A DNA stretch of 64,000 bases from a virus. The notes under the pieces are model-generated. The model was not told the origin of the DNA. It saw only the letters and a list, made by a program, of their open reading frames with translations, and did no database searches. The stretch spans positions 1 to 64,000 of the IMG/VR virus record IMGVR_UViG_3300046455_000317. One strand, given 5' to 3'. Below are positions 1 through 64,000 of the stretch, in pieces. The translations under genes were made by a program, and so were the position numbers. The number at the start of each line of letters is the position of its first letter. Within the stretch, counting starts at the first letter, position 1.

Positions 1-539
1 GCCTTGGCGCACACGTAGTCGAGGGTGAACTGCGTATTGGCCCACTCCTCGCCTGGCTCGCACTCGAACTGGACCGCGATGTCGATGAGTTCAGCCGCCT
101 TGGTCGCGTGAGGCACCATCTCGCGTCCCTTGGTATGGAGCTTGGCGACCAGCTTGAGGATCGTGTCTGGGGCGCGTTGGCCGCACACCCCCACCGCGAG
201 CGCATCCGCGCGTTCCGTCCCTTTGCCGATTGTGAGTCGGTCACGGAACCGCTTCACGCTGGCAAACCCCACGGCGTGCAGGGTCTTCGCCTGGATGCGA
301 TGGTCCTCCGCCTTGATGGTGAGTTCCTCAGCGATGCGCTTGTTGAAGGCGCAGACCAGGATGGCCTGCTCTGGGGCACGACGGCACCCTTCCAAGAGGG
401 TGGTCGTCTTCCCGGTGCCGGCTCTGGCCGTCACCACCGCGTTGGGCTCTTCTGGCTTGGGATGGGCGAACCAGTCGAAAATGTCTTTCTGTTGGGCGGA
501 CCAGATTGCGGGCTTGGCGTTCGTTGCGGTCGTCATCAT
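1..539 (-). CDS. Rep/UvrD-like superfamily 1 helicase, N-terminal part (runs off window)
   Basis: The reverse strand is open from an ATG at 539 to the window edge, so only the first about 179 residues are present. Residues near 37-46 read ARAGTGKTTT, a Walker A motif of the UvrD/Rep type, followed by a CAFNKRIAEEL segment typical of motif Ia of these helicases. A GGGAG ribosome-binding site lies 5 nt upstream of 539; an ATG directly follows at 536. The family unwinds DNA 3'-5' with ATP. It lies downstream of a sigma70-like promoter at 597-625 and is the leftmost visible gene of the leftward replication block. The C-terminal motifs that would separate helicase from RecB-like nuclease-helicase are outside the window. 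Confidence 0.8.
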   Translation of the reverse strand, partial: MMTTATNAKPAIWSAQQKDIFDWFAHPKPEEPNAVVTARAGTGKTTTLLEGCRRAPEQAILVCAFNKRIAEELTIKAEDHRIQAKTLHAVGFASVKRFRDRLTIGKGTERADALAVGVCGQRAPDTILKLVAKLHTKGREMVPHATKAAELIDIAVQFECEPGEEWANTQFTLDYVCAK

Positions 540-596
540 TCATTCTCCCATATCGCCATTATGTCCCCTCACTTGGAGGCGGACAGGCGAGTCTAT

Positions 597-625
597 AGCC
601 TAGCCGAGTTAAAAACCGAAGTCAA
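597..625 (-). promoter_or_regulatory. sigma70-like promoter, TTTTTAAC-spacer class
   Basis: Read on the reverse strand, TTGACT (620-625) and TAGGCT (597-602) are separated by 17 bp, and the spacer contains GGTTTTTAACTCGGC. The same spacer word lies inside the leftward promoters at 21124-21152 and 25887-25916. It would drive the helicase gene starting at 539. Confidence 0.6.
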
Positions 626-709
626 GAACTATATTTGGTTTAGAATGAACAACTTAGCAGCACGTCAGCGCCCCAAGCTCTTCCCAACGTACCCAACAGT
701 CATATGGGG

Positions 710-2293
710 TCAGTCTTCCTCGCCCAGAGCGTGGATCCAGGCGGATGTCGTCATATTCGCCAAATCCTCCTTGGAGCGAAGTGCCTTCACAATCGCGTGG
801 TCGATGGTCCGCTGCCCGTTGGGGCCGGTCGCCACCACGTCGAAATACGACACTGGCTCCGTCTGGCCTGGCCGATGGACGCGATCTTCGGACTGGAGCC
901 GAGTCTTGAGGCTGTAGTCGTTGGAGAGATAGATGACCGTATGGGATGCCGTCAGGTTGAGTCCCATCGAGCCTGTCGCCGGTGTCCCAAGGACTACGAC
1001 TGGCCCTTTGGGCGCTGTCCGAGGGTCCAGGAGACGGAGCGCATCCTGGCGCTCATCGCGGGACTGGCCGCCCCATATCTTCCCCAGAGACAGCCGCGTG
1101 TCCTTCGACAGTTCTCGAAACGCTCGCTCAAGCTCTGGGCGGAATCGGCACCAGACCAAGAGCTTCAGGTTGGGGTCTTCCTCCAGTCGGAGGTCTAGCC
1201 ACGAGAGGAACAGGTCCAACTTCTCCCGGCCAATCTCCTGGACTGGCTCCAACACCTTCTTGGGAGCCGGTGCCTCATCGAGGAAGGGCAAACCCAGCGG
1301 GTTGCTACCCTCGTCAACTGTCTCCTCGCCCATCGCGTCTTCCACCCCACCGAGGAAGCCAGAGCAGATCTGGGCTAGGCGCATCGCCTTCGTCATCGCT
1401 TGGGTCGCCTGGGAGACGATCCCATCGGGTGACTTCTGGAGCCATACAACCATCTCCTCGCGCATCTCCTTGTAGATGCTCCAGGTCTTGGGCGTCATCT
1501 GGGGAGACAGCGTTACGCTCTCCAGTTTCGCCGGCAGGTCCAGACAATCCTTCTTCAGACGGCGGAGGATGTAGGGTGCGAATCGCGCCTGGAGTTCTGG
1601 GATGTTCTTCCACCCGATGATCTGTACTGGGCGACCGTGGACGGAGAATCCGCCCATAATCGCATAGCGGGTCCGGAAGTGTGTCTTGTACTTACAGTCC
1701 AGGATCTTGGGGTCCATTATGTTCCCCTGGGTCATCAGATCCTCTGGGTTGTTCGCTATGGGCGTCCCATTGAGAAGGACCACCCGGCCGCACTTCTTCC
1801 GGAGCACGAAGCACGCCTTGGTCTGGAGGGCGCTGCCGCTCTTGATGGCCGAGGACTCATCCAAAACCAAGAGCGTCTTGGGTGTGGCTCTGGCAACTAA
1901 GGTTTTGAGCCGCTCTTCTGACCGGATGAAATCATAGTTGGTGATAATCCAGCGGAGTGGGACAGGCCCAAGGCCCCACGCCCAGTAGCGCGTCCTGGCG
2001 TGATATTCCTCGATGGTACACGGAACGTCGCTCCAGAGGTGCTTAGCCAACTCCCCAAGCTCCGGATCAAACCAGACCGCGCGCACCGCTGCCGGCGCCA
2101 CGACGATGACCTGGTCGATAAGCCCATCGATGAAGAGGAGCATCGCTGCGTCGATAACCTGCTTGGTCTTTCCGGCTCCCATCTCATCGAACAGCCCAAA
2201 CGCGATCATCTGGAACAGTTTGAGAACACCCTCGACTTGGTGCGCTCTGGGAGAGAGCCGGCAGCGAGTAACCCATATCGGAATGGCGCTCAA
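710..2293 (-). CDS. SNF2-family DNA helicase/translocase
   Basis: The 527-residue protein has Walker A GAGKT at 39-43, a DES-type motif II (LDESSAIK), the motif III-like VLLNGTPIANN and, near the end, SEDRVHRPGQ, the SNF2 motif VI. These mark an ATP-driven dsDNA translocase, as found in many phage replication/recombination modules. The start is a TTG that overlaps the stop of the exonuclease gene (TTGA at 2290-2293), preceded by GAGGAG about 8 nt upstream; no in-frame ATG precedes the Walker A region. It is the last gene of the run beginning with the cold-shock and nucleotide genes. The family is certain, the exact role is not. Confidence 0.88.
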   Translation of the reverse strand: MSAIPIWVTRCRLSPRAHQVEGVLKLFQMIAFGLFDEMGAGKTKQVIDAAMLLFIDGLIDQVIVVAPAAVRAVWFDPELGELAKHLWSDVPCTIEEYHARTRYWAWGLGPVPLRWIITNYDFIRSEERLKTLVARATPKTLLVLDESSAIKSGSALQTKACFVLRKKCGRVVLLNGTPIANNPEDLMTQGNIMDPKILDCKYKTHFRTRYAIMGGFSVHGRPVQIIGWKNIPELQARFAPYILRRLKKDCLDLPAKLESVTLSPQMTPKTWSIYKEMREEMVVWLQKSPDGIVSQATQAMTKAMRLAQICSGFLGGVEDAMGEETVDEGSNPLGLPFLDEAPAPKKVLEPVQEIGREKLDLFLSWLDLRLEEDPNLKLLVWCRFRPELERAFRELSKDTRLSLGKIWGGQSRDERQDALRLLDPRTAPKGPVVVLGTPATGSMGLNLTASHTVIYLSNDYSLKTRLQSEDRVHRPGQTEPVSYFDVVATGPNGQRTIDHAIVKALRSKEDLANMTTSAWIHALGEED

Positions 2294-3105
2294 AACGGTT
2301 GCTCCTCAGGCTTCTCTGGGACGCCACCCTCCTTGGGAAAGTTCCCAAGGAGTGCGGCGCTGACGATGAGTTTGAAATCCTCCGAGAAGTTGGCGCCCAT
2401 ACACCATTGGAGGTAACTGACGTCCACGAGGTGGAGTGGGGTGTCCTTCCACTTCCCAAAGGTGAAGACGGCGTGCCCTTCGGCCCACGTCAGCTTTCCC
2501 GCCTTATCCAGTCCTTGGGCGCGTCTGGGGAAGCAATAGTCACTGAGTTCCTTCACCGTCCGGGGCAGCTGTGGGTAGGCCATAAGCTGCCCGTGAAGAA
2601 CCTGGGTCGTGGCGTTCACATCGTTTGGGGCGCTATGGGCTCCCTCGAATCCGGCGTCATCAACAAACTCCTTGAATGCCGCTTGGAGGTTATGGGGTTT
2701 GAGTCGCCGGTAGACGTTGAGAGCGTCAACCATATACCCATCCCATTCCCAGGTAACATTGGCGCGTTTCATCTCCGCCCTGAGGAACCGGATATCAAAC
2801 TCCACGTTGAATCCGGCGATGTCGCAGTTCACCATCTTGGGCGCGAGGGCAACGGCGATGTCCTTGAAGATGGGAGCGCCCATCACCATCGCGTTTGTAA
2901 TGCCGTGCGAGCGTGTTGAGTTTATGGGGATGGAGATTTCCGGGTTCACCAATGTCTCCCAGGCGATTGGCGCCTTTGTCCGATAGTGGACCGTGATCGC
3001 CATCTGGACGATCCGGTCCCTGTCGGAGTTCAGGCCTGTTGTCTCCAAGTCCACGACGGCCAGCGGCCGTTCCAGCGCGAGAATCTCGCCCAGATTCACA
3101 GACAT
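2290..3105 (-). CDS. DnaQ-like DEDDh 3'-5' exonuclease
   Basis: The 271-residue protein starts MSVNLGEIL and carries DLETTGL (exo I), GFNVEFDIRFL (exo II) and HSAPNDVNAT (exo III epsilon, H-x4-D), the full DEDDh set. The C-terminal third has GKWKDTPLHLVDVSYLQW, the GK..P..YL.W motif often seen appended to phage DnaQ proteins. I chose the ATG at 3105, which overlaps the end of the cold-shock gene by 10 nt and has GGTGG upstream, because residues upstream of it in the open frame look like shadow coding. It probably provides proofreading or trims DNA ends beside the phage polymerase. Confidence 0.88.
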   Translation of the reverse strand: MSVNLGEILALERPLAVVDLETTGLNSDRDRIVQMAITVHYRTKAPIAWETLVNPEISIPINSTRSHGITNAMVMGAPIFKDIAVALAPKMVNCDIAGFNVEFDIRFLRAEMKRANVTWEWDGYMVDALNVYRRLKPHNLQAAFKEFVDDAGFEGAHSAPNDVNATTQVLHGQLMAYPQLPRTVKELSDYCFPRRAQGLDKAGKLTWAEGHAVFTFGKWKDTPLHLVDVSYLQWCMGANFSEDFKLIVSAALLGNFPKEGGVPEKPEEQPF

Positions 3106-3308
3106 TGGATTTCCACCGCCCTCTGGGAATTGCCCCCAAAGCTTGGGTCTTCTCTGGGGACGAATGTAACACCCTGTCCTTCGCGGAGGGTGTCGAACGC
3201 GATCTGGGGAACAAAATCCTTGGCATGGGCGAACCGGGACACACCATCGTCCCCACGGACGAAGGCATACCCTTTGTTGGGGAGCACACGAACTACGGTT
3301 CCAGTCAT
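3096..3308 (-). CDS. cold-shock domain protein 1
   Basis: The 70-residue protein contains KGYAFVRGDDG and RFAHAKDF, matching the RNP1 and RNP2 stretches of CspA-type OB folds that bind single-stranded nucleic acid. The ATG at 3308 is preferred over one 27 nt upstream because GGGAGG lies 6 nt before it. It overlaps the exonuclease start. It is one of three CspA-like proteins in this window (also 3336 and 17419), all in leftward operons, which suggests a role as RNA chaperones or antiterminators of phage messages; this last point is inference. Confidence 0.85.
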   Translation of the reverse strand: MTGTVVRVLPNKGYAFVRGDDGVSRFAHAKDFVPQIAFDTLREGQGVTFVPREDPSFGGNSQRAVEIQCL

Positions 3309-3335
3309 CCAATTCCTCCCAAGGTCTTCATTCAT

Positions 3336-3536
3336 TCATTTACGCTCAACTTCTTCGGCGCGTGGTCCTTTGGCTGGGGTGGTTGGCGTGAACTCCACGG
3401 TGTCCCCAACGTGGACCTCGTTGAAGTCTTGGTTGTCTTTGAAGGCGGAGCGATGGAAGAAATACTCTGTCCCATCGGCTCCCAGAAGGAACCCAAACCC
3501 TTTGTCGCCCATCACTCGGAGGATTTTGCCGGTCAT
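3336..3536 (-). CDS. cold-shock domain protein 2
   Basis: The 66-residue protein shows GDKGFGFLLG (RNP1) and EYFFHRSAF (RNP2), a textbook cold-shock domain. It begins at an ATG overlapping the stop of the DUF3310 gene (ATGA), so translation is coupled. It lies immediately upstream of the first cold-shock gene but differs much from it, so this is not a recent tandem duplication. Confidence 0.88.
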   Translation of the reverse strand: MTGKILRVMGDKGFGFLLGADGTEYFFHRSAFKDNQDFNEVHVGDTVEFTPTTPAKGPRAEEVERK

Positions 3537-3775
3537 TTGTTATTGGTCTCCTTCATCCGTTCCCTGAGACGGTGTTGGATCTCCGCGTTGAGATACCATG
3601 CCGCCTTCTGTAAGTCTTCGATGTCGTCCACGCCTGGCTTCCGCCCAGCGCGGCAGATATACTTCGTGGCGTTCCCCAAGTGGTAGTTCAGCTTCCAGGC
3701 GCGGACCACCTTCTGGTGCTCGTATGGATCCTCGCCACCGCCGTAATGGGCGGGATGGTTCACCGTCTCGCTCAT
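3533..3775 (-). CDS. DUF3310 (SaV-like) nucleotide-metabolism-associated protein
   Basis: The 80-residue protein has NHPAHYGGG near the start, then YHLGNATKYICRAGRK and DLQKAAWYL, the signature of the DUF3310 phage family. These small proteins lie in nucleotide kinase or synthase neighbourhoods of many phages; the biochemical role is not established. The ATG at 3775 overlaps the stop of the thymidylate-synthase-like gene (ATGA), and the context fits a role in nucleotide supply. Confidence 0.85.
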   Translation of the reverse strand: MSETVNHPAHYGGGEDPYEHQKVVRAWKLNYHLGNATKYICRAGRKPGVDDIEDLQKAAWYLNAEIQHRLRERMKETNNK

Positions 3776-4758
3776 CGCATCCTCCGGGCAAACCACTCTT
3801 GGCCCGCAATGACCCAGTCATTCTTCTTGTCGAGGGTACACGCCAGTTTGTAGGCGTCATCCCGTTTGTCGGCCTTCCAGAGACTATGGGCGCGCAGAAG
3901 CCCATAGGCCACGTTGAAGAACGGCTCACTGTCGTCCCATTCCATTATGGGCTCGAAGTGGTGGTCCGCTGCGAACAGGAGACTCTCGATGCGGTGGTCG
4001 GCATTCTCGACATCCCCATGGAACATCTGGGCTGGGGTGACTTCCTTCTCGTATGGGTTCGCCCCAACAAACCGCTGATCCCGGTAGCGTTCGACGGTGT
4101 TGAGGTATCCGTGCCAGTTGACGCTAATCTGGGTATAGGTTCCAACCTTGCACCCAATCCAAAGCGCCATGTATTCGAGGAGCATCGAGAAGTGGACGGC
4201 GTTCGCCCCATACACTCCCCAGACGATGTCGTTGGACCGACAGAAGACCACGAGGTTGAGTTCACCCGCCAGTCCGCGCTGGAATGTCGCGACGACGTTA
4301 CACGGCACGTCCTTCCCCGTGTGCCCCAAGTCGGCCGTGGCGTCCCACATCTGGAGGACGCATCGCCGGTCATCTGGGTTGTTTGTGAGACCCTCGACAA
4401 TCCCAGTCAGCTGGTCGCCGCCTGGGAAGTAGTGGCGCCATCGTCGCCCATACGCCCCATGGAAGATGATTCCATCGTCGGAGAAGTTCGCCATGTTCTT
4501 CGCGTATTTGACGACACCGGCGACATCGGCTCTCCCAGCGAGCATCCAGAGGGACTCATACAGATGGAAGTATGGGTTGGCGTCCCTCTGGGGCCAGAAG
4601 ATCACCCGCTCGGACGGGTGGGAATACACGGTCGTCACCGGCCCAGGCGCAACGAGCACCGGCCCATTCCGACTGTCTCTTGGGATGCCCTCTTCCCAGA
4701 GGTATTCGAGTGCCTTGGGGAAGGCATCGTGGACGTTCCGGGCGTGGATGGTTTTCAC
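3772..4758 (-). CDS. thymidylate synthase / dUMP (dCMP) hydroxymethylase-like enzyme
   Basis: The 328-residue protein follows the thymidylate synthase fold: GAYGRRWR at 101-108, DDRRCVLQMWD at 129-139, the catalytic cysteine in KDVPCNVV (C153), and FCRSNDIVWGVYGANAV at 172-188, where Asn186 should contact the pyrimidine. The last stretch departs from the LPFNIASY consensus of cellular ThyA, as in pyrimidine hydroxymethylases of phages with modified DNA. With the kinase and transferase genes downstream, I infer that it makes 5-hydroxymethyl-dUMP, but classical dTMP synthesis cannot be excluded from sequence alone. It is translationally coupled to both neighbours. Confidence 0.82.
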   Translation of the reverse strand: MKTIHARNVHDAFPKALEYLWEEGIPRDSRNGPVLVAPGPVTTVYSHPSERVIFWPQRDANPYFHLYESLWMLAGRADVAGVVKYAKNMANFSDDGIIFHGAYGRRWRHYFPGGDQLTGIVEGLTNNPDDRRCVLQMWDATADLGHTGKDVPCNVVATFQRGLAGELNLVVFCRSNDIVWGVYGANAVHFSMLLEYMALWIGCKVGTYTQISVNWHGYLNTVERYRDQRFVGANPYEKEVTPAQMFHGDVENADHRIESLLFAADHHFEPIMEWDDSEPFFNVAYGLLRAHSLWKADKRDDAYKLACTLDKKNDWVIAGQEWFARRMR

Positions 4759-5270
4759 TTCAGTCCCACTTCGGTTTTCAGCCGGTTGATTTCCTCCACC
4801 AACGCTTGGATCTTGGCTTTTGCGGTTTCCACCCGGTCGATAAGAGTGCCTGCCTGGGGAGTTTCAGCGTTGGTTTCGGCTTTGGGCGTTTTCTTTCTCT
4901 GGGCTTTGGTAACTGGCCGAGGAATCCATCCATTATCCCAAGCCCGTTCTCTCATATCCTTCCCCCAAATCGTGGCCTTTCCACGGATAGGGTCTTTCCC
5001 ATAGGTCACGGCGTTCAGCGCGCGGTGTCGATACACCCCAACAGAGGCTCTGGCTTCCTCGACATCGATCCACCACGTCTCGTTGCCTCCTGGGATCTGC
5101 GTAACTGTCCCTGGGCGACAATAGCTATGGAGCGTCTTGGTTGCCGTTGTCCTGGTCGTGGACCCCAAGAGAGGCAGTAACAGGTTGACCCGGATCTTCC
5201 CATCTACGATGGCGAGAGAATCGAACGGGTCTGGAACTTCGAACAAGAGTGGCGCAGTTGCTTCGCTCAT
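4755..5270 (-). CDS. unknown protein with C-terminal coiled coil
   Basis: I do not recognise this 171-residue protein. It starts MSEATAPLLFEV (ATG with GGAG upstream) and overlaps the synthase start (ATGA). The middle (RPGTVTQIPGGNETWWIDVEEARASVG) resembles a small DNA-binding module with a wing-like strand, and the last about 40 residues (VETAKAKIQALVEEINRLKTEVG) form a heptad coiled coil. A Lys-rich linker joins them. DNA-binding is possible but not shown. Confidence 0.65.
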   Translation of the reverse strand: MSEATAPLLFEVPDPFDSLAIVDGKIRVNLLLPLLGSTTRTTATKTLHSYCRPGTVTQIPGGNETWWIDVEEARASVGVYRHRALNAVTYGKDPIRGKATIWGKDMRERAWDNGWIPRPVTKAQRKKTPKAETNAETPQAGTLIDRVETAKAKIQALVEEINRLKTEVGLK

Positions 5271-5401
5271 ACATTCTCCTTCTTGGATTTGGCTTCCTTG
5301 GCTTCCAGCTTCCCCAGGCACTTGAGGCAGATCCGGTCATCCTTCTTGTTGGGGATGAAGTGGAACTTGGCCTTACAGCACTTACAAACGGCGATAATCA
5401 T
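5267..5401 (-). CDS. 44-residue zinc-ribbon protein
   Basis: The reverse strand encodes MIIAVCKCCKAKFHFIPN, then a second CLKC knuckle and a Lys/Glu-rich tail. The two CxxC pairs (CKCC and CLKC) would bind one zinc. Its TGA overlaps the ATG at 5270, and it begins after a GTGAATGTATG start region like many neighbouring genes. Its size and coupling support a real gene of unknown function. Confidence 0.65.
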   Translation of the reverse strand: MIIAVCKCCKAKFHFIPNKKDDRICLKCLGKLEAKEAKSKKENV

Positions 5402-5411
5402 ACATTCACTT

Positions 5412-5651
5412 TCATTCTTTCACTTCTTCCACGTTTTGCCAAAGAATGTCGAGACATTCCCCAGAGGGCAACAAGAACGGAAAGAATCTATCTGGTTGTG
5501 AACGACCCCAAAACCCTCGAAAACCCTCTGGGCCTTCAATCCCTATTGTTCCCACGACATACTCAGAACGGTATCTGGTTAGATCGACAGTTAGTCGATA
5601 CTTTGTTTTGAGCCGTCGTTGTTCCATTTCTTCCCACATTCCTTCACTCAT
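5412..5651 (-). CDS. unknown 79-residue protein
   Basis: The protein starts MSEGMWEEMEQRRLKTK, after GAGAGGGTGAATGT, and ends WQNVEEVKE. A beta-rich centre (KYRLTVDLTRYRSEYVVGTIGIEG) follows a charged amphipathic helix. No family is recognised. It lies directly downstream of the helical aGPT-Pplase-like gene with a 4-nt gap, so it is co-transcribed with the modification genes. Confidence 0.6.
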   Translation of the reverse strand: MSEGMWEEMEQRRLKTKYRLTVDLTRYRSEYVVGTIGIEGPEGFRGFWGRSQPDRFFPFLLPSGECLDILWQNVEEVKE

Positions 5652-5655
5652 ACAT

Positions 5656-6621
5656 TCACCCTCTCCCGTTGAACTTCGCCCTGGGCTCACCTTCCCCAAA
5701 GAGCACCCGGCAGTATTTGTCGAACTCACAGAGCGAGTGCTCGATGTCGCGCATCTCCAAGGCGGGTAACGCTTGGCCTTTGAAGATGTCTGGCTCTGGG
5801 CTTCCAGCCCACCCAAGCGTTTGCCCGTGGGTGAGGAGTTCTCGCATCGACGCGATGGCGGTCTTGTTCGTATGGGGCAGTCCCAGACGCTGCAATCCGC
5901 GCAACGCCCCAGGCCCAGGGTTCGCCCAGGTATAGATGTCGGTGGCGTCTTCGAGCAGTTGGGTATGCCGCATATCGGTTACCATCTCGTAGGCCATAAA
6001 GCCGCCCACGCAATGGACTGTCGTCAGGACGTTGAATGTCGCGGCCAGACTACGGTGGACCCTCGCGGTATGGGCGATCTTGTCCCTGAGCCCCCAGAGG
6101 TCCGTGCAGACTTGGACGATGGCTTCGATCTTCGATATCCCAGGCGGTGAGTAGACGATATGGGCGCCAGTGAAAACCTGCTTCTTCTCGTACAGCCGCT
6201 GTTCGAGGATGCGTTGGATAACGAGTGGGGTCCAATCGATCTGCCACCCAAGGAACGCGCCGGTGCCACACCAGTTAAACATTCGATACCAACCGATGTT
6301 GAACGCGAGGAGTTCCAGATTGCGCTTCCCATATGGGCAGTCGCAAGGAATGAACTCCAGGCCTTGCCCGCCGATGGCGCCTTGGGAAGCGCACGAATCG
6401 GTATGGGTGGCAGCGTCCTTGTGCGGCTCCAAGAAGTTCTCACGGAGCCATACCGTCCCACGGTCATTCTCGCGGAACGGGTTGGTGAACTTATAGTCCA
6501 GGAGGATGGGGTCAGTCGTCCACGGCTTGGGCTGTCCCGCCTGCCGGCGGAGATAGATGGCGTGGCGCTCCGCGATCCAATACCAGAATCGGTCCTCAGT
6601 GGATTGGGTCAGATCCGCCAC
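5656..6621 (-). CDS. helical aGPT-Pplase / 5-hmdU DNA kinase helical-domain-like protein
   Basis: The 321-residue protein opens with FWYWIAERHAIYLRRQ, PWTTDPIL and YKFTNPFRENDRGTVWL, the pattern of the helical domain found in 5-hydroxymethyluracil DNA kinases and in predicted alpha-glutamyl/putrescinyl-thymine pyrophosphorylases of phages with hypermodified thymine. It resembles a HhH DNA glycosylase scaffold that flips a base. The P-loop kinase usually linked to this domain is encoded separately here (8000-8560). From this I infer that the two act together on 5-hmdU in phage DNA. Family assignment rests on remembered motifs, not on a search. Confidence 0.78.
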   Translation of the reverse strand: MADLTQSTEDRFWYWIAERHAIYLRRQAGQPKPWTTDPILLDYKFTNPFRENDRGTVWLRENFLEPHKDAATHTDSCASQGAIGGQGLEFIPCDCPYGKRNLELLAFNIGWYRMFNWCGTGAFLGWQIDWTPLVIQRILEQRLYEKKQVFTGAHIVYSPPGISKIEAIVQVCTDLWGLRDKIAHTARVHRSLAATFNVLTTVHCVGGFMAYEMVTDMRHTQLLEDATDIYTWANPGPGALRGLQRLGLPHTNKTAIASMRELLTHGQTLGWAGSPEPDIFKGQALPALEMRDIEHSLCEFDKYCRVLFGEGEPRAKFNGRG

Positions 6622-6787
6622 GGAATGCCTCCTCCCATCTTTTCATTTCCGCTTCTACGCGCTCAATTTTGTCTTCCAACTCCAACAGACGGTTGATGAC
6701 GACCTTCACCAACTCCAAGACAGAACGATCATTTTCAACCGATCTTTGGGCCACTTCCTCCAACGCTTTCACGATATCGTCAAACAT
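6596..6787 (-). CDS. short coiled-coil protein
   Basis: The 63-residue protein MFDDIVKALEEVAQ... has continuous heptads (VLELVKVVINRLLELEDKIERVEAEMKRWEE), predicting a single long coiled coil. The start at 6787 overlaps the methyltransferase stop, and the end overlaps the start of the aGPT-Pplase-like gene. It may be an oligomerisation partner of a neighbour; that is speculation. Confidence 0.65.
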   Translation of the reverse strand: MFDDIVKALEEVAQRSVENDRSVLELVKVVINRLLELEDKIERVEAEMKRWEEAFRGGSDPIH

Positions 6788-7349
6788 TCGTTCCCTCCAT
6801 CTCATCCCCAAGGCACGTCCATCCGATACGCTGGCGCCGCGCAAACAACTCGCAGTATGGGCCGTCCACGAGGTGCTCGACAATGTCGTAGAATACGCTG
6901 GGCTTCTCCGAATGCCGCCCCACGCGAGCAGCGAACACCGACCCATCGATGATCTCTACCCCATCGGTCGTGGTAAACGTGGACCGAATCGAATTGGACT
7001 TCACCAACGGCGTCCCACGTGTCGCGATGAGACATACCTCGTGTTCCATCCGGACCTGTCGCCCCATCCCGAAGTGGCGGTTGCCGTTTACCGTCTTCTT
7101 CAACCATACCATCTCCGCCTTGGGAACGAAACCCCAAGCCCGGATGACAGCTAGTGCTTCCTCCTGCATCGACGCCACGCGCCAGAGGAACAGGTGGGCC
7201 TCATAGGCCAACTCTGGGAGTGGGAACGAACAGATGTCTCCCACACTCATCGTTCGATAATTCTTGACGGCTCCTCGTGTTGGGCCTGGGAGCTTGTCCC
7301 CAAAGGACCACCCTGGGTCCGCCACGAGGACACGAAAGCGTTCGCCCAT
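6780..7349 (-). CDS. MT-A70-family adenine methyltransferase
   Basis: The 189-residue protein has VADPGWSF at 9-16, the place of the DPPW catalytic motif of MT-A70 enzymes, and ends with SEKPSVFYDIVEHLV, ELFARRQRIGWTCLGDE, the conserved SAM-binding C-terminal block of this family. Members methylate the N6 of adenine in DNA or RNA. The second proline of DPPW is glycine here, a variant that may be tolerated. The ATG overlaps the stop of the preceding gene. It probably protects phage DNA against restriction. Confidence 0.85.
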   Translation of the reverse strand: MGERFRVLVADPGWSFGDKLPGPTRGAVKNYRTMSVGDICSFPLPELAYEAHLFLWRVASMQEEALAVIRAWGFVPKAEMVWLKKTVNGNRHFGMGRQVRMEHEVCLIATRGTPLVKSNSIRSTFTTTDGVEIIDGSVFAARVGRHSEKPSVFYDIVEHLVDGPYCELFARRQRIGWTCLGDEMEGTNV

Positions 7350-7768
7350 TAGTTTGGCCTCACAAACTCTTTCGAGCCTTGGCGAAGCTCTCTGAATTCG
7401 AGGAGCCCATGGCTGGCCTGGTCGTCGGTCAAGCCCAGCTTCTCGGTGAGAAACCGATAGACGATTGTGTCTGAGACGGCGGCTTCAATCGCCTGCCCCA
7501 ACATCTGATGGATCTCACGAGCCTTGTCTAAGTCCCACTGGGACATCTCACTATTCAGTGAGAACTCAATCATCCCACGCTTCGTGCGCCCAGAGATAAT
7601 CGTGGAGAACGCGATGTTGTCTGAACGCAGTTCGTCGTGCCGAGCGTGCTTGAGGCGGAGATGCCCCATCAGCGCCTTGGCGATGTAGGACCGAATTAGA
7701 TCCTCATCTTGCTTCCCAAGGGATTGTTTGACGTTCCACTCACAGAGCGGGCATTTGGCTTCGATCAT
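7349..7768 (-). CDS. unknown protein with N-terminal zinc-finger-like motif
   Basis: The 139-residue protein begins MIEAKCPLCEWNV and continues to HLRLKHARH, giving a C-x2-C ... H-x4-H pattern like a C2H2 finger with a long loop. The remainder is helical and acidic, with no recognised family. It is coupled to the MT-A70 gene (stop and start share 7349) and to the gene at 7765. Confidence 0.65.
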   Translation of the reverse strand: MIEAKCPLCEWNVKQSLGKQDEDLIRSYIAKALMGHLRLKHARHDELRSDNIAFSTIISGRTKRGMIEFSLNSEMSQWDLDKAREIHQMLGQAIEAAVSDTIVYRFLTEKLGLTDDQASHGLLEFRELRQGSKEFVRPN

Positions 7769-8007
7769 TTCTTCCGCTCCAACTCCTCGGTGACGATCCC
7801 ATCATACCGGGTGAAGTAATCCTGGAATGACCGCTCCAATGTCTTCCGATTGATGGGGTCAGCGGTCTGGTAAAGTTTGGCGAGTTGCTTCACGAAGCTG
7901 CCGCCATACTTCCCCATCGCTTCGAGGATGTCCCATATGGGGTGTTGGAACGGCGTGTTATCGTCTTCAAACCCACGGTTCTCTGCGGCGTAGTCGAGTT
8001 CACCCAC
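7765..8007 (-). CDS. unknown 80-residue helical protein
   Basis: I start it at the GTG at 8007, which overlaps the kinase stop and has GGGGGTGG upstream; the frame stays open further but overlaps the kinase by 70 nt there. The protein (VGELDYAAENRGFEDDN...) is acidic and helical and ends ELERKK. No domain is recognised. Its position between the kinase and the zinc-finger-like gene puts it in the modification block. Confidence 0.6.
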   Translation of the reverse strand: MGELDYAAENRGFEDDNTPFQHPIWDILEAMGKYGGSFVKQLAKLYQTADPINRKTLERSFQDYFTRYDGIVTEELERKK

Positions 8008-8560
8008 GGGCCACCCCCAACGCTTCGGCCACCATCTCGAATGCCGCTTCACGATCCAAGAACCAGGCATCCAGCCCGGCGTCCTTCAATCGGTTGATGG
8101 TGCGCTTATGGCGAACCGCTCTGGCCTCGGTGTTCTTGGGGTCCAATGGGCGAACGTCACCGCGTGCGTCGCGTCTGGCCTGGATCCCGGCGATGCAGAT
8201 GGGTATGGGAGTCGTCAGGCCGATTACCAGAACCTTGAAACCCTTGCGATGGAGTTCGACGCACCGTTTGGTATCGTCGCTTACCATAATGCCCTCATAG
8301 AGGACATCGCATCCTTCCAGCGCCGACTGTTCGACCAACTCATACACGGTGTCGGTCTTCGTGATGGTATCGGTCCCACCGCACGGCGTCTCGTAGTGCC
8401 CCAGGACAGTTAGTGTCCTCCCATCGTGGGGCAGCGTATAGCTTATGGGCTGCTTGCGACCCTCGATGAAGTTGGGTGTCTTGTTGGGGCAGAGGTCCAT
8501 AATCCGTCGAACCACGGTGGACTTCCCGCTCCCAGATGTTCCTCTCAGATTCACAATCAT
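8000..8560 (-). CDS. P-loop kinase, 5-hydroxymethyl-dU DNA kinase-like
   Basis: The 186-residue protein starts MIVNLRGTSGSGKSTVV, with Walker A at residues 7-15, and has the lid-like stretch IQARRDARGDVRPLDPKNTEARAVRHKR rich in arginines. This matches the small P-loop kinases of thymidine hypermodification pathways, which phosphorylate 5-hmdU in DNA to make a leaving group. The start after GGAAGGAACGT is chosen over an upstream ATG because it puts the P-loop at the expected place. A general nucleotide kinase is the alternative; the neighbouring helical domain protein and transferase favour the DNA kinase. Confidence 0.75.
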   Translation of the reverse strand: MIVNLRGTSGSGKSTVVRRIMDLCPNKTPNFIEGRKQPISYTLPHDGRTLTVLGHYETPCGGTDTITKTDTVYELVEQSALEGCDVLYEGIMVSDDTKRCVELHRKGFKVLVIGLTTPIPICIAGIQARRDARGDVRPLDPKNTEARAVRHKRTINRLKDAGLDAWFLDREAAFEMVAEALGVARG

Positions 8561-8617
8561 ACGTTCCTTCCTCCGGACGATTCTACTATGGGGCACTCCC
8601 AGAAAGCAACCCAGATT

Positions 8618-9166
8618 TTAACTGTCGGTCAACCCGCGATAGCAGGTCAGAAACGCTTCCTTGGATTGTCTCCACGACCAAGGCATCCACGCGCCGATAC
8701 GTGCCCGCTCATCGAGGGAGACAGGCGGATAGTTGGGGAGCTTCATCAGCCAATCGTTCCAGACTTTGAGCCCATAACCTTCTCCACCCTCGAACCGGAG
8801 CATCAGTTTGTCGGCGTAGGCCACCTCTGGGGTCATCTCCTCCGGGCACCCATACTTCTGGTAGATGATCCGTTGGAGCTTGTCTTCCACGTCCCGGTAG
8901 TGCCCCAGTTCTGGGCTCTCCTTGAGCCACTTCGTCATGTCCCCAAGGTATGCCTCGGAGGCATCGTGAAGCAAGCCTTGGAGACTGTCCGACACCCTCG
9001 CCACGTAGACGGAGTGTTGGGCGACGGTAATGGGACGTTTGGTATGGCCGGCGAACCGATTGCAGCACGCCAGCCCATGGGCGATGTCTTCGAGGGTGAT
9101 GTCGTCCGGTTTGGGGTCAAACAGGTCGATGAACTTCCCAGAGAAGGTCAGGATAACGGGCTTCAC
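8618..9166 (-). CDS. HD-domain phosphohydrolase (YfbR/dNMP-phosphatase-like)
   Basis: The 182-residue protein has TVAQHSVYVAR and LLHDASEAYLGD, the H...HD motif set of the HD superfamily, with a LSD/ADK segment (YADKLMLRFEGG) later supplying the final Asp. Phage members act on nucleotides and often skew dNTP pools when a base is replaced. The GTG start overlaps the methyltransferase stop (GTGA at 9163-9166) with GGGGAAG upstream. In this context it may degrade an unwanted dNTP, but the substrate is unknown. Confidence 0.85.
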   Translation of the reverse strand: MKPVILTFSGKFIDLFDPKPDDITLEDIAHGLACCNRFAGHTKRPITVAQHSVYVARVSDSLQGLLHDASEAYLGDMTKWLKESPELGHYRDVEDKLQRIIYQKYGCPEEMTPEVAYADKLMLRFEGGEGYGLKVWNDWLMKLPNYPPVSLDERARIGAWMPWSWRQSKEAFLTCYRGLTDS

Positions 9167-9774
9167 GGTTTCTTCCCCACGATATGGACTTCTCCGCCGT
9201 GGAAGGGATGTCTCTGGGTATGGACGATTACCAACCCCATAGCGGCCCACTTGTCTCGCCATCCCGCTTCATCGAGGTGGTTCAAGTGGGCTGGCTCATT
9301 GTCTATCGCCATGTTGGGCGTTACGTGGGCGATGTATCCTCCGGGCTTCGTCACCCGGAGGATTTCACGCATCCCAAGGTCCAGGTCGCCCAGATGCTCC
9401 ATCACGTGCCTGGAACAAACGAGGTCAAAGGTCCCAGAGTAGTAGGGCATTCGTTCCACGAAGCCATTGTGGACGATCAACCCACGCTTCTGGGCTTCCG
9501 TCACCAACGGCTCATACAGATCGATCCCAACGATACGGCCACCTCTCCGGAGCCACTCTGCGAGGAGACTCCATTGGCCCCCAGAGGCAGAGCCGAGTTC
9601 CAGAATGGCTTCTCGTTCAGCCGGAACGTGTCCCAAGAGCGCACGATACGACTGGTCGTCAGTGGCGTCGCGGGATGCGATGCTCCCATCGGCGGTCAGG
9701 TCTGCTCGCATCTTCGCCATACGGCGATGGTGGTCGTAGTTCAAGTCACGAACACGTTCTAGTGGTATCGGCAT
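9163..9774 (-). CDS. class I SAM-dependent methyltransferase
   Basis: The 203-residue protein shows ILELGSASGGQWSLLAEWL (motif I), VGIDLYEPL (motif II), FDLVCSRHVMEHLGD (motif post-I/III) and REILRVTKPGGYIAH, the UbiE/Methyltransf_11 pattern. It has no target-recognition domain, so the substrate could be a small molecule or a modified base. Being coupled to the HD hydrolase and near the radical SAM enzyme, it may add a methyl group during base hypermodification, which is inference. Confidence 0.85.
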   Translation of the reverse strand: MPIPLERVRDLNYDHHRRMAKMRADLTADGSIASRDATDDQSYRALLGHVPAEREAILELGSASGGQWSLLAEWLRRGGRIVGIDLYEPLVTEAQKRGLIVHNGFVERMPYYSGTFDLVCSRHVMEHLGDLDLGMREILRVTKPGGYIAHVTPNMAIDNEPAHLNHLDEAGWRDKWAAMGLVIVHTQRHPFHGGEVHIVGKKP

Positions 9775-9786
9775 GGGGCGGTATCC

Positions 9787-10005
9787 TCAGCTGGCGCGTC
9801 GTCGTTTCTCTGGGAGCGCGAAGTCAGGCTGCTCCTTGATCCCAAAGGCATCGGCCAGGATCTTGGAGATGACCCACGAGGGACGGACACGATGGGTGTC
9901 CGCCAGTTCGCGGACCATGTCTCGAATCTCTGGGATGAGGCAGGAGAGGATGGGCTCACGCCCACCCTTCAGCGGCGGCTGGCGCCTGTATTTGAGTTTA
10001 CCCAC
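9787..10005 (-). CDS. ribbon-helix-helix-like small DNA-binding protein
   Basis: The 72-residue protein starts at a GTG overlapping the preceding stop. It has a Lys/Arg-rich arm (GKLKYRRQPP) then PILSCLIPEIRDMVRELADTHRVRPSWVISKIL, a strand-helix-turn-helix pattern like CopG/Arc repressors. It could bind one of the repeated operators in this genome. The C-terminus is basic (PEKRRRAS). Confidence 0.6.
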   Translation of the reverse strand: MGKLKYRRQPPLKGGREPILSCLIPEIRDMVRELADTHRVRPSWVISKILADAFGIKEQPDFALPEKRRRAS

Positions 10006-10243
10006 GGCGCACCTCCTGTTGCAGAATGGCGATTGTGAGCGTGATCTGGTCCCGGCGCTGGCGAAGGAGCTTGATGATGCCGCCCACGCTGGCATGGGTG
10101 CCGTTCTTTCGCTCGTGGGCGACAGCCTTCCCCACGATCTTATGGGCGCGTGTCTTCTTCCTCCGCTTCGCCCAAGCAGACTTCTGGATCACGCTCATCT
10201 TCTCCTTGCCTTCTGGTGTTTGGGTCCAATGTGTCTTACTCAT
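9998..10243 (-). CDS. small basic protein
   Basis: The 81-residue protein begins MSKTHWTQTPEGKEKMS, resembling the NUMOD-type TPEG..KMS motif sometimes found beside nucleases, and is rich in Lys/Arg (AWAKRRKKTRAHK). The C-terminus is helical. It starts after GAAGGAATGA and overlaps the RHH-like gene. Nucleic acid binding is likely from charge alone. Confidence 0.55.
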   Translation of the reverse strand: MSKTHWTQTPEGKEKMSVIQKSAWAKRRKKTRAHKIVGKAVAHERKNGTHASVGGIIKLLRQRRDQITLTIAILQQEVRRG

Positions 10244-10416
10244 TCATTCCTTCTTTCATTCACTATGTTAGTGACGGACGGCCCCACCACCGCACCCGTC
10301 TACGAGGATCTCCAAACCCATCGAAAGTGACTTCATCCTCGTGCCTCGGCTGAGTTGCCCCCAGAGAAAACCCACCCAGAACCCTGGAAGCCCACGGTCA
10401 CTCGTGGCGATGCCAT
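10244..10416. other. intergenic spacer without recognisable gene
   Basis: This 173-nt gap separates the radical SAM gene from the small basic protein gene. A short open frame crosses it on the reverse strand, but it has no ribosome-binding site at a sensible start and overlaps the enzyme gene. I see no clear hairpin or promoter. Confidence 0.5.
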
Positions 10417-11814
10417 TTACACCGAGTGAAGTGTTATCGTCTTGGACTTCACCCATGGGTTGCGGAAGTCAGGAAGACGGAGCGCCTTGGCAGCCGTCAA
10501 CGTCTCACTTCCACAAAGTGACTCCTCGTGGCCGTCACCGCACCGGAGACACCCGGACGGCGGGCATATTTCCATCTCTGCGAACTGAGTTGCCTCCTTG
10601 GACTTCTGGAACATGGGAACGCGATGGCCGTGGCATTGGTCGGCGGTCAAAAACTCCGGTCCCATCGACTTCCAGAGGCCACCAGGCTTCTGGGTATACT
10701 CGTAGCACAGCGCGTAGGTCATCCCAAGCGACATGGCCTTCTTCTGGTATCTGGCGTGTCCCTCGCGCCGATACGATTCCACGACGGTCTTCTGGCCGCC
10801 GCACTGGTTCTCGACAAACAGTTCTTTGAACCGATCGGAGCGTGGCCCAGGGAACTTCTTGGCGATTCTCTCAACCATTGCTTTCGCCCAAGCGTGCCCG
10901 GCTTCCACGAATTTGACGATGACGTGGTCCACGCCGTTGGCGGCCAGCTTCTCAAACAACTCCTCGACATCGTCGTGGGTCACGACCCCAGGGATTATGG
11001 GGTTGCACTGGATGGAAACGTAGATGCCGGCGTCGTGGAGTTCCTTGCACTCTGCAATGGTTTGGTCGAGGGTGATGGCCCCAGGCGACAGCCGGTGCCA
11101 CGTCTCTGGGTCTGGGGTATTGATCGACTTCTGGGCGTAGCTGTACTTGTTGAGGCGGAGAAGGTCATACGCCCAGTCTGGGTAGGACAGGCGCGACAGG
11201 AAGAAGATCGGCAGCCCAGCGTCCACGAATGCTTGGGCGCCACGCTCCGTGTTATGGTAGTATTCCTCCAGAGGGAGGAATGGATCCGTGAAGCTGGAGA
11301 AGTAACCAGCCGTGGAGACTTGCATCGACTTCAGCTGCTTCCGGACGTGCGCCCCATAGTCGGTGGGGACGGTAATCAATCCGCTCCCACGATACCCTCG
11401 ACTGCCGGAGTTCACGTAGCAGAACGCGCACCCCACGGAGCACCAGCCCCCATAGGGTTGGGTCAGAATCGCGTCTGTCTCACATGGGCGGTCCCTCTGG
11501 CCCTGTTGCAGCCCATCGTTCTTGGACGAATACCAGCCCTGAAGATCCTTCGCCTTCTCCAAGCGAAGATGGGGGAATGGTTCGAGGAAGACCACGACAT
11601 CCTTCATGTTCTCCTCCAGCGCCCCACGGACCATTCCGATCTTGGCCGTCCGCTGGAGAATCTCCCGATTGGTAACCGGATCGTGCTTCCGCTCGATGGG
11701 CCCAAGGAAGTCTCGCATATCCGGGTCCACTTTCATGAAGTGTTGGTATGCGGTCTTCGTTGGGGAGTTGTCGTCGTCATCCTCCAAGTTCAGGAGGTCA
11801 ATCTCACTTTGCAT
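10417..11814 (-). CDS. radical SAM enzyme of the putative DNA hypermodification cluster
   Basis: The 465-residue protein has the cluster-binding motif C125-SVG-C129-AF-C132 (CxxxCxxC) followed by YVNSGSRGYRG, and extra cysteines near the C-terminus (CPPSGCLRCGDGHEESLC) that could hold a second cluster. The first 110 residues are an acidic extension. Radical SAM isomerases rearrange the amino acid attached to 5-hmdU in characterised phage pathways, and the gene lies between kinase and transferase homologues, so I infer such a role. Spore-photoproduct-lyase-like repair is an alternative. Confidence 0.82.
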   Translation of the reverse strand: MQSEIDLLNLEDDDDNSPTKTAYQHFMKVDPDMRDFLGPIERKHDPVTNREILQRTAKIGMVRGALEENMKDVVVFLEPFPHLRLEKAKDLQGWYSSKNDGLQQGQRDRPCETDAILTQPYGGWCSVGCAFCYVNSGSRGYRGSGLITVPTDYGAHVRKQLKSMQVSTAGYFSSFTDPFLPLEEYYHNTERGAQAFVDAGLPIFFLSRLSYPDWAYDLLRLNKYSYAQKSINTPDPETWHRLSPGAITLDQTIAECKELHDAGIYVSIQCNPIIPGVVTHDDVEELFEKLAANGVDHVIVKFVEAGHAWAKAMVERIAKKFPGPRSDRFKELFVENQCGGQKTVVESYRREGHARYQKKAMSLGMTYALCYEYTQKPGGLWKSMGPEFLTADQCHGHRVPMFQKSKEATQFAEMEICPPSGCLRCGDGHEESLCGSETLTAAKALRLPDFRNPWVKSKTITLHSV

Positions 11815-12001
11815 CTTTCACTCCCAGTTCTTCATCTGAGACCCATATGGTTGCCTCGACAAACGCCCCATCGAGGGTTGGGGCCACGTAAGCCGTTGGA
11901 GCCACACGGATGCCTCCCAAGTTAGCCACGCGCTGAGCCGCCTTCTCACGATATTGTTTCCGCCGTTCTTTGTCGGTCTGGCGCTTGTCGTAGATCGTCA
12001 T
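11804..12001 (-). CDS. unknown 65-residue protein
   Basis: The protein (MTIYDKRQTDKERRKQYREKAAQR...) has a basic N-terminal helix and a beta-rich remainder (AFVEATIWVSDEELGV). Its start overlaps the stop of the FAD enzyme gene and its end overlaps the radical SAM gene start. No family is recognised. Confidence 0.6.
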   Translation of the reverse strand: MTIYDKRQTDKERRKQYREKAAQRVANLGGIRVAPTAYVAPTLDGAFVEATIWVSDEELGVKDAK

Positions 12002-12840
12002 TGGGCTCCTATGTGGGACATCTCATTCGCGGCCCATCCAGCGGCGATGCACCCGAATTTGCCCGCCCCAACAGCTACCCATATCCGCTCGTTGACCTGC
12101 GCTAGCAGGCACGGTTTCCGCCCAGACAGATCGAATGACCGAAGCCCTTCACGGATCTGGGTGGGACCGTCTGTTCGCCCCATTGCGGCTTGGATCCGGA
12201 GCTTGGACTGGATCGTTCGCTCATCGGTCCAATTCTCTGGCTTCAGGGCGGAGCCGTCTGCCGCCCATATCTCCGTGGGCGTAATGTTATGGACGGTGAC
12301 CTGCTTGTATGGGGCCCAAGTCTGGACGAACGGATGCTCCACCTGTCCGGAGAACCGGAAGCTGACCCCATGCTTCGCCGTCAGCTGAATCTCTGGGATG
12401 AGTCGCATCGTTCCCATACCGGCGGCAACCACGAGGAGCCGGCAGGTCTCCATGATTTCGATCCCATGCTTTATGTAGTGGACCGTTGGGAAACCTGTTC
12501 GCTCTCGGATCCACGAGTCGTCCACTTCTTCGTGGGGTGACCCATAGACACGGTCCATTCCAATACGCCAGACATCCCTTTTCAGAATGTCTCCGCTGGG
12601 ATGAATCTGGAATGTCTCCTTGGTAAGCCCAAACAGGGTGTCGAGGGTATCCAACATGGGCTTTTCCTCATCCTTGGGAAGCCCGGTCAGTGGAGATGGT
12701 TTGACGCTTCCTCCGCATGGGCCGGTCCCAGAGAGTGGACGATGGCTGTCGAGCACTAGGGTGTCTCGCCCTTGGAGCCGGAACATCCCGGCGATGGACG
12801 CGCCCACCACTCCGTTGCCGATGACGATAGCGTCTCTCAT
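11998..12840 (-). CDS. FAD-dependent oxidoreductase/lyase (DAO-like)
   Basis: The 280-residue protein starts MRDAIVIGNGVVGASIAGMF, with the GxGxxG dinucleotide fold at 8-13 followed by LVLDSHRP, and later LLVVAAGMGT; WVAVGAGKFG near the end fits the C-terminal FAD-contacting loop of D-amino-acid oxidase-like enzymes. In known phage pathways a flavin-dependent lyase cleaves the amino acid placed on the thymine methyl. The ATG at 12840 overlaps the previous stop (ATGA). I infer that it processes a modified base; substrate is unproven. Confidence 0.82.
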   Translation of the reverse strand: MRDAIVIGNGVVGASIAGMFRLQGRDTLVLDSHRPLSGTGPCGGSVKPSPLTGLPKDEEKPMLDTLDTLFGLTKETFQIHPSGDILKRDVWRIGMDRVYGSPHEEVDDSWIRERTGFPTVHYIKHGIEIMETCRLLVVAAGMGTMRLIPEIQLTAKHGVSFRFSGQVEHPFVQTWAPYKQVTVHNITPTEIWAADGSALKPENWTDERTIQSKLRIQAAMGRTDGPTQIREGLRSFDLSGRKPCLLAQVNERIWVAVGAGKFGCIAAGWAANEMSHIGAQ

Positions 12841-13043
12841 TTGGGATTTCCTAGTGTGGCGAGTGCACGCCCAAACTTCGCCAAGTCTTCCCCAGTTAGA
12901 TTCTGGACGAAGTGAAGACGGATGAGCCCATCCACCGGGATTTCCAAAAGAATGTCGCCGCATTCCGGTGGAAGGTTGAAGCCTTCGTCTTTCAACGCTT
13001 GGTAAAGGTTGGGCGGAAAGTGGTAGTAAGCAGAAAGGCTCAT
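12837..13043 (-). CDS. unknown 68-residue protein between FAD enzyme and aldo-keto reductase
   Basis: The protein MSLSAYYHFPPNLYQALKDE... has a CGDILLEIPVDGLIRLHFVQNL beta-hairpin-like centre. It is coupled at both ends (overlaps of 4 nt). No family is recognised; tight coupling suggests that it may serve the two enzymes. Confidence 0.6.
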   Translation of the reverse strand: MSLSAYYHFPPNLYQALKDEGFNLPPECGDILLEIPVDGLIRLHFVQNLTGEDLAKFGRALATLGNPK

Positions 13044-13900
13044 CCCATGTTCTCCCTGAGATGCTCTAGATTGTTGGTCCCCACGATGGGCGTTACATGG
13101 TTGTCCTTACACCATTGGAGGATCTGCCGCCGTTCCGCGATGTCCCGGCCTTGCCCCAACGGGCTATGGGCCATCACCGCAACGTTCATCGCGCGGAAGA
13201 AAGGGAGCACCCCAGCGAGCCCATCCAGACGGACCTGAATCGACGCCAATCGAGGGCAGGTGAGACGGGCGGTGTAGAATTGGTCCACGCTGAAGTTACA
13301 CACGCCCACGTAATCGGCCTTGTCTCCCAACAGGTCATTCAGCGCCGCCATTGTTCCCTCGATGGGGACATTGGCGTTGGGCCAGTGGATTTGGAACAGC
13401 CCCAAAGGTCCGCCCAGATTGTAAACGCTCCGAGACGCTGCCCGGAGGACATTCGTGTAGGTCATATGGTTCCGGCTGACCTTAGTGGCGATCCGGATCG
13501 GCGCGTTCTTCCCCAAGACCTCCCCAAGTTCCTTCTCCACGCGCCCATACCCATACGTCTCAGCGGTATCGATCAGCGTGACGCCCAAGCCCATAGCCTC
13601 TTGGGGTAGTCTGGGATCGTATTTCCACCCATAGCTTCCCCAACCGGGACGGGTGGAGAGCGTCAGTGGAACCGTGCATGGGACCGCCACTGTTTCTCTG
13701 GGGAGTTCCCTGAGACGGCGGATGGCGCGACTTCGCGCCTGCTCTTTCATCTGGGACGTGGCGGCGGTGAAGGCTTCGCGCCAGTGGGCTTCATAGAGCG
13801 ACCCATGGACGGCATTGCGGGCGAGGGCCAAGACTTCCTCTGGGACCTCCCCATCTTTGCCCTCCAGGTAGTCAGCGGCGGCACCGAACGGAATTATCAT
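13040..13900 (-). CDS. aldo-keto reductase
   Basis: Residues 71-286 follow the aldo-keto reductase barrel. The catalytic tetrad is complete: Asp111 and Tyr116 in LIDTAETYG, Lys140 in RIATKV, His172 in LFQIHWPN. VGVCNFS, AHSPLGQG and TPIVGTNN match the NADPH-binding side. The first 70 residues are an unrelated helical extension. AKRs reduce aldehydes or ketones with NADPH. One is unexpected in a phage; its place between the FAD enzyme and the transferase suggests that it reduces a carbonyl made during base modification, which is inference. Start: ATG after GGAGAATGA. Confidence 0.88.
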   Translation of the reverse strand: MIIPFGAAADYLEGKDGEVPEEVLALARNAVHGSLYEAHWREAFTAATSQMKEQARSRAIRRLRELPRETVAVPCTVPLTLSTRPGWGSYGWKYDPRLPQEAMGLGVTLIDTAETYGYGRVEKELGEVLGKNAPIRIATKVSRNHMTYTNVLRAASRSVYNLGGPLGLFQIHWPNANVPIEGTMAALNDLLGDKADYVGVCNFSVDQFYTARLTCPRLASIQVRLDGLAGVLPFFRAMNVAVMAHSPLGQGRDIAERRQILQWCKDNHVTPIVGTNNLEHLRENMG

Positions 13901-14092
13901 TCATTCTCCTAGCTGGAACTCAACGTAGTCACTGACGATTACCAACGCTTCCCCATAGCTCCCAGCGCAAAAGACGCGTGTCGCCATCTCCTCTGCCTTC
14001 TCTTTCTGGCCGGCCTTTCGGAGTGCTTCCTTGGCAGCGGCCAGAACCGCGAAGATGTTCCCATCGATGGGGCCTTTGACGATGGGCCTCAT
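13901..14092 (-). CDS. unknown 63-residue protein
   Basis: The protein MRPIVKGPIDGNIFAVLAAAKEALRKAG... EMATRVFCAGSYGEALVIVSDYVEFQLGE is helical with a conserved-looking CAGSYGEAL segment. Proteins of this type occur in many phages without known function. It is coupled to the transferase gene (ATG overlapping its stop). Confidence 0.6.
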   Translation of the reverse strand: MRPIVKGPIDGNIFAVLAAAKEALRKAGQKEKAEEMATRVFCAGSYGEALVIVSDYVEFQLGE

Positions 14093-14946
14093 TGGGCTTC
14101 TCCTCCAGGTGTCGCGTCATACAGACGTTCCGCCGTGGCTGAGTATGGGGCCCACTCCGCCAACCCCATCCGAAGTTCAATAGAGTCATACCCGATGGGG
14201 TATGCGTAGTTGTTATGGGACTTCCACTTACAGAGGATGGTCTCAATCTCCTGGATCCCAATCGGCCGTTTTCGGTCTGGCGGAGCCATCGCACCTCGGA
14301 AGGTCACCAACAGTTCCTTGGCGACTTTCGCCACCGCGATCTTCTCTGGGGTTTCTGCGTTGTAGCTTGGGGACAGCTTCCACTGGATGAGGGCGGATTT
14401 GTAGGGTTGGTCGTACATCATGACCTCGGTGTCTCCGAAGTCTATGGGAATCCCCATCACTCGCTCCAACATATCTGCCGCCTTGAACGCGATCCATGGG
14501 CCGAACTGGGGAATGGAGATCGCCCGTTCGCGGATGGTGGTAAACTTCGGCGCACCACTTATCAAGAAGTCCACCGCTACCTCTGGGCGTTTATAGACAT
14601 TGGAGAATATCTCGGTGGACTCGATGGCTTTCTCCCCACGCCAATGCCGGCGCTCATGGCCTCTGGGCCATCGCCCTCCCATCGGTGTTGGGGACGTGTT
14701 GGACGCCATGATCTTGAAGAAGTACCAGTAATCGTCCCCAGTATGCTCGCTCAGCCAGCTGGAGACGCCGGCATTGTAGCAACACCAATAGGCGAACAAC
14801 CAACGCTTCAGTTGCTCGCGCTCCAACGCAGCCCCAGCTAACGCGATGTAGAGTGGATCCAGATCGCCGGTGCGAAGGAGATAGTTCCCAAACTCCTCAA
14901 TGTTGGGTAGTCGATGGTTCCGATCCATCCTCGTCAATAGGGTCAT
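14089..14946 (-). CDS. amino-acid:DNA transferase-like protein (ADDT/aGPT-Pplase clade 2)
   Basis: The 285-residue protein resembles the helical transferases that attach an amino acid to activated 5-hmdU in phage DNA: AYWCCYNAGVSSWLSE, GHERRHWRGEKAIES, VDFLISGAPKF and FGPWIAFKAADMLERV give the HhH-glycosylase-like pattern of the family, with a C-terminal WKSHNNYAYPIGYDSIEL. I start at 14946 (GGAAGG 6 nt upstream); 14928 is the alternative. It belongs to the proposed pathway with the kinase, radical SAM and FAD enzymes. The assignment is from remembered family features and needs a profile search. Confidence 0.7.
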   Translation of the reverse strand: MTLLTRMDRNHRLPNIEEFGNYLLRTGDLDPLYIALAGAALEREQLKRWLFAYWCCYNAGVSSWLSEHTGDDYWYFFKIMASNTSPTPMGGRWPRGHERRHWRGEKAIESTEIFSNVYKRPEVAVDFLISGAPKFTTIRERAISIPQFGPWIAFKAADMLERVMGIPIDFGDTEVMMYDQPYKSALIQWKLSPSYNAETPEKIAVAKVAKELLVTFRGAMAPPDRKRPIGIQEIETILCKWKSHNNYAYPIGYDSIELRMGLAEWAPYSATAERLYDATPGGEAQ

Positions 14947-15091
14947 TCGTGCCTTCCATCTCCTTCTCCAGCATTTCAAAGATGAGGATTGAGACAGACT
15001 TGCCTGTCTCCAACCGTCTCTGGCGGAGATAGTCTTTGACTGGCTGGGTTACATGGGCCGCGATGTAGACGTTACGATCTGAGGTTATCAT
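14897..15091 (-). CDS. ribbon-helix-helix-like protein
   Basis: The 64-residue protein MITSDRNVYIAAHVTQPVKDYLRQRRLETGKSVS... has a short strand and two helices in the spacing of RHH DNA-binding proteins, then an acidic tail. It overlaps the transferase start by 50 nt. It may be an autoregulator. Confidence 0.6.
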   Translation of the reverse strand: MITSDRNVYIAAHVTQPVKDYLRQRRLETGKSVSILIFEMLEKEMEGTNDPIDEDGSEPSTTQH

Positions 15092-15467
15092 GGTCGTGGA
15101 CCTTTCGGATCAGTTCAACTACCCAACGATGGTTGAACCCGCTCACCGTCTCCTTTGCTGATTGCCATTCACTCATTCCCTGGGGAGAGACCACCAGCGT
15201 CCGTTTGGAGCCGCTGTTCTCATCCCATATGATATACCGCGCATGGCTATGGTTCGCCAGACGCAGCATCGTCAACTCTTGAATCCCTTGGGACTTGAAG
15301 TTTGGATTCGCGTGCTTCCCTTCCCACCACGATGTAACTCCGTTCCCAGTAACGGAGAGGTCAGGCACCCCAAAGAGGTGGCGATCCTCGTGGCGGAATA
15401 TAACATACCCTGGAAACGCTTTTCGGACAAGAGTTACCAAAGCTGACTTGAGAGTTGCCTCGGTCAC
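15072..15467 (-). CDS. PD-(D/E)XK nuclease (VRR-NUC-like)
   Basis: The 131-residue protein has FGVPDLSVTGNGVTSWWEGKHA, the PD...EGK metal-binding core, then a QELTMLRLA helix and a C-terminal RKVHD segment. The length and layout suit VRR-NUC/Holliday-junction-type nucleases of phages. It may resolve recombination intermediates or degrade host DNA that lacks the phage modification; the latter is speculation. Confidence 0.8.
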   Translation of the reverse strand: MTEATLKSALVTLVRKAFPGYVIFRHEDRHLFGVPDLSVTGNGVTSWWEGKHANPNFKSQGIQELTMLRLANHSHARYIIWDENSGSKRTLVVSPQGMSEWQSAKETVSGFNHRWVVELIRKVHDHDNLRS

Positions 15468-15658
15468 TCCTCCTCCAGATATTGGTTTGGCGTCCCATAA
15501 TCCAAGGAGCCTTGCGACTTACAGCGCCGACACTTGGCCTCTCGCCAGTTGTCTGTCTTCTGTCCCTCTGGGGACTTCATGGGCTGGACGTGGCCGCATT
15601 CCTGGCACGTCCTGAGCCAATCAGTCGCTTGGAACCGTGGGTCGCGGAGTTTCATCAT
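15464..15658 (-). CDS. zinc-ribbon protein
   Basis: The 64-residue protein contains CQECGHVQPM and CRRCKSQG, two CxxC knuckles 20 residues apart that would bind one zinc. The N-terminus MMKLRDPRFQATDWLRT is basic. It is coupled to both neighbours. Nucleic acid or protein binding is possible. Confidence 0.65.
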   Translation of the reverse strand: MMKLRDPRFQATDWLRTCQECGHVQPMKSPEGQKTDNWREAKCRRCKSQGSLDYGTPNQYLEEE

Positions 15659-15993
15659 CTGACGAACGTCCCAGTGATTCGTTGAAGCCCAGGCATGGTT
15701 CGCCGGAACTCATCTTGGGCGCTAGAGATATCGACCACTTGGCGGTCTACCTTCAGATCGACCAACAGCCCCACGGAGACGAATTGGCCCGCTGGGTCCT
15801 TCATGTAGACCTCTGGGCGGTCCCACGCTGGGAGATGCTCTGGATGCCCTGGGCGGCCGATTACCATTCTGGGGTCGATGGACGCCAGCGCCTTGAGCGT
15901 CGTGACTTCCTCTGGGGATGCGATCTGGACCAGCGCCGTCGTGGCCGCTGCCATACCCACGAGGGTGCCTTTCAGGAAGTTGCGGCGGTCCAT
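15655..15993 (-). CDS. protein with twin-arginine (Tat) signal peptide
   Basis: The 112-residue protein begins [20 protein letters not shown], a canonical Tat signal: RRxFLK followed by a weakly hydrophobic segment and Ala-rich end. This predicts export of a folded protein across the inner membrane or membrane anchoring. The mature part (GRPGHPEHLPAWDRPEVYMKD...) matches no family I know. Phage proteins with Tat signals are rare. It is coupled to the short membrane peptide gene just upstream (TAATG). Confidence 0.72.
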   Translation of the reverse strand: MDRRNFLKGTLVGMAAATTALVQIASPEEVTTLKALASIDPRMVIGRPGHPEHLPAWDRPEVYMKDPAGQFVSVGLLVDLKVDRQVVDISSAQDEFRRTMPGLQRITGTFVR

Positions 15994-16091
15994 TATTGCT
16001 TCCTCCGAATCAGGTAGTAAACGCCCAAGAGCGCCAGCCCATAGACCAAGCTGAAGGCAGAATCAATTGGCTTTATAAACGATGGTCCCAC
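15993..16091 (-). CDS. 32-residue single-pass membrane peptide (possible)
   Basis: On the reverse strand, between the collagen-like and Tat-signal genes, a GTG at 16091 opens a frame giving [20 protein letters not shown] at its end. A single hydrophobic helix with a positive cytoplasmic tail is evident. Its TAA overlaps the Tat gene ATG (TAATG), which supports translation. It overlaps the collagen-like gene 3' end by 29 nt. Short length keeps confidence low. Confidence 0.4.
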
Positions 16092-17163
16092 TCAACACCG
16101 TCCCGTTTGCGATGTAGCCGGGTGGGAGAGGCTTTGGGGTGGTAACCGGCTGATCCGCCCCATAAAGCATCATTGTTTTTGTCTCAGGAACCCCACGGCC
16201 AACGAGGGAGATGAGTGGGAGCGCCAAATCCCCAAAGAAGATCGACGCCACGACTGGGACGCCATCGTCGATACTGAAAGGCAACCCTTCGAGGATCACC
16301 ATCGGCTCTGGGAACCGCCCAACACGTCCGACGATCAGCGCGAAGGATGCCATGGTGATCCTCCCAGACTGGACCCACCAGCCGGTTTGCCGGGTGTAGA
16401 GGTGCGTTCCCATCAGCTTGGGCTTCCACGATCCTTCCGCATCCGTCATCGACGCGCCTGGCTCACCCTGCGGTCCTCTGGGACCTTCTGGGCCTTCTTC
16501 ACCCTGCTCGCCTTGGTCGCCCTGCGGTCCTTCCGGACCCTCTGGGCCCTGCTCGCCTTGGTCGCCGTCCCATCCGCGTGGACCCTCTGGGCCTTGGTCG
16601 CCTTCATCGCCCTTGGGTCCGGGTGGGCCTTGTGGGCCTGATGATCCGACTGGACCTTGGGGCCCAGCCGGGCCAGTCGGTCCTGTCCCGTCTCCCATGG
16701 GACCTTGGGGGCCAGCGGGACCAGGTGGCCCCGCCGGTCCTATGGGGCCTGTTGGGCCTTCCCCATACGGACCCTCTGGGCCTTGCGGCCCCATAACGCC
16801 TTGGGGACCTATGGGGCCCATTGGTCCCGTGGGACCCTCTGGACCTTGGGACCCTGGTTCACCGCCCGGACCCTGCGGCCCGGTTGGCCCTTGGGGCCCA
16901 ACGCCATATGGACCTTCTGGTCCTTGGGGTCCCATGGGACCTTGCGGCCCTTGCTCGCCTGGCGGCCCAATGGCGTATTCTCCGGGTGGCCCCTGTTGGC
17001 CGCGTGGACCCTCCGGACCTGTCGGACCTTGGGGACCGGCTGGGCCTGTTGGACCCGCTGGGCCTTGCGGTCCTTCCGGTCCAGGTGGTCCTTGGGCTCC
17101 TGGTGGCCCAGGCGGTCCTGGGACACCCCCAGGTGCCGTCGGGTCAATATCGCCTTCAGCCAT
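16063..17163 (-). CDS. collagen-like repeat protein with C-terminal head domain
   Basis: The 366-residue protein starts [13 protein letters not shown] and residues from about 10 to 240 are almost pure G-x-y triplets ([11 protein letters not shown] type), with five short breaks. The last about 125 residues ([21 protein letters not shown]...) form a non-collagen beta domain that should nucleate trimerisation. Such proteins are usually phage fibres. It is odd that this one sits in the leftward replication block rather than with tail genes. The ATG at 17163 follows GGAGACGG and overlaps the preceding stop by 8 nt. Confidence 0.85.
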
Positions 17164-17419
17164 TCCGTCTCCGTTTCTGATAATCCATGACCCCGTCCCG
17201 CATGAACGTGAGTCGAATCTGCTCGATATGGGGAAGCCCAGACCACTCCCCATCCGTCATCTTTCGCATCTGACCGTCGTCTTCCATCACAAGCCAACAG
17301 AAGCAGGCAACGCAAAGAATCAAGACCCCAGGTTGGGGCTTTCCGGTCCCAGTCAGCGCGTCATGGGCTGCCCCACAGACCGGGCATGAGTGGTCTCCAC
17401 GAGTGGTCTGGACGCCCAT
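17156..17419 (-). CDS. unknown zinc-finger-like protein
   Basis: The 87-residue protein has CPVCGAAHD near the start and CVACFCW in the middle, a CxxC...CxxC set, followed by a helical basic tail (DYQKRRRNG). It overlaps the cold-shock gene stop (one base) and the collagen-like start. No family is recognised. Confidence 0.62.
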
Positions 17420-17640
17420 TAGAGTGGCCTCACCTCGATGGCTCTGGCGCCCTTGGGACCCTCGATGGGCGTAAACTCCACCGGCTGGTCCTGCTGGAGG
17501 TCATCAAAGCTCAGAAGCGATGTCTTCTCCAACGCACTCCGATGGAAGAAGTAGTCACTACCAGTTGCCTCGTTGGTAATAAACCCATAGCCTTCCATCT
17601 TCTTCATGGTCTTGATCGTCCCACGCAACTTCGTCGCCAT
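17419..17640 (-). CDS. cold-shock domain protein 3
   Basis: The 73-residue protein contains MEGYGFITNEATGSDYFFHRSAL, joining RNP1 and RNP2 of a CspA-type fold. The ATG at 17640 is chosen over the one at 17646 because AAGGAG lies 6 nt before it. It is most similar in layout to the copy at 3336 but clearly diverged. Confidence 0.85.
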   Translation of the reverse strand: MATKLRGTIKTMKKMEGYGFITNEATGSDYFFHRSALEKTSLLSFDDLQQDQPVEFTPIEGPKGARAIEVRPL

Positions 17641-17657
17641 CGTCATCTCCTTCTGGG

Positions 17658-17837
17658 TTACAGAACCTGCTCGATGTGAACCCGCAAGCCGGTGAGCCGT
17701 TCCAGGAACTGCTCCGTGGCTACCACCGTCTCGGTGACTTCCTGAACGGTCAAGCTCCCAGCGTCTTTCCCATCACCCTCGATTTCCGCGATGACCTTGG
17801 GACCCTTCTTGAACGTGATCTTGAACGCCAGCTTCAT
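17658..17837 (-). CDS. unknown 59-residue protein
   Basis: The reverse strand encodes MKLAFKITFKKGPKVIAEIE followed by an acidic helical segment ending RVHIEQVL. The ATG at 17837 has GGAGAGTGT upstream and overlaps the stop of the gene at 17834. Beta-strand then helix; no family recognised. Confidence 0.65.
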   Translation of the reverse strand: MKLAFKITFKKGPKVIAEIEGDGKDAGSLTVQEVTETVVATEQFLERLTGLRVHIEQVL

Positions 17838-18043
17838 ACACTCTCCTCATCTTCCTTGGTAAAGCAAAGCAAACCGGCCTGGAGCGCCATACTATGGAGA
17901 ACTTCCCCAGAGTCATCTTGTTCGAGTCCACCCATAAGAGCCGCCATAATAATGCTCGCCAAGCGGACCTCATGGTCTTCAGTGTCTTCGAGTGCCTTCT
18001 GGGTTAATGGCCCAAGGCTTTCGATCAGTTCCTCGCGCGTCAC
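17834..18043 (-). CDS. unknown acidic 69-residue protein
   Basis: The protein (VTREELIESLGPLTQKALEDTEDHEV...) is helical and acidic and ends TKEDEESV. It starts at a GTG overlapping the stop of the secreted-protein gene (GTGA). No family recognised. Confidence 0.6.
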   Translation of the reverse strand: MTREELIESLGPLTQKALEDTEDHEVRLASIIMAALMGGLEQDDSGEVLHSMALQAGLLCFTKEDEESV

Positions 18044-18429
18044 CACTGCACCGATGCGCTCACGCCCACGCTCTTGCGCCCAACCTGGGGCGCCACGTGG
18101 ACCTTATGGAAGCCTACCAACATCATCCCGCCACCGACGCCCATGGTAATGAGCCCGGCCTTCACGAGTGGCTCACCCTCGCGACAGGCGTGGTTCTGAA
18201 TCTCGTAGTGGGCGAGGTTGGGGTTGTTGATAACACACTGTGGCCGCCCATAGACAGTCACATCGGTGGACCCAGGCTCCCTGTAGGGAACCATCAGCGC
18301 CGCGCCCACGATAGCGGTCAACACTCCGCCCCATCCCAACTTCTGGTTGTACGAGCGTGTCTCTGGCGGCGCTGCCGCCGCTGGACCCGCCCATAGAGAT
18401 ACCAACAACACCGTCGTCATCGTCTTCAT
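18040..18429 (-). CDS. secreted/membrane protein with Sec signal peptide
   Basis: The 129-residue protein begins MKTMTTVLLVSLWAGPAAAA, a Sec signal with an AAA-AP cleavage site. A hydrophobic segment follows (GGVLTAIVGAALMVP) and a glycine-rich one near the C-terminus (LITMGVGGGMMLVGF), so it may be a periplasmic protein with membrane contacts. It has two cysteines in the exported part. Function unknown; superinfection exclusion or lysis-related roles are possible but unsupported. Confidence 0.68.
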   Translation of the reverse strand: MKTMTTVLLVSLWAGPAAAAPPETRSYNQKLGWGGVLTAIVGAALMVPYREPGSTDVTVYGRPQCVINNPNLAHYEIQNHACREGEPLVKAGLITMGVGGGMMLVGFHKVHVAPQVGRKSVGVSASVQW

Positions 18430-20543
18430 CGTCGTCTCCTTTTTTGTCTCCGGTCATTTGGGTAATCAGGCGTTGTCTTCTTTCGCCTATCATACATCCG
18501 ACGCTCTCCAGATCCTGCCTCTCCTCGTACACCCCCAGATCCCACGAAATGCAAGTCAGTGATCCCTTGCTTCCCACGCGTCTCTTCCACGCTGTTGTAG
18601 TTGTCCTCCTTCCAAGTCTTACACTCCGCCCAGTTCGCACCCGTCTCGGTGTCCCATAGAATCGGCACCCTAGCGAGGGTGGGAAAGCTCTGGGAATTGA
18701 GAATCTCGGCCACCCTCGCAGCGGTGGTCGTTTCTTGGGCGTCCCCATTCACTTCGTCGTGGACGGTGAACCGGAGGAGCAGCCCGGTGTACTTCCGCTC
18801 TCGGTGGAGTTCCACCAGCTTCTGCTTCATGATATCCGCCCCAGAGCCTTGGTCCACGCTATTGAACGCTTTGTGGAGCCGATACTTGTCTGGGAACCGA
18901 CTCCGCCGTCCCATCACTGTCTGGACGTATCCACGGCTCTCAGCGAGGTTCGATGCCCTCCGGAGGAGTGGCTTGACCTCTGGGAGCAGCCGGTTATACA
19001 AGTCGTCAATCTCTTTCGCCTTGGCGAGCTTGGGGTGGTCGTCATGGGCTCTCGATGTCTTGAGATCCTCGTATACGTCTGGGGTGATAAACTCCAGCAT
19101 CAGCGCCAGCTTCTTAAGTCCAGCCCCATAGACCTTGGCGAAATTGCAATCCTTGCACCGCCGATACGTCAGGTCAGGCTTGTATGGGCGGAGCATCTCC
19201 AAGACCAAGTTGTGGAACTTCGTCATGGGGTCTTTCGCGTATGCTTCCAAGACCACCGGATTGTTGGCGTAGTTGGCGAAGATCCGATATTCAATCTGCA
19301 TCGCGTCTGACGAGAGCCACCGCCCAGACTTGGGAATGTGGAGCTTTCGGATGGGATAGATTTCGTCATCGTGGGTATCGTCATTCTCATCGAAGCCCCA
19401 CGCCACCCGCTGCTTCGCCACCTTCATCCGTTGTTGGATATTGACGCCCTCTTTCCCAGAGATGACCGCTGTCGAGGAGAATCGGCCGGTGACCGTCCCA
19501 GCGGCTCCTGGGTATCCTTCTTCCTTCTCGGAGCGCAGCTGATGGAGCGCATAGCGCATGATCCCATTGGGCGAGATGACGACTTTGTCTCGACACAGAT
19601 ACTTGCTCCGAAGGCTCGCCAGCTTCCCAGCCATCCGGATGTCTTGGACGATGGGGTTATCCACGGCCTTGAGAACTAGATCCGTGTAGCTTGGGCGTTT
19701 CTTGGAGCCGTCCTCGCCACCTTTGGTCCACGCCGTCGTCGGAAGTTCCAGCTTCTCCCAGACGCGATCCATATCCTTGGGCGAATCTGGGTTGACGTGG
19801 AAGCCCACCGCGTGGTAAATCTTCTGGAGATACCCATCAAGCTTCCGGCCTGACTCCCCAATCCACTTCTCCAGCAGTTCCAAGTCTATGGGTGAGCCAT
19901 TCTTCTCCATCTCACAGACGACGTAGATGATCTCATCCTCCAGCTTCCGGACGCGATGAAGACCCTCCGCCGTCAGCTTGGGCCACATCACCTCGATGAG
20001 GTCATGGACCCCACGGACATCACCCTCGGCTCTGGGCGCAACGTCACCCGCGTGGTAGTCCGCCATATTCTCGGCATTCAGTTCCTTCCCCACCTTCTCC
20101 CGGCCAAGATAGTCCTTCATGATGGCGTCCAGGGAGAACTTCTGGCGATGGTCGTCTAGCAGGGCAGCGTAGTGCCCGACATCGCTCACCTCGTTGCCTT
20201 GGGCTTCGAGGTCCACGCCCCACTCGCGGAGCATGTGGACGTCAAACCGGGTATTCAGGTTGGTGATGCGCTTCCCACGGAGTTCACGCTGCGCCCATCG
20301 CTTCACCGTCTCTTCATCGAGGTTCCCACCGCGATGTCCCCATGGGAGATACTGGGTGGAGCCCTCTGGGAGGCAAATCGAGATGCCTATGGGGCGGTTC
20401 CCATCCCACCAGCGCAGGCCGTTCGTCTCCGTATCGATCTGGATGTCTACAATCCCATCGAGGCATGGCGGTTCCTTGGGAATCCACCTCGTGGGATTGG
20501 TGTATTCCTCGCCCAGAACGTCAAACAGGCTTGGTTCGCGCAT
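18426..20543 (-). CDS. family A DNA polymerase with 3'-5' exonuclease domain
   Basis: The 705-residue protein has an N-terminal DnaQ-type exonuclease (IDTETNGL, NTRFDVHML), then polymerase motif A SSDAMQIEYRIFA, motif B YRRCKDCNFAKVYGAG and motif C TVHDEV, so all catalytic residues are kept. Motif B reads NFAKVYG where NFGxxYG is usual. The last about 60 residues after the palm are an extra Gly/Arg-rich tail ending KRRRR. The ATG at 20543 (MREPSLFDVLG) overlaps the KGG protein gene. It is the replicative polymerase of this phage. Confidence 0.9.
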   Translation of the reverse strand: MREPSLFDVLGEEYTNPTRWIPKEPPCLDGIVDIQIDTETNGLRWWDGNRPIGISICLPEGSTQYLPWGHRGGNLDEETVKRWAQRELRGKRITNLNTRFDVHMLREWGVDLEAQGNEVSDVGHYAALLDDHRQKFSLDAIMKDYLGREKVGKELNAENMADYHAGDVAPRAEGDVRGVHDLIEVMWPKLTAEGLHRVRKLEDEIIYVVCEMEKNGSPIDLELLEKWIGESGRKLDGYLQKIYHAVGFHVNPDSPKDMDRVWEKLELPTTAWTKGGEDGSKKRPSYTDLVLKAVDNPIVQDIRMAGKLASLRSKYLCRDKVVISPNGIMRYALHQLRSEKEEGYPGAAGTVTGRFSSTAVISGKEGVNIQQRMKVAKQRVAWGFDENDDTHDDEIYPIRKLHIPKSGRWLSSDAMQIEYRIFANYANNPVVLEAYAKDPMTKFHNLVLEMLRPYKPDLTYRRCKDCNFAKVYGAGLKKLALMLEFITPDVYEDLKTSRAHDDHPKLAKAKEIDDLYNRLLPEVKPLLRRASNLAESRGYVQTVMGRRSRFPDKYRLHKAFNSVDQGSGADIMKQKLVELHRERKYTGLLLRFTVHDEVNGDAQETTTAARVAEILNSQSFPTLARVPILWDTETGANWAECKTWKEDNYNSVEETRGKQGITDLHFVGSGGVRGEAGSGERRMYDRRKKTTPDYPNDRRQKRRRR

Positions 20544-20712
20544 GGAGTTGTCGCTTTCGTCCGGTGGTCTTCCCACCCTTTCGCCCAGCGGCAATCGCTT
20601 CCTTCTGGGTCCATCTATGGGCGGTCCCAGCGGCATGCGCCGCCTTTCCTCCCTTACGCGCGATTGCCTGCCGCTTCTCTGGGGTCATCCCAGCGAATCC
20701 TCTGGGGCTCAT
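20521..20712 (-). CDS. small KGG-motif basic protein
   Basis: The 63-residue protein MSPRGFAGMTPEKRQAIARKGG... contains two RKGGK repeats (ARKGGKAAH, GRKGGKTTG), as in small stress-type KGG proteins that bind nucleic acid. It is coupled to the gene upstream (TGA/ATG overlap) and overlaps the polymerase start by 23 nt. Confidence 0.7.
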   Translation of the reverse strand: MSPRGFAGMTPEKRQAIARKGGKAAHAAGTAHRWTQKEAIAAGRKGGKTTGRKRQLHARTKPV

Positions 20713-20867
20713 TTGGGGTCCAATGGGAGAAGTTGGGGGATGTAGATGGCCTGCACGTCGTGGACCTCTGGGACTTCGCGGAGTTTGTGCTCCACCAGTC
20801 GCGCCAGGACACGCTCCAGGAACGGTTGTTGGGCTGCTTCGATTTCCACAAACAATCGGATTCTCAC
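20709..20867 (-). CDS. unknown 52-residue protein
   Basis: A GTG at 20867, overlapping the stop of the preceding gene, opens a frame encoding MRIRLFVEIEAAQQPFLERV, continuing to PQLLPLDPK. Alternating strands and a helix suggest a small compact fold. Both ends overlap neighbouring stop/start codons by a few bases, which supports a real gene. Confidence 0.62.
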   Translation of the reverse strand: MRIRLFVEIEAAQQPFLERVLARLVEHKLREVPEVHDVQAIYIPQLLPLDPK

Positions 20868-21097
20868 ACTGTCTCCATATCCTGGTGCTTGGGACGGAAG
20901 CTATGGGATGCCCTTCGCTTGGGCGTCTGGGACCGCTGGAGGCACCAGAGGTCAAACTCAATCAGATCGATGGACGCTGGGAAGTGGATGCGAGCCCATT
21001 CGTGGACCGTCTTCAGTTCTGAGACGGTGAAGGTCTTCTCCTCGGAACGTCGCTGCCAGCGCCAGAATAGGTGGTCTGGGGATTCACACTCGCTCAT
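20864..21097 (-). CDS. unknown 77-residue protein, first gene of the polymerase operon
   Basis: The protein MSECESPDHLFWRWQRRSEE... is mixed charged and helical. The ATG at 21097 has GGGAG 8 nt upstream; the upstream ATG at 21112 lacks one. It follows the promoter at 21124-21152 with a leader of only about 20 nt. Confidence 0.6.
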   Translation of the reverse strand: MSECESPDHLFWRWQRRSEEKTFTVSELKTVHEWARIHFPASIDLIEFDLWCLQRSQTPKRRASHSFRPKHQDMETV

Positions 21098-21123
21098 CTG
21101 GGGTTCTCCCATAGTAGAGCCGG

Positions 21124-21152
21124 AGTATAGCCGAGTTAAAAACCTCGCGCAA
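21124..21152 (-). promoter_or_regulatory. sigma70-like promoter for the polymerase operon
   Basis: On the reverse strand TTGCGC (21147-21152), 17 bp, TATACT (21124-21129). The spacer contains GAGGTTTTTAACTCG, a dyad with CGAG/CTCG arms. Eleven bases upstream of the -35 box the element TGACGTC...GTTTGTTGGGA (21163-21184) is shared with the promoter at 25887-25916, as expected for an activator site. Confidence 0.68.
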
Positions 21153-21269
21153 GCCCCATAACACTGACGTCCGGTTTGTTGGGATGGCCCAGACAGATAC
21201 TCGAATGGCTCAGCTGCGGCCGGTATGGCTCAGCTGAGAGGTCTACGGTAGAGCTTAGACCGAAGACGA

Positions 21270-21335
21270 TGCCGGCACACCTAGGATTGGTGAGCCCGTA
21301 GGCCTGTAGGGTAGCCCAGCCCGGTTCCCAATCGC
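21270..21335 (-). repeat. dispersed 3'-UTR hairpin element, copy D
   Basis: On the reverse strand GATTGG...CCAATC arms enclose the core CTGGGCTACCCTACAG (21304-21319), and CCTAGGTGTGCCGGCA follows. Same core as copies A, B, C and E. Confidence 0.75.
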
Positions 21336-21472
21336 GGTATCGGGCCCACTCCGGGCCAGCGGGCACCACTTTCCCGGCGATGTCCTCGGACGGGCCCACC
21401 CACCCTCCGGGGTGGGTCCGTCCGGTGAATAGCCGAAACAGCTATAAACCTGACGGGCACAGCCCGGTCAGC

Positions 21473-21539
21473 TGATTGGAAGATGCCCTGTAGGGTAGCC
21501 CAGCATTTCCTCCAATCATCATTCCTAGGTGTGCCGGCA
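21473..21539 (-). repeat. dispersed 3'-UTR hairpin element, copy E
   Basis: Perfect 8-bp arms TGATTGGA (21473-21480) and TCCAATCA (21511-21518) enclose the core, read CTGGGCTACCCTACAG on the reverse strand (21488-21503). TGCCGGCA lies at the other flank (21532-21539). Confidence 0.75.
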
Positions 21540-21642
21540 AAGCGGGCACGCGGTTCTCGCGGCCATCCCTCCGGCATCCGGGTGGGCTCCAGCCGAAGTC
21601 AGCGCCGACAGTCGAGGTGGACGTGGAAGCCTAGATGTAGGC

Positions 21643-21696
21643 TAGGCCACCCGGAGGTGGCCTAGATGTAGGACGGGCCACCCGAAGGTGGCCCGT
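21643..21696 (-). terminator. tandem UNCG-tetraloop hairpins
   Basis: In the leftward transcript ACGGGCCACC-UUCG-GGTGGCCCGT (21673-21696) is a perfect 10-bp stem with a C(UUCG)G loop, followed by TAGGCCACC-UCCG-GGTGGCCTA (21643-21664), a 9-bp stem with a C(UCCG)G loop. Both loops belong to the extra-stable UNCG class. They lie just after the gene at 21728-22198. There is no U run, so they may be 3'-end stabilisers or Rho-blocking structures rather than intrinsic terminators. Confidence 0.6.
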
Positions 21697-21727
21697 GGTC
21701 GAGGGAGGTGGACTGGCGAGGGACTGG

Positions 21728-22198
21728 CTAGACGGCGGCAGGTTCCGGGGTGGCTTCGGTCGTGGCGATGCCCGCCTTCACCGCAGCCGCCAGAGCCTTG
21801 GCTGCCTTCTCCTGGGCCTTCTGGGCGCGTGCGGTCTGCTTCGCGGCCAGCGCCTGGGCCTTGGCCAACTTCTCCGCGGTCATCTTCGCGCCACCGCCGC
21901 CACCGACGCGCACCGCGCCAGCCGGGGCAAACACGCCTTCGGGCACTTCCAGGGTAATGGACTCCGGCAGGTCAGCGAACGTCTGGCCGGTGGCGAATGC
22001 CGACTTGGAGAAGCGCACCGAGCCAGCGCCGAACGAGAAGTACACCTCACCACCCTTGTTGGTCTTCGTCTTCTTGAGCGTCAGATTCATCAGCTTTGCT
22101 CCATCGTTGGGGTTGCTCGCCGCGACCACCGGGGTGGGGACCACCGCTGCAACCGACTTCACCGCTGCCGCCGTCTTCGCCGTCTTCTGGTTCTTCAT
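21728..22198 (-). CDS. unknown Ala/Lys-rich protein
   Basis: The 156-residue protein starts MKNQKTAKTAAAVKSVAAVV, has a central beta-rich part (GGEVYFSFGAGSVRFSKSAF, ITLEVPEGVF) and ends in a long Ala/Lys helix (AEKLAKAQALAAKQTARAQK). It has its own promoter (22247-22276) and a highly structured 3' region, which suggests strong expression. Nucleoid-like DNA binding is possible from its tail, but no family is recognised. Confidence 0.7.
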   Translation of the reverse strand: MKNQKTAKTAAAVKSVAAVVPTPVVAASNPNDGAKLMNLTLKKTKTNKGGEVYFSFGAGSVRFSKSAFATGQTFADLPESITLEVPEGVFAPAGAVRVGGGGGAKMTAEKLAKAQALAAKQTARAQKAQEKAAKALAAAVKAGIATTEATPEPAAV

Positions 22199-22246
22199 AC
22201 ATTCACTCCATCAAATCCGCGTTAACCAACCAAACCAACTTCGACT

Positions 22247-22276
22247 AGCCTACTGTGCCGTGGAACCGGAGGGCAA
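22247..22276 (-). promoter_or_regulatory. early-type promoter without operator
   Basis: On the reverse strand TTGCCC (22271-22276), 18 bp, TAGGCT (22247-22252). The -35 region, TTGCCCTCC, matches the four operator-bearing early promoters, but the 20-bp inverted repeat is absent. The leader shares GGTTGGTTAACGCGGA with the one at 61785-61800. Confidence 0.6.
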
Positions 22277-22316
22277 GAACTTTTTGACTGTTGGGAACAT
22301 CCCATAGCCAAATTCG

Positions 22317-22583
22317 CTACCTGGGGTGCCTCTGGCCACCCCACTCGTCAGGAAACTGACGCCGCAGACGGCGCCACATACGGTCGATTGCCTTGACGAG
22401 GGTGGGCTCCACCGAATCCACGAGGTCCATCTGGAAGCCAAATGCCTCCTTGGCCCACGTCACCATCTCTGAGCGGCCCACCCGAAGGTCCGGGTGGGCG
22501 TAGTTTGGATCCGTGGTCGGCGTTCTGGAGCGCCACCGGCGCTCCATCTCCGCCACGAATCGCTCTATCTGGATGGTCGTCAC
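22317..22583 (-). CDS. unknown 88-residue protein
   Basis: The protein (VTTIQIERFVAEMERRWRSRTP...) is helical and basic, with several Trp residues and KAIDRMWRRLRRQFPDEWGG near the end. The GTG start overlaps the previous stop (GTGA). It is the last gene of the HNH operon. Confidence 0.62.
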   Translation of the reverse strand: MTTIQIERFVAEMERRWRSRTPTTDPNYAHPDLRVGRSEMVTWAKEAFGFQMDLVDSVEPTLVKAIDRMWRRLRRQFPDEWGGQRHPR

Positions 22584-22882
22584 CGGACCACCCAGCCAGT
22601 GACGCGGCCAGCGCTCACCGGCGGCCACGTCGCCCAATCACACTCCTCCAGGTCATCCGCCTTCACCCGATTGAGCGCCACCCCAATGGTGAGGAAATCG
22701 AAGTTGCGGACATCCGTCTCGCAGTTGGCCTCTTCCACGGTGGCCCGGAAGGCATAGGTGCCCTCGACCACTGGGTCTGGGGAGCACTGGAGGGATTTGA
22801 TCTGGCCCAACTCAATCCCCATGTACTCCATAATCGCCAGGCCGATGGTTCCCGTGGTCTTCATCTTGATAGGCATCGTCAT
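22580..22882 (-). CDS. unknown 100-residue protein
   Basis: The protein MTMPIKMKTTGTIGLAIMEYMGIELGQIKSL... is beta-rich with an acidic C-terminal half. The ATG overlaps the preceding stop. No family is recognised. Confidence 0.62.
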   Translation of the reverse strand: MTMPIKMKTTGTIGLAIMEYMGIELGQIKSLQCSPDPVVEGTYAFRATVEEANCETDVRNFDFLTIGVALNRVKADDLEECDWATWPPVSAGRVTGWVVR

Positions 22883-23148
22883 CACATACGCTCCTTGGCG
22901 GCCTGGTTGGCCGCGGTTTCCGCCTGGTTCACTCGGCTCATCGCTTCATCGAGGAGAGTCATCGCCGCGCTGGTCGCCCAGTCGCCCACTCGCGCGGTTC
23001 CATCCCACAGGTCGCCATCCACCGTCTCACGGAGGTGGGTCTTGGCGCTGTCGAGGATGGTCGCTGCCTTCATCGCCGTCCGACGCGCAGCCGGATCGAA
23101 CACCGTCTTGGGGCGGTATGGCCAGCCCCCATGGTTCAAGCGGCGCAT
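22882..23148 (-). CDS. unknown 88-residue helical protein
   Basis: The protein MRRLNHGGWPYRPKTVFDPAA... is largely helical and Ala-rich (AMSRVNQAETAANQAAKERM). Its ATG shares a base with the stop of the HNH gene (TAATG). No family is recognised. Confidence 0.62.
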   Translation of the reverse strand: MRRLNHGGWPYRPKTVFDPAARRTAMKAATILDSAKTHLRETVDGDLWDGTARVGDWATSAAMTLLDEAMSRVNQAETAANQAAKERM

Positions 23149-23582
23149 TAGCGTCCACCTCGGCACGCCGCCACGAAGCCACCACGACGGGCAATCAACG
23201 CCTTGGCCGCCACCACGTCGATGGTTCGCTTGGTCGTCTTGGCGACGTGGGCGAGAATCGCGTTGGGCTTTACCCCATGGTCCAGATACGCGGCCACGAC
23301 GCCAGCGAACGTCTTCGTGGACCGATTGCCCCGGCTGTCGTTGCAGCGTTTGCAGCAGGTAACCAGATTACCCTCGTGGTTGGAGCCGCCCTTGGACTGG
23401 GGCTTGAGATGGTCGAGCGTCAGGATGACGCCATCCTCGATGGGCGTCCCACACCAGACACAGGCGAGCCCATCCCGCAGGTAAATCGCCAAGCGCTTGG
23501 CTGGGCGAATCCAATTCATACCCTGGCCGTCACGGTTCCGATTCCTCGCCACCATCGCCGTCTTCACCGTCTTCGTCGCCAT
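23148..23582 (-). CDS. HNH endonuclease
   Basis: The 144-residue protein has CVWCGTPIEDG, LTLDHLKPQSKGGSN, NLVTCCKRCNDSRGN: two CxxC knuckles around the DH...N core of a beta-beta-alpha-metal nuclease. The C-terminal half has a helix-turn-helix-like AILAHVAKTTKRTIDVVAAKAL. It is the first gene after an operator-bearing early promoter; GGAGG lies 8 nt before the ATG. It may degrade host DNA or act as a homing nuclease; no intron or intein flanks it. Confidence 0.85.
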   Translation of the reverse strand: MATKTVKTAMVARNRNRDGQGMNWIRPAKRLAIYLRDGLACVWCGTPIEDGVILTLDHLKPQSKGGSNHEGNLVTCCKRCNDSRGNRSTKTFAGVVAAYLDHGVKPNAILAHVAKTTKRTIDVVAAKALIARRGGFVAACRGGR

Positions 23583-23612
23583 CGTCACATCCTCCATAAC
23601 CGAACACATCGT

Positions 23613-23656
23613 AAACTCAACGAGTTGAGTTTAACTGTGGGTTCAGTGGAGGGCAA
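23613..23656 (-). promoter_or_regulatory. early promoter with overlapping 20-bp operator (P-HNH)
   Basis: On the reverse strand TTGCCC (23651-23656), 17 bp, TAAACT (23628-23633). The inverted repeat AAACTCAACGAGTTGAGTTT (23613-23632) begins inside the -10 box and covers the start site. Upstream, CACGATTT is shared with the related promoters. Confidence 0.78.
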
Positions 23657-23712
23657 GAAAAATCGTGACGCCACCGGCAGAAAGTTGCTAAGTTGTGATC
23701 GGGGTGGGACTT

Positions 23713-23739
23713 CACGGGACCACTTTTGGTGGCCCCGTG
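23713..23739 (-). terminator. hairpin terminator of the operon 25248-23778
   Basis: An 11-bp stem with one G-U pair (CACGGGGCCAC/GTGGTCCCGTG on the reverse strand) and a CAAAA-type loop lies between the last gene of one early operon and the next promoter. No strong U run follows. Confidence 0.5.
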
Positions 23740-23777
23740 GAATCCCTGGGGTTTGATGGGATGGGCGGTGGGAGGCA

Positions 23778-24032
23778 CTACTCCACGACGTGGAACACCA
23801 CCTCGTGCGGCATCATCTCCACGAGGGTGCCGTCAGGCCGCATACAGGTGAGCGTCGTCTCCCACTCATCGCTCAGGGCGGTGCCCGCCACCACCAGACG
23901 GCTGGTCTCGTAGCTGTAGGTCTGGGCGCTCACCAGGGTCACGGTCGTGCCCTCATCCTTCTTGGTGGGATGGAGGTCACGCCCATTGTAGCCGTCGAAG
24001 TCCACGCGGACGATGCGAAAGGTCAGTCTCAT
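23778..24032 (-). CDS. unknown 84-residue protein
   Basis: The protein MRLTFRIVRVDFDGYNGRDL... is beta-rich and ends VVFHVVE. The ATG follows GGAGAATGT and overlaps the preceding stop. Last gene of its operon. No family is recognised. Confidence 0.62.
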   Translation of the reverse strand: MRLTFRIVRVDFDGYNGRDLHPTKKDEGTTVTLVSAQTYSYETSRLVVAGTALSDEWETTLTCMRPDGTLVEMMPHEVVFHVVE

Positions 24033-24229
24033 ACATTCTCCTTGAGTAGTTTGCGAAGGCACGGTAGGTGGACGAAGATGGAGCGCATCGAGCCGTCATC
24101 GGCCTGGATGGTGTGGGCCATACAACCCTTGGGCTTGCCGCAGATGGCGCAGGTGCGACCGGCTGGACTTCCGGCTCGCACGAGGGTGCGACCACGGACT
24201 ACGATGGGCGCGGTGGGGTCAAGTCTCAT
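24029..24229 (-). CDS. unknown 66-residue zinc-binding protein
   Basis: The protein has CAICGKPKGCMAH and HLPCLRKLL, a CxxC plus C/H set that could bind one zinc. Start and stop overlap both neighbours (TGATG; ATGA). Function unknown. Confidence 0.62.
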   Translation of the reverse strand: MRLDPTAPIVVRGRTLVRAGSPAGRTCAICGKPKGCMAHTIQADDGSMRSIFVHLPCLRKLLKENV

Positions 24230-24390
24230 CACTTCCTCCGAGCCAGCCCGTAGAGCAACTCCACCCGCTCCCAGCCGGTGGGCGTGCGACGGTCCACCAC
24301 TGAGCCCGGACGGGTGGCGCGGATGACCGCTTCCCACCGCTGGTATTCTCTGGTGGTGCCGTCTCTGAAGGTGATTCGATAGCGGCTCAT
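24229..24390 (-). CDS. unknown 53-residue protein
   Basis: The protein MSRYRITFRDGTTREYQRWEAV... VELLYGLARRK reads as a beta hairpin plus helix. It overlaps the preceding stop (ATGA). No family recognised. Confidence 0.6.
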   Translation of the reverse strand: MSRYRITFRDGTTREYQRWEAVIRATRPGSVVDRRTPTGWERVELLYGLARRK

Positions 24391-24782
24391 TCCACTCCCT
24401 CCAGCTTCGGCGCGTAGCCACACCGGATGAGATACTCCGACACGCCGGTGGCGGCCATGGTGGAGAACCGCATCGCCTTGGCGCGGTCTGGACCGTAGCT
24501 GACCTTGGAAACCGCGTAGCCATCTCCGGGCTTGTAGCTGACCCCGATGACGTACAGGAGTCCACCACGCTTGGCCGCGAGGGAGATGACCTTGTAGCGC
24601 CCACCGGGTGTTGGTGTCGCCTGGAACGCGGCCACCGCGTTGGCCCTCCGCTCAATCTCTGCCTCCGCTCTGGCGGTATCACGTGCCATGGCCTTCTCCA
24701 TCAGGTCCCAAATCCTCTTGGAGTCACCCGATTGGAACGCGGCCAAGGCTTCCTGGCGAAGTGCGCTGTTCTTGGATTTCAT
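24387..24782 (-). CDS. unknown 131-residue protein
   Basis: The protein MKSKNSALRQEALAAFQSGD... has an N-terminal charged helix and a beta-rich C-terminal half (YKVISLAAKRGGLLYVIGVS). It starts after GAGGAATGA. No family is recognised. Confidence 0.62.
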   Translation of the reverse strand: MKSKNSALRQEALAAFQSGDSKRIWDLMEKAMARDTARAEAEIERRANAVAAFQATPTPGGRYKVISLAAKRGGLLYVIGVSYKPGDGYAVSKVSYGPDRAKAMRFSTMAATGVSEYLIRCGYAPKLEGVE

Positions 24783-24796
24783 TCATTCCTCCTTGG

Positions 24797-25009
24797 TTAC
24801 TTGATTGTCCGCCCACGACGGTCCCAAAGCCCAGCCGCCACCCCATCCTCGTGGCGCTTCCTGGCTTCCTCGATGCGGCGCTGTTCGCCGGGTGAGAGCT
24901 TGGCGAACCAGTTGGCGTAGCGTTTGGCCTTGGTGGCCGCGCGTTTCGCCTCAGCCTCTGGAGACATATCCAGACGCACCCTTGGTGGGAAGTTCATCTC
25001 CCAAGCCAT
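24797..25009 (-). CDS. unknown 70-residue basic protein
   Basis: The protein MAWEMNFPPRVRLDMSPEAE... is Ala/Lys/Arg-rich and helical (KRAATKAKRYANWFAKLSPG). Its ATG shares a base with the preceding stop (TAATG). Confidence 0.6.
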   Translation of the reverse strand: MAWEMNFPPRVRLDMSPEAEAKRAATKAKRYANWFAKLSPGEQRRIEEARKRHEDGVAAGLWDRRGRTIK

Positions 25010-25248
25010 TACACACCTCCCTTGGCGCGCTTGGCGCGTGCCTTCTCCACCCGCCGATTCCTCTTGGCCCGCTCCTGGCGTCCCTTCCAGCTACTCCACA
25101 TCCGGCAGTTCGCGCAGGCGCACCGATGGGAGTGGGCGCTACGCCCAGCCACCATCGTCCCAAAGTAGCACCCTCCCAGCGGATAGCCATACTCGTTCAC
25201 TGGGCCGTCCCCACTCGCGCGTTCCTTCTTCGTCATCGTCTCATTCAT
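25009..25248 (-). CDS. unknown basic protein with C-x2-C motif
   Basis: The 79-residue protein has RCACANCRMW in its centre and a strongly basic C-terminus (KRNRRVEKARAKRAKGGV). It is the first gene behind the early promoter at 25265-25308; GGAGG lies 5 nt before the ATG at 25248. Nucleic acid binding is likely. Confidence 0.62.
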   Translation of the reverse strand: MNETMTKKERASGDGPVNEYGYPLGGCYFGTMVAGRSAHSHRCACANCRMWSSWKGRQERAKRNRRVEKARAKRAKGGV

Positions 25249-25264
25249 TCCAGCCTCCATAATC

Positions 25265-25308
25265 AAACTCACTACGGTGAGTTTACTGTGACGGCCTGGA
25301 CCAAGCAA
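25265..25308 (-). promoter_or_regulatory. early promoter with overlapping 20-bp operator
   Basis: On the reverse strand TTGCTT (25303-25308), 17 bp, TAAACT (25280-25285). The inverted repeat AAACTCACTACGGTGAGTTT (25265-25284) has 8-bp arms, with changes on both arms relative to the other copies that keep the symmetry. Confidence 0.77.
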
Positions 25309-25398
25309 GCGAAATCGTGACTTCGAGGCAAATAAACCGTAACTTGTGGCTGCTATGTACTTTAGCAGCAACAGTGCACTCCCATATATGGGCCCAAC

Positions 25399-25454
25399 AT
25401 GGGGCCCACAAGACCCGTCACCACACCTCGTGATGCACCCAAGGTGGGCCCCAT
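25399..25454. repeat. 11-bp inverted repeat flanking 34 nt
   Basis: ATGGGGCCCAC (25399-25409) and GTGGGCCCCAT (25444-25454) are perfect arms of a long stem-loop just after the DUF3846 gene. It may terminate that transcript. It lies upstream of the promoter at 25265. Confidence 0.5.
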
Positions 25455-25468
25455 CGTGGGCTGGGTAT

Positions 25469-25741
25469 TCACCGCTCGTCACCCGTCTCCTTGAGAGTGC
25501 AGAGGAGAGCATTCCCAACAAGCATCTGGGCGATGTTCCCGGCGACCATGGTTGCCTCTGGGTTGGGTGGGAGTCGTTTCATCCGTCCGTCTTCGTCCAC
25601 GAACATCACTCGGTGATCGACCACCACCACCGACTCGATGAACCCTCCCACGAGGGTCTGGAGTTCCGTGAGGGTGAAGACCTTGCCGTTGGCGGGCTGG
25701 ACCTCGGTGTGCGTCCCATCGGGTGTTATCAGCGTCGCCAT
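25469..25741 (-). CDS. DUF3846-like protein
   Basis: The 90-residue protein MATLITPDGTHTEVQPANGK... has VFTLTELQTLVGGFIE and VDEDGRMKRLPPNPEAT, the layout of the DUF3846 family of small phage and plasmid proteins with unknown function. It is coupled to the short peptide gene upstream (base 25741 shared). Confidence 0.75.
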   Translation of the reverse strand: MATLITPDGTHTEVQPANGKVFTLTELQTLVGGFIESVVVVDHRVMFVDEDGRMKRLPPNPEATMVAGNIAQMLVGNALLCTLKETGDER

Positions 25742-25842
25742 CAGCGTGCCTCTTTCTCTTCCATGATCCGCGCGATCTTCTCCAACGCGATGGTGGTGCG
25801 CTCCATCAGTTCGAGGAGTCTCTGGAGTTGCGTTTCAGTCAT
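25741..25842 (-). CDS. 33-residue coiled-coil peptide
   Basis: MTETQLQRLLELMERTTIAL continues as one amphipathic helix to KEAR. AGGAGA lies 6 nt before the ATG, and its stop overlaps the next ATG. It is the first gene after the leftward promoter at 25887-25916. Confidence 0.55.
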   Translation of the reverse strand: MTETQLQRLLELMERTTIALEKIARIMEEKEAR

Positions 25843-25886
25843 CGTTTCTCCTATGGGATGCCCTTGGGGCATGTTTCCGCGCGTAT

Positions 25887-25916
25887 AGAGTAGCGCGGTT
25901 AAAAACTCCGCCGCAA
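25887..25916 (-). promoter_or_regulatory. leftward promoter of the divergent control region
   Basis: On the reverse strand TTGCGG (25911-25916), 18 bp, TACTCT (25887-25892), with GCGGAGTTTTTAACCGC in the spacer. The dyad arms GCGG/CCGC differ from those at 21124-21152 but pair equally well, arguing for a protein-binding site. Confidence 0.6.
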
Positions 25917-25926
25917 CCTCTACCGG

Positions 25927-25940
25927 AACTGACGTCAGTT
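25927..25940. promoter_or_regulatory. perfect 14-bp palindrome between divergent promoters
   Basis: AACTGACGTCAGTT is a perfect palindrome followed by TGTTGGGAC. It sits between the leftward promoter (25887-25916) and the rightward one (25950-25978). A related element is at 21163-21184 at the same distance from a leftward promoter. It is probably an activator or repressor site. Confidence 0.55.
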
Positions 25941-25949
25941 TGTTGGGAC

Positions 25950-25978
25950 TTGCGCGGTTTTTATCTTTCCGGTATCCT
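25950..25978 (+). promoter_or_regulatory. rightward promoter for the primase-helicase gene
   Basis: TTGCGC (25950-25955), 17 bp, TATCCT (25973-25978) on the plus strand, with GGTTTTTATC in the spacer. It faces the leader peptide and the primase-helicase gene. Confidence 0.6.
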
Positions 25979-26025
25979 ATCCGGCTCCCATACGTACCCA
26001 TAGAAATCGGTTTCGGAGGTGCCCC

Positions 26026-26109
26026 ATGCCATCCAATTGTGACTCTGTGAAAGAGATCCCTGCTCTGGTGTCTGGTCGGAGCGACCAGTCAATGGAGCAA
26101 GCAGCGTGA
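26026..26109 (+). CDS. 27-residue leader peptide coupled to the primase-helicase
   Basis: MPSNCDSVKEIPALVSGRSD continues to EQAA. GGAGG lies 6 nt before the ATG, and its TGA overlaps the GTG start of the next gene (GTGA). This arrangement suggests translational coupling or attenuation. The peptide itself has no recognised motif. Confidence 0.5.
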   Translation: MPSNCDSVKEIPALVSGRSDQSMEQAA

Positions 26110-28124
26110 TTCCGGCCGTCTATAAATCCCTGGGCTTCAGGCTTGTCTTCTGGCCGATGATTGGGGATGCGAAAGGCCCCAGAGAACCTGGGTGGAATAC
26201 CAAAGTCTACGACATTACCAAGGACTACCACGATGGCTACCGCGTGGGCGTCCTCACTGGCACTGAAATCTCTCCTGGGAAGTTCCTCCACGACGTAGAC
26301 ATTGATTGGGCGATAGGGCTTCCCATCGCCAAACTCCTTCCACCGACCCATATGACCTTTGGGCGAGCATCGAAGAAGGTGTCTCATTGCCTCTACACCT
26401 GCCCCGAAGCAGGCCCGGCCAAACGCTTCGAGGACATCGATGGGACATGTCTCATCGAGTTCCGTGGGACCAAGAAAGATATGGAGGTGGGCCTCCAGAC
26501 GATGGTCCCACCGTCGATATGGTCGAAAGAGGGAATGAAAGAGGCTTTGGTATTCGTCAAAGAGGGTATCCCAGACCACTATGAGCTTATCTACCTGATG
26601 CAACGAGTGACCCTCGTAGCCATTGGGATGATTATTGCGCGTCATCTGGGAGCCAATGGCTTCGGGCACGAGGTCCGTCTGGCTTGGGCGGGATTCCTTC
26701 TCAAGCTTTCCATCGAGCCAGATGACCTCATTTCTATGGGAGAGGGTATCTCCGCCGTCTGTAACAACCTTGAAATTGGCGATGTCCGGACGGCGGTGGA
26801 GAGCACGAGGGACAAGATCAAATCCGGTGGGAAGACCAAGGGTGGACCCGCCCTCGCCAAGTTTATGGGCGAGAATGGGAAGAAGGTTCTGGCCCGGATC
26901 TACGATTGGCTGGGGCAGGCGTCCGATTTCATCCGCGATGGGAATGGGAAGATCATCAAGGACTCCCAAGAGAACATCCGCCGCGCCTGCGCCAAGCTGG
27001 GTGCCGAGTTTTCCTTCAATGCCTTCGACCATCGGATGATGATTGGGAAGGTGAAGCTGGAAGACGAGCAATCCACGGAGCTATGGCTACGCTTGGATGA
27101 AGAGTTGTTCTTCCGTCCCACAGAGACATTCTTCGAGAAAGTCGTCAATCGAATGTGTTGGGCCAACCCATACCATCCCGTCAAATCCTACCTCGATGCG
27201 CTGGTATGGGACGGAGTGGAACGCATCGACCATTGGTTGGAGGTCTATGGCGGCGCATCTGGGACAACACGCGATGAAGATGACTACCTGAAGGCTGTCT
27301 CTGGGATCGTCTTGGTCGCGGCTGTTCGACGGATTCGAGAGCCTGGCTGTAAGTATGACGAGATGCTCGTGTTGGAGAGCGGCCAAGGGTTATCCAAGTC
27401 CACAGCGTTGAGAGCGTTGTGCCCCAAAGACGAATGGTTCAGCGATGACCTTCCACTCCACGTAGACGCCAAGGGCGTTATGGAGCGAACAGAAGGCAAG
27501 TGGATCATCGAAGCCTCTGACCTCGCTGGGAAGAAGAAAGCCGATATCGAACATTTGAAAGCGTTGATGTCGAGGCAAATCGACGGCCCAGCGCGGCTCT
27601 CATACGACCGTCGCCCATCAGAACGTGCCCGCCAGTTCATCCTCGTGGGGACAACCAACTCCAAAGACTATCTCACTGACCCAACAGGCTCCAGGCGATT
27701 CTGGCCCGTAACATGCGGCCGGTTTGACCTGGCCGCCCTGGCGAGGGACAAGGACCAGCTCTGGGCGGAGGCCAATGCTCGCGAGCAACAGGAAGTCAGT
27801 ATCCGACTCCCAGAGCATCTATGGGCGGCAGCGGGTGAAGAGCAGAACAAACGGCGCCAACGTGATCCGTGGGAAGACGATATCGTCAGCTATGTCTCGA
27901 ATATGACTCCCAGGTCGGATGGGCGAAAGTTCGTCCCATCCTCTCTGATATGGGAGGCGCTGGGAATTGAGAAGGCGCGTCGTGACCGTGTATCTCTCAA
28001 TCGCTTTGGGGAGATTATGACGCGTCTGGGCTTCGAGAATACTACCCAACGTTGGGAAGGCGAGCCAGTCAGTGGGTATATTAGTGCTCGAACCCAGTTG
28101 GACTTGGAGCGTAAGCCAAAGTAA
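26106..28124 (+). CDS. primase-helicase (PriPol-like N-terminus, VapE-type helicase)
   Basis: The 672-residue protein has an N-terminal region (RLVFWPMIGDAKGPREPGW, HDVDIDWAIG) like bifunctional primase-polymerases, with a D-x-D metal site. A C-terminal superfamily 3-like ATPase of the VapE type follows: ESGQGLSKSTALRAL (Walker A, about residue 424), IIEASDLAGKKKADIEHLKA (Walker B region) and TTNSKDYLTDPTGSRRFWPV. It should prime and unwind DNA at the phage origin. It starts at a GTG coupled to the leader peptide. Confidence 0.85.
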   Translation: MIPAVYKSLGFRLVFWPMIGDAKGPREPGWNTKVYDITKDYHDGYRVGVLTGTEISPGKFLHDVDIDWAIGLPIAKLLPPTHMTFGRASKKVSHCLYTCPEAGPAKRFEDIDGTCLIEFRGTKKDMEVGLQTMVPPSIWSKEGMKEALVFVKEGIPDHYELIYLMQRVTLVAIGMIIARHLGANGFGHEVRLAWAGFLLKLSIEPDDLISMGEGISAVCNNLEIGDVRTAVESTRDKIKSGGKTKGGPALAKFMGENGKKVLARIYDWLGQASDFIRDGNGKIIKDSQENIRRACAKLGAEFSFNAFDHRMMIGKVKLEDEQSTELWLRLDEELFFRPTETFFEKVVNRMCWANPYHPVKSYLDALVWDGVERIDHWLEVYGGASGTTRDEDDYLKAVSGIVLVAAVRRIREPGCKYDEMLVLESGQGLSKSTALRALCPKDEWFSDDLPLHVDAKGVMERTEGKWIIEASDLAGKKKADIEHLKALMSRQIDGPARLSYDRRPSERARQFILVGTTNSKDYLTDPTGSRRFWPVTCGRFDLAALARDKDQLWAEANAREQQEVSIRLPEHLWAAAGEEQNKRRQRDPWEDDIVSYVSNMTPRSDGRKFVPSSLIWEALGIEKARRDRVSLNRFGEIMTRLGFENTTQRWEGEPVSGYISARTQLDLERKPK

Positions 28125-28156
28125 GGCAACGTAAGGCAAGCAATAAGAGGAGTTCT

Positions 28157-28345
28157 ATGGGAATTACTCAAGACCAGTATGATACGCTTTTGTTGGAGGT
28201 CAGGCGGATTGCGGAGTTCCAGAGGGAGATGGCGCGACATTTGGGCGTCAAGATCAAACCTGAAAGGATACCAAGCCTCTGGGATATGATGACCGAAGGC
28301 GAGAGAAAAGCTGTTGAAGAGATACCGCGTAAGTCATCGACGTAA
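28157..28345 (+). CDS. unknown 62-residue protein
   Basis: The protein MGITQDQYDTLLLEVRRIAE... has an N-terminal helical pair and ends EIPRKSST. AGGAG precedes the ATG. It lies within the GTAAG repeat cluster. No family is recognised. Confidence 0.62.
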   Translation: MGITQDQYDTLLLEVRRIAEFQREMARHLGVKIKPERIPSLWDMMTEGERKAVEEIPRKSST

Positions 28346-28676
28346 GTCATCAGTCCCAAGTCCGTCCCATAAACATTGGGTCGTAAGCTAAGTTTGGGAA
28401 GTAAGGCGTGTCCTCTAGAGGGTCTAGAATCGGAAAAGCTCGGTGCGGGCTTTTCTGGTTCTTCGGCCCGTCTACCCTTTGTCTTACTTGTATTACTGTA
28501 TTACTATTAAAAAATACCCAAAGAAAACCCAGTAAGCAACCGTAAGGCAAGTGAGATTTCTGGCTTACGAAATACCACTTGCGCTGTCGCGTGACCTCGA
28601 TTAAGCTCCGTCCGGCCTGTGGGAGTCTGCCATCGGCATCGCACCTCGTAACCACCGCCCAGGAGGACGCTCCGCT
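28346..28676. other. 331-nt intergenic region
   Basis: It holds the terminator at 28433-28455, part of the GTAAG repeats and an AT-rich stretch. It must also contain the late promoter, but I see no convincing sigma70 box. The late genes start after CAGGAGGACG at 28657-28666. Confidence 0.5.
28433..28455 (+). terminator. intrinsic terminator after the primase-helicase operon
   Basis: GAAAAGCTC-GGTGC-GGGCTTTTC forms a 9-bp stem with A on one side and T on the other, so it can work in both directions. It separates the replication gene from the late operon. Confidence 0.65.
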
Positions 28677-29159
28677 ATGGGTACGACCCATAACGCCCCC
28701 AAAGAGCCTGACGCTATTTCCCCAGGCTATCGGGATTTGCCGCGCGATCCCACGACAAATCGGCCGGTGCTCCCACCGCGCGCTCCCCATATCAAAACCA
28801 AAGGCATGTCTGGGCGGCTCAATGAAGAGCAGCGTGAATTCGCCCGGCGTGTCCTGACTCGTGGGAAAGAAGGCGGGCAAGAGGAATACGAAGCCAATCT
28901 GCGGCGCAGAATGTTGGCCGGAATCCTGGCGCCCCAGCTAGAAATCCTGGTTCTCCACTACATGTATGGGAAGCCGGCAGAGACCGTGGTGGTGAAAAAC
29001 AAGGTTCCCAAGGGTTCACCGCTGGGCGAACTCAGCGCCGAAGAACTCCGACTCCGCGCCTTGGCAGTTGCCCAACAAATCGTCGAAGCCCGTACCCAAG
29101 CGGAATCAGCCGATGGGGACCAGGGCGACGACACGGACAATGACGACGCCATCCATTGA
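28677..29159 (+). CDS. terminase small subunit (candidate)
   Basis: The 160-residue protein lies directly upstream of the large terminase and overlaps it (TTGA). It has a Pro-rich N-terminus, a helical core (LNEEQREFARRVLTRGKEGGQ, RMLAGILAPQLEILVLHYMYG) and an acidic tail ending DNDDAIH. Position, size and helical core suit a small terminase, which recognises DNA for packaging. The sequence alone does not prove it. Confidence 0.6.
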   Translation: MGTTHNAPKEPDAISPGYRDLPRDPTTNRPVLPPRAPHIKTKGMSGRLNEEQREFARRVLTRGKEGGQEEYEANLRRRMLAGILAPQLEILVLHYMYGKPAETVVVKNKVPKGSPLGELSAEELRLRALAVAQQIVEARTQAESADGDQGDDTDNDDAIH

Positions 29160-30655
29160 GTAGCGTCTCCATCCCGTTTGGCGAGAGCCCAGAGACTCCC
29201 CATAGCGCCCCAGGCGCTTATGGGGAGACCCCAAGCCAGCCCTCCTATGGGGAAACGCTCCGCGCTGCCCAACAAGAATTGGACGAAATTGAGGCGGAAC
29301 TCGCACGCCGGTCGCTGCTGGTCTTCGTCCGGAAGGCGTGGGACATTGTCGAACCTGACCGCCCATTCGAGACCAACTGGCACATCGAGGTTCTCTGCAC
29401 GCTTCTTGAGCGAGTGACCGCTGGGGAACTGCGCCGACTTATCATCAACATTCCGCCTGGGACGATGAAGTCGCTGTTGGTGAGCGTCTTCTGGCCGGCC
29501 TGGGAGATGGCGACCAACCCCAAGCGGCGTTACCTTACGGCGTCCTATGGGAGCCACCTGACGATTCGCGACAACTTACGCTTCCGCGACATCGTCCAGT
29601 CTTCTTGGTACCAGACCCACTATGGGGTAGAGTTCACCTCCGACCAGAACGCGAAGGAACTGCTGAAGACCACGGAAGGCGGGTGGCGCTTCGCGACATC
29701 CGTGGGTGGGGCCGGCACTGGGGAGCACCCAGATAGAATTATCATCGACGATCCCCATACGGCGGAACAGGCCAGATCGGCGGTAGAGCGTGACCGCGCC
29801 GCCAGTTGGTTTGACCGAACCGCGTCCACGCGTGGGGTGATGCGAAATGTCGCCATCCTCCTCATCATGCAGCGGCTCGATGAGGGCGACCTGACGGGTC
29901 ATCTGTTGGAGCGCGATGGGAACTGGATTCACGTCTGCTTCCCCATGCGATTCGAGAAGAATCGCGCAGACTCCCTCGACCACCGCACCGAGGATGGCGC
30001 GTTACTCTGGCCCAAGCTTCTCCCAGAGGAGAAGGTCAGGCAGCTAGAGATAGACCTGGGGCCGTATGGGACGGCCGGGCAGCTGCAGCAGCGTCCCGCC
30101 CCAGAGGGCGGTGGGCTCTTCCAGCGCGATTGGTTCAAGATCGTGGATGCCTCCCCAGCCCAGGCGCGGCGCGTTCGCGGTTGGGATACCGCTGGGACGG
30201 AGGGTGGCGGCGATTGGACCGTTGGGGTCCGGATTGCCGAATATAACGGCCAATTCTTCGTGGAAGACGTCATTCGAGGGCAATGGGGACCGTCTGGGGT
30301 CGATATGGTGATGCTCCAGACCACGAAGCTGGACGGGCTCAAGTGCGCCCAACGCGAGGAACGCGAGGGTGGGAGCGCGGGCAAGGCGGTCATCGCCGCG
30401 CGAGCCAAGGCGCTGGTCGGGTATGACTACCAGGAAGTCCCCATAAGCGGCTCCAAGATCGTCCGCTCTAAGCCATACCGTTCCCAATGTGCCGCTGGGA
30501 ACGTGTTCCTAGTCCGTGGCGAGTGGAATGAGCCGTACATCTCCGAGCTTTGCACGTTCCCAACCGGCCGCCATGACGACCAGGTAGACGGAAGCAGTGC
30601 CGCGTTCAACGCCGTGCTGCTGGAGCCGGCACTCGATGGGAGTCTGGTATGGTAG
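29156..30655 (+). CDS. terL: terminase large subunit
   Basis: The 499-residue protein has Walker A IPPGTMKS (99-106), Walker B DRIIIDDPH, and a C-terminal RNase H-like nuclease (RGWDTAGTEGG, GRHDDQVD). This is the packaging motor ATPase and the enzyme that cuts concatemers. The start is a TTG overlapping the small-subunit stop (TTGA). The first 30 residues are a Ser/Pro-rich extension. Confidence 0.95.
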   Translation: MSSVSIPFGESPETPHSAPGAYGETPSQPSYGETLRAAQQELDEIEAELARRSLLVFVRKAWDIVEPDRPFETNWHIEVLCTLLERVTAGELRRLIINIPPGTMKSLLVSVFWPAWEMATNPKRRYLTASYGSHLTIRDNLRFRDIVQSSWYQTHYGVEFTSDQNAKELLKTTEGGWRFATSVGGAGTGEHPDRIIIDDPHTAEQARSAVERDRAASWFDRTASTRGVMRNVAILLIMQRLDEGDLTGHLLERDGNWIHVCFPMRFEKNRADSLDHRTEDGALLWPKLLPEEKVRQLEIDLGPYGTAGQLQQRPAPEGGGLFQRDWFKIVDASPAQARRVRGWDTAGTEGGGDWTVGVRIAEYNGQFFVEDVIRGQWGPSGVDMVMLQTTKLDGLKCAQREEREGGSAGKAVIAARAKALVGYDYQEVPISGSKIVRSKPYRSQCAAGNVFLVRGEWNEPYISELCTFPTGRHDDQVDGSSAAFNAVLLEPALDGSLVW

Positions 30656-32151
30656 ATCCAGCGTTCCGCGCGGCCATCTCTGGGCTCGTGAGTCGGCTGT
30701 CCCTCGACCAATCCGGCCAGACCTTTGGGGGCAGGCGCGACATCTACCGTTCTCTTGGGTACCGCCCAATCCTCAAGGCCCCAGACTATTGGGACCGCTA
30801 CCGCCGTGGGGGCATCGCCAAGCGGATTGTCGAGACGTTCCCCAAGAGCACCTGGCGCGGTGGCGCGGAGTTGGTGGAGACGGAAGATGCCGAGACATCC
30901 ACGGCCTTCGAGATGGCGTGTGAGGAGTTGGATGACCGCCTGAAGCTCTGGCAGACCTTCCAACGTGCCGACATCCTTTGCGGCCTGGGGCATTACTCGG
31001 TCATCCTCTTGGGCGCGCCTGGGCGATTCGAGGACCCACTAGAGAAGTGCCCGCCCGACCAACTGGCGTATCTGTCGAGCTTCCCAGAGCGAGACGTCAC
31101 CATCGACACGCTGGTAACCGTCCAAACGGACCCACGCTTTGGGTTCCCAGAGTTCTACACGATCAACTTCGCCAAAGGTGCGGTCACGCGTCCGGTGGGA
31201 TTGTCCGAGCGGATCCACTGGAGCCGTATCATCCACGTCGTCGAAGGTGCGCTGGACCATCCGTTGTTTGGGCCGCCACGCCTAGAGGCGGTGTGGAACT
31301 ACCTCGATGACCTCACCAAGGTTGTTGGGGGCGGAAGCGAAGCGTTCTGGAAGCGCGTCGATGGGGGCAAGCAGATTAAGCTGGACCCCAACCTGCCGGT
31401 CCCGTCCCCAGAGGAGAAAGCGGCACTCCACGCCCAAATCGAGGAGTACACGAATGAACTTCGCCGGGTGCTTACCACCCGTGGGGTAGACATCCAAGAC
31501 CTCGGCACCAGCGTTTCCTCCTTTGGGTCCCAAGTGGCGTCCATAATGGACTTGATTGCCGCGACGACTGGGATACCCCAACGGATTCTTATGGGGAGCG
31601 AGCGCGGTGAACTGGCGTCCACCGCCGACCAGTCGAATTACGATGACCGCGTGGAGGACCGGCGCAATGACTTCGCCAGTCCCGCCGTCGTGCGCCCGTT
31701 CATCGACCGGCTCATCCAGCTTGGGACGCTCCCAGAGCCCACGGACTACTATGTGCGCTGGCCGGAGATCAAGAACCTGAATGACGCCCAGCGGATGCTG
31801 CTCGCGACTGGGGCCGCGGACCTCAACGCCAAGGCGGGTGAGACGATTGTAACCCCATCGGAGATTCGCGACAAGATTCTGGGCCTGGAGCCACTGTCCC
31901 CAGAGCAGATCAAGGAAGAACAAGCCAAGGCCATGGCGAAGGCGGATGCGGCGGCCAAACAGTTCGGCTTCCCCAAGCGCCCTGGGGCGCGCCCAGGCGA
32001 TGTTGGGGCCGCGCCCAAGGCCGATGGGGAGCCGCCGCCCAAGGAACCCACGACGGCGAATGCTCTGAGCCTCTCCCTGGCGGCTGCCCTCGAAGCCGAC
32101 AACTTCATCCTCGCCCAAGACCTATTGGTGGAGGCGCTCAGTGCAGAGTGA
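30649..32151 (+). CDS. portal protein
   Basis: The 500-residue protein follows the terminase with a short overlap. It has RYRRGGIAKRIVE near the N-terminus, ERIHWSRIIHVVEG, FWKRVDGGKQIKL and TTGIPQRILMGSERGEL in the core, as in DUF1073-type portals of siphophages, and a Lys/Ala-rich acidic C-terminus. It forms the dodecameric DNA gate at a capsid vertex. Confidence 0.88.
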   Translation: MVDPAFRAAISGLVSRLSLDQSGQTFGGRRDIYRSLGYRPILKAPDYWDRYRRGGIAKRIVETFPKSTWRGGAELVETEDAETSTAFEMACEELDDRLKLWQTFQRADILCGLGHYSVILLGAPGRFEDPLEKCPPDQLAYLSSFPERDVTIDTLVTVQTDPRFGFPEFYTINFAKGAVTRPVGLSERIHWSRIIHVVEGALDHPLFGPPRLEAVWNYLDDLTKVVGGGSEAFWKRVDGGKQIKLDPNLPVPSPEEKAALHAQIEEYTNELRRVLTTRGVDIQDLGTSVSSFGSQVASIMDLIAATTGIPQRILMGSERGELASTADQSNYDDRVEDRRNDFASPAVVRPFIDRLIQLGTLPEPTDYYVRWPEIKNLNDAQRMLLATGAADLNAKAGETIVTPSEIRDKILGLEPLSPEQIKEEQAKAMAKADAAAKQFGFPKRPGARPGDVGAAPKADGEPPPKEPTTANALSLSLAAALEADNFILAQDLLVEALSAE

Positions 32152-32569
32152 TGCTGCCCTCGCCACCGCCCAGGCGCTTATGGGGAAAGTCGCCCAACTC
32201 CGCGACTTACGCGAGATGGCGACCCCAGGCTGGGAGCGTCTCCACCACGCGGCGGATCGGAACCGCCCAGCGCTGGAGAGGCACGTGGCTGCCGCGTTCG
32301 CCAAAGCGCTGTTCCGCCTTGGGCCGCTCCCAAGCGATGAAGTGGCCCTCGAAGTCCACATGGACGAACTGATGCAGGAACTGGAGCGCACCCTTCGCTA
32401 TGGGCTCCAGGAGTTACTGCTGAAGACTTTGTATGACGGCGCGGATGCCGCCGCCCAAAGCCTGATGCGGTCGCCCATGATGCGAACGTCCCAGGGCTAC
32501 TACCGGCCCACCCTCGTGCTTCTGCGTGCAGCTATCGCCCATCGTGTCCCCAAGGAGTCCCATGTCTGA
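32141..32569 (+). CDS. unknown helical protein between portal and glycosidase-like gene
   Basis: The 142-residue protein (MQSDAALATAQALMGKVAQL...) is almost all helix. It overlaps the portal end (GTG start at 32141) and the next gene start. Its place suggests a portal-associated or ejection protein; no family is recognised. Confidence 0.6.
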   Translation: MQSDAALATAQALMGKVAQLRDLREMATPGWERLHHAADRNRPALERHVAAAFAKALFRLGPLPSDEVALEVHMDELMQELERTLRYGLQELLLKTLYDGADAAAQSLMRSPMMRTSQGYYRPTLVLLRAAIAHRVPKESHV

Positions 32570-34052
32570 GGCGGAACAGTTCGTCACCGTCGCTATAACT
32601 GTCCGTGGAGCCGATGGGGTGCCCCTGGAGGGCGCACAATCGACGCTCAAGCTCGACACCTGGGAGAATCCCTTTGCCGCGTCTGGGTGGCGTCCCGCCT
32701 TCTCCATTCCCGCGTCACGTCTGGGGAACGGTGGGGACATGACCGTCGAAGCGGCTGGCTACGAGACACGCACCGCGCGAGTCATCACGCCGTTCCCAGA
32801 GGACAATCTGGGAATCCGGGTGGCGAATGCTGCTTCCGAGCAGAAGCCCACGGCGCGTGAAGCCTACGATGTGATGGACCAAGAGTTCATCGTCCAGTTC
32901 GAGGGTACAGATCCGGTTGACCCTGTAGACCCGGTGGACCCGCCCAGCCCCATCGACCTGCTCCCCATATGGGTAGATGGTAAGTGGTTCCGCACCTCGG
33001 ATGGCGTCCCATGGACCCAGATCGGGTGCTCGGATTTCCGCCTGTTGGAGCGTTTCCTTCGTGGGGAGGACATCGGCCAGGTCTTGGCGGAACGGGCGAA
33101 CATCGGCTTCAATCAACTGCGCGTGTTCGCCATGTGCGACCTGATGTTCCACCTGTATCCCCAGGAGCACGCCGACTATCCCCAACGGCTCCGCCAGTTC
33201 CTCGAAATCGTCGCGGACTATGGGCTGCGCGTTGAGCTGACGGTCTTGGTAGACGCCACGCGGGTGATGCCCGATACCGGCTCCCAACAGATCTTCTTCA
33301 ACCAAGTGGTCGATGTCGTCCGTGGGATGCCCCACGTGTTCCTGGAACTGGTGAACGAAAACGACCAGACGATCAACCGTATCAATCCTGACGCATTCTC
33401 CCAGCCAGAAGGCATCATCTCCTCCCACGGCTCCAAAGGCGTGGTGGATGCCGCGGCGGAGCCAGTCTGCGTGACGCCAATCTGGTCGTATGGGACGTTG
33501 CACCCGTCCCGTCCGCCAGATTGGCCACGCCTGGGCGGGCACAATACCATGGAGGACGTGTCGGACAAGCATGGGACGGCCGGCACCGACAACGAGTCGT
33601 GCCGCCCAGACCAAGGTCGTGGTCCTATCCCGTCAGACTGGTTCGATGCCGCTGGGAACATCGCGCTACTCTGTGCGGGTGGGACCATGCACTCCCAATG
33701 TGGGAAGGATTCACGCCCATTCGACGCCACCGAGCGCCCATGCGCCGAAGCTTGGGTCAAAGGCGCCAAGGTTGTCTCCCTCGACTACCAGCGCGGTGCC
33801 TATATCGCCGGTCACCTTTCCGGCTACCCCATAAACTGGGCGCCAGGTGACTCCGCGCGAGCCCATGGGCGCTTAGTGGGGAATCGGGCGTGCTGCTCGC
33901 TGCCTCAGATGCGCGATGGGTATACCCCAACGGCTCGCCCTGGGTGGAGAATCACGAAACAGAACGGCTCCATCGTCGAATTGGAAGGCACGGCCAGAGC
34001 CGCGCTGGACCTGATGAAGCAACACACGGCGATGACTTCGACGGCTGACTAA
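32562..34052 (+). CDS. virion-associated glycoside-hydrolase-like protein
   Basis: The 496-residue protein has an N-terminal beta-sandwich of the carboxypeptidase-regulatory/CnaB type (VTVAITVRGADGVPLEGA, DMTVEAAGYETRTA), a Pro/Asp linker (DPVDPVDPVDPP), and a TIM-barrel-like domain: GFNQLRVFAMCDL, YGLRVELTVLVDATR, GMPHVFLELVNEND. The last block gives an N-E pair as in clan A glycosidases. It lies between portal and MuF genes, a place where decoration or ejection proteins occur. AAGGAG precedes the ATG at 32562. Substrate unknown. Confidence 0.68.
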   Translation: MSEAEQFVTVAITVRGADGVPLEGAQSTLKLDTWENPFAASGWRPAFSIPASRLGNGGDMTVEAAGYETRTARVITPFPEDNLGIRVANAASEQKPTAREAYDVMDQEFIVQFEGTDPVDPVDPVDPPSPIDLLPIWVDGKWFRTSDGVPWTQIGCSDFRLLERFLRGEDIGQVLAERANIGFNQLRVFAMCDLMFHLYPQEHADYPQRLRQFLEIVADYGLRVELTVLVDATRVMPDTGSQQIFFNQVVDVVRGMPHVFLELVNENDQTINRINPDAFSQPEGIISSHGSKGVVDAAAEPVCVTPIWSYGTLHPSRPPDWPRLGGHNTMEDVSDKHGTAGTDNESCRPDQGRGPIPSDWFDAAGNIALLCAGGTMHSQCGKDSRPFDATERPCAEAWVKGAKVVSLDYQRGAYIAGHLSGYPINWAPGDSARAHGRLVGNRACCSLPQMRDGYTPTARPGWRITKQNGSIVELEGTARAALDLMKQHTAMTSTAD

Positions 34053-34054
34053 CC

Positions 34055-34519
34055 ATGCCCCACCTTGGGTATCGCTTTGACCGCGTCAATCCTGCGGCCG
34101 TGGCTTGGGCGAAAGAACACGCGGGTGAGCTGGTCGAGGGCATTGCCGCGACCACGCGTGACTCGATTCGCGACACGATTACTGGGCTGCTCGAAGGCGA
34201 CATCACTTGGGCGCAGGCACGCCAGGAACTGACGGACCTCTTTGGGGAAGCACGCGTTAAGACCATCGCCCATACGGAAGCGATGGCCGCTGCCAACGAG
34301 GGTCAGAAGCAGCTATGGGAGCAGGCGGCCAAAGACGGGTATCTCACCGGCAAAGAGTCGATGATCTGGATCGTGACCCCAGATGACCGGCTCTGCGACA
34401 TTTGCGAAGGCTTGGAGGATATGGTTGTTCCTCTGGGAGAATCGTTCCCAGAAGGCGGGCCACCCGCCCATCCGAACTGCCGTTGTACGATTGGGCTAGT
34501 CCCAGGGAGTACCAAGTAG
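34055..34519 (+). CDS. MuF-like head morphogenesis protein
   Basis: The 154-residue protein ends with WIVTPDDRLCDICEGL and PPAHPNCRCTIGLVPG, the Cys/His signature of the phage Mu gpF / SPP1 gp7 family, a minor head protein bound to the portal. It is short for the family, representing the C-terminal half. Confidence 0.85.
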   Translation: MPHLGYRFDRVNPAAVAWAKEHAGELVEGIAATTRDSIRDTITGLLEGDITWAQARQELTDLFGEARVKTIAHTEAMAAANEGQKQLWEQAAKDGYLTGKESMIWIVTPDDRLCDICEGLEDMVVPLGESFPEGGPPAHPNCRCTIGLVPGSTK

Positions 34520-36105
34520 TGGGAACCGAAACACGCGCCGTCCATCTCGTGGGAGCCGCTGGAAAGATCCGGACAGCGGAATACCAGGGACGAACCCACG
34601 TTGTGATGGGCGTGACCGCCCTCGTGGAAGGTGTCCTCCACGCCGTCAACTCCGAGGTCCCAGAACTGGTCTTGGCCGAGGAGTTCACCATCTCCGCCCC
34701 AAGCTGGAATGGGCGGCCGGTGATGTTGGACCACCCGGAGGTCAAGGGCCAGAAGGTATCGGCCAACCATCCCAGGATTCTGGAAGAGTTCTCCATGGGG
34801 CAGGTGTTTAACACCGAGGTCCGCGATGAGGCGCTTACCATGGAGGCCTGGATCGACACCGCCAGGGTGGTGGGTATGGGCGGAGACGCCCAGCGAACCC
34901 TGGAGCGAATCCAGGCCGCAGACCCCAAAGACCCCATCGAGGTGTCGGTTGGGGTGTATATGGTCTCTGAGGAAACCAAGGGCACCAAGGACGGAAAGCC
35001 CTACAAGGCCATCTGGCGACACATTACCCCAGACCATCTCGCCCTCCTCCCAGAAGGGAAAGTGGGCGCGTGCAGTGTCGAGATGGGATGCGGGACACGG
35101 TATCTGGCCACCGCCCAAGGCTATCAGGAGGTTGGAATGAGCGAGAAGCCCAAGACGCTTTGGGACCGTCTCAAGGCATTGGTGAAAGGCGACACGTCCC
35201 CAAGCGATGCCGCGATACGTGTCGCCATCAGTGAGACGGAGAGCGACCAGGACCAGCGGATTGCCCTCGATGCGCTCCTCCGGAATGTGGAGCCTAGTGC
35301 GTATGGGATCACGGCGGTGTATTCTGACCGCGTGGTCTACGCCTGTATGGCGCCTGGGGGCGACACGTGCTACTACCAGCGAACCTACTCTGGCGATGCT
35401 ACCGCTGGGTATGCGTTGGGCGATACGCGAACTGAAGTGGAGCAAGTCACGACATTCGAGCCTGTGGGAGAGCCCAAACAAGTAACCGCAGCGGCCGACT
35501 GCCGCTGCCACGAAGGAGAACCAGATATGACGAAGGCTGATCGTATCAAGGCGCTGTTGGCGCTTCCCAACAACCCGGTCAAGGACCAGAAGGTGTTGGA
35601 AGCGGCACCCGATGACGTCTTGAAGACCCTCGAAGACCACGCGGCCACGCTCGATGCCGCCCAGAAGACCGCCAAGGACGCAGCGGACAAGGCGGCCAAG
35701 GAAGCGGCTGACGCGGCAGCGGTCCAGGCCGCGACTCTGGCGGCAGCGGCAGCGGCTCCCAAGGAACTCAGCGAGGAGGAGTTCATGAAGGCGGCACCGG
35801 CTCCGCTCCGGACGATGCTCCAGCGCCACAAGGATGCCGACGCCAAGGCCCACGCCGCTCTGGTGACGTCGCTGAAGACGGCCCAGAAGGTTCACAACGA
35901 AGACGCGCTCAAGGCCAAGACCTTGGAGCAGTTGGAGGAAATCGCCGCGCTGCTCCAGATGCCGCCGGTGGACTACTCGCTGCGCGCTGTCCCACGTGCG
36001 GCGGAAGCGACCACCGATGGGGAGTACAAGTCCCAGCCGCCACCGGACGGCTACAAGCTGGCGCTCGAAAAGCGCGCAGCGGCAGCGGCCCAGGCGCGGC
36101 ACTAG
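34519..36105 (+). CDS. capsid maturation protease (DUF2213-like) fused to scaffold
   Basis: The 528-residue protein starts at a GTG overlapping the MuF stop (TAGTG), with GGGAG upstream. The first about 210 residues (VEGVLHAVNSEVPELVLAEE, GRPVMLDHPEVKG, EVSVGVYMVSEET) match DUF2213-type prohead proteases. The C-terminal 200 residues are a long Ala/Lys helix rich in coiled coil, typical of scaffold. A middle part with YYQRTYSGDATAGYAL and two Cys (CRCHEGEPD) links them. It should assemble and then process the prohead. Confidence 0.78.
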   Translation: MGTETRAVHLVGAAGKIRTAEYQGRTHVVMGVTALVEGVLHAVNSEVPELVLAEEFTISAPSWNGRPVMLDHPEVKGQKVSANHPRILEEFSMGQVFNTEVRDEALTMEAWIDTARVVGMGGDAQRTLERIQAADPKDPIEVSVGVYMVSEETKGTKDGKPYKAIWRHITPDHLALLPEGKVGACSVEMGCGTRYLATAQGYQEVGMSEKPKTLWDRLKALVKGDTSPSDAAIRVAISETESDQDQRIALDALLRNVEPSAYGITAVYSDRVVYACMAPGGDTCYYQRTYSGDATAGYALGDTRTEVEQVTTFEPVGEPKQVTAAADCRCHEGEPDMTKADRIKALLALPNNPVKDQKVLEAAPDDVLKTLEDHAATLDAAQKTAKDAADKAAKEAADAAAVQAATLAAAAAAPKELSEEEFMKAAPAPLRTMLQRHKDADAKAHAALVTSLKTAQKVHNEDALKAKTLEQLEEIAALLQMPPVDYSLRAVPRAAEATTDGEYKSQPPPDGYKLALEKRAAAAAQARH

Positions 36106-36246
36106 GATTGACGCCCTCATCCGCCAGACTTGCCTCATTGGGTCTGGGACCGGGATGCACGGTGCACCGTGTAGGTGGGATAAAAACACCTGGGGCGATA
36201 CCAGACACGACCAGTTCTCGGATTCACTGAAAGGATAGGTGTAGGT
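36106..36246. other. intergenic control region before the capsid genes
   Basis: The gap contains the palindrome CACGGTGCACCGTG (about 36158-36171) and a small stem AGGTG/CACCT with an A-rich loop (36173-36192). It may attenuate or start transcription so that capsid genes are made in excess. No clear promoter box is seen. Confidence 0.4.
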
Positions 36247-36714
36247 ATGGCCATCACGAAGTATCCACCGCGCACGGTGTTGCTCGGTGGGCCCGATGGC
36301 GGTCACGCGGTGATCGTCAATGACCTGAACGCTGGGGAGGATATCATCCCTGGCGCTCTGGTGAAGCGGGTGCAGAAGTCTCCTGGGGTTCCGGTCTTCA
36401 AGAAGCACTCGTCAGCGGCCGCCACCGTGGCGTCGAAGGCCGTGGCGCTGAACGCTTCGATGCTGAACCGCGATTGCAACACCCCATACGTCTCTGGGGA
36501 ACTCATCGAGGTCGGCATCCTGTCGCCTGGGGCGACTGCATGGATGTTGATTGCATCGGGCGCACCGGCCGTCGTGGCGGGTGACTCGCTCGAATCGGCT
36601 GGTGACGGCACGCTCCGAAAGGGCAACGCTGCGCTCTTCATCGCGGTGGAAGACACGGACAACAGCACGGGAGCGCTGGGCGCACCTGGGCGTATCAAGG
36701 CGGAGGCAATCTAA
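36247..36714 (+). CDS. head decoration protein
   Basis: The 155-residue protein precedes the capsid gene and has the all-beta layout of phage head-stabilising proteins (PPRTVLLGGPDGGHAVIVND, ELIEVGILSPGATAWMLIAS, GRIKAEAI). It should bind the capsid surface as trimers. Assignment rests on position, size and pattern. Confidence 0.68.
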   Translation: MAITKYPPRTVLLGGPDGGHAVIVNDLNAGEDIIPGALVKRVQKSPGVPVFKKHSSAAATVASKAVALNASMLNRDCNTPYVSGELIEVGILSPGATAWMLIASGAPAVVAGDSLESAGDGTLRKGNAALFIAVEDTDNSTGALGAPGRIKAEAI

Positions 36715-36715
36715 C

Positions 36716-37711
36716 ATGGCTATCGAACGTGCCTATGCTGGAGCCTCCAACGCCATGGCGTTTCGGCTCCTCAATTCTGGGCTCAGCGTCCCAGAGCTTC
36801 GTGCGGCGTCACCTCTCCCAGACAACGCCCAGCGCATCGTCGATCAGACGGTCGCTGAAGTGGGTCTGGAGCGGTTGGTCGTCGCTGGCGATATCATCGC
36901 CGCTGGGCTGACCTTCCCGCTGACTGACCCACTGTCGGTCATGGAAGTCGCCTGGGAATCGGTCTCCAAGACGGGTGGGGCGCAGCGCACGATGAACCCA
37001 TCGGCTCGTGGAGAGAACCAGCTGCCGGACCGCAAGATGGCGACCATCCCGGTCTATCTCACGACTGACGACTTCAGCATGGGAATCCGCACGCTGAAGA
37101 TGTCGGAGCGCGTGGGGATGCCGCTGGATACCACCCTCGTGGCGTCGGCCACCCGGCGTGTCAACGAAGCCATCGAAGACGCGACCATCAACGGTGCCGG
37201 CATCACCATCGGCGCTGGGAAGACGCCTGGGCTCCTGAATGCGCCCAACGCCAACCAGTACCAGCTGACCGCCGATTGGACCGGCGCCAACGTCATCGGG
37301 ACCACGGGACCGGCGATGGTGAACGACATCCTCAACATGGTGGGAATCGAGCAGGCCGATAAGCACTTTGGGCCTTACACCGTGTATGTCGGCACCAAGG
37401 CCGGTCTGGGCGTCTCTGGGGACTACAAAGCCAACACGACCGACACGATCCTGAATCGGATTCTCCAGATTCCGGGCATCGCGGCGGTGAAGGTGGCGGA
37501 CCAGTTCCCGAACAACCCCACCGGACCCCAGGTGGCGATGGTGCAGCTCACCTCTGACGTGGTCGACATGATTACCGGCCAGGCGCCCACGGTCATCCCG
37601 TGGACGTCCAACGACGGCTTCACGCTGTTCTGGCTCGTCATGGCGATCATGATTCCGCGTTTCCGCGCGGACTACGATGGCAATTCTGGGATTGTCATTG
37701 GGAACAAGTAG
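36716..37711 (+). CDS. major capsid protein (encapsulin/HK97-fold)
   Basis: The 331-residue protein follows the decoration gene. RRVNEAIEDATINGAG, GKTPGLLNAPNAN, FGPYTVYVGTKAGLG and a C-terminal FRADYDGNSGIVIGNK fit the encapsulin-like branch of HK97-fold capsid proteins. The ATG at 36716 starts immediately after the decoration stop. Confidence 0.85.
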   Translation: MAIERAYAGASNAMAFRLLNSGLSVPELRAASPLPDNAQRIVDQTVAEVGLERLVVAGDIIAAGLTFPLTDPLSVMEVAWESVSKTGGAQRTMNPSARGENQLPDRKMATIPVYLTTDDFSMGIRTLKMSERVGMPLDTTLVASATRRVNEAIEDATINGAGITIGAGKTPGLLNAPNANQYQLTADWTGANVIGTTGPAMVNDILNMVGIEQADKHFGPYTVYVGTKAGLGVSGDYKANTTDTILNRILQIPGIAAVKVADQFPNNPTGPQVAMVQLTSDVVDMITGQAPTVIPWTSNDGFTLFWLVMAIMIPRFRADYDGNSGIVIGNK

Positions 37712-37735
37712 CACGGCCCGGTGACAGTGGGTGGT

Positions 37736-37771
37736 CCGCGTGGGTGGTTAGTCCTCTTTCCATCCACGCGG
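37736..37771 (+). terminator. hairpin after the major capsid gene
   Basis: CCGCGTGG (37736-37743) and CCACGCGG (37764-37771) form a perfect 8-bp stem with a 20-nt loop in the short gap after the capsid gene. It may be a partial terminator or mRNA stabiliser. Confidence 0.45.
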
Positions 37772-37790
37772 AATCACTTGGGAGAGACCC

Positions 37791-37973
37791 ATGGGATTGA
37801 TTGACCTCGTCATTGTCCTCATCGTCGTCGGAGTCCTACTCTGGCTCGTGGAGACGCAGCTTCCCATCGCCCAACCCATCAAGTCGATCATCCGTGTGGT
37901 CGTCATTGTCGTCGTGGTTCTTTGGCTCCTCCGCGCGTTCGTTGGGGACATCCCAGTCGTGCGAATCCGATGA
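37791..37973 (+). CDS. small two-helix membrane protein (Thivi_2564-like)
   Basis: The 60-residue protein MGLIDLVIVLIVVGVLLWLV... has two strongly hydrophobic helices separated by TQLPIAQPIKS, the layout of the Thivi_2564 family of small membrane proteins of unknown function. GGGAGAGACCC precedes the ATG. Its presence among head genes is odd; holin-like activity is possible but unsupported. Confidence 0.68.
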   Translation: MGLIDLVIVLIVVGVLLWLVETQLPIAQPIKSIIRVVVIVVVVLWLLRAFVGDIPVVRIR

Positions 37974-38155
37974 CGAAATTGGACGTTCAAGGAACAACTG
38001 GGGGCAAGGCAACGGTGGAAACCGTTGCCCCCAAACGTGAATTCGATAAGCGGACGATCTTTGTCCCCCAGGAGAGTCCCCAGGGATTCTTCCGGACCTC
38101 AGACAAGCAGGCGTATCGTCGTGGGAAGAATGGCGTGATTCGGAAGGTGAAGTGA
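37970..38155 (+). CDS. unknown 61-residue protein
   Basis: The protein MTKLDVQGTTGGKATVETVA... is basic and ends NGVIRKVK. Its ATG overlaps the membrane protein stop (ATGA), and its stop overlaps the connector start. No family recognised. Confidence 0.6.
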   Translation: MTKLDVQGTTGGKATVETVAPKREFDKRTIFVPQESPQGFFRTSDKQAYRRGKNGVIRKVK

Positions 38156-39165
38156 TGCCTCTGGTAACGACACCGGGTGCTCCTGACGCCAACTCATATG
38201 CATCGGTCGCTGAGGCGGATGCGTACAACGCGGCCAGACCCTTTGGGACGGCGTGGGCGGCTCTCACCCAAGCCCAGAAGGAGGGTGCGCTGCAATATGC
38301 GTTGCTCCTCCTCGATGCGTCTTTCCAGTGGACGGGCCAGGCGACTGGCGCGGTGGCCGTCGGGACTCAAGCGGCTCCCACGCCCAGAGACGTTTTCATG
38401 TACCAGTATCGGTACAGCGACAAGAATACCACGCCGCCTGGGTCCGGGCAGTTCCAGATCAACGGCGACAATGTCTACCCATATGTGGGCGTCACGACGA
38501 TTGAGTTCCATATCCTGACGGATGATGGGGTGGATATCCGGACGTGGCTGTCGTCTTTCCCCATCGGAACAATCATCTACGCCCAAGACCAGAACGATGG
38601 GACACGCTTCGTCCGGTTCCAGACGACGGCGGTGGGAGTCGAAACGGCGACAACGGTTCAATTGGCGGTCACCATCCTGAGTATCGGCGCGTTTGGGCTG
38701 ATTAACAATCAGGCGTGCGAGATCGCGTTCATCATGCAAGACCCAGACGGCGGTGGGCCGGGCCCAGGCCCAGGCGAACCCAACCCCAAGCAGGTGCTTT
38801 GTTGGCCGCGTGTGGGGATGTTTACGCGGAATGGGACGCCCATCGACTCGATGGTGCTGCCGTTTGAGCTGCGCGCCGCTCAGTGCGAGTATGCCCGCCA
38901 AGCGGCCACGACGGATCTCACGGCGGACAATGAGGCCGCCAAGCAAGGGCTGAAATCGGTCAAGGCCGGTTCGGTGGCCGTGGAGTTCCACCCACGAGAC
39001 GCCGCGACTGGGATCGCTATGGCGAGTTCGGATTATGCCTATCTGGGCGCGTCTGTCCCGGCGGCAGTCCGGATTCTGCTTGTACCCTCGTGGTATACAC
39101 AACAGCGACCGCTCCTGGCCGCTTTGGGAGCGCGCAGTGGATTCGTCTTTGAGGCCCAGCGATGA
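38155..39165 (+). CDS. head-tail connector with inserted fibre-type domain
   Basis: The 336-residue protein begins and ends like the DnaT-like putative head-tail connectors: DANSYASVAEADAYNAARP and LDASFQWTGQ at the N-terminus, then VLCWPRVGMFTRNGTPID, LRAAQCEYARQA and NEAAKQGLKSVKAGSVAVEF. Between them, residues about 75-205 form a separate beta domain (YRYSDKNTTPPGSGQFQIN, RTWLSSFPIGTIIYAQDQND) of a type found at ends of phage fibres, followed by a GPGPGPGEPNP linker. The connector should seal the portal, with the extra domain exposed at the neck. Confidence 0.72.
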   Translation: MPLVTTPGAPDANSYASVAEADAYNAARPFGTAWAALTQAQKEGALQYALLLLDASFQWTGQATGAVAVGTQAAPTPRDVFMYQYRYSDKNTTPPGSGQFQINGDNVYPYVGVTTIEFHILTDDGVDIRTWLSSFPIGTIIYAQDQNDGTRFVRFQTTAVGVETATTVQLAVTILSIGAFGLINNQACEIAFIMQDPDGGGPGPGPGEPNPKQVLCWPRVGMFTRNGTPIDSMVLPFELRAAQCEYARQAATTDLTADNEAAKQGLKSVKAGSVAVEFHPRDAATGIAMASSDYAYLGASVPAAVRILLVPSWYTQQRPLLAALGARSGFVFEAQR

Positions 39166-39551
39166 GTCTCCTCGATGTCCTCCGCTCTGGGGTTGCCGTG
39201 GCGGACTCAATTCTGAAGCCACTTCAGGCTGACGTTTCAGTGGAGCGTTATCTGGGGACAGACGGCTATGGGACGGATCTATGGGCCCCAGCTGTGTTGA
39301 TGAAGGCTCTGGTTGATTACACGACTCGTGCCCCAGACACGTATAGTGGCGACCCATTCGTGAAAGTTATTCTCACGTTCATCGACATCAACGAGATGGT
39401 CGCCAAGACGGATGGGAAGGGCATCAACGACCAAGACAAGATTACGCTCCCAGACGGAGTCACCGGGCCGATTCTCAACTTGGCGGGATTCATGGACGCC
39501 GGCACGGGCAGGCTCCTCGCCACTGAGGTCTTCTTGGGTGGGTCTGACTGA
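39162..39551 (+). CDS. neck / head-closure protein
   Basis: The 129-residue protein (MSLLDVLRSGVAVADSILKP...) is overlapped by the connector (ATGA). The length, its place after the connector and its beta-rich C-terminal part (DKITLPDGVTGPILNLAG) fit a head-closure protein. Assignment is mainly positional. Confidence 0.6.
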   Translation: MSLLDVLRSGVAVADSILKPLQADVSVERYLGTDGYGTDLWAPAVLMKALVDYTTRAPDTYSGDPFVKVILTFIDINEMVAKTDGKGINDQDKITLPDGVTGPILNLAGFMDAGTGRLLATEVFLGGSD

Positions 39552-40078
39552 TGGGGACAATCTCCGGCAGGTCGCCGCACCATAAGGTCTTGGGAGAGTT
39601 GGCGCGCGAAGCGGTTTCATATCTTGAAGTTGGCGTCCAAGATGGGGACTCGGTGGCGGCAGTCGTCAATCAAAATCCGAGGATTGCTCTCACGCTGTGC
39701 GATACTTGGGGACCGCATCATGGGGGAACTGATCGAAAGTCGCATAGCCATGTTGAGGAACGGCTCGTTGGGATGGGCCACGAAGGGTCACGAGTCTACT
39801 TGGATGGATCGTCCCACGATCTCATCCCAAAGCTTCCCAAGGGCGGGTTTGACCTCGTCCACATCGATGCCGACCACTCCTTTGAGGGTTGCAAAGCGGA
39901 CCTCAGGAACTGTTGGCCCTTGACCAACAAATTCTTAGTCGTCCACGACATCTTCTTTCGTGAAGTGCGAGACGCGGTGTTCCAGTTCCTCGAATGGAAT
40001 ATGCCGGACATCGCCGCCATCGTGATGTCGGCCTACGACCATGGGACAATCGTCATCGAAAGGTTTGGGAGAGCCTGA
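39551..40078 (+). CDS. class I SAM methyltransferase (Methyltransf_24/CmcI-like)
   Basis: The 175-residue protein has YLEVGVQDGDSVAAV (motif I), FDLVHIDADHSFEGCKADL (acidic loop, metal-binding type) and KFLVVHDIFFREVRD. This matches small O-methyltransferase-like enzymes often paired with glycosyltransferases. It is coupled to the glycosyltransferase gene (TGATG). Together they may decorate a virion protein with a methylated sugar. Confidence 0.8.
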   Translation: MGTISGRSPHHKVLGELAREAVSYLEVGVQDGDSVAAVVNQNPRIALTLCDTWGPHHGGTDRKSHSHVEERLVGMGHEGSRVYLDGSSHDLIPKLPKGGFDLVHIDADHSFEGCKADLRNCWPLTNKFLVVHDIFFREVRDAVFQFLEWNMPDIAAIVMSAYDHGTIVIERFGRA

Positions 40079-41292
40079 TGCGGCGTTTGCTCTGGATTGG
40101 CGATGCGGCGTGCCCTAGCGGTTTCGCCAAGGGCACCCACGGTGTGCTTGACTACCTCGATTATCGCGCCAATCCCGCGAACCCAAACCCATGGGATGTG
40201 ACGGTCTTGGGTATCAACTATCGGGGTGACCCCCATGAATACCCATACCCAATCTTTGCTGCTGGTGCTGGTGGGGACGGCTTTGGGATTGGTCGCACGG
40301 TTTGGATGTGCGATCACGTGCTTCCTACGGCGATTGCTATCCAACAGGACCCATGGAACTTCCCGGCGTATCTCAACCTTCTCCAGACGATCCCAGAGTA
40401 CAAGGATGTTCCTGTCGTCGGTTTTGTGGCTGTCGATGGGCTCAACTGTCGCGGGATGGACCTCGAAGGGTTGAGATTGGCCGTCTTCTGGACCCAGTTT
40501 GGGAAGGAACAGGCTGTCCTTGGTGGGTATACAGGCCCATCCGCTGTGGTTCCGCTTGGGGTGGACCTGTCGGTTTACACCCCAGGAAACCAACAGGAAG
40601 CCCGGCGCGAGATGGGTTTCCCAGAGAAGATGGCGAATGCCTTTGTGGTTGGGAATGTGAATCGGAACCAGCCCAGGAAACGGCTGGACCTTACCATTCG
40701 GTATTTCGCAGAGTTCTGGAAGTCGATGGACCGGCCGGCCAACGTGTTCCTGTACCTCCACGTGGCGCCGACTGGGGACAACGGCTACAACGTCAAGCAG
40801 CTGTGCCAATACTATGGGATACTCTCCCAACTGGTCCTCATGGAGCCGTCTGCGTGGTATGGGGAGTCTGAGGAGCGAATGGTTCAAACCTATCGCACCT
40901 TTGACCTCCAGGTAACCACGACCCAAGGCGAGGGTGATGGCCTGACGACCAAGGAGGGCATGGCCTGCGGAATCCCGCAGATTGTCCCAGAGTGGGCGGC
41001 ACTTGGGGAGTGGGCGAAAGGCTATGCCGTCACGGTCCCATGTACCTCGACAGCCGCGACGATTGGCCGCGCCAACGCGATTGGGGGCATTCCGGATGAA
41101 GCCATCTTCGTCCAGCGTCTCCGGAACCTGTATGGGAACCGGGCGATGCGGATCGCGGTGGCGGAGAAGTGTTTGGAGTGCGTCGCCCAACCTCAGTATC
41201 GTTGGGAAGCGGTTGGGCGTGGGTTTGCTGATGCCCTCGATGCGGAGCTTGTCCCCAGACAGATTTCTCTCCTCCAGGAGCAAGAGGCGTGA
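40078..41292 (+). CDS. GT-B glycosyltransferase (GT4-like)
   Basis: The 404-residue protein starts MRRLLWIGDAACPSGFAKGT and has VVPLGVDLSVYTPG, FVVGNVNRNQPRKRLDLTIR and TTQGEGDGLTTKEGMACGIPQI, the donor-binding region of GT4-type enzymes, so it transfers a sugar from a nucleotide sugar. Its place between neck and tail genes suggests glycosylation of a structural protein rather than DNA, though DNA cannot be excluded here. Confidence 0.83.
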   Translation: MRRLLWIGDAACPSGFAKGTHGVLDYLDYRANPANPNPWDVTVLGINYRGDPHEYPYPIFAAGAGGDGFGIGRTVWMCDHVLPTAIAIQQDPWNFPAYLNLLQTIPEYKDVPVVGFVAVDGLNCRGMDLEGLRLAVFWTQFGKEQAVLGGYTGPSAVVPLGVDLSVYTPGNQQEARREMGFPEKMANAFVVGNVNRNQPRKRLDLTIRYFAEFWKSMDRPANVFLYLHVAPTGDNGYNVKQLCQYYGILSQLVLMEPSAWYGESEERMVQTYRTFDLQVTTTQGEGDGLTTKEGMACGIPQIVPEWAALGEWAKGYAVTVPCTSTAATIGRANAIGGIPDEAIFVQRLRNLYGNRAMRIAVAEKCLECVAQPQYRWEAVGRGFADALDAELVPRQISLLQEQEA

Positions 41293-41684
41293 TTACCTGG
41301 AAGGGTGTCGAGGAGATGTCGCGAAAGATTCTTGCCGTCGCTGGGAAGTTCCCAGATGAGGTCTTACGCGCACTGTTCCAGGAAGCCCAGATCGAAGTCA
41401 CTGAGATGAAGAGACGCTGCCCGGTAGACACCTCGGAGGATGCGCCTCATCCTGGGAACCTCCGGGCGTCCATCCATGCGGAGCGCCCAGAACGCAATGG
41501 GCGGAAGTTGATCCAGATGTTTGCGACGGGCGTTCAGGCCCCATACGCGGTCTACGTCCATGAAGACCCGGATGCGTTCCATCCCATCGGACAGTGGAAG
41601 TTTATGGAGAGCGTGTTGAACGAGTCGGGCCCATATATGATTCAGCGTGTTGGGGCGCGAGTCACTTTCAATAGGGCGGCGTGA
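41289..41684 (+). CDS. HK97 gp10-like tail/neck protein
   Basis: The 131-residue protein has RCPVDTSEDAPHPGNLRASI and APYAVYVHED, the pattern of the HK97 gp10-like family, a tail-completion component. It starts at a GTG overlapping the glycosyltransferase stop (GTGA). Confidence 0.83.
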   Translation: MITWKGVEEMSRKILAVAGKFPDEVLRALFQEAQIEVTEMKRRCPVDTSEDAPHPGNLRASIHAERPERNGRKLIQMFATGVQAPYAVYVHEDPDAFHPIGQWKFMESVLNESGPYMIQRVGARVTFNRAA

Positions 41685-42091
41685 TGCCTTTCCTTGATGA
41701 GATTGCCGACCGAATTGTCTCCCAAGGCGCTGGGGTCATCGGTCAGAATCTGTTTCTCAGTACCAAGGCGAGTATCCCAAGCGGTTCTGGGCCGTATACC
41801 ACGCTCATCGAGAGTGGGGGCACGACCTCCAGACGGACCCATAATGGGACGGCTACCCAACGTCCCAGCGCGCAGATCGTCGTGCGAGCGTCAACGTATC
41901 CAATAGCGAGAGCCCAAGCAGTTCTGGTCTATGAGGCGCTTGGGGGCGACAACGGGTTGCATAACACCGTTCTCATGGGGACGTTCTACCAGTACATCGT
42001 TCCCATTCAGCAGATCAACGATTTGGGCTTGGACGAATTGGCCCGGCCCAGATTGGTATTCAACATCAACGCAGAAAAGGTTCCATCTTGA
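41684..42091 (+). CDS. tail terminator-like protein
   Basis: The 135-residue protein (MPFLDEIADRIVSQGAGVIG...) has the size and pattern of minor capsid/tail terminator proteins: an N-terminal helix, IVVRASTYPIARAQAVLVYEAL, then YIVPIQQINDLGLDE and a strand. The ATG overlaps the gp10-like stop (TGATG). It should cap the tail tube. Confidence 0.7.
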   Translation: MPFLDEIADRIVSQGAGVIGQNLFLSTKASIPSGSGPYTTLIESGGTTSRRTHNGTATQRPSAQIVVRASTYPIARAQAVLVYEALGGDNGLHNTVLMGTFYQYIVPIQQINDLGLDELARPRLVFNINAEKVPS

Positions 42092-42106
42092 GAAGGAGAG
42101 TGAGTA

Positions 42107-42559
42107 ATGGGAGCACAGGCAAAGTCCGGCCACGGCGCACTTATCGCGTGGCAGCCAAGCGGCTCTGGGGCGTTCGTCACTATCGCGGAACTCCGCGATC
42201 TGACGACCCCAGGACTGTCGCGGAATGAGTTCGACGCCACCACGCAGAACGTCGATATCGACACCTACGTTCTGGGCGTGCTACGTCGTGAGGCGCTGTC
42301 CTTCTCGATGAACTTCATCGAATCGGGCGAGCCCACGCACGACCACATCACCGGCATCCAGAAGGGCATCATCGACAACCTGATGACCGGCTGGCGGTAT
42401 TCGTTCCCCAACGGTCTCCAGTGGATCATGTCCGGTCAGGTCCAGGCGATCAAGATGACTGACCCCGTCGATGGTCTCCAGTCGGCTGACGTGACGATCC
42501 GGATGTCCGGCGTGATGTCGATTGCCGGCCAAGTGATCGGAGCCGGGGCAGGCGGTTAG
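42107..42559 (+). CDS. major tail (tube) protein
   Basis: The 150-residue protein has AFVTIAELRDLTTPGLSRNE, FDATTQN and ADVTIRMSGVMSI, the pattern of small siphophage tail tube proteins that stack in hexameric rings. GAAGGAGAGTG precedes the ATG. A conserved hairpin element follows at once, as expected after a highly expressed gene. Confidence 0.8.
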   Translation: MGAQAKSGHGALIAWQPSGSGAFVTIAELRDLTTPGLSRNEFDATTQNVDIDTYVLGVLRREALSFSMNFIESGEPTHDHITGIQKGIIDNLMTGWRYSFPNGLQWIMSGQVQAIKMTDPVDGLQSADVTIRMSGVMSIAGQVIGAGAGG

Positions 42560-42562
42560 GCA

Positions 42563-42641
42563 TTGCCGGCACATCGAGGGAGCATGATTGGTGCTACAAC
42601 TGGGCTACCCTACAGGCCCGGTTCCAATCATGCTTCCTAGC
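42563..42641 (+). repeat. dispersed 3'-UTR hairpin element, copy C
   Basis: Arms ATGATTGG (42584-42591) and CCAATCAT (42624-42631) enclose CTGGGCTACCCTACAG (42600-42615). TGCCGGCA precedes. It lies between the tail tube and chaperone genes. Confidence 0.78.
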
Positions 42642-42691
42642 TGGTTCTCGTGAGCTTGTTTGGAGGCACCGTGAAAAGAGGAGACATCGCT

Positions 42692-43036
42692 ATGGCAGAT
42701 GAACCGAAAGTCTTTGAAACGATGGACGAAATCCTGGCCGCGCCAGATGTGGAGTATGCCGTCATCGAGGGTTGGAACGGCTCCATTCGCATCGGCTCAC
42801 TCTCGGCTGGGGACATGATCGAGTGGTCGGAAGCCAACGAGGGTGAAGCCAAGCGCACCGCTGGGCTCCGACTGATCGTCAAATCCATCGTCAACTCCAA
42901 GGGCGAACGCATTGGAAACGACAAGCACATCCCCATGCTCCGCGCCAAGAGCCACAAGGTCACCGAGAAGATTGTGCGTGAAATCCTCCGGCTCAATGGG
43001 ATGAATACCAAGGTGGACGAGCCAAAAAAAGACTGA
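42692..43036 (+). CDS. tail assembly chaperone, gpG-like
   Basis: The 114-residue protein MADEPKVFETMDEILAAPDV... lies between the tube and tape measure genes and ends EPKKD at a slippery A7 run. In siphophages such proteins keep the tape measure soluble during tail assembly. The ATG at 42692 follows GAGGAGACATCGCT. Confidence 0.85.
   Translation: MADEPKVFETMDEILAAPDVEYAVIEGWNGSIRIGSLSAGDMIEWSEANEGEAKRTAGLRLIVKSIVNSKGERIGNDKHIPMLRAKSHKVTEKIVREILRLNGMNTKVDEPKKD
43024..43030 (+). promoter_or_regulatory. programmed -1 ribosomal frameshift site
   Basis: A AAA AAA is in the exact phase of a canonical slippery heptamer (zero frame CCA AAA AAA GAC TGA). A -1 slip reads AGA CTG and enters the open downstream frame. 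Confidence 0.85.
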
Positions 43037-43440
43037 CGCGTAATCCTGCCAGGCGGTTCGCGTACCAGATGGCCGTGCGGTTGGGGAGAGTGAATGTTGA
43101 TGCGATGCTCCGCAGCCTCACGGCCAAGCAGTTCGCAGAGTGGCAGGCTTACGCGCGACTGGAACCGTTTGGGGAGACGCGGGCAGATTGGCGTGCCGCT
43201 TCCATCTCCAAGGCGATATTCGACCAGACCCAGAAGCTCACCGATACGTTGTTCGCTGTTAATGGGGCGGAGAAGAGCAAGCGCCCCAAGATGGTTGCTA
43301 CCAAATTGGATGATTTCTTGTTGACTTGGAAGGAGGCAGAATCCACGCCGCCCAAGGAGAGGAAGCGCCAGACCTGGCAGGAACAACTCGCCATCGTGGA
43401 GATGATCGTGCACGCCCATTCGGTTCCTGGGAAGAATTAG
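43030..43440 (+). CDS. tail assembly chaperone, gpT part of the gpGT frameshift fusion
   Basis: After the -1 shift the frame continues for 136 residues (RLTRNPARRFAYQMAVRLGR...) to a TAG just before the tape measure ATG, giving a 249-residue fusion. An internal ATG at 43069 exists but has no good ribosome-binding site. The arrangement is the same as lambda G/GT. Confidence 0.85.
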   Translation, partial: RLTRNPARRFAYQMAVRLGRVNVDAMLRSLTAKQFAEWQAYARLEPFGETRADWRAASISKAIFDQTQKLTDTLFAVNGAEKSKRPKMVATKLDDFLLTWKEAESTPPKERKRQTWQEQLAIVEMIVHAHSVPGKN

Positions 43441-46400
43441 ATGGATATAGGAACACTCACCGGCTACATCATCCTCGAAGACAATCTGACGCCAGCGTTG
43501 GCGACAGCCCAGAAGAGTCTTGAGACGTTTGGGAGAGGCGCGAAGGATGCTGGTATTGCCCTTACAGCCGGTCTTTCAGTTCCCATCGCTGCGGTTGGGG
43601 GATTCGCGATCAAAGCCGCCATAGACTTTGAGTCGTCTTTCGCCGGTGTTCGTAAGACAGTGGATGGCGCCGTCGATGACTTTGGGAATCTTACCAAAGT
43701 GGGCGCGGATTTACAGAATGCATTCCGAGGGTTAGCCAAGGAAATCCCGGTCAGCGTCAATGAGCTCAACGCCATCGCGGAAGCTGGCGGACAGTTAGGC
43801 GTCAAGAGCCAAGATCTGGTTTTGTTTACCCGCACCATGGCCGACATGGGCGTGGCTACCAACCTTTCCTCCGATCAAGCGGCGACCAGTCTCGCCCAGA
43901 TCGCGAACATTATTAACAACGAAGCCGGTCCCCAGTATGATCGTTTGGGCGCCACCGTTGTTGACTTAGGTAACAAATCGGCCGCGACAGAATCTGATAT
44001 CGTTGAATTTGGTCTCCGTCTGGCAGGCGCTGGTAAAGTCGCCGGCATGTCTGAGCCGGAAATCTTGGGGATTGGTTCTGCCCTCGCGTCCGTGGGTATC
44101 AACGCTGAGGCCGGTGGCTCTGCCTTCTCCAAGGTAATGATCCAACTGGCGACGGCAGCCGACCAAGGTGGCGCCAAGCTTGAGAGCTTTGCGACAGTCG
44201 CTGGGGTCTCCGCCGATACGTTCAAGAAGAAGTTTGAGACCGATGCCGCTGGCGCTCTCACGATGTTCGTCCAGGGTCTGGGGAAGGTTGAGGCCCAAGG
44301 TGGGAGTCTCTTTGGGACCCTCGAACAGTTGGGGATCACCGAGCAGCGCATGCGAGATGCCCTCCTCCGGACGGCTGGGGCGGGTGACCTTCTCGCCCAG
44401 TCGATCAAGGATGGGCGAGCCGCTTGGGAGGCGAACACTGCACTAACCAAGGAAGCGGAACAACGCTACAAGACCACTGAGTCCCAACTCCAGTTACTTG
44501 GGAATAAACTGAACGATGTAGCCATCACCCTTGGGTCAGCGTTACTCCCCATCGTCATTGATCTCGTGAAAGCGTTGGAGCCGTTGATCGCGCATCTGGC
44601 GGATGCAGCCAGGTGGTTCGCGGATTTACCTGCGCCTATCAAATACGTCACCATCGGCTTCCTCGCCATCGTGGCGGCGATTGGGCCCATGTTGATTGGC
44701 CTGGGGTTGATGGCGAGCGGTTGGGCGGCGATTATCCCACTCTTTGCCGCTGGGACGGTTGGGGGCACTGCCCTCGCTGGAACGATGACGTTCCTGAATT
44801 CCACGCTCATCCCACTCGCTGTGACGTTGGCGCCGTTTGTCCTCGCCTTGGGCGCGCTCTACTACGCGGTCAACCAACTCATCCCAGCGTTCCATGGGCT
44901 CGCCACGGCTTGGGCGGAAGGAAAGACATGGGAGTTCCTGAGTGCGAGGGATGAAGACAACTTCGTCCGTCGTTGGTTGGGGATGTCTACCGGGGTGAAG
45001 ACGGCGAAGGATGGGATTCTCCCAGATATCAAAGCCATCAATGAGGCTGTTGCGGGATTGGCCGACCAACGGACCTCGGTCAACCCAGATCTTTCCAAAC
45101 TGGAAAGTGCGCTCAAGAAGGCGGCTGACGAGGGTGAACTCACCGCGCCCATCATCGAGGATGTTGGGAATGCGATGAAGGCCGCTGGGCTTCACGCCAA
45201 CAAGTCAACGCCCTATCTCTTGGCGGTTGCGGATCAATTGGCGGCTGTCGCGGCCGCAGGGAAACCAGCCGCGAAAGTGGTGGCGGAGACGGTAACTGAG
45301 GAACAGAAAGCGGCCAAGGCAGCTGCTGATATGCAGCGCCAATTGGAGACACTCCGCAAAGAGGGACTGACTCCACTTACTGCCGCCCAGAAGACGTACA
45401 TTACTGAAGCCAAGAGGCTTGGGGATGAAGAATCCAACATCGCCAAGGTCACTGGCGTAAGTGAGCGTGCGATTCGTGCTTACTTGGACGCCAGTAAGGA
45501 AGCCGCCAAGAAGACTGAGGAGCACGCGAAGGCTGTCGCCAAGATGACGTCAGCCTATGAGGGGACCAACAAAGAACTCCATGAGTTGCCTAACTCCGTG
45601 CGTTGGGTGATTGAGGCCCAACTCAAAGCGGGCAAGAGTGTCGCGGATGTTGCCAAAGCCTACAACTTGACTGAGGAGACGGTCCAGGCTGTTGGCGATC
45701 AGATGAAGATGCTGATTGACCTCCACGCGTTTGAGGCGTCGGCTTTGGGTATCACTGAGAGCACCCTTGGGAAAGTGAGTCGAGCAGAAGAGGAATACCT
45801 GAAGCTCTTGGGGCAGAACGTCACGCTGTATGCGACGTTGTCCCCAGCGCATCAGAAGGAAATTGATTTCTACCGGACCCAAACAAAAGCCACGGAAGCT
45901 CAGATCGCGGCGGCCATCGACCGGCTGCGCGTCTTGGAGTTGTTGGCGAGGGTGGAGAACGCGAGCAATGCTGGCTTACTGAGTGCGTTGACGTCCATAG
46001 GTGAGAAGGTCAACGTGATGGATACGTTGACCCTCGGCCAACAGGCTTACGTCCGAGAGGTTAAGAACACGACTGACGCCGTCGATGGGTGGGCGAGTGC
46101 GATGTCTGCGGTTGGTGGAGCGTTCCCAGATACCTCGAAGTTTGGGAAAGCGATTGCGGGCATCGGCCAAGCGTTTACTGTCGCATCCGCGAGCCAGAAA
46201 GCGGCTGAGCGTGTCGCCAACAGATACAATGCGACTCGTGGGGTGAATCCTCCTGCGGGAGCCGATTGGGGTTATGGGAGCGTTGCGTTTGGCCCTGGTT
46301 CGACACCTGGGGAGCGAGCCGGTGCTGTCGGACAGATCGCGTCGTCGTCTATCAGCGGTTATTACAACGCTCGTGGGGCACTCGACCAGGCGAGCCGCGT

Positions 46401-49266
46401 GGATCGCACGCTTGGGATGGCTCAAACTGGCGCCCAAGTTGGTAGCGCCTTCGGTCCCCAAGGTGCCCTCATCGGGATGGGCGTTGGTGCGATTATTGGC
46501 GCGGTCTCTGAAGACCCAGGATGGGCGAAGGCCCAACACGCCGTTGCAGAAGCCTTTGGCGTTGAGATTTCAGAGGAATTAGGTCGCACGATTGCGGACA
46601 GTGCGGAGGAACTTGGAGGGAGGATCTACGGCATCTGGGATAACTTGGGAGCGATTATTTCAGAAGCTGGTGGGCTGGATGATGCGAATCTTGGTGACTA
46701 TGAGGGCCATCTCATAGGGATGATGGAGGCTGTTAAGCAAGGAAACTTGGACGCGGCCATCGCCGTGGATACGCTGGATGAGACCTGGTCCCAGTTCGTG
46801 GAGGCTGGTACGTCTGACGTCGGTGTACTAAACCAGGCCTTGGTAAGTATCATCGACTACATGAATGAATTGGGCGTAGAAAGTCAAGCGGTCACTGCGT
46901 ATCTGGGAGCGCAGGGCCAAGCTGGTGCAAGTGCGTTTGGCGATGCGATGACCGTTGGGGGTGGCGCCATAACGGAACGGCTCCGACTGACGACCGAACT
47001 CCAAGTGGCGGAATCGGATCTCATGTTAGCGCGAGAGGATGGGAGCCAACGGTCCAAGGAGCAAGCGGAGGAGCTTGAAGCCAAGATTGAGGGTTTGAAC
47101 GAGCAATTGGCCGTTCAAAACGGTATCATAGCAGCGACAGCCTTATCGTCCCAGGCAGCGGCGGATGCTATCGCGGCTGGAGTCGCGGCTGACTTCGACG
47201 CGATGATAAACTCTGGGATGTCCTTCCATGACGCGGTGGAAGCGATTCAGCCAGCCATCGAGGGACTCCAACTTCAGATAACAGAGGCCGGTCTTACTGG
47301 GAGTGAGGTCTTTGATGTCCTCCAGGAGCAAGTGGCGCTCTACTCTGACGCTGTCGCTGGGCCCGCACTGACCGCCGTAGATGGTTTGTCTGCTGGGATG
47401 GTTAACCTCAGTAACATGGGGCAATTGAACCAAACGTCGTTTGCTGCACTGTCCGGGCAAATCGGATCCACGTTTGAATCGCTGGTTGCCCAAGGCAACG
47501 ATAGCGAAGTGGTAATGATTGGAATGAAGGATTCTATCCAACGGATGTGGGAGGAGCAACAGGAGTTTGGCTTCCATACGGACGAAGCGACCCAGGCGTT
47601 GATCGACGAAGCTGTCGCCCAAGGGGTTGTGGGTGAGAAGCATAAGTCTATCTCAGACCAGATGTTGGACGCCACGAATCGTATCGCGGGTGCTATGGAA
47701 GGTCTTGCGAGAGCGATGGGCGTTGACATCCCAAATGCAGCGAACAATGCCGCGTATACGACGCGTGGCGCCGCTGACTCCATGGAGAGGGACTGGAACC
47801 GCGTCCATGATGCCGCGACTGGGGCCGCTGAAGGACACTCACCCTCTGGGATCAAGCAAGTCACCGTTCGCACTGCTGAAGCCCAACACGCGGTTGAAGT
47901 CGCGGCAGGCCAGATGATTGCGGCGTTCGGCCAGATCTTCCTCGTAGTGACTGGCTTGGGCGATGCGGTAATGGATACGTTTGAGAGCGTCCACCAACAG
48001 ATCGTGGATTACCAGAACGTCGATGCTGCGATTAGGTCATTGACCGTCGCCCAAAAGAACTTCATCGAGCTTGCTTTGGTATCTGGGGTATCAATTGCAG
48101 ATATCGCTGCATTGCTTGGTACGAGCACTATTGCGATTCAGTCTTATGTGGACGCCAATAAGAAGGCAGCTGCTGCAGTGGCAGCGACAGCGGCAGCGAC
48201 CGCTCAACACGCCCAGGTGATTGCAGATATCAACCAAGCCATAGCGGACCATGCGGATGCCGCAAATGCTATGGCAAGACTCACCGCCGGGCAGCGAAGT
48301 TTCATCGACAGTGCGATTGCCGCTGGCGTCTCAGTGAGTACGCTCGCTGGGGCATTAGGCACAACTGTTGAGGCCATTAGTCTCTATGTGGCCGCCCAGA
48401 AGGCAGCCGCTGACGCGGCTGATGCAACGGCTGCAGCGACCGCCAGGCACGTGGAGGTGGTCGAGGGCATTATCAAGGCCGTGGCAAACTACAAGGGCGC
48501 AGCCGATGAGATGGCGAAGCTCACCGCTGACCAACAGATTTTCATTACTGATGCCCTCCAGGCTGGGGTCTCGGTCAGTTCCCTCGCGGAAGCGTTGGGG
48601 ACAACGGTTGACGCTATCAACCTCTATGTGGCCGCCCAGAAAGCGGCAGCGGATGCCTCGAAAGCGACTGAGAAGGCGGCATTGGATGCAGCAGCTGCGG
48701 CTGCCAAGGAAGCCCAGAAGATTACGGACATTAACACCGCCATAGCGCAGAACAAAGGTGCTGCGGATGAGGCCGCGAAGTTCACGGAGGACCAGCGCAC
48801 CTTCATCAAGGATGCCGTGGACGCGGGTGTCTCTGTAGCCGCTCTGGCTGACGTGATGGATACGACAACGTATGCGATCCAATACTTCATCGACTCCCAG
48901 AGGAAGATAACTGGCGCCCAGGAACCGACCATCGCACCGCCGCTGACTGGGTCCGAGGCATTTGAGCGTTGGCGAGAAGACTACAGCAGAAGTGTGGCGT
49001 CACCCGTGGAATACTATGCGACTGGCGCGGATGTTATTCCATTCCCCAGCCGTGGGACGGATACCGTGCCCGCCATGTTGACCCCAGGCGAGGGTGTTCT
49101 CACCGTCGAACAGAACAAAGAATACCACCAGACCATCGAGGGTCCGTCCAACCAGGAAGTCGTGGACGCCGTTAATGGGCTCCGCGTAGACATGACGACT
49201 AAGATGCCTCGCGCGTTGGCGCGCTCGCTCCATACCGGGCTTGTTGGGCTGAGGACGGCGTCATAG
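43441..49266 (+). CDS. tape measure protein with HTH-like internal repeats
   Basis: The 1941-residue protein has a TP901-type N-terminal core (FESSFAGVRKTVDGAVDDFG, SVNELNAIAEAGGQLGV), a hydrophobic stretch at about 400-480, and the C-terminal PGEGVLTVEQNKEY motif typical of tape measures. Its length sets tail length. Four related units near residues 1533, 1614, 1694 and 1780 read LTxxQxxFIxxAxxxGVSVxxLAxxLGTT, like helix-turn-helix units, separated by Ala-rich helices; two diverged copies lie at about 647 and 717. Confidence 0.93.
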   Translation: MDIGTLTGYIILEDNLTPALATAQKSLETFGRGAKDAGIALTAGLSVPIAAVGGFAIKAAIDFESSFAGVRKTVDGAVDDFGNLTKVGADLQNAFRGLAKEIPVSVNELNAIAEAGGQLGVKSQDLVLFTRTMADMGVATNLSSDQAATSLAQIANIINNEAGPQYDRLGATVVDLGNKSAATESDIVEFGLRLAGAGKVAGMSEPEILGIGSALASVGINAEAGGSAFSKVMIQLATAADQGGAKLESFATVAGVSADTFKKKFETDAAGALTMFVQGLGKVEAQGGSLFGTLEQLGITEQRMRDALLRTAGAGDLLAQSIKDGRAAWEANTALTKEAEQRYKTTESQLQLLGNKLNDVAITLGSALLPIVIDLVKALEPLIAHLADAARWFADLPAPIKYVTIGFLAIVAAIGPMLIGLGLMASGWAAIIPLFAAGTVGGTALAGTMTFLNSTLIPLAVTLAPFVLALGALYYAVNQLIPAFHGLATAWAEGKTWEFLSARDEDNFVRRWLGMSTGVKTAKDGILPDIKAINEAVAGLADQRTSVNPDLSKLESALKKAADEGELTAPIIEDVGNAMKAAGLHANKSTPYLLAVADQLAAVAAAGKPAAKVVAETVTEEQKAAKAAADMQRQLETLRKEGLTPLTAAQKTYITEAKRLGDEESNIAKVTGVSERAIRAYLDASKEAAKKTEEHAKAVAKMTSAYEGTNKELHELPNSVRWVIEAQLKAGKSVADVAKAYNLTEETVQAVGDQMKMLIDLHAFEASALGITESTLGKVSRAEEEYLKLLGQNVTLYATLSPAHQKEIDFYRTQTKATEAQIAAAIDRLRVLELLARVENASNAGLLSALTSIGEKVNVMDTLTLGQQAYVREVKNTTDAVDGWASAMSAVGGAFPDTSKFGKAIAGIGQAFTVASASQKAAERVANRYNATRGVNPPAGADWGYGSVAFGPGSTPGERAGAVGQIASSSISGYYNARGALDQASRVDRTLGMAQTGAQVGSAFGPQGALIGMGVGAIIGAVSEDPGWAKAQHAVAEAFGVEISEELGRTIADSAEELGGRIYGIWDNLGAIISEAGGLDDANLGDYEGHLIGMMEAVKQGNLDAAIAVDTLDETWSQFVEAGTSDVGVLNQALVSIIDYMNELGVESQAVTAYLGAQGQAGASAFGDAMTVGGGAITERLRLTTELQVAESDLMLAREDGSQRSKEQAEELEAKIEGLNEQLAVQNGIIAATALSSQAAADAIAAGVAADFDAMINSGMSFHDAVEAIQPAIEGLQLQITEAGLTGSEVFDVLQEQVALYSDAVAGPALTAVDGLSAGMVNLSNMGQLNQTSFAALSGQIGSTFESLVAQGNDSEVVMIGMKDSIQRMWEEQQEFGFHTDEATQALIDEAVAQGVVGEKHKSISDQMLDATNRIAGAMEGLARAMGVDIPNAANNAAYTTRGAADSMERDWNRVHDAATGAAEGHSPSGIKQVTVRTAEAQHAVEVAAGQMIAAFGQIFLVVTGLGDAVMDTFESVHQQIVDYQNVDAAIRSLTVAQKNFIELALVSGVSIADIAALLGTSTIAIQSYVDANKKAAAAVAATAAATAQHAQVIADINQAIADHADAANAMARLTAGQRSFIDSAIAAGVSVSTLAGALGTTVEAISLYVAAQKAAADAADATAAATARHVEVVEGIIKAVANYKGAADEMAKLTADQQIFITDALQAGVSVSSLAEALGTTVDAINLYVAAQKAAADASKATEKAALDAAAAAAKEAQKITDINTAIAQNKGAADEAAKFTEDQRTFIKDAVDAGVSVAALADVMDTTTYAIQYFIDSQRKITGAQEPTIAPPLTGSEAFERWREDYSRSVASPVEYYATGADVIPFPSRGTDTVPAMLTPGEGVLTVEQNKEYHQTIEGPSNQEVVDAVNGLRVDMTTKMPRALARSLHTGLVGLRTAS

Positions 49267-52200
49267 TGGCTGTTATCCTGAATGTTATTGAAACGACATC
49301 GGTCAATACCTCTGGGGTATTTGGTGCGTGGCTTACAGCGGTTGTATCTGGTGGCCCAGGTCACCCTGGGGACAGACTCATCCTCTATAACACTGATAAC
49401 ACCATCCTCGATTGGTTCTTCCTGAATGGGACAAAAGCTCCACCGGCTGCTGGTCTCACCTCGGGCCAGTGTACTTTTGGAAGACCAAGCGCCGCTGGGA
49501 AATACAAGGTTCAGTTCGTCCACTTCTATCAACCCAGGGCAAACTACCAAGATACGGTTCTTGCGGATGGGGTCACCTATTACTGGCAGATGGACGAAAC
49601 CTCTGGGGTCACTGCCGTTGATATGAAGGCCGGTTTGAATGGGACGATTTCCGGTGGCGTCACGCTCGGCACGCCCCATATCTTCCCAGGCACGCACGAT
49701 ACCCCAGTGATGACGTTCAATGGGGTGGACGGGCAAATCGTGACTTCCGCTCCCATAACACTACCCTCTGGGGCGGTCACTTTTGAGGCATGGATTCGAC
49801 AGACGAAGACAATTCCCACGCCAACAGTTCGCTATCATTGTATATGGACGAATCGTCGGAGCCCAGGCTTATCAACTACCACTGATGTGTTCTTTGTTGG
49901 GACCGTGGAATCCAATGGTGTCCTCCACGCCATTCTCGCCTATGGGCCTAACCAATACCAAGGCGTCACCGACATTGGCGACGGTCAGTGGCACCATATC
50001 GTAGTGGCGGTTGCTGCCCCCCAGATGGTGATTTTTGTTGATGGGAAGATCGATGCGAGCCTTGGTACCCTCGCGCGATTGCCGGCAGACCCAGGTGGCC
50101 CACCGGCGATTGGACGCGATCTCACAAACGCCACGGTTACTCAGTTCAATGGGGCGTTGGGGAAGGTTGCGGTTTACTACTCCAATCTCTCCCACCAGAA
50201 AATCACCGAGCACGCGGCGTATGGGTTCCAAACGACGGTTCTGGCGGTAGAGACTGTAACCGTCCATCTGAGTGAACCCCAAGTCTGCTTGGAGATGGAG
50301 TTCCTGGGGAAGAACCAGGGCTGGACGATTGTCCGTGATTGGTATGTGAATCCCGGCTTGGTATGGCACCGAGGTCTACCTGGGATTGGGATTCTGGATC
50401 TGATTGCGGACATTGGAACGCTCCACTTCACCCTCGACAATAGTGAGAAGAACAGCGTTGGGAAAGTCGGGTATTACAGCCCAGACCACGCCAACAAACG
50501 GTATGGGTTCTACCTGAATATTGGCGTCCGTGTTCGTATCGGGCAGTCCAAACGGTTCACCGGCGTCATCTCCTCGATTGACCCCGTCCCAGGGAAGTTT
50601 GGGACGCGCACCGTCCAAGTTGAGTGTACGGATTGGATGGGTATCGCAGACCGGACACGCATCGAGAATCTCCCAGTTCTGGTAAACAAGCGCGGTGATG
50701 AGGTCTTCCGGACACTTCTCGATTCGCTCCCAGGGTCAGCCCACCCAGATGGAGTTCAAGCCGATTCCAGCCCAGACATTTACCCATACACGTTGGACCG
50801 GACACGTGACGAACAAACGGTCCTCCGCGATGAGTTGTACCGGCTCTGTACGAGTGGGATGGCCCGCATCTATGTTCTGGGCGATGGGACGCTGGTCTAT
50901 GAGAATCGGGGCAGACGCGCCGCCATAACATCGAGCGTTGATACGTTCACTGACTCCCATGGCTTCACCTCTTCCCATGGGCGCGAAGCCATTGTGAACC
51001 GGGCCCAGGCGACCATCCACCCTCGGCTCCCATCAGCGACCGATGTTGTGTTGTACTCGATGCCGCAGCCCATGGAACTCGTGGCGGGAACTCCGCTGAC
51101 GATTATGGGCCCATGGTCTGACCCGGCCAACCCCAATACGCGTGTGGGAGCGGTCAGTCTAGTGTCCCCACTAGTCCGTGGGACCGACTATGTCGCCAAC
51201 TCACTCGCCAATGGGACAGGGACGGATCTTACAGCGTCAGTAGTGATTCTCGCTGGGCTCTCTGGGAACGCGACATCCTTCACGGTCTCACTTCCCCAGG
51301 GTGGGTTTCTCATAAAGCTCCAACAACGTGGGAAGCCGTTGTATGACTACGGCCAAGCGGTTCTCACTTGGGAGGACACAACATCTATCGCCCAGTTCGG
51401 AGTTGCCTCGACCCAGATTGATATGCCCTATACGGCCGACCCAAATCTGGCCTTGGAGGTCGCCCAGTTTACGGTTTACAATGGGGCGTTCCCACTGACG
51501 AATGTTGCTGGATTCAGTCGTATCGTAGACCTGAAGAATCCCACGGAACTCCAACGGAGTATTGGGCGTCTCATCAGCGACCGGATTAGCATCATTGACC
51601 CGGTGACTGGATTGTCGAAGCCATTCTTCATCAACGCAGTTGATGAGACTATCTCCGAGAATCGAGTCACGACACAGTGGATGTTGACCCCAGGCGATGC
51701 GACGGGCTATTGGCTCTTGGAAGTCGATGGGTTCACCGAGCTTGATATTACGACGCGTCTGGGATTCGGGCAGATTCTCGGCCATGTGGATATCGTTCAC
51801 CAAGATATCCATGGAGACCAAATCCATTACGATTCGATCCACATTGATACCCACTCGGACAACGTCCACGTTGATTTGACGCACGTCGATTTTGTTACCC
51901 ATACGGACGTTACCGATCACCACGACCAGAGCACCCATGTGGATGATCCCGGGCACTCAGATTCGGTCGCCCATACGGACTACTCCGACCATGTGGATGT
52001 GACGACCCATGATGACGTAACACACCAAGACGTTCCCCATACGGATGGCGCCCATACCGATATCGCGCAGGTGTATTGGCACACGGACATCCCCCATACG
52101 GACATCGCCCATTACGATGTCTACTATGATTCGCCGCACCAAGACATCGCTCACCAGGATAGCCACGATGACTGGCGAGATAATGTCCCTGGGATCAATT

Positions 52201-52805
52201 TCCTCGACCATATCGACTGCAATCCGCAATACAATGGAACTGGTAAGTGGCATCTGGATTGTAACTCGAAACCCTATGGGCCGCCCTACGGTGACCCAAA
52301 TCCCAACGGGTCATTCCATAACGACCAGAACCATGTGGACGGGCATTACGACCAGAGTGGTCTCCACTACGACCAGAACGATCACGTAGACTACGCGCAC
52401 CAAGACGCCCATGGGGACTCCCATGCGGACTACCACGCGGACCAACGCCACGTGGATGAGGGCTATTTCGATCCGCACCAGGACGTGCCTTACCAAGCTG
52501 CCCATGGGGATACACCGCACTATGATGTGCCCCATTACGATACCGCGCAGGTCTATGTGCCCCATACGGATGTGTATCCACATTCCGATAGTGGCGCCCA
52601 TCACGACCAAAACATCCATACGGACACGTCGAACCACTCCGATGCGATCCTCCACGACGATGTAACGTCCCACGCAGACAATAACGTCCACTCGGACACT
52701 CCCCATACCGACATTACCCATGGGGATACGCCGCACCAAGACATAGCCCACTCGGATGTCCCACACCAAGATACGCACCAAGACTTCCATGGAGACTCGA
52801 ATTGA
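49266..52805 (+). CDS. tail hub protein with LamG domain and C-terminal His-x-Asp repeat region
   Basis: The 1179-residue protein starts at a GTG overlapping the tape measure stop (TAGTG). Residues about 95-320 form a LamG/concanavalin-like domain (YYWQMDETSGVTAVDM, GDGQWHHIVVAV). Residues about 340-830 resemble the tail hub (RFTGVISSIDPVPGKFG, VECTDWMGIADRTRIENLP). From His840 to the end, about 55 HxD motifs occur in 340 residues, broken near 985-1015 by a segment with two Cys. The region is probably an elongated metal-binding fibre. The next gene is a coupled radical SAM enzyme. Confidence 0.8.
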   Translation: MAVILNVIETTSVNTSGVFGAWLTAVVSGGPGHPGDRLILYNTDNTILDWFFLNGTKAPPAAGLTSGQCTFGRPSAAGKYKVQFVHFYQPRANYQDTVLADGVTYYWQMDETSGVTAVDMKAGLNGTISGGVTLGTPHIFPGTHDTPVMTFNGVDGQIVTSAPITLPSGAVTFEAWIRQTKTIPTPTVRYHCIWTNRRSPGLSTTTDVFFVGTVESNGVLHAILAYGPNQYQGVTDIGDGQWHHIVVAVAAPQMVIFVDGKIDASLGTLARLPADPGGPPAIGRDLTNATVTQFNGALGKVAVYYSNLSHQKITEHAAYGFQTTVLAVETVTVHLSEPQVCLEMEFLGKNQGWTIVRDWYVNPGLVWHRGLPGIGILDLIADIGTLHFTLDNSEKNSVGKVGYYSPDHANKRYGFYLNIGVRVRIGQSKRFTGVISSIDPVPGKFGTRTVQVECTDWMGIADRTRIENLPVLVNKRGDEVFRTLLDSLPGSAHPDGVQADSSPDIYPYTLDRTRDEQTVLRDELYRLCTSGMARIYVLGDGTLVYENRGRRAAITSSVDTFTDSHGFTSSHGREAIVNRAQATIHPRLPSATDVVLYSMPQPMELVAGTPLTIMGPWSDPANPNTRVGAVSLVSPLVRGTDYVANSLANGTGTDLTASVVILAGLSGNATSFTVSLPQGGFLIKLQQRGKPLYDYGQAVLTWEDTTSIAQFGVASTQIDMPYTADPNLALEVAQFTVYNGAFPLTNVAGFSRIVDLKNPTELQRSIGRLISDRISIIDPVTGLSKPFFINAVDETISENRVTTQWMLTPGDATGYWLLEVDGFTELDITTRLGFGQILGHVDIVHQDIHGDQIHYDSIHIDTHSDNVHVDLTHVDFVTHTDVTDHHDQSTHVDDPGHSDSVAHTDYSDHVDVTTHDDVTHQDVPHTDGAHTDIAQVYWHTDIPHTDIAHYDVYYDSPHQDIAHQDSHDDWRDNVPGINFLDHIDCNPQYNGTGKWHLDCNSKPYGPPYGDPNPNGSFHNDQNHVDGHYDQSGLHYDQNDHVDYAHQDAHGDSHADYHADQRHVDEGYFDPHQDVPYQAAHGDTPHYDVPHYDTAQVYVPHTDVYPHSDSGAHHDQNIHTDTSNHSDAILHDDVTSHADNNVHSDTPHTDITHGDTPHQDIAHSDVPHQDTHQDFHGDSN
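51783..52802 (+). repeat. His-x-Asp coding repeat region
   Basis: Codons for H-x-D recur every 3-7 residues, mostly as [P/A/T]-H-[T/Q/S/V/Y]-D-x. The DNA words CCCATACGGA(T/C) and CACCAAGA(C/T) recur, so part of the array grew by duplication. It is not a CRISPR array: the frame is open throughout and the repeat unit is about 15 nt. Confidence 0.9.
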
Positions 52806-54109
52806 CGATTGAGCTGACTCCCAACGGCGTGGCCTGCAATTTGGACTGTCCCTATTGCTACCAGAAGCCCATGAGAGACGCCGGAAACATCTCCCAAGGT
52901 TACGACATGGAGAAGATGATCGCCGGGCTCAAACGCGAGGGTGGGCCATTCGCGGTCTTCGGTGGGGAAGCCTTGACGATGCCGCTCGATGATTTGGTCC
53001 AAATCTTTGAGTTCGGGTATAAGACCTATGGGTCCAACGGCGTCCAGACGAATGGGACGCTGATTACTGAGGAACACTTGGACGTGTTCCAGAAATACAA
53101 AGTCCACGTGGGACTCTCCATCGATGGCCCAGACGAATTGAACGACAGCCGATGGGTCAAAGACCTTCCCACGACGCGAGAAGCCACGGCCAAGAGCCAT
53201 GCGGCGCTCCAAGCTCTCGTGAAGCGGAAGCAATCTCCAAGTATTATCGTCACCCTCTACCGTGGGAATGCCGTGGGGCAGCGCTTGGACCGGCTCATTA
53301 CCTGGTTCAAGGAGCTTGACCGTATGGGCGTGCGAAACGTCCGTCTCCATCTCCTCGAAGTGGAGAACCGCGAAGTGGCGGAGACGATGGCGATGACGAC
53401 AGAGGAGAATATCACGGCGCTGATGCGCCTCTATGAGTTCCAGAGGAAGACCAAGATCAACTTTGACCTCTTTGGGGAGATTGCCCGGCTCCTCCAAGCC
53501 AACGATGACGCGGTAACGTGTACGTGGAACGCGTGCGACCCATACACGACATCCGCCGTCCGTGGGGTCAGCGGGCAAGGTGAGTCGTCCAACTGTGGGC
53601 GAACCAACAAAGAAGGAATCAATTGGCAGAAAGCCAACACGCCTGGGTTTGAGCGGCAGGTCGCGCTTTACAACACGCCCCAGGAAGATCTGGGGTGCAA
53701 AGGGTGCCGGTTCTTCTTCGCCTGTAAGGGCCAATGCCCTGGGACGGCGGAGGGTGGTGACTGGCGGAACCGAAGCGAGCACTGCGGCATCTGGATGGCG
53801 TTGTTCGAGCGCATCGAGGGAGATATGATTGGGCTTGGCCAACAGCCTGTCTCCCGCGCGGAGTGGCTTCCCAAGCTCGAACGGATTATGGTTGATACCT
53901 GGGACAGCGGCCGGAACATAACCATCAGGGAAGCGATGCATCGTCTCAACGGCTCCCCATGCGCTGAGACCGGCGATGGGGGCAACCGGCCCCATGGCGA
54001 CCATTGGGATGCTCCGGAAGGCGCGTCCCACTCTGATGGGATATGGGATGTCCATGGGGACAAAGGCACCACAGTCCACGGCGACTCTGGGAGAGAAGAC
54101 AATGCGTGA
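52802..54109 (+). CDS. radical SAM/SPASM maturase-like enzyme with HxD tail
   Basis: The 435-residue protein has C12-NLD-C16-PY-C19 (CxxxCxxC), a GGEAL motif and LSIDGPDELND as in SPASM maturases (anSME, PqqE). The C-terminal Cys cluster (CNWxAC-type CTWNACDPY, CGRTNKEG, CKGCRFFFACKGQCPG, CGIW) would bind two auxiliary clusters. The last 45 residues carry five HxD motifs (HGD, HWD, HSD, HGD, HGD) like the preceding tail protein. It starts at a TTG overlapping that gene's stop (TTGA). I infer that it modifies the HxD region. Confidence 0.87.
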   Translation: MTIELTPNGVACNLDCPYCYQKPMRDAGNISQGYDMEKMIAGLKREGGPFAVFGGEALTMPLDDLVQIFEFGYKTYGSNGVQTNGTLITEEHLDVFQKYKVHVGLSIDGPDELNDSRWVKDLPTTREATAKSHAALQALVKRKQSPSIIVTLYRGNAVGQRLDRLITWFKELDRMGVRNVRLHLLEVENREVAETMAMTTEENITALMRLYEFQRKTKINFDLFGEIARLLQANDDAVTCTWNACDPYTTSAVRGVSGQGESSNCGRTNKEGINWQKANTPGFERQVALYNTPQEDLGCKGCRFFFACKGQCPGTAEGGDWRNRSEHCGIWMALFERIEGDMIGLGQQPVSRAEWLPKLERIMVDTWDSGRNITIREAMHRLNGSPCAETGDGGNRPHGDHWDAPEGASHSDGIWDVHGDKGTTVHGDSGREDNA

Positions 54110-55220
54110 TTGGACGCGGATTATCTGGGTGAGCGCCAGAGCACGCGCTGTCTGGGAACCCAGGCTCACCCTCATCCAGAAGGCGTGGCTCCAAGTCGAG
54201 GTGGATAGTGTCCTCCTTGGGCTGCGCCCAGCGGGTCTTGTCTTCGGCCAACCCACGGTTGCGGGTCTTCCCATAACGCCAGTGGCTCCGAATCGCTATG
54301 CGATTGGCCCAGCGGCAGCGGATCTCGTCATGGCGTTCCGCCAGAGTAACAATCAACTCATTGGAGAACTCCTTGGGTATCCTCCATGCTGCCGCGACTT
54401 CTTTGACCGCACCTGGGGCCTGGGACTCCTTGATACTACGGCGCAGATGGAAGGAGATGGGAATGGACCGCTGGACTGCAATATTCTTGGTCGGTGGTTG
54501 GGTGTGCGCTTCATTATGCATCTACCATGCAGTTGGACGTGCGAGCATACCATCGTCTGTGCCGAGCGTTGGAAGCCCTTGTGGCCCAGAGAGGCTCTCC
54601 AATGGGCCACTGAGATACTCTCTTGGCCCGCTCAATGGTCCGCTCGAAATGGAATCGCTGAGATCACCTTCCCAGTCTGTAAGATGTCTACCCGGACAAC
54701 GCCTGGTGAGACGGCGATTATTCGACGACATGGGATATCCCCAGAGGAAGCCGCGACGGGCGTTCAGTTCCCATTCAATGAGCCACGCCGACGATCCCAA
54801 GTCGAGCCATTGATCCAACTCACTGACCCCGCCAAGGCCAATGGGTTCTCCTCCCTCGAAGCAATGACTGCCGCCCATGCAATGGTCCTCGAAGAATTGG
54901 AGATGTCGCCGCCCCAAGGGTTGACGGTAGACCTTGGGTGTGGGAACGGTCGGTTAATGCGACAGATTGGGAAGAAATTCACGGTCCCAGTTCTGGGCGT
55001 TGAGGTGGACCCAAGCCGCGCCCAAGGCGCTGCCGATATCCGTTTGACGAACCTGGAAGCCTTGGATACACTTCCCCACGATGCCGACACCCTCGTGGTC
55101 TCCATGCGGCGGTTCGAGGAGATTCCAGAACTGGAACGTTGGGCGGCTTCCCATGCCCGGCAAGTGTTGGTCTACAGTTACGATCCACCGATGTTTGCTG
55201 AGATGAAGCGAGGACAGTAA
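54102..55220 (+). CDS. Cys-rich DUF483-like domain fused to SAM methyltransferase
   Basis: The 372-residue protein overlaps the radical SAM gene by 8 nt. The N-terminal half has GELLGYPPCCRDFF and HLPCSWTCEHT, a CC...HxxC...C pattern like DUF483 proteins that probably bind metal. The C-terminal half has TVDLGCGNGRLMRQI, VLGVEVDPSRA and DTLVVSMRRFEE, a class I methyltransferase. A fused Cys-rich and methyltransferase protein next to a SPASM enzyme suggests a second modification step on the same substrate. Confidence 0.75.
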   Translation: MRDWTRIIWVSARARAVWEPRLTLIQKAWLQVEVDSVLLGLRPAGLVFGQPTVAGLPITPVAPNRYAIGPAAADLVMAFRQSNNQLIGELLGYPPCCRDFFDRTWGLGLLDTTAQMEGDGNGPLDCNILGRWLGVRFIMHLPCSWTCEHTIVCAERWKPLWPREALQWATEILSWPAQWSARNGIAEITFPVCKMSTRTTPGETAIIRRHGISPEEAATGVQFPFNEPRRRSQVEPLIQLTDPAKANGFSSLEAMTAAHAMVLEELEMSPPQGLTVDLGCGNGRLMRQIGKKFTVPVLGVEVDPSRAQGAADIRLTNLEALDTLPHDADTLVVSMRRFEEIPELERWAASHARQVLVYSYDPPMFAEMKRGQ

Positions 55221-55702
55221 TGGCGAGTTGGCCTGCACGAACGTGGGTTCCAGCGGAACGTGTGACAGCGGGCATGATGAATGGGGTGCGAGACCAACTC
55301 AATGAACTCCATTCATTCGGTCAGTGGCTCGACCAACCGTTCAATGCGGCCGATTATGGGGCGAGTGCTGGCGCGACATGGACTCTAGGTCTGGCAGCGA
55401 TTCTCAGAAATCGCTATACCATTATCCAGAAAACGTTGATTTGGAACTTCTACGTTTCGTGGTTTTCCGGGTCCAATAATCTCATCGGTGCTCCCAGTAC
55501 GCTCACGATCAAACTCCCTGGGAACTGTACCTGCCCTGGGAATATCATTATGCCTACGGCCTACAACATCGATGGCGGAGCACGAGTTGATGTTGACGCG
55601 AGTCCCAACGGGGCCACCTGTTCGTTCACGAAAAGAAATGGGAGCAACTTCACGGCCGGTTCTCCTGGGATAATTGGGACATTGACTTTTGAGATTCTCT
55701 AA
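55220..55702 (+). CDS. short tail fibre protein
   Basis: The 160-residue protein begins MASWPARTWVPAERVTAGMM and shares the stretch MMNGVRDQLNELH with the next protein, so both probably attach to the same tail site. The rest is beta-rich (STLTIKLPGNCTCPGNIIMP). The ATG overlaps the preceding stop (TAATG). Confidence 0.68.
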   Translation: MASWPARTWVPAERVTAGMMNGVRDQLNELHSFGQWLDQPFNAADYGASAGATWTLGLAAILRNRYTIIQKTLIWNFYVSWFSGSNNLIGAPSTLTIKLPGNCTCPGNIIMPTAYNIDGGARVDVDASPNGATCSFTKRNGSNFTAGSPGIIGTLTFEIL

Positions 55703-57405
55703 TGGCTGACGAACCACGCAAGAGTCTCTTTGAGACCCAGCGGGATTTTGTTCGCCAACAGGCGGAGGTTTCACCCTTCGCGGCGAACTGGCCTGCGCGG
55801 ACCTGGATGCCTGGGGAGCGTGTTACCTCTGGGATGATGAATGGCGTCCGAGACCAGCTCAACGAACTCCATAACACGGTTGGTGGACTCGATGCAACCA
55901 ACGTCGCCTATAAGAACCAGGCGAACGTTTTCACAGTGAACCAGGTCCTCAACAATGCTGCACTTTTCATCCAGGGTAGTAATCCCAGTCTCTACCTGTA
56001 TGATCCTACCCAGCCAGTAAACCTTCGTAACTTCCGCCTCATGAACCAAACCCAGTTGCTCCGGATCTACGCCCAGGATGATGGGGAGAGTGGGTTTGTA
56101 AACGCGATGTCGCTGTCTCGCTCAGGACAGTTAATGGTGCGAGGAACGATTCAGATTGGTAAAGCGGACATTATCAGTCCAACCGTCCCAGGTCTTCGGA
56201 ACACCGACAACCGATTGGATATTGTGCTTGGGGACCAAACCAACTGGGCGCCAGTGCAAGCGCTGAGTTACTATGCCGTGGGTGTCGGAAACAGCTTTGC
56301 AGATCTGACTGTCCGTGGGGCGACGAACTTCCAGAGTAACATCTCTGTCTCCAATGGCGCGGTGATCTCCCAGGGCCCAGTGTATCCTGGCTTTGTTGAT
56401 ACTGGTGCGGCGCAGGTATCGTACTACATTGGCGCCCATACCGGCTATGCTGGCCTCTATACCAATGCGAGTTTGACCGCCCAAGGTGAACTGTACGCAA
56501 TTGGAAACATTTTCAGTAACAGCCCGGTCTACCCTGGCCGCATTGATACGGGATGGACCAAGCAAACGAGTCTGTATCTTGGGTCCCATGGGAGCTATGG
56601 GCTCTACTCTAACACGGGCCTCTATCTGGAAGGCCCAGTGTGGATGTCTTCCTTCGCGTCTCGTGGCCCTGGGACCATCGCTGGGAATCTAACAATTACA
56701 ACGGGCGGCGCAAGTATCACCGGCACCCTCGTGGTAAATACTGTCGTGGTTAATGTGGGTCCACTGACCGTGGCGACTGGTGGGGCAGACATTACGGGTT
56801 ACTCATACGTCCGGACACCCGGTGGCGCTGGTGATGCTTCGTTGTTCCTCATGAATCCCGCCGCTGGTGGCGCAACCCAAAACTTCCGACTTATGAGCTA
56901 TGGGGGTTACTTCCGCGTATGGAATGCGGATAATGGCGCGGAATTACTTCTAGTCCATGGCTCTGGCTCTGTCACTCTCCCTGGTGGTGGTGGGGTGATG
57001 AGCGCCCAAGTGTACTACGAGCGTGGCCGCACTGTCCCCATGGGAGGGCTCACAGCCGTCGATCCAGCTGTCTATATGCACGGCCAAGTGGTTGGTGTAA
57101 GTGGAACGATGATGTATGCCCTCGTGGGCCGCATGATGCACCTGACGTTCAATATCGCAGCCACTTGCGTGACTGGCGGCGGTAACCAGATCAATATGAC
57201 TATTCCATTCCCAGCTGGGCAACTCCCAGCGATTACGTGTCACGTGGGAATCTGGACGGCGCACGCCCAACGTTATTGGCACTCTTCATTCGCGGCTTAT
57301 GCAGCCAATCAATATTTCTTGACCTTCTACGATGAGGGTCTGGCTGGATGGCCAGACGGTGCAATCTATCTCTATGGGTCCATCGACATTCCGTTCAGTC
57401 CGTAA
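55702..57405 (+). CDS. tail fibre / receptor-binding protein
   Basis: The 567-residue protein has the shared WPARTWMPGERVTSGMMNG attachment segment after 28 extra residues, then long beta repeats (GPVYPGFVDTGAAQVSYYIG, SPVYPGRIDTGWTKQTSLYL) typical of trimeric fibres, and a C-terminal beta domain (GRMMHLTFNIAATCVTGGG). It is the best candidate for host recognition. Confidence 0.75.
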   Translation: MADEPRKSLFETQRDFVRQQAEVSPFAANWPARTWMPGERVTSGMMNGVRDQLNELHNTVGGLDATNVAYKNQANVFTVNQVLNNAALFIQGSNPSLYLYDPTQPVNLRNFRLMNQTQLLRIYAQDDGESGFVNAMSLSRSGQLMVRGTIQIGKADIISPTVPGLRNTDNRLDIVLGDQTNWAPVQALSYYAVGVGNSFADLTVRGATNFQSNISVSNGAVISQGPVYPGFVDTGAAQVSYYIGAHTGYAGLYTNASLTAQGELYAIGNIFSNSPVYPGRIDTGWTKQTSLYLGSHGSYGLYSNTGLYLEGPVWMSSFASRGPGTIAGNLTITTGGASITGTLVVNTVVVNVGPLTVATGGADITGYSYVRTPGGAGDASLFLMNPAAGGATQNFRLMSYGGYFRVWNADNGAELLLVHGSGSVTLPGGGGVMSAQVYYERGRTVPMGGLTAVDPAVYMHGQVVGVSGTMMYALVGRMMHLTFNIAATCVTGGGNQINMTIPFPAGQLPAITCHVGIWTAHAQRYWHSSFAAYAANQYFLTFYDEGLAGWPDGAIYLYGSIDIPFSP

Positions 57406-57417
57406 AAAGAGGAGCAC

Positions 57418-57801
57418 ATGGCGACATACACGATTACCACGACAGACGACCAGGAAACGGCGCTGGTCTATGCTTTCGAGCATCTGGTTGCTCCGCCGAC
57501 TATCCCAGGATTCCCTCCACCTCCGGCACTACCAGCGACCCAGCAAGAGTATCTCCAACAGCAAGTGGATGTTCTTGTCCTCACCCCGATGGGGACACGC
57601 TACGGGCAAGCGGTGACGACAGCCGTCCAGAACTCCCTCGCCTCAGTCCCCATCGAGAACCAAGAGGCCGCGCTGGAGAGCATCAAGCAGGTCATCACCG
57701 ATAGCGGTGGGACCGTCGTGGAACCGGGTGACCCGGCTCCGCCCATTACTGACCCAGCGAAACAGCACACGCTCCCATGGGACAAGGAGCGTGGTCGATG
57801 A
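57418..57801 (+). CDS. unknown 127-residue protein
   Basis: The protein MATYTITTTDDQETALVYAF... has a Pro-rich linker (PTIPGFPPPPALPATQQEY) and a helical middle; AGGAG precedes the ATG. Proteins with the ITTTDDQE start lie after tail fibres in other phages, function unknown. Confidence 0.62.
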   Translation: MATYTITTTDDQETALVYAFEHLVAPPTIPGFPPPPALPATQQEYLQQQVDVLVLTPMGTRYGQAVTTAVQNSLASVPIENQEAALESIKQVITDSGGTVVEPGDPAPPITDPAKQHTLPWDKERGR

Positions 57802-58142
57802 CGCGCGCATTGACCTTTGATGGCCCACGTGGCCCCAAGCGATTTGAACTTCTCTACACCGCGCTGATGAGTGCTGGCGATGGGAAAGGTGATCGCACAG
57901 CGCCCACCATCCGGAAGGAAGCACGCCTGTTTGACTCCCTCGATGAGATCAGCGAGGTCAATCCAGAGGCTGCCCCAGGGAACGTGGACCGTCGGCTGAC
58001 GGCTCCAGCGTCCATCGAGGTGTCTCAGGAAGACCACGAACTACTCGTCAAATACGCGGAGACAACCCCATGGGCCCCCAGAGCATCCCGCGAAGCGGTG
58101 GACCTCTGGGATTGGCTCAGCGCCGCAGAACGTCGTGACTGA
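57798..58142 (+). CDS. unknown 114-residue protein
   Basis: The protein MTRALTFDGPRGPKRFELLY... DLWDWLSAAERRD is acidic and mostly helical. The ATG overlaps the preceding stop (ATGA). Proteins like this occur at the ends of phage structural operons. No role is known. Confidence 0.62.
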   Translation: MTRALTFDGPRGPKRFELLYTALMSAGDGKGDRTAPTIRKEARLFDSLDEISEVNPEAAPGNVDRRLTAPASIEVSQEDHELLVKYAETTPWAPRASREAVDLWDWLSAAERRD

Positions 58143-58163
58143 TTCGTAAACCAGGAGGGACCA

Positions 58164-58448
58164 ATGGCCGAACACAAACCGTCACCGTCACCCGAACCAC
58201 CGGGCCCAGATCGTCCGGGCCAGGGACTGCCCGACCGTCCAGGGCGTGGGCCCAGTCCAGAGCATCCCATCGCCGTCCCACCTCGCAAGCAGCCCAAGGA
58301 GCAGCCGGATGGACCGGACCTCCAGAGCGCGGCCCCAACGGACGATGGGAGCACAATCCAGACCTCCGCTGGTCCGCTGGACCGTGAGACCGTGCTCGCC
58401 CATCGAGTGGGAGGCACCGGCTGGGTCTCCGTCCAGGAGGAACCCTAG
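58164..58448 (+). CDS. Pro-rich 94-residue protein, last late gene
   Basis: The protein MAEHKPSPSPEPPGPDRPGQ... is about one quarter proline and probably unfolded. CAGGAGG precedes the ATG. It is the last rightward gene; the convergent region follows. Confidence 0.55.
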   Translation: MAEHKPSPSPEPPGPDRPGQGLPDRPGRGPSPEHPIAVPPRKQPKEQPDGPDLQSAAPTDDGSTIQTSAGPLDRETVLAHRVGGTGWVSVQEEP

Positions 58449-58524
58449 CCACCACCTGCGCCGGTGAGTTCCTCCGCTGGGTCTCCTCCGCTCCAGAGGA
58501 TATCGCTAGGACGGCGGAGGAGCT

Positions 58525-58612
58525 TGCCGGCACAGCCGGGGCAAATGATTGGGCGTCGGGCTGGGCTACCCTACAGGCCGATTCCCAATCATCGCTCCTA
58601 GCTGTGCCGGCA
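58525..58612 (+). repeat. dispersed 3'-UTR hairpin element, copy A (most complete)
   Basis: Outer arms TGCCGGCACAGC (58525-58536) and GCTGTGCCGGCA (58601-58612), middle arms ATGATTGGG (58545-58553) and CCCAATCAT (58584-58592), and inner TCGG/CCGA plus CTG/CAG surround the loop GGCTACCCTA. Together they make an 88-nt hairpin with perfect 12- and 9-bp stems. Confidence 0.82.
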
Positions 58613-58727
58613 CAGTTCTCGCCTTACAGCCGAGCTTAGACCCCACCCGCGATTCTGGACCCACACCCTCGGCATCCGGCGACAGGTGTAGCCGGCACCG
58701 TCCGGGTGTCTAGCTGTTGATAGGGCA

Positions 58728-58796
58728 AAAGATTGGGACTTATGCTGGGCTACCCTACAGGGCAGGTTCCAATCATCATTCCTAGGTGTGCCGGCA
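58728..58796 (+). repeat. dispersed 3'-UTR hairpin element, copy B
   Basis: GATTGG (58731-58736) and CCAATC (58769-58774) enclose CTGGGCTACCCTACAG (58745-58760), followed by CCTAGGTGTGCCGGCA. Confidence 0.75.
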
Positions 58797-58873
58797 AGGT
58801 ATTGTGGGAATGCTGGACGGGCCCAAGAGGATTCTCCTGGGCCCGCCAGTCTAACCTGTTACGAGGATGGTGT

Positions 58874-59098
58874 TTAGACCGGACCAATCCAATGGATGAG
58901 GTGGTTCTCTACCCTGATGAGGCCAGCCGCCTTCAGGGTATCGACGATGGCCTGGTAGTTGGAGAGGGAGAGGCTAGCCTGTAGCCTAGCGTATAGTTCA
59001 CCGGACGGAACCACCTTCACCGTCCGGATGGTTTCCGCCAGTGTCGTAATCAACTCCAACATCGCTTGGCGCTGCTCTGGGGTTGGTTGGGCTCTCAT
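58874..59098 (-). CDS. unknown 74-residue protein
   Basis: The protein MRAQPTPEQRQAMLELITTL... is helical with a winged-helix-like end (LSNYQAIVDTLKAAGLIRVE). The ATG overlaps the preceding stop (ATGA). Last gene of the ligase operon. Confidence 0.62.
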   Translation of the reverse strand: MRAQPTPEQRQAMLELITTLAETIRTVKVVPSGELYARLQASLSLSNYQAIVDTLKAAGLIRVENHLIHWIGPV

Positions 59099-59373
59099 TT
59101 GTCCTCCGCTCGGAAGCATTCGTTGCAGATGGTCTCGTGCGTATCGACGGTCCACGCGGCTGCCGCTCTCACCCTCGTGGGGACACCGCAGACGGCGCAG
59201 CGAACGTAGTCACCAGTGGCGAGGTTGGCTTGGTCGTGGTGCTCGCTGGAGAGCACTTCCTCCGGGCTGACCTCCGGGCATTCCGGAGACAGGTGGTCGA
59301 GTGCGGAGCAGAATCCGCACCGGCGTGGAATCTCGCTCATCGCCTCAGAGACGCGAGTGGTAGGGTGGATCAT
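59095..59373 (-). CDS. unknown zinc-binding protein
   Basis: The 92-residue protein has CGFCSALDHLSPEC, CAVCGVPTR and CNECFRAEDK, enough cysteines for two zinc sites. It overlaps the ligase stop by one base. Function unknown. Confidence 0.65.
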   Translation of the reverse strand: MIHPTTRVSEAMSEIPRRCGFCSALDHLSPECPEVSPEEVLSSEHHDQANLATGDYVRCAVCGVPTRVRAAAAWTVDTHETICNECFRAEDK

Positions 59374-60230
59374 TATTGGTCCTCCCAGCGGTCCCAGCGA
59401 GGGTGCCTGTAGTTGCCGTCGGTGGTCTTCTCCTGGTACTCAATCCGCAGCCGCCGACCAATGGCCGGGTGGGCCCCAGCCTTCTTGGCCTGCCGCTCGA
59501 ATGCGGCCAGTTCCATATCGTTCAGCGTCTTCACCGTCGTCTCGATGCCGGCGTCATCGCGGAGCATCACCGTCGCATACGGGCCACGGTCCACGATGGT
59601 CCCTTTGCCGGCCTGGAAGCCAACCACCGTCAGAACCGCTGAGCGCAGGTCTTTCATCTTCAGGAAGTCTTTGGAACGCTTCCCGGCCACGTAGATGCCC
59701 TTGCGCCGTTTGACGATCAGACCCTCGCCATCAGCGTCCCAGACCGTCTGGCAGGCGGTGCGAATCTGGTCGAGCGTATCGACGTTCCACGAGGGAGCAA
59801 GGACCACCGCCGTCTCACCGGCGAACAGCTTATGGCCGAAGATGGTCGTCAGGTAGGCACGCCTGGCGTCGTATGGTTCCTTGGTGACGTCCTTGAAGAG
59901 CACCGAGAGGATGTCGAACACGGTATACACCAGGTCGCCACCATTCGCCAGTTCGGTGACCCCGTAGGAGCGTTTCCCAGGCACCACCAGCTCACCATCG
60001 TAGATGCCGACTGGAAGGAGCGCCAGAGCCGCGTTGAGGTGGGCCGGCAAATCCCTCGTGAGCCCGTTCCGGCTCCACGCCTGGACGACTGGGATGCCGT
60101 CCTTGAGGTGGGTTATCTGGACGAGCAGCCGGTGGCCGTCATACTTCTGCTCGATGGCCCACTGGCCCGGTGTTGGCTTCCAGCCTTCTGGGATGGGGCT
60201 GGCGAGCATTGGTTTCAGGAAGGAAGACAT
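59373..60230 (-). CDS. ATP-dependent DNA ligase
   Basis: The 285-residue protein has the nucleotidyltransferase motif EQKYDGHR with Lys29 as adenylation site, IYDGELVV (motif III), DGEGLIVKRRKG (motif IV) and FLKMKDLR (motif V), followed by a short OB fold. It is a minimal ligase. The ATG at 60230 overlaps the preceding stop (ATGA). It joins nicks during replication or repair. Confidence 0.92.
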   Translation of the reverse strand: MSSFLKPMLASPIPEGWKPTPGQWAIEQKYDGHRLLVQITHLKDGIPVVQAWSRNGLTRDLPAHLNAALALLPVGIYDGELVVPGKRSYGVTELANGGDLVYTVFDILSVLFKDVTKEPYDARRAYLTTIFGHKLFAGETAVVLAPSWNVDTLDQIRTACQTVWDADGEGLIVKRRKGIYVAGKRSKDFLKMKDLRSAVLTVVGFQAGKGTIVDRGPYATVMLRDDAGIETTVKTLNDMELAAFERQAKKAGAHPAIGRRLRIEYQEKTTDGNYRHPRWDRWEDQ

Positions 60231-60451
60231 CAGCGCACTTCCTTCCAGGGCCATCCGAGGTCCAGCAGCCCGTCGTGGAGGACACGCGCCAGCAGTTCGG
60301 TGAGGGCATCGTCGCTGAGCTTGCTCTTCATCTCGTGGAACCAGGCGTCCAACCACCGTCCCTGGCGCCCACTCTCGGTGAACGAGTAGAGGATGGCGAG
60401 CAGGTGGTGGTTGTTGGCGTTGGCGTTCGGGTTGGGCGTTGCAGACATCAT
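60230..60451 (-). CDS. unknown 73-residue protein
   Basis: The protein (MMSATPNPNANANNHHLLAI...) has an Asn-rich start and a helical remainder with Trp residues. GGAGAATGA precedes the ATG. No family recognised. Confidence 0.6.
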   Translation of the reverse strand: MMSATPNPNANANNHHLLAILYSFTESGRQGRWLDAWFHEMKSKLSDDALTELLARVLHDGLLDLGWPWKEVR

Positions 60452-60468
60452 TCATTCTCCTTGGAAGG

Positions 60469-60687
60469 CTAGATGCAGTCTCGGACGAAGTTGACTTCAG
60501 CGACCACTCCGCTCTCGGTGGTCTCGTTGGCGTTGGTGTAGAGCCACGACATCGCGCGGTTCAGGTCTTCGGTGGGCGTCCCACCGAGGTTGGCGGCGGC
60601 CACGAGGGCCAGCCGCCGGTAACGGTCGTCAGTGGAGGCCAGCTGGCGTAGCTGGGAGAGTGAGCGGACCTTGGGAATGAGCTTCAC
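60469..60687 (-). CDS. unknown 72-residue protein
   Basis: The protein (VKLIPKVRSLSQLRQLASTD...) is helical with DLNRAMSWLYTNANETT in its second half. It starts at a GTG overlapping the preceding stop (GTGA). No family recognised. Confidence 0.6.
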   Translation of the reverse strand: MKLIPKVRSLSQLRQLASTDDRYRRLALVAAANLGGTPTEDLNRAMSWLYTNANETTESGVVAEVNFVRDCI

Positions 60688-60842
60688 AGGCCCATCTCCT
60701 CGCACCGGGTGCAAACGCGGAGGGCACCGGGGCAGGTCTTCTTGCACGTCTCACAGAGGTGGACCGTATGGCCGCACTTCGTCGCTGGGGCCGTCTTCTT
60801 CACCACGTCGCCACAAATCTCGCAGGTCTTGGTCGCCATCAT
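60684..60842 (-). CDS. 52-residue double zinc-knuckle protein
   Basis: MMATKTCEICGDVVKKTAPA continues with CGHTVHLCETCKKTC and CTRC, a RING/zinc-ribbon-like cysteine spacing. I start at 60842 (GGGAG upstream). The frame is open to an ATG at 60941 coupled to the previous stop, so a longer form is possible; a GC hairpin (about 60896-60920) lies in that extension. Confidence 0.62.
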   Translation of the reverse strand: MMATKTCEICGDVVKKTAPATKCGHTVHLCETCKKTCPGALRVCTRCEEMGL

Positions 60843-60937
60843 TCGCTCTCCCGTGAAGTATTCAGAATCCGCCGCCATCCACCCAAGCATCGAACCGGCC
60901 CACCGTAAGGTGGGACCGGCCGTTTTCTTGCTCGCCA

Positions 60938-61771
60938 TCATTCCCTCACCAGCCGCACCGCGGTCACCGAGTCACCGATCTTCTCCTGGGCCAACTCCAT
61001 CGCGGCCAACCAGTTGGCGGCCACCACCTTCGCCACCACCACCCGGTCAGCGTACACCGCGAACGTCTTCTTGGCGGTCGCCACCGTCTTGGTGGCGCCG
61101 TCCGTGACCGTCACCGAGACAGCGCCGGTGCACTTCTGGAGGCTCTCAGCGAGGTCCACGACGATCTGGCTACGCAGTTCCGCCACGGTGCCCTTGGCGA
61201 ATCCCTGGCCCTTGGAGTTGGCGATGTAGAGCATCACTTCGTCATCGTTCTGGTAGCTGAACCGCCCACTCCAGTTGAGGCCCAGTGAGTCGGAACGGCC
61301 CACCATAAACTTGTCGCCTGGGAACCGGCGGAGCCCAAACACGTCTGGGAACGTCGCCATCACACGCTTGCACCGCGTCTCGTCATCCTCGCGCACCGGC
61401 TCTGGGGCCGCTGGCGGCGTGCGCTTTTCCTGCGTTGTCGTCAACGCCCTGCCGGTATCGACGGTCAGCCACGCCTGGTAGCCAGCTTCGGTCATCCCGA
61501 TGGCCGCGTCATTCGGCTCACCCCGACGGCTGGTGTTCTCTTGGCTCCACGCCAGACCCTTCTGGACCAGCGACGACATCACCCCGGAGAAGGTCCGCTT
61601 GGGGTGCCGCCAACAATCGGCCACCGACCACGTCCACACGCCGCCCACCACGTCGTCGAATGACTCTGGGCGCTGCCCATTCGATGGGTTGTAAAGGTCA
61701 TACGCCATCAGGTTCAGAGCCTCAGCTTCCATCGCCGTAACCACCACCGCCGCATTCGTCTTAGCCATCAT
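60938..61771 (-). CDS. unknown protein with winged-helix-like N-terminal domain
   Basis: In the 277-residue protein, residues about 20-105 (TWSVADCWRHPKRTFSGVMSS, LVQKGLAWSQE, MTEAGYQAW) look like a winged helix, so it may bind DNA. The rest is beta-rich with a C-terminal helix (VVAANWLAAMELAQEKIGD). It is the first gene after the operator-bearing promoter at 61805-61848. It is a candidate regulator, unproven. Confidence 0.65.
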   Translation of the reverse strand: MMAKTNAAVVVTAMEAEALNLMAYDLYNPSNGQRPESFDDVVGGVWTWSVADCWRHPKRTFSGVMSSLVQKGLAWSQENTSRRGEPNDAAIGMTEAGYQAWLTVDTGRALTTTQEKRTPPAAPEPVREDDETRCKRVMATFPDVFGLRRFPGDKFMVGRSDSLGLNWSGRFSYQNDDEVMLYIANSKGQGFAKGTVAELRSQIVVDLAESLQKCTGAVSVTVTDGATKTVATAKKTFAVYADRVVVAKVVAANWLAAMELAQEKIGDSVTAVRLVRE

Positions 61772-61804
61772 ACACTCTCCATCATTCCGCGTTAACCAAC
61801 CGTC

Positions 61805-61848
61805 AAACTCAACGAGTTGAGTTTAATTGTGATTCTGGTGGAGGGCAA
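61805..61848 (-). promoter_or_regulatory. early promoter with overlapping 20-bp operator
   Basis: On the reverse strand TTGCCC (61843-61848), 17 bp, TAAACT (61820-61825). The operator AAACTCAACGAGTTGAGTTT (61805-61824) is identical to the one at 23613-23632. Confidence 0.78.
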
Positions 61849-62104
61849 GGGAAATCGTGACGGGAGGAGCAGAAACTTCATAACTGGTTTATTCACTACA
61901 GGTTCACGTCAGTTGGTTGGGGACCGCTGGATATGGTACAGCGCCGTAAGTCCCAGAATCGAAACAACTTAACCGACAGCGGATAGTCGGGCCGTCTAGA
62001 GGCTCTAGGACGCATCGAGGGAGGTGGCCATACCCTAGCCCAGCCCGTCTTCCAATCATCATTTCTAGCCCACTTCTAGCTGGGAGAAATCCCACAGCGG
62101 TTCG
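61849..62104. other. 256-nt non-coding region with degenerate hairpin copy F
   Basis: It lies between the gene at 62105 and the promoter. It holds CACGTCAGTTGGTTGGGGA (61905-61923), related to the activator-like elements, and copy F near 62029-62070 (TTCCAATCATCA arm and a partly changed core). No gene is seen. Confidence 0.55.
62029..62070 (-). repeat. dispersed hairpin element, degenerate copy F
   Basis: CCAATCATCATTTCTAG (plus strand) and CCCTAGCCCAG match the arm and core of the family, but one arm is missing and the core is altered. Sense orientation to the gene at 62105-62314. Confidence 0.5.
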
Positions 62105-62314
62105 TCAACCCTCCACGATACGGGCCTGGAACCGCGCGACCAGCGTGGCTTCCTCCGGTTTGCCCTTCACCCTCGTACACCGCCACACGAGAACAATGTC
62201 TCGGACGGCGGCCAGTTCCAAGGCCCACGCCCTGGCGTCCACCTCAGTGGAGAACCGGCCATTGGGCCGGTTCTTGCCTCCCTCGATGCTCTCCACCCTC
62301 CAACTGAGGGTCAT
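62105..62314 (-). CDS. unknown 69-residue protein
   Basis: The protein MTLSWRVESIEGGKNRPNGR... is beta-rich with one helix (DARAWALELAAVRDIVLVWR). The ATG overlaps the preceding stop (ATGA). No family recognised. Confidence 0.62.
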   Translation of the reverse strand: MTLSWRVESIEGGKNRPNGRFSTEVDARAWALELAAVRDIVLVWRCTRVKGKPEEATLVARFQARIVEG

Positions 62315-62442
62315 TTCTTCTCCGGTGGCGGCGCCACCACCCGCTCGCAGGCGCGGCAGACGAAGACCCTCTCAGCCATCTCCCAGAGGATGATGGGGTA
62401 TCGCTGGCCGTTGTCGCAGCTGAAACAATACCGCTGGGCCAT
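62311..62442 (-). CDS. 43-residue zinc-ribbon protein
   Basis: MAQRYCFSCDNGQRYPIILW continues with VFVCRACERVVAPPPEKK: two CxxC knuckles for one zinc. Start and stop overlap both neighbours (TGATG, ATGA), which supports translation of this short gene. Confidence 0.65.
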   Translation of the reverse strand: MAQRYCFSCDNGQRYPIILWEMAERVFVCRACERVVAPPPEKK

Positions 62443-63584
62443 CACTTCTCCCCCAGCAGCCCACGAGGGCCAGCCGCTGCGTTGACTCCACGACGGCCCA
62501 ACACCATCTGGTCGGCGGCTGAGCGTCCATCGCTCCGCCCTTGGACGTTCCGGAGGGACCCACCGTTCAACACCTGCGCGTAACTGCGCTTGCCGGTGAA
62601 CTTGTCGTCGATGTATTTCCGGACCTTCACCAGCGCGCCATCGAGCCGCATCAGGCCGGTCTGGGGCCCACCAGGAGCTTCAGCGACAGCCACCCGGCGT
62701 GACTCGTTGAATCGCTCCTCGATGCGCTGGACGAACGCGGCCAACCAGGCTTCCTTGTACCCAGCGGACAAATGGGGCTGGGGTGGGTTCATATGGCGGC
62801 ACTTGTATTCCCAGTTCACGTAGGCACGCCGGGCCATCAGCGCCGTCGCAGGCACGAGGGTTCCATACGCATACTCCGCTACCACCGCGTGGGACTTGGT
62901 CCCAACGAAGACGATATGGTTGGATCCCGGACGGATGAGGAACGAGCAGAGATGGGCCTTGGAGACGACACGCGCCAATGACTCCTCCCACGCGATGCGG
63001 GTCTTCTTTGGGGTGATCCCATAGCGCCGGATATCCACCGTCACCTCGATGACTGGGTCGTGGTCGGTTGCTCTGGCGTAGTCCAGATCGCTGGGGTTGA
63101 GCTCATACTCCACCAGCATCTTGTTAATCATCCCGGCGAACGCTTCGGCAGCCGCCTCATTCCCCAACTGGGCCTCACCCTCCCTGGCCTTCTGGAGTTT
63201 GAGGAGCTTGTTGATGACCTTCTGGGTATGGTCTTCCTGCCGGTTCTTGATCGCTGAGCGCATCTCCTCCTCAAACTCCTGGAACTTGAGTCCGTGGTCG
63301 AAGTGGCGAAGGTGGGCCAGTTCGTGCGCGGCGGTGTCCCAGACCTCCGCTGGGCTCATCGGTTCCTCGCACCACTCGCCATTCACCGTGCACCGGAGGA
63401 CCAGACGGATATGGCCGTTGGCGCTGCAGTCTCCGAGACGGTTTGCCATACCCTTCTGGGGCATCGGATATCCGGTTATGGACTGGAGTGGGAGGTCATA
63501 CAGTTTCGCCACCTTCCGCATAATCTCCGCCACTTCGTTGAAGAACAGGAGGTCATCGGGGTGGACCGGGAGTCTCTGCATCAT
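62442..63584 (-). CDS. SprT-like metallopeptidase domain fused to DUF2786-like protein
   Basis: The 380-residue protein has AAHELAHLRHFDH at about 86-98, the HExxH...H zinc site of SprT-like peptidases, and NEAAAEAFAGMINKMLVEYE, the DUF2786 motif, then a beta-rich C-terminal half. Related proteins occur in early regions of actinobacterial and other phages. It may cleave DNA-bound host proteins, which is inference. GGAGAATGAACG precedes the ATG. Confidence 0.8.
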   Translation of the reverse strand: MMQRLPVHPDDLLFFNEVAEIMRKVAKLYDLPLQSITGYPMPQKGMANRLGDCSANGHIRLVLRCTVNGEWCEEPMSPAEVWDTAAHELAHLRHFDHGLKFQEFEEEMRSAIKNRQEDHTQKVINKLLKLQKAREGEAQLGNEAAAEAFAGMINKMLVEYELNPSDLDYARATDHDPVIEVTVDIRRYGITPKKTRIAWEESLARVVSKAHLCSFLIRPGSNHIVFVGTKSHAVVAEYAYGTLVPATALMARRAYVNWEYKCRHMNPPQPHLSAGYKEAWLAAFVQRIEERFNESRRVAVAEAPGGPQTGLMRLDGALVKVRKYIDDKFTGKRSYAQVLNGGSLRNVQGRSDGRSAADQMVLGRRGVNAAAGPRGLLGEK

Positions 63585-63627
63585 CGTTCATTCTCCTCTG
63601 GGCGTATCGCCCAACCGACAGTTACCA

Positions 63628-63671
63628 AAGCTCACGTCCGTGAGCTTATCCTGTGATTCTGGACGGAGCAA
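63628..63671 (-). promoter_or_regulatory. early promoter with overlapping 20-bp operator
   Basis: On the reverse strand TTGCTC (63666-63671), 17 bp, TAAGCT (63643-63648). The operator AAGCTCACGTCCGTGAGCTT (63628-63647) differs in sequence from the others but keeps perfect symmetry, with paired changes in both arms. Confidence 0.77.
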
Positions 63672-63763
63672 GGTAATTCGTGACGGACAGGGCAGAAAGT
63701 CATTAAGTCGTTTCACTGCTACAAGTTCACAAACTGGCTCTGGGCCTCTATGGGTTGGGTCAG

Positions 63764-63779
63764 CGGAGTTTTTAACCGA
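63764..63779. promoter_or_regulatory. TTTTTAAC dyad site in inverted orientation
   Basis: GCGGAGTTTTTAACCG is identical to the spacer of the promoter at 25887-25916 but faces the other way relative to nearby genes and lacks promoter boxes. That suggests that the word is a protein-binding site in its own right. Confidence 0.5.
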
Positions 63780-63790
63780 CCAGAAAGAAA

Positions 63791-63843
63791 TTGGCTGGGA
63801 CGGTCCCAGCCAACTCCCTCTGGTGGTCCCTACGGAACCACCA
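63791..63843 (-). terminator. tandem hairpins, intrinsic terminator of the rightmost gene
   Basis: TTGGCTGGGAC and GTCCCAGCCAA (63791-63813) form an 11-bp perfect inverted repeat followed, on the reverse strand, by TTTCTTTC. A second hairpin TGGTGGT/ACCACCA (63821-63843) precedes it, directly after the stop codon. Confidence 0.75.
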
Positions 63844-63851
63844 CTACGAAG

Positions 63852-63998
63852 CTACATCGATGGAGCGAAGCCCACCCCATCACCCTCTGGGTTGGCGCCC
63901 ATCGAGTCATCCGCGTCTGGCGTCCGGTTGATGTCGATGATCCGTCCCTTGAGGTTCTGGTACATCTGGGCCGCCACCGCGCGATCCTCATCGTTGGT
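63852..63998 (-). CDS. C-terminal end of an unknown protein (runs off window)
   Basis: The reverse strand encodes TNDEDRAVAAQMYQNLKGRI and ends GFAPSM before a TAG at 63852. A strong terminator follows. Only 48 residues are visible, acidic and Asn/Asp-rich at the end; no family can be given. Confidence 0.6.
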   Translation of the reverse strand, partial: TNDEDRAVAAQMYQNLKGRIIDINRTPDADDSMGANPEGDGVGFAPSM

Positions 63999-64000
63999 CT

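Follow-up and report, generated by a model that had tools for sequence, protein, structure and literature searches.

Why would a bacterial virus carry an aldo-keto reductase (AKR) in an operon that is predicted to decorate its thymines with glycine, and which step of the modification could such an enzyme serve? The window analysed here, a stretch of 64,000 nucleotides, covers positions 1 to 64,000 of the 67,002-base IMG/VR virus record IMGVR_UViG_3300046455_000317. The first-pass annotation, made from the sequence alone, had reported an AKR with a complete catalytic tetrad at 13040-13900, lying inside a modification cluster and coupled through a 68-residue gene to an FAD enzyme. This observation is confirmed. 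The ORF at 13040-13900 (-) encodes 286 residues and matches the Pfam family Aldo_ket_red (PF00248) with an E-value of 7e-28 and 98 bits against a cut-off of 24. It is the only AKR in the entire virus record. Residues Asp111, Tyr116, Lys140 and His172 are in place, and they are invariant in the two closest viral relatives and in an alignment of 50 AKR sequences.

The closest relatives in the PDB by sequence are 4pmj, 4xap and Tm1743 (5dan), with E-values from 4e-16 to 2e-13. A model predicted from the 50-sequence alignment has a pLDDT of 90 and shows a minimal (beta/alpha)8 barrel with eight strands, preceded by a helical extension. Foldseek gave AKRs as the best fold matches, led by 5dan and the Sinorhizobium 4pmj at an E-value of about 1e-13, whereas among viral structures AKR matches come only from giant viruses and none from tailed phages. 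The viral enzyme shares the predicted fold, the tetrad and the position of the C-terminal NAD(P)-binding motif with cellular AKRs such as Tm1743, 4pmj and DkgB/YdjG, but is about 30% identical or less to solved structures. The N-terminal extension comprises about 85 residues before the first barrel strand, rather than the 70 first counted. It had been suggested that it could bind DNA or a partner; however, in the window copy it has no net charge (11 K/R, 11 D/E), matches no family and gives no sign of DNA binding. Folding of the extension alone yielded a low-confidence three-helix unit.

The surroundings are more specific than was first seen. Reading along the minus strand, the AKR is preceded by an amino acid:DNA transferase (ADDT, 14089-14928, 279 residues from Met18 of the mechanical ORF, a start supported by a ribosome-binding site) and a 63-residue ORF (13901-14092, matching phrog_1933 of unknown function). 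It is followed by a 68-residue ORF (12837-13043) without a family match, the FAD enzyme of the DAO family (11998-12840), a 65-residue ORF (11804-12001) overlapping both of its neighbours, and a radical SAM enzyme (10417-11814). The 68-residue ORF starts in an ATGA overlap with the AKR stop, and the FAD gene, whose likely true start is Met42 of the mechanical ORF (280 residues), starts in a second ATGA overlap with the stop of the 68-residue ORF. Most junctions are short overlaps with upstream ribosome-binding-like sequences. Therefore, the AKR is translationally coupled to the glycinyltransferase-like, FAD and radical SAM genes.

Further along the same strand lie a SAM methyltransferase (9163-9774; PF08241, 3e-16), an HD-domain phosphohydrolase-like protein (8618-9262) that is syntenic in relatives, a P-loop kinase resembling 5-hmdU DNA kinase (8000-8596; HMUDK_HMUD1, 1e-4; 53-57% identical to kinases in syntenic relatives), an MT-A70 protein, an HMUDK_hel protein (5656-6621; PF18723, 1e-46; aGPT-PPlase1-like and a homologue of M6 gp55) and a thymidylate synthase homologue (3772-4758; phrog_5131, 2e-106), presumed to be a dUMP hydroxymethylase. 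A cluster of ADDT, kinase, HMUDK-like and thymidylate synthase genes is thus indeed present. The methyltransferase gave no tblastn hit in the related loci; it is a possible extra tailoring enzyme and could methylate the carboxyl or hydroxyl group of the new base. A collagen-like protein with Gly-X-Y repeats (16063-17253, -) lies between the DNA polymerase and the modification operon. In addition, a second, unrelated radical SAM protein (52802-54109, +) is found among the tail genes, and its weak best matches, peptide cyclophane and sulfatase maturases, are all far below cut-off.

The ADDT matches PF18724 (3e-18) and the solved structure 8z2m, named 'Glycinyltransferase' (E = 4e-73), and the FAD enzyme matches 8z2o, named 'Flavin-dependent lyase' (E = 2.6e-38). 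The sequences of these two structures are those of the phage PaMx11 proteins gp46 and gp47, to which the window proteins are 43-45% and 33-34% identical, respectively. The radical SAM enzyme matches phrog_9252 (5e-182), is 56% identical to phage M6 gp53 and contains the CX3CX2C motif. Phage M6 contains 5-(2-aminoethyl)-dU (PMC6449724), and M6-like cassettes include a radical SAM enzyme, a PLP enzyme and aGPT-PPlase2, i.e. ADDT (PMC9476957). In the M6/YuA/SN1 pathway the radical SAM enzyme reportedly isomerises N-linked to C-linked glycyl-thymidine, which the PLP enzyme then decarboxylates, whereas the PaMx11 flavin lyase is reported to give 5-aminomethyl-dU instead, with or without a following acetyltransferase (gp48) (Lee et al. 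2021, NAR, gkab781); the title of Wen et al. 2024 agrees for the lyase. The window virus fits neither scheme. It shares ADDT, radical SAM, kinase, HMUDK-like and hydroxymethylase genes, and the overall gene order, with M6-type relatives, but the PLP (PALP-fold) decarboxylase family PF00291 is absent from its whole record. It shares ADDT and a lyase-clade FAD enzyme with PaMx11, but the GNAT acetyltransferase family PF00583 is absent as well, and radical SAM and AKR genes are present. A text search for AKRs in phage hypermodification found nothing relevant, although the survey of metagenomic clusters in Lee et al. 2021 could already list one.

To test whether this combination recurs, viral contigs encoding relatives of ADDT, FAD enzyme or radical SAM enzyme were collected without using the AKR and clustered into 123 non-redundant records, including the window and reference phages. 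About 53 of them have radical SAM with PLP, 49 have an FAD enzyme without radical SAM (13 of these with GNAT), and three have radical SAM and FAD together. Whole-record searches placed an AKR in exactly those three and in none of the other 120. They found FAD in no other of 49 radical SAM records and radical SAM in none of 49 FAD records, the latter search having no positive control run alongside. Besides the window, the trio occurs in two distant viruses found through ADDT and radical SAM searches, L051 (IMGVR 3300022173_000099, a 30-kb fragment; AKR 35-37% identical) and L171 (IMGVR 3300029267_000655; AKR 34-37% identical), which differ in gene order and base composition. L051 reads ADDT-x-x-AKR-FAD-rSAM, with a cysteine-dioxygenase-like protein (9828-10361; phrog_4786, 6e-34) between ADDT and AKR, and L171 reads rSAM-ADDT-FAD-AKR. 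PLP and GNAT genes are absent from all three records, whereas M6 and the M6-type relative L123 (PLP) and PaMx11 (GNAT) were detected as expected. Excluding the window, the probability of chance coincidence is about 1.4e-4, a figure that ignores relatedness. Absence of the AKR from all related clusters had been set beforehand as grounds for rejecting its link to the modification pathway; the AKR recurs beside ADDT, FAD and radical SAM genes in two distant viruses, so that this condition fails to refute the link.

A search of viral contigs with the AKR alone found nothing. L122, a 154-kb phage fetched with the AKR and left out of the 123 records, has a related AKR pair, but in a sugar/glycan cluster without ADDT, and was rejected as unrelated; phrog_8735, a generic phage AKR family, fits L122 best. 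tblastn hits in Listeria, Staphylococcus, E. coli and faecal 'phage' records were partial matches of 23-35% in unannotated records.

The radical SAM tree revealed how the trio relates to the PLP-containing loci. The three AKR viruses fall in three separate places, and well-supported branches force three changes of the label. The nearest relatives of the window enzyme, L055/L123 (74-76% identical), read ADDT-65aa-PLP-88aa-rSAM-HD-kinase-HMUDK-TS, where the window reads ADDT-63aa-AKR-68aa-FAD-65aa-rSAM and then the same order with insertions. L045, beside L051, reads ADDT-PLP-rSAM, and L166 and L175, beside L171, read rSAM-ADDT-PLP. Therefore, FAD+AKR stand where PLP stands in three architectures, and the two were exchanged about three times. 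This is the main argument that FAD+AKR process the radical SAM product. It also weighs against the view that radical SAM and FAD make two parallel modifications while the AKR serves an unrelated step such as cofactor or nucleotide metabolism. Phage operons do collect unrelated genes, and several ORFs around the AKR have no known role, but one AKR clade recurs with exactly the same partners at the slot of a pathway enzyme, and we consider this alternative very unlikely. Other loci show further combinations. L175 and L132 carry radical SAM, PLP and GNAT, suggesting an N-acetylated 5-aminoethyl-dU. L087 and L146 (also L047 and L183) are M6-type radical SAM loci with neither PLP nor FAD+AKR detected nearby; in L087 and L146 the contig extends well to both sides, so a further end-step may exist.

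The three AKRs form one clade (support 100/98) away from L122 and from the 46 cellular AKRs aligned from the genome-collection hits, although long branches make the depth of the clade uncertain. They share the N-terminal extension and lack about 23 residues before helix 7 and about 25 at the C-terminus, segments that usually cover an AKR active site. These covering segments vary across AKRs and their absence does not exclude membership of the superfamily. In contrast, the FAD enzymes do not group. The window enzyme lies in the PaMx11 lyase clade on the longest end branch of the tree, whereas those of L051 and L171 lie with the enzymes of Microbacterium phages Kozie and MO526 and weakly resemble D-proline dehydrogenase, ThiO and MnmC. 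The window FAD enzyme differs from all 47 lyase-type homologues at four invariant positions (W51P, P243S, G266A and N269F in PaMx11 numbering) while keeping the GxGxxG and KPS motifs. However, it may keep lyase chemistry, as it still sits in the lyase clade, and four other members of the family also have many departures, though not at those four positions. One AKR clade with two FAD lineages fits a reductase whose substrate is the product of amino-acid oxidation, whichever oxidase supplies it, but identical chemistry in all three viruses is an assumption.

Based on these comparisons, we propose that the AKR is a dedicated tailoring enzyme in a third, undescribed branch of glycine-derived thymidine hypermodification, with a probability of about 0.5 for this reading as a whole. 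The gene content, the linkage, the exclusivity with PLP and the recurrence are established by the sequences, whereas every enzymatic activity, NAD(P)H-dependent reduction by the AKR included, and the modified base itself are inferred, from only three examples on metagenomic contigs. By homology, ADDT would attach glycine to phosphorylated 5-hydroxymethyl-dU in DNA, and the radical SAM enzyme would move the link from nitrogen to carbon, giving C-linked glycyl-thymidine (-CH2-CH(NH2)-COOH), a free alpha-amino acid. DAO-type flavoenzymes oxidise such amines to imines that hydrolyse to alpha-keto acids, and AKRs reduce keto groups. Instead of PLP decarboxylation to 5-aminoethyl-dU, the FAD enzyme might therefore oxidatively deaminate the amino acid to an alpha-keto acid, which the AKR would reduce with NAD(P)H to a stable alpha-hydroxy acid, 5-(2-carboxy-2-hydroxyethyl)-dU. 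The barrel without its usual covering segments would suit a bulky DNA-borne substrate. The closest chemical precedent for the flavin step is the FAD-dependent cleavage of carboxymethylaminomethyl-U to aminomethyl-U by MnmC (PMC9626948), likewise DAO-type flavin chemistry on a glycine attached to the 5-methylene of uridine, although MnmC acts on tRNA and has no AKR partner. Membership of the pathway is well supported, whereas the keto-to-hydroxy-acid chemistry remains tentative, since the substrate of an AKR cannot be read from its sequence.

The earlier interpretation is therefore partly supported. The AKR was rightly tied to the modification operon and to the FAD enzyme, and the idea that a flavin enzyme makes a carbonyl group which the AKR reduces remains the best reading. 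However, the first-pass annotation did not see that the radical SAM enzyme is part of the association, nor that FAD+AKR stand in the place of a PLP decarboxylase, and the reduction of an imine, which it also raised, is not supported. A PaMx11-type lyase acting on N-glycyl-thymidine would leave an amine on DNA and release glyoxylate, and FAD-only clusters have no AKR, so the carbonyl more likely arises on C-linked glycyl-thymidine. The main alternative is that the window FAD enzyme, given its homology to the PaMx11 lyase, is such an ordinary lyase, and that the AKR reduces free glyoxylate or another small aldehyde to protect the infected cell without touching DNA. AKRs commonly reduce small dicarbonyls, and the weak best NCBIfam matches of the viral enzyme are methylglyoxal and diketogluconate reductases, far below cut-off. 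This clean-up role is unlikely, as none of the 49 FAD-without-radical-SAM records, which should release glyoxylate, carries an AKR, L051 and L171 use a different FAD clade yet keep the AKR, and the viral AKR lacks segments usual in small-molecule AKRs. Similarly, the FAD enzyme might make an aldehyde on DNA, for example through an alpha-keto acid that loses CO2 or by cleaving on the thymine side to 5-formyl-dU, which the AKR would reduce to an alcohol such as 5-(2-hydroxyethyl)-dU or back to 5-hydroxymethyl-dU. The same gene associations allow this, and flavin oxidases release H2O2, which can decarboxylate keto acids. However, this chemistry is equally inferred from sequence alone, no extra decarboxylase gene was found, and remaking 5-hydroxymethyl-dU would undo the pathway, so that we regard it as no more likely than glyoxylate clean-up.

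If the proposed reading is true, it adds a third outcome to the two published fates of glycine on thymidine, and predicts a specific new acidic nucleoside that mass spectrometry can look for. The AKR would act on a base side chain within DNA, reducing a keto group made there by the FAD enzyme, so that the virus would carry an alpha-hydroxy-acid thymidine not described before. It would be an aldo-keto reductase that works on nucleic acid, recruited once and exchanged with the PLP decarboxylase about three times, and may place a hydroxy-acid handle on DNA; this possibility is not excluded by the evidence but remains somewhat less likely than not. The repeated swap of PLP against FAD+AKR after the same radical SAM step suggests that viruses exchange the last pathway steps as a cassette, a clear case of arms-race chemistry. 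In the Microbacterium phages Kozie (L273, 1-3273) and MO526 (L274), whose FAD enzymes group with those of L051 and L171, a DAO enzyme sits beside the terminase; in Kozie its neighbours are a Tet/JBP-like oxygenase, an ADDT and a P-loop nucleotide kinase, which looks like a compact unannotated hypermodification cassette.

Follow-up and report, generated by a model that had tools for sequence, protein, structure and literature searches.

The stretch of DNA analysed here, called the window, is a 64,000-nucleotide part of a 67,002-base virus record. On its plus strand, a tape measure protein gene (43441..49266, 1941 aa; PF10145 PhageMin_Tail, E=1.4e-20) lies directly upstream of a three-gene module, and the module thus forms part of the tail operon. 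The first gene (49266..52805, +, GTG start) encodes a 1179-aa tail protein that consists of a LamG-like domain (Laminin_G_3, E=9.9e-15), a middle region with no family match and a C-terminal array of His-x-Asp (HxD) motifs. Its TGA stop codon overlaps the TTG start of a radical SAM/SPASM gene at 52802 (AATTGACG), exactly as an earlier note on this DNA had read it, and that second gene (52802..54109, +) encodes an enzyme of 435 aa. The third reading frame is open from 53976, but its gene more likely starts at ATG 54102, overlapping the stop codon of the radical SAM gene, and it encodes a DUF483-like domain (54102..54806, +) fused to a class I methyltransferase domain (54828..55220, +). Two further genes 3′ of the module (55220-55702 and 55702-57405, +) have a common N-terminal segment and no family match, and they probably encode tail appendages.

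The HxD array (51783..52802, +) occupies residues 840–1179 of the tail protein and is the proposed substrate of the enzyme. A hand count had put about 55 motifs in the last 340 residues; we counted 55, far above the number found after shuffling (54 HxD in the segment from residue 841, compared to 11.0 ± 2.7 and a maximum of 21 in 10,000 shuffles of that segment's residues). Within the same segment, the only His residues outside an HxD motif are the central ones of two HHD triplets. The array uses both His codons (27 CAC and 27 CAT) and both Asp codons (30 GAC and 24 GAT), indicating that it is not a recent DNA repeat and has been kept at the protein level. Separately, the window's array has cysteines at residues 985 and 999, and several long arrays (those of the window and of loci L005, L006, L023, L148 and L156) have just two cysteines, often as HxDC, located midway along the array where its run of motifs is interrupted. 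The pair is perhaps a disulfide-closed tip.

The enzyme matches the radical SAM family above the cut-off (PF04055, E=2.7e-13) and has the sequence features of the radical SAM/SPASM group, including a CX3CX2C triad (C12/C16/C19) and eight conserved auxiliary-cluster cysteines (C240, C245, C265, C299, C302, C308, C312 and C328). The SPASM cysteine set that had been noticed beside the CxxxCxxC motif is therefore complete, and all 11 cysteines are invariant in 46 of 46 aligned enzymes. The eight further cysteines are enough for two auxiliary clusters. Anaerobic sulfatase maturases have two auxiliary clusters, and the enzyme's best PDB match is 4k36. The enzyme also carries a C-terminal tail (53993..54106, +) with five HxD motifs at residues 398–428; the earlier note was correct about the motifs in the tail protein, but had missed these five. 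Such motifs follow the last SPASM cysteine in 43 of the 46 enzymes, with few HxD elsewhere in them, and the tail is absent from the enzymes of a Sphingomonas genome and of locus L033.

Nearly all of these enzymes match curated models that mainly describe peptide or protein maturases, the best being DynA, AmcB, YhhB and GrrM/OscB beside the sulfatase maturases, with the PapB model also among them. The window enzyme nonetheless scores below the cut-off of every named family (best 67.9 bits versus a cut-off of 425), and scores this far below every curated cut-off indicate a separate subfamily. Locus L099 has a tandem pair of radical SAM genes from this family (10403-12070 and 12080-13315) behind a single array.

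The third protein is much as first described, with YPPCC and HLPCSWTC motifs, a methyltransferase domain and a gene that overlaps the enzyme gene. Its N-terminal domain scores 19.0 against DUF483 (PF04467), compared to a Pfam gathering cut-off of 25; the Cumys homologue is annotated as DUF483, and both proteins contain YPxCC. Numbered from ATG 54102, the candidate metal ligands are C96, C97, H140, C143 and C147. Residues C96, C97, H140, C147, E33, D111 and R136 are invariant, and C143 is nearly so, with His in its place in Thermus phages. The conservation of these Cys and His residues suggests that they form a metal site. The domain was modelled with confidence (pLDDT 91.7, pTM 0.86), and a PDB fold search with the model returned no match at E <= 0.001, indicating that it does not resemble any solved fold, RRE domains included. 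By comparison, the model of the C-terminal domain matched many methyltransferases in a fold search (probability 1.00), and its Rossmann-type fold and DLGCGNG motif (DxGxGxG) are those of a class I SAM methyltransferase. Of 34 DUF483 partners, 26 contain the methyltransferase motif, while the Thermus and haloarchaeal modules have no methyltransferase domain. Consequently, methylation is accessory, rather than the core reaction.

We found the same arrangement of genes in other viruses. In tblastn searches of phage records, the enzyme was present at 47–48% identity in the Thermus phages phiMa, Cumys and phiLo. In phiMa and Cumys (host Thermus thermophilus HB8), an array gene (phiMa_29 or Cumys_13; 53–54 HxD) precedes the enzyme gene and a DUF483 gene comes next; in phiLo, three array proteins are encoded a few kb away, the first with at least 24 HxD in the part of it covered and the other two with 101 and 72 HxD. 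A viral scan with the window enzyme as a single sequence gave no match, and a profile built from four enzymes identified 37 viral loci, of which about 35 are clearly orthologous, as well as one close relative in a Sphingomonas genome. In all the orthologous viral loci except the short record L009, array genes adjoin the enzyme gene and a DUF483 gene lies 3′ of it. Around the distant radical SAM relatives (L041, L042 and L044–L054), we found neither an array nor a DUF483 gene.

The arrays form the C termini of proteins encoded in tail operons, including arrays near tail or tape measure genes (L018, L023 and L025), an array among the baseplate genes of Cumys and an array that follows baseplate J and fibre-like genes on a Halomicrococcus gelatinilyticus plasmid. 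In this haloarchaeal array, HxD, YxD, FxD and HxN motifs are mixed. The three-gene set is therefore a conserved module of tailed phages and of one archaeal tail-gene cassette. One case counts against the link: a plasmid of Halorussus aquaticus (L289) has the enzyme and DUF483 genes outside a tail operon, with no array near them. Two other loci differ in setting. At L040 the module has decayed: its array, radical SAM and DUF483 genes survive only as short, interrupted frames. In Sphingomonas sp. HITSZ_GF (L043), the module is chromosomal and lies beside a 1363-residue protein without a family match; the enzyme was absent from the 400 other genomes of this isolate's order among the 401 examined, so the module is rare in that bacterial order.

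We also searched for arrays independently of the enzyme, using a DNA pattern of four consecutive HxD units and counting as arrays those regions with at least 8 HxD in 60 residues. These scans yielded at least 85 loci with arrays. Among the matches listed, the enzyme was present in 45 of 53 contigs with degenerate arrays (44 by script, and 45 with L130, which is located on the contig of the enzyme carrier L021; three records searched whole are included), compared to only 1 of 31 contigs with near-perfect tandem repeats. The adjacent SPASM gene that had been anticipated in other phage genomes is thus the rule for degenerate arrays, which is the opposite of HxD tail proteins normally occurring without such a neighbour. 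Of the enzyme-less degenerate cases, L073, L102 and L124 have arrays identical or nearly identical to that of L130, the arrays of L134 and L254 run into the contig end with the expected enzyme position beyond it, and L189, L250 and L270 resemble Asp-rich repeats of another kind. An 18.9 kb fragment (L273) also counts against the link, as it has no enzyme and a tail fibre-like gene 3′ of its array; the script classed this array as a simple repeat, one of the 31, although it looks degenerate to the eye.

These counts bear on whether the array is a chance product or a simple DNA repeat, functionally unconnected to the enzyme. Arrays are repetitive and variable in length, and perfect HxD repeats do exist without the enzyme, as in the 205,857-base record L104, where a 2312-residue open frame has 48 HxD in near-perfect HTDTA repeats and the whole record has no radical SAM relative. 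However, perfect repeats almost never occur with the enzyme, while the linkage to degenerate arrays recurs in distant phages and in the archaeal cassette. Furthermore, in homologous arrays, His positions have undergone 104 amino-acid versus 627 synonymous changes, compared to 3689 versus 3006 in the linkers (the aligned pairs are not independent). Already contradicted by the enzyme-array linkage and by the spectrum of replacements described below, a chance origin is scarcely credible. The claim that the phage's SPASM enzyme modifies the HxD stalk is instead strongly supported by a linkage conserved in phages and in an archaeal tail cassette, and the array is very likely the enzyme's substrate.

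The residues that the arrays conserve point to the chemistry. Across 41 non-redundant arrays (8952 residues), Asp or Asn is found at +2 of 1411 of 1452 His (97%, a figure that arises partly by construction as the array limits were drawn with the same motif), as well as at +2 of 53% of Phe and 19% of Tyr, compared to 3–5% for L, I, V, S, A and G. In freshwater phage arrays (L010–L021), HTN, FVN and FSN units stand among HTD units. At 879 aligned sites of homologous arrays, His is replaced only by Phe (29 cases) or Tyr (1 case) while the third residue stays Asp or Asn, and the third residue undergoes only Asp/Asn exchange (143 cases) while the first stays aromatic; one lineage supplies most of these aligned pairs, which are not independent, and the Phe, Tyr and Asn replacements belong mainly to a single freshwater phage lineage. 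The range of replacements is nevertheless sharply limited, and replacing His with Phe takes two base changes. Motifs mostly lie 3 to 9 residues apart, and even one array mixes different spacings. An aromatic-x-Asp/Asn rule with variable spacing is what the joining of side chains at i and i+2 predicts, and not what a metal-binding stalk predicts.

HxH-bearing phage spike and fibre tips bind iron, and both His and Asp can be metal ligands. The array could accordingly be a metal-binding stalk of that kind, with the enzyme serving something else. Yet the HxH ligand pattern is nearly absent from the arrays (His is at +2 of just 11 of 1452 array His), His is replaced by Phe and Asp by Asn, and the spacing of 3 to 9 residues is irregular. 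Moreover, the enzyme is tied to degenerate arrays and carries the same motif at its own end. Metal loading, which had been offered as one purpose of the system, is disfavoured as its main purpose by a motif that is aromatic-x-Asp/Asn rather than strictly HxD, and we regard a metal stalk as improbable.

A more serious competitor, though still an unlikely one, is that the enzyme modifies single array residues, for instance by epimerisation or hydroxylation at His or at Asp/Asn, after which the partner protein methylates them. Other peptide-modifying chemistries do occur among SPASM-type enzymes, and the frequent fusion of a methyltransferase to the DUF483-like domain fits such a second step. This explanation would, however, leave the joint need for an aromatic residue at i and Asp/Asn at i+2 unexplained, as the middle residue and the spacing vary, and the Thermus and haloarchaeal modules manage without the methyltransferase. 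Crosslinks, epimers and methyl groups had all been proposed as marks on the stalk; the aromatic-x-Asp/Asn motif best fits crosslinks, whereas methylation as the core reaction does not hold for these modules. The reaction is probably an i to i+2 side-chain crosslink.

Known enzymes provide precedents for such crosslinks. In three-residue cyclophanes, an aromatic residue at i is joined to the beta-carbon at i+2 in Trp-Asn, Trp-Asp, Phe-Asn and Tyr-Asp pairs, and HaaB and YhhB join His C2 to the beta-carbon at i+2 (PMC11002830). The array rule falls within this residue set, suggesting that the module works like a three-residue cyclophane system. As in the triceptide systems (XncB, OscB/GrrM, YxdB, HaaB and YhhB), a SPASM radical SAM enzyme is encoded beside its substrate gene, and the substrate has an aromatic-x-residue motif with Asp, Asn or a similar residue at i+2, for which His, Phe, Tyr, Asp and Asn are all precedented (PMC11002830); triceptide maturases are also the best-ranking curated models for the module's enzymes. 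Unlike the short, leader-bearing triceptide precursors, the proposed substrates here are tail proteins, some 150 to 1500 residues long, that carry 13 to 101 motifs, and the module adds an HxD tail on the enzyme and a DUF483 and methyltransferase partner. The best score of 67.9 bits also falls short of the triceptide family cut-offs (XyeB, GrrM/OscB, FxsB, YhhB and AmcB). Consequently, with neither the curated cut-offs reached nor a short precursor present, we do not file the module in any named family.

Three other systems invite comparison. Among curated models, DynA ranks second for the window enzyme and is matched by all 46 relatives, but the window enzyme scores 63.4 compared to a cut-off of 450; dynobactin has a His C-N crosslink to the residue two away (PMC11002830), though this antibiotic is just one short peptide bearing two rings. 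TvgB, likewise a lone radical SAM enzyme that belongs to the same broad group, acts repeatedly on a repetitive substrate, and each modification costs 2 Da (PMC9062424); TvgA differs in its TVGG motif, its Val cyclopropane and its nature as a small bacterial peptide with transporters. The Hxs cassettes, to which the earlier note had compared the locus, also encode a His-x repeat protein beside radical SAM genes, but they have two enzymes where the module has one, and the third residue of the module's motif is Asp or Asn. In the whole record, HxsA (TIGR03979) had no match at E <= 10 and HxsC (TIGR03977) had no match, while the HxsB model (TIGR03978) reached 22.7 bits versus a cut-off of 370. We therefore rejected membership in the Hxs cassettes, and the supposed kinship falls away.

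Together, we consider it probable that the three genes are a virus-encoded tail maturation module whose SPASM enzyme makes a multi-cyclophane tail tip. In the proposed mechanism, the array would form the C-terminal tip of the tail protein and the adjacent enzyme would work repeatedly along it, so that the side chain of the aromatic residue at i, which is His or in some motifs Phe or Tyr, becomes bonded to the beta-carbon of Asp or Asn at i+2. A series of three-residue cyclophanes would result, with 2 Da lost per ring. Probable roles for the HxD tail of the enzyme itself are docking on the system, tethering of the enzyme or being modified in turn, while the DUF483-like partner, with its probable Cys/His metal site, would assist by delivering the substrate or carrying out a second step. 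Where present, the fused methyltransferase would put on a further mark. A stiff tail tip is a plausible purpose; the modified array would be a tip or fibre resistant to proteases and heat. With slightly less assurance, we extend this proposal to tailed viruses of both bacteria and archaea, which may well make poly-cyclophane tail tips by turning dozens of aromatic-x-Asp/Asn motifs of one structural protein into rings with a dedicated SPASM enzyme and a partner of unsolved fold.

The module has been met before under another interpretation, in the single earlier report that our searches located. According to excerpts of Kolesnik et al. 2024 (PMC11437467), an "rSAM module" is named in Cumys and phiMa, similar loci occur in prophages, the third gene is called unknown and the module is proposed to modify DNA; those excerpts contain no mention of HxD arrays. 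This is the same module of array, rSAM and DUF483 genes, and what is new here is the motif rule and the wider link to arrays. The same excerpts place cyanobacterial homologues near deazapurine DNA-modification genes, in favour of DNA modification by the rSAM and DUF483 proteins, and the window phage itself has a separate set of genes resembling those for thymidine hypermodification (5659-13900, −). This cluster includes a 5-hmdU DNA kinase domain (5659-6621, −; PF18723), MT-A70 (6783-7349, −), a second radical SAM gene (10417-11814, −), an FAD oxidoreductase-like gene just under the cut-off (11998-12963, −) and an aldo/keto reductase (13043-13900, −). However, it lies 40 kb from the module on the opposite strand and has its own rSAM gene, while the module is located in tail operons beside arrays and its enzyme is of the SPASM peptide-maturase type with HxD tails. 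It is therefore very doubtful that the module modifies DNA.

If tail-tip crosslinking is correct, the module would replace this DNA-modification proposal with the first known case of a virus crosslinking its own tail chemically in this way, a kind of virion maturation that no virus is known to use. Searches of the open-access literature, outside of which most subscription papers lie, turned up no radical SAM enzyme that modifies a phage tail. RiPP-type radical chemistry would then extend beyond small natural products to the building of virus particles, and the arrays would offer a source of long, sequence-programmed multi-ring peptide rods. "Hypothetical" gene sets in Thermus phages and many environmental viruses would acquire roles, and DUF483 a testable function.

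Several minor features of the window were also observed. The tape measure protein has at least four near-identical helix-turn-helix-like repeats at residues 1534–1818, of the form LTxxQRxFIxxAxxAGVSVxxLAxxLGTTxxAIxxYV, with looser repeats of the same form near residues 660 and 720 and a Pfam match to Sigma70_r4_2 (E=7.5e-09). A collagen-like repeat protein (PF01391, E=5.9e-29) is encoded at 16066-17253 (−), and tandem DNA repeats accompany it. The N-terminal segment common to the two genes 3′ of the module is WPARTWxPxERVTxGMMNGVRDQLNELH; the array protein of locus L034 starts with a similar segment, which is probably a common tail-attachment segment.
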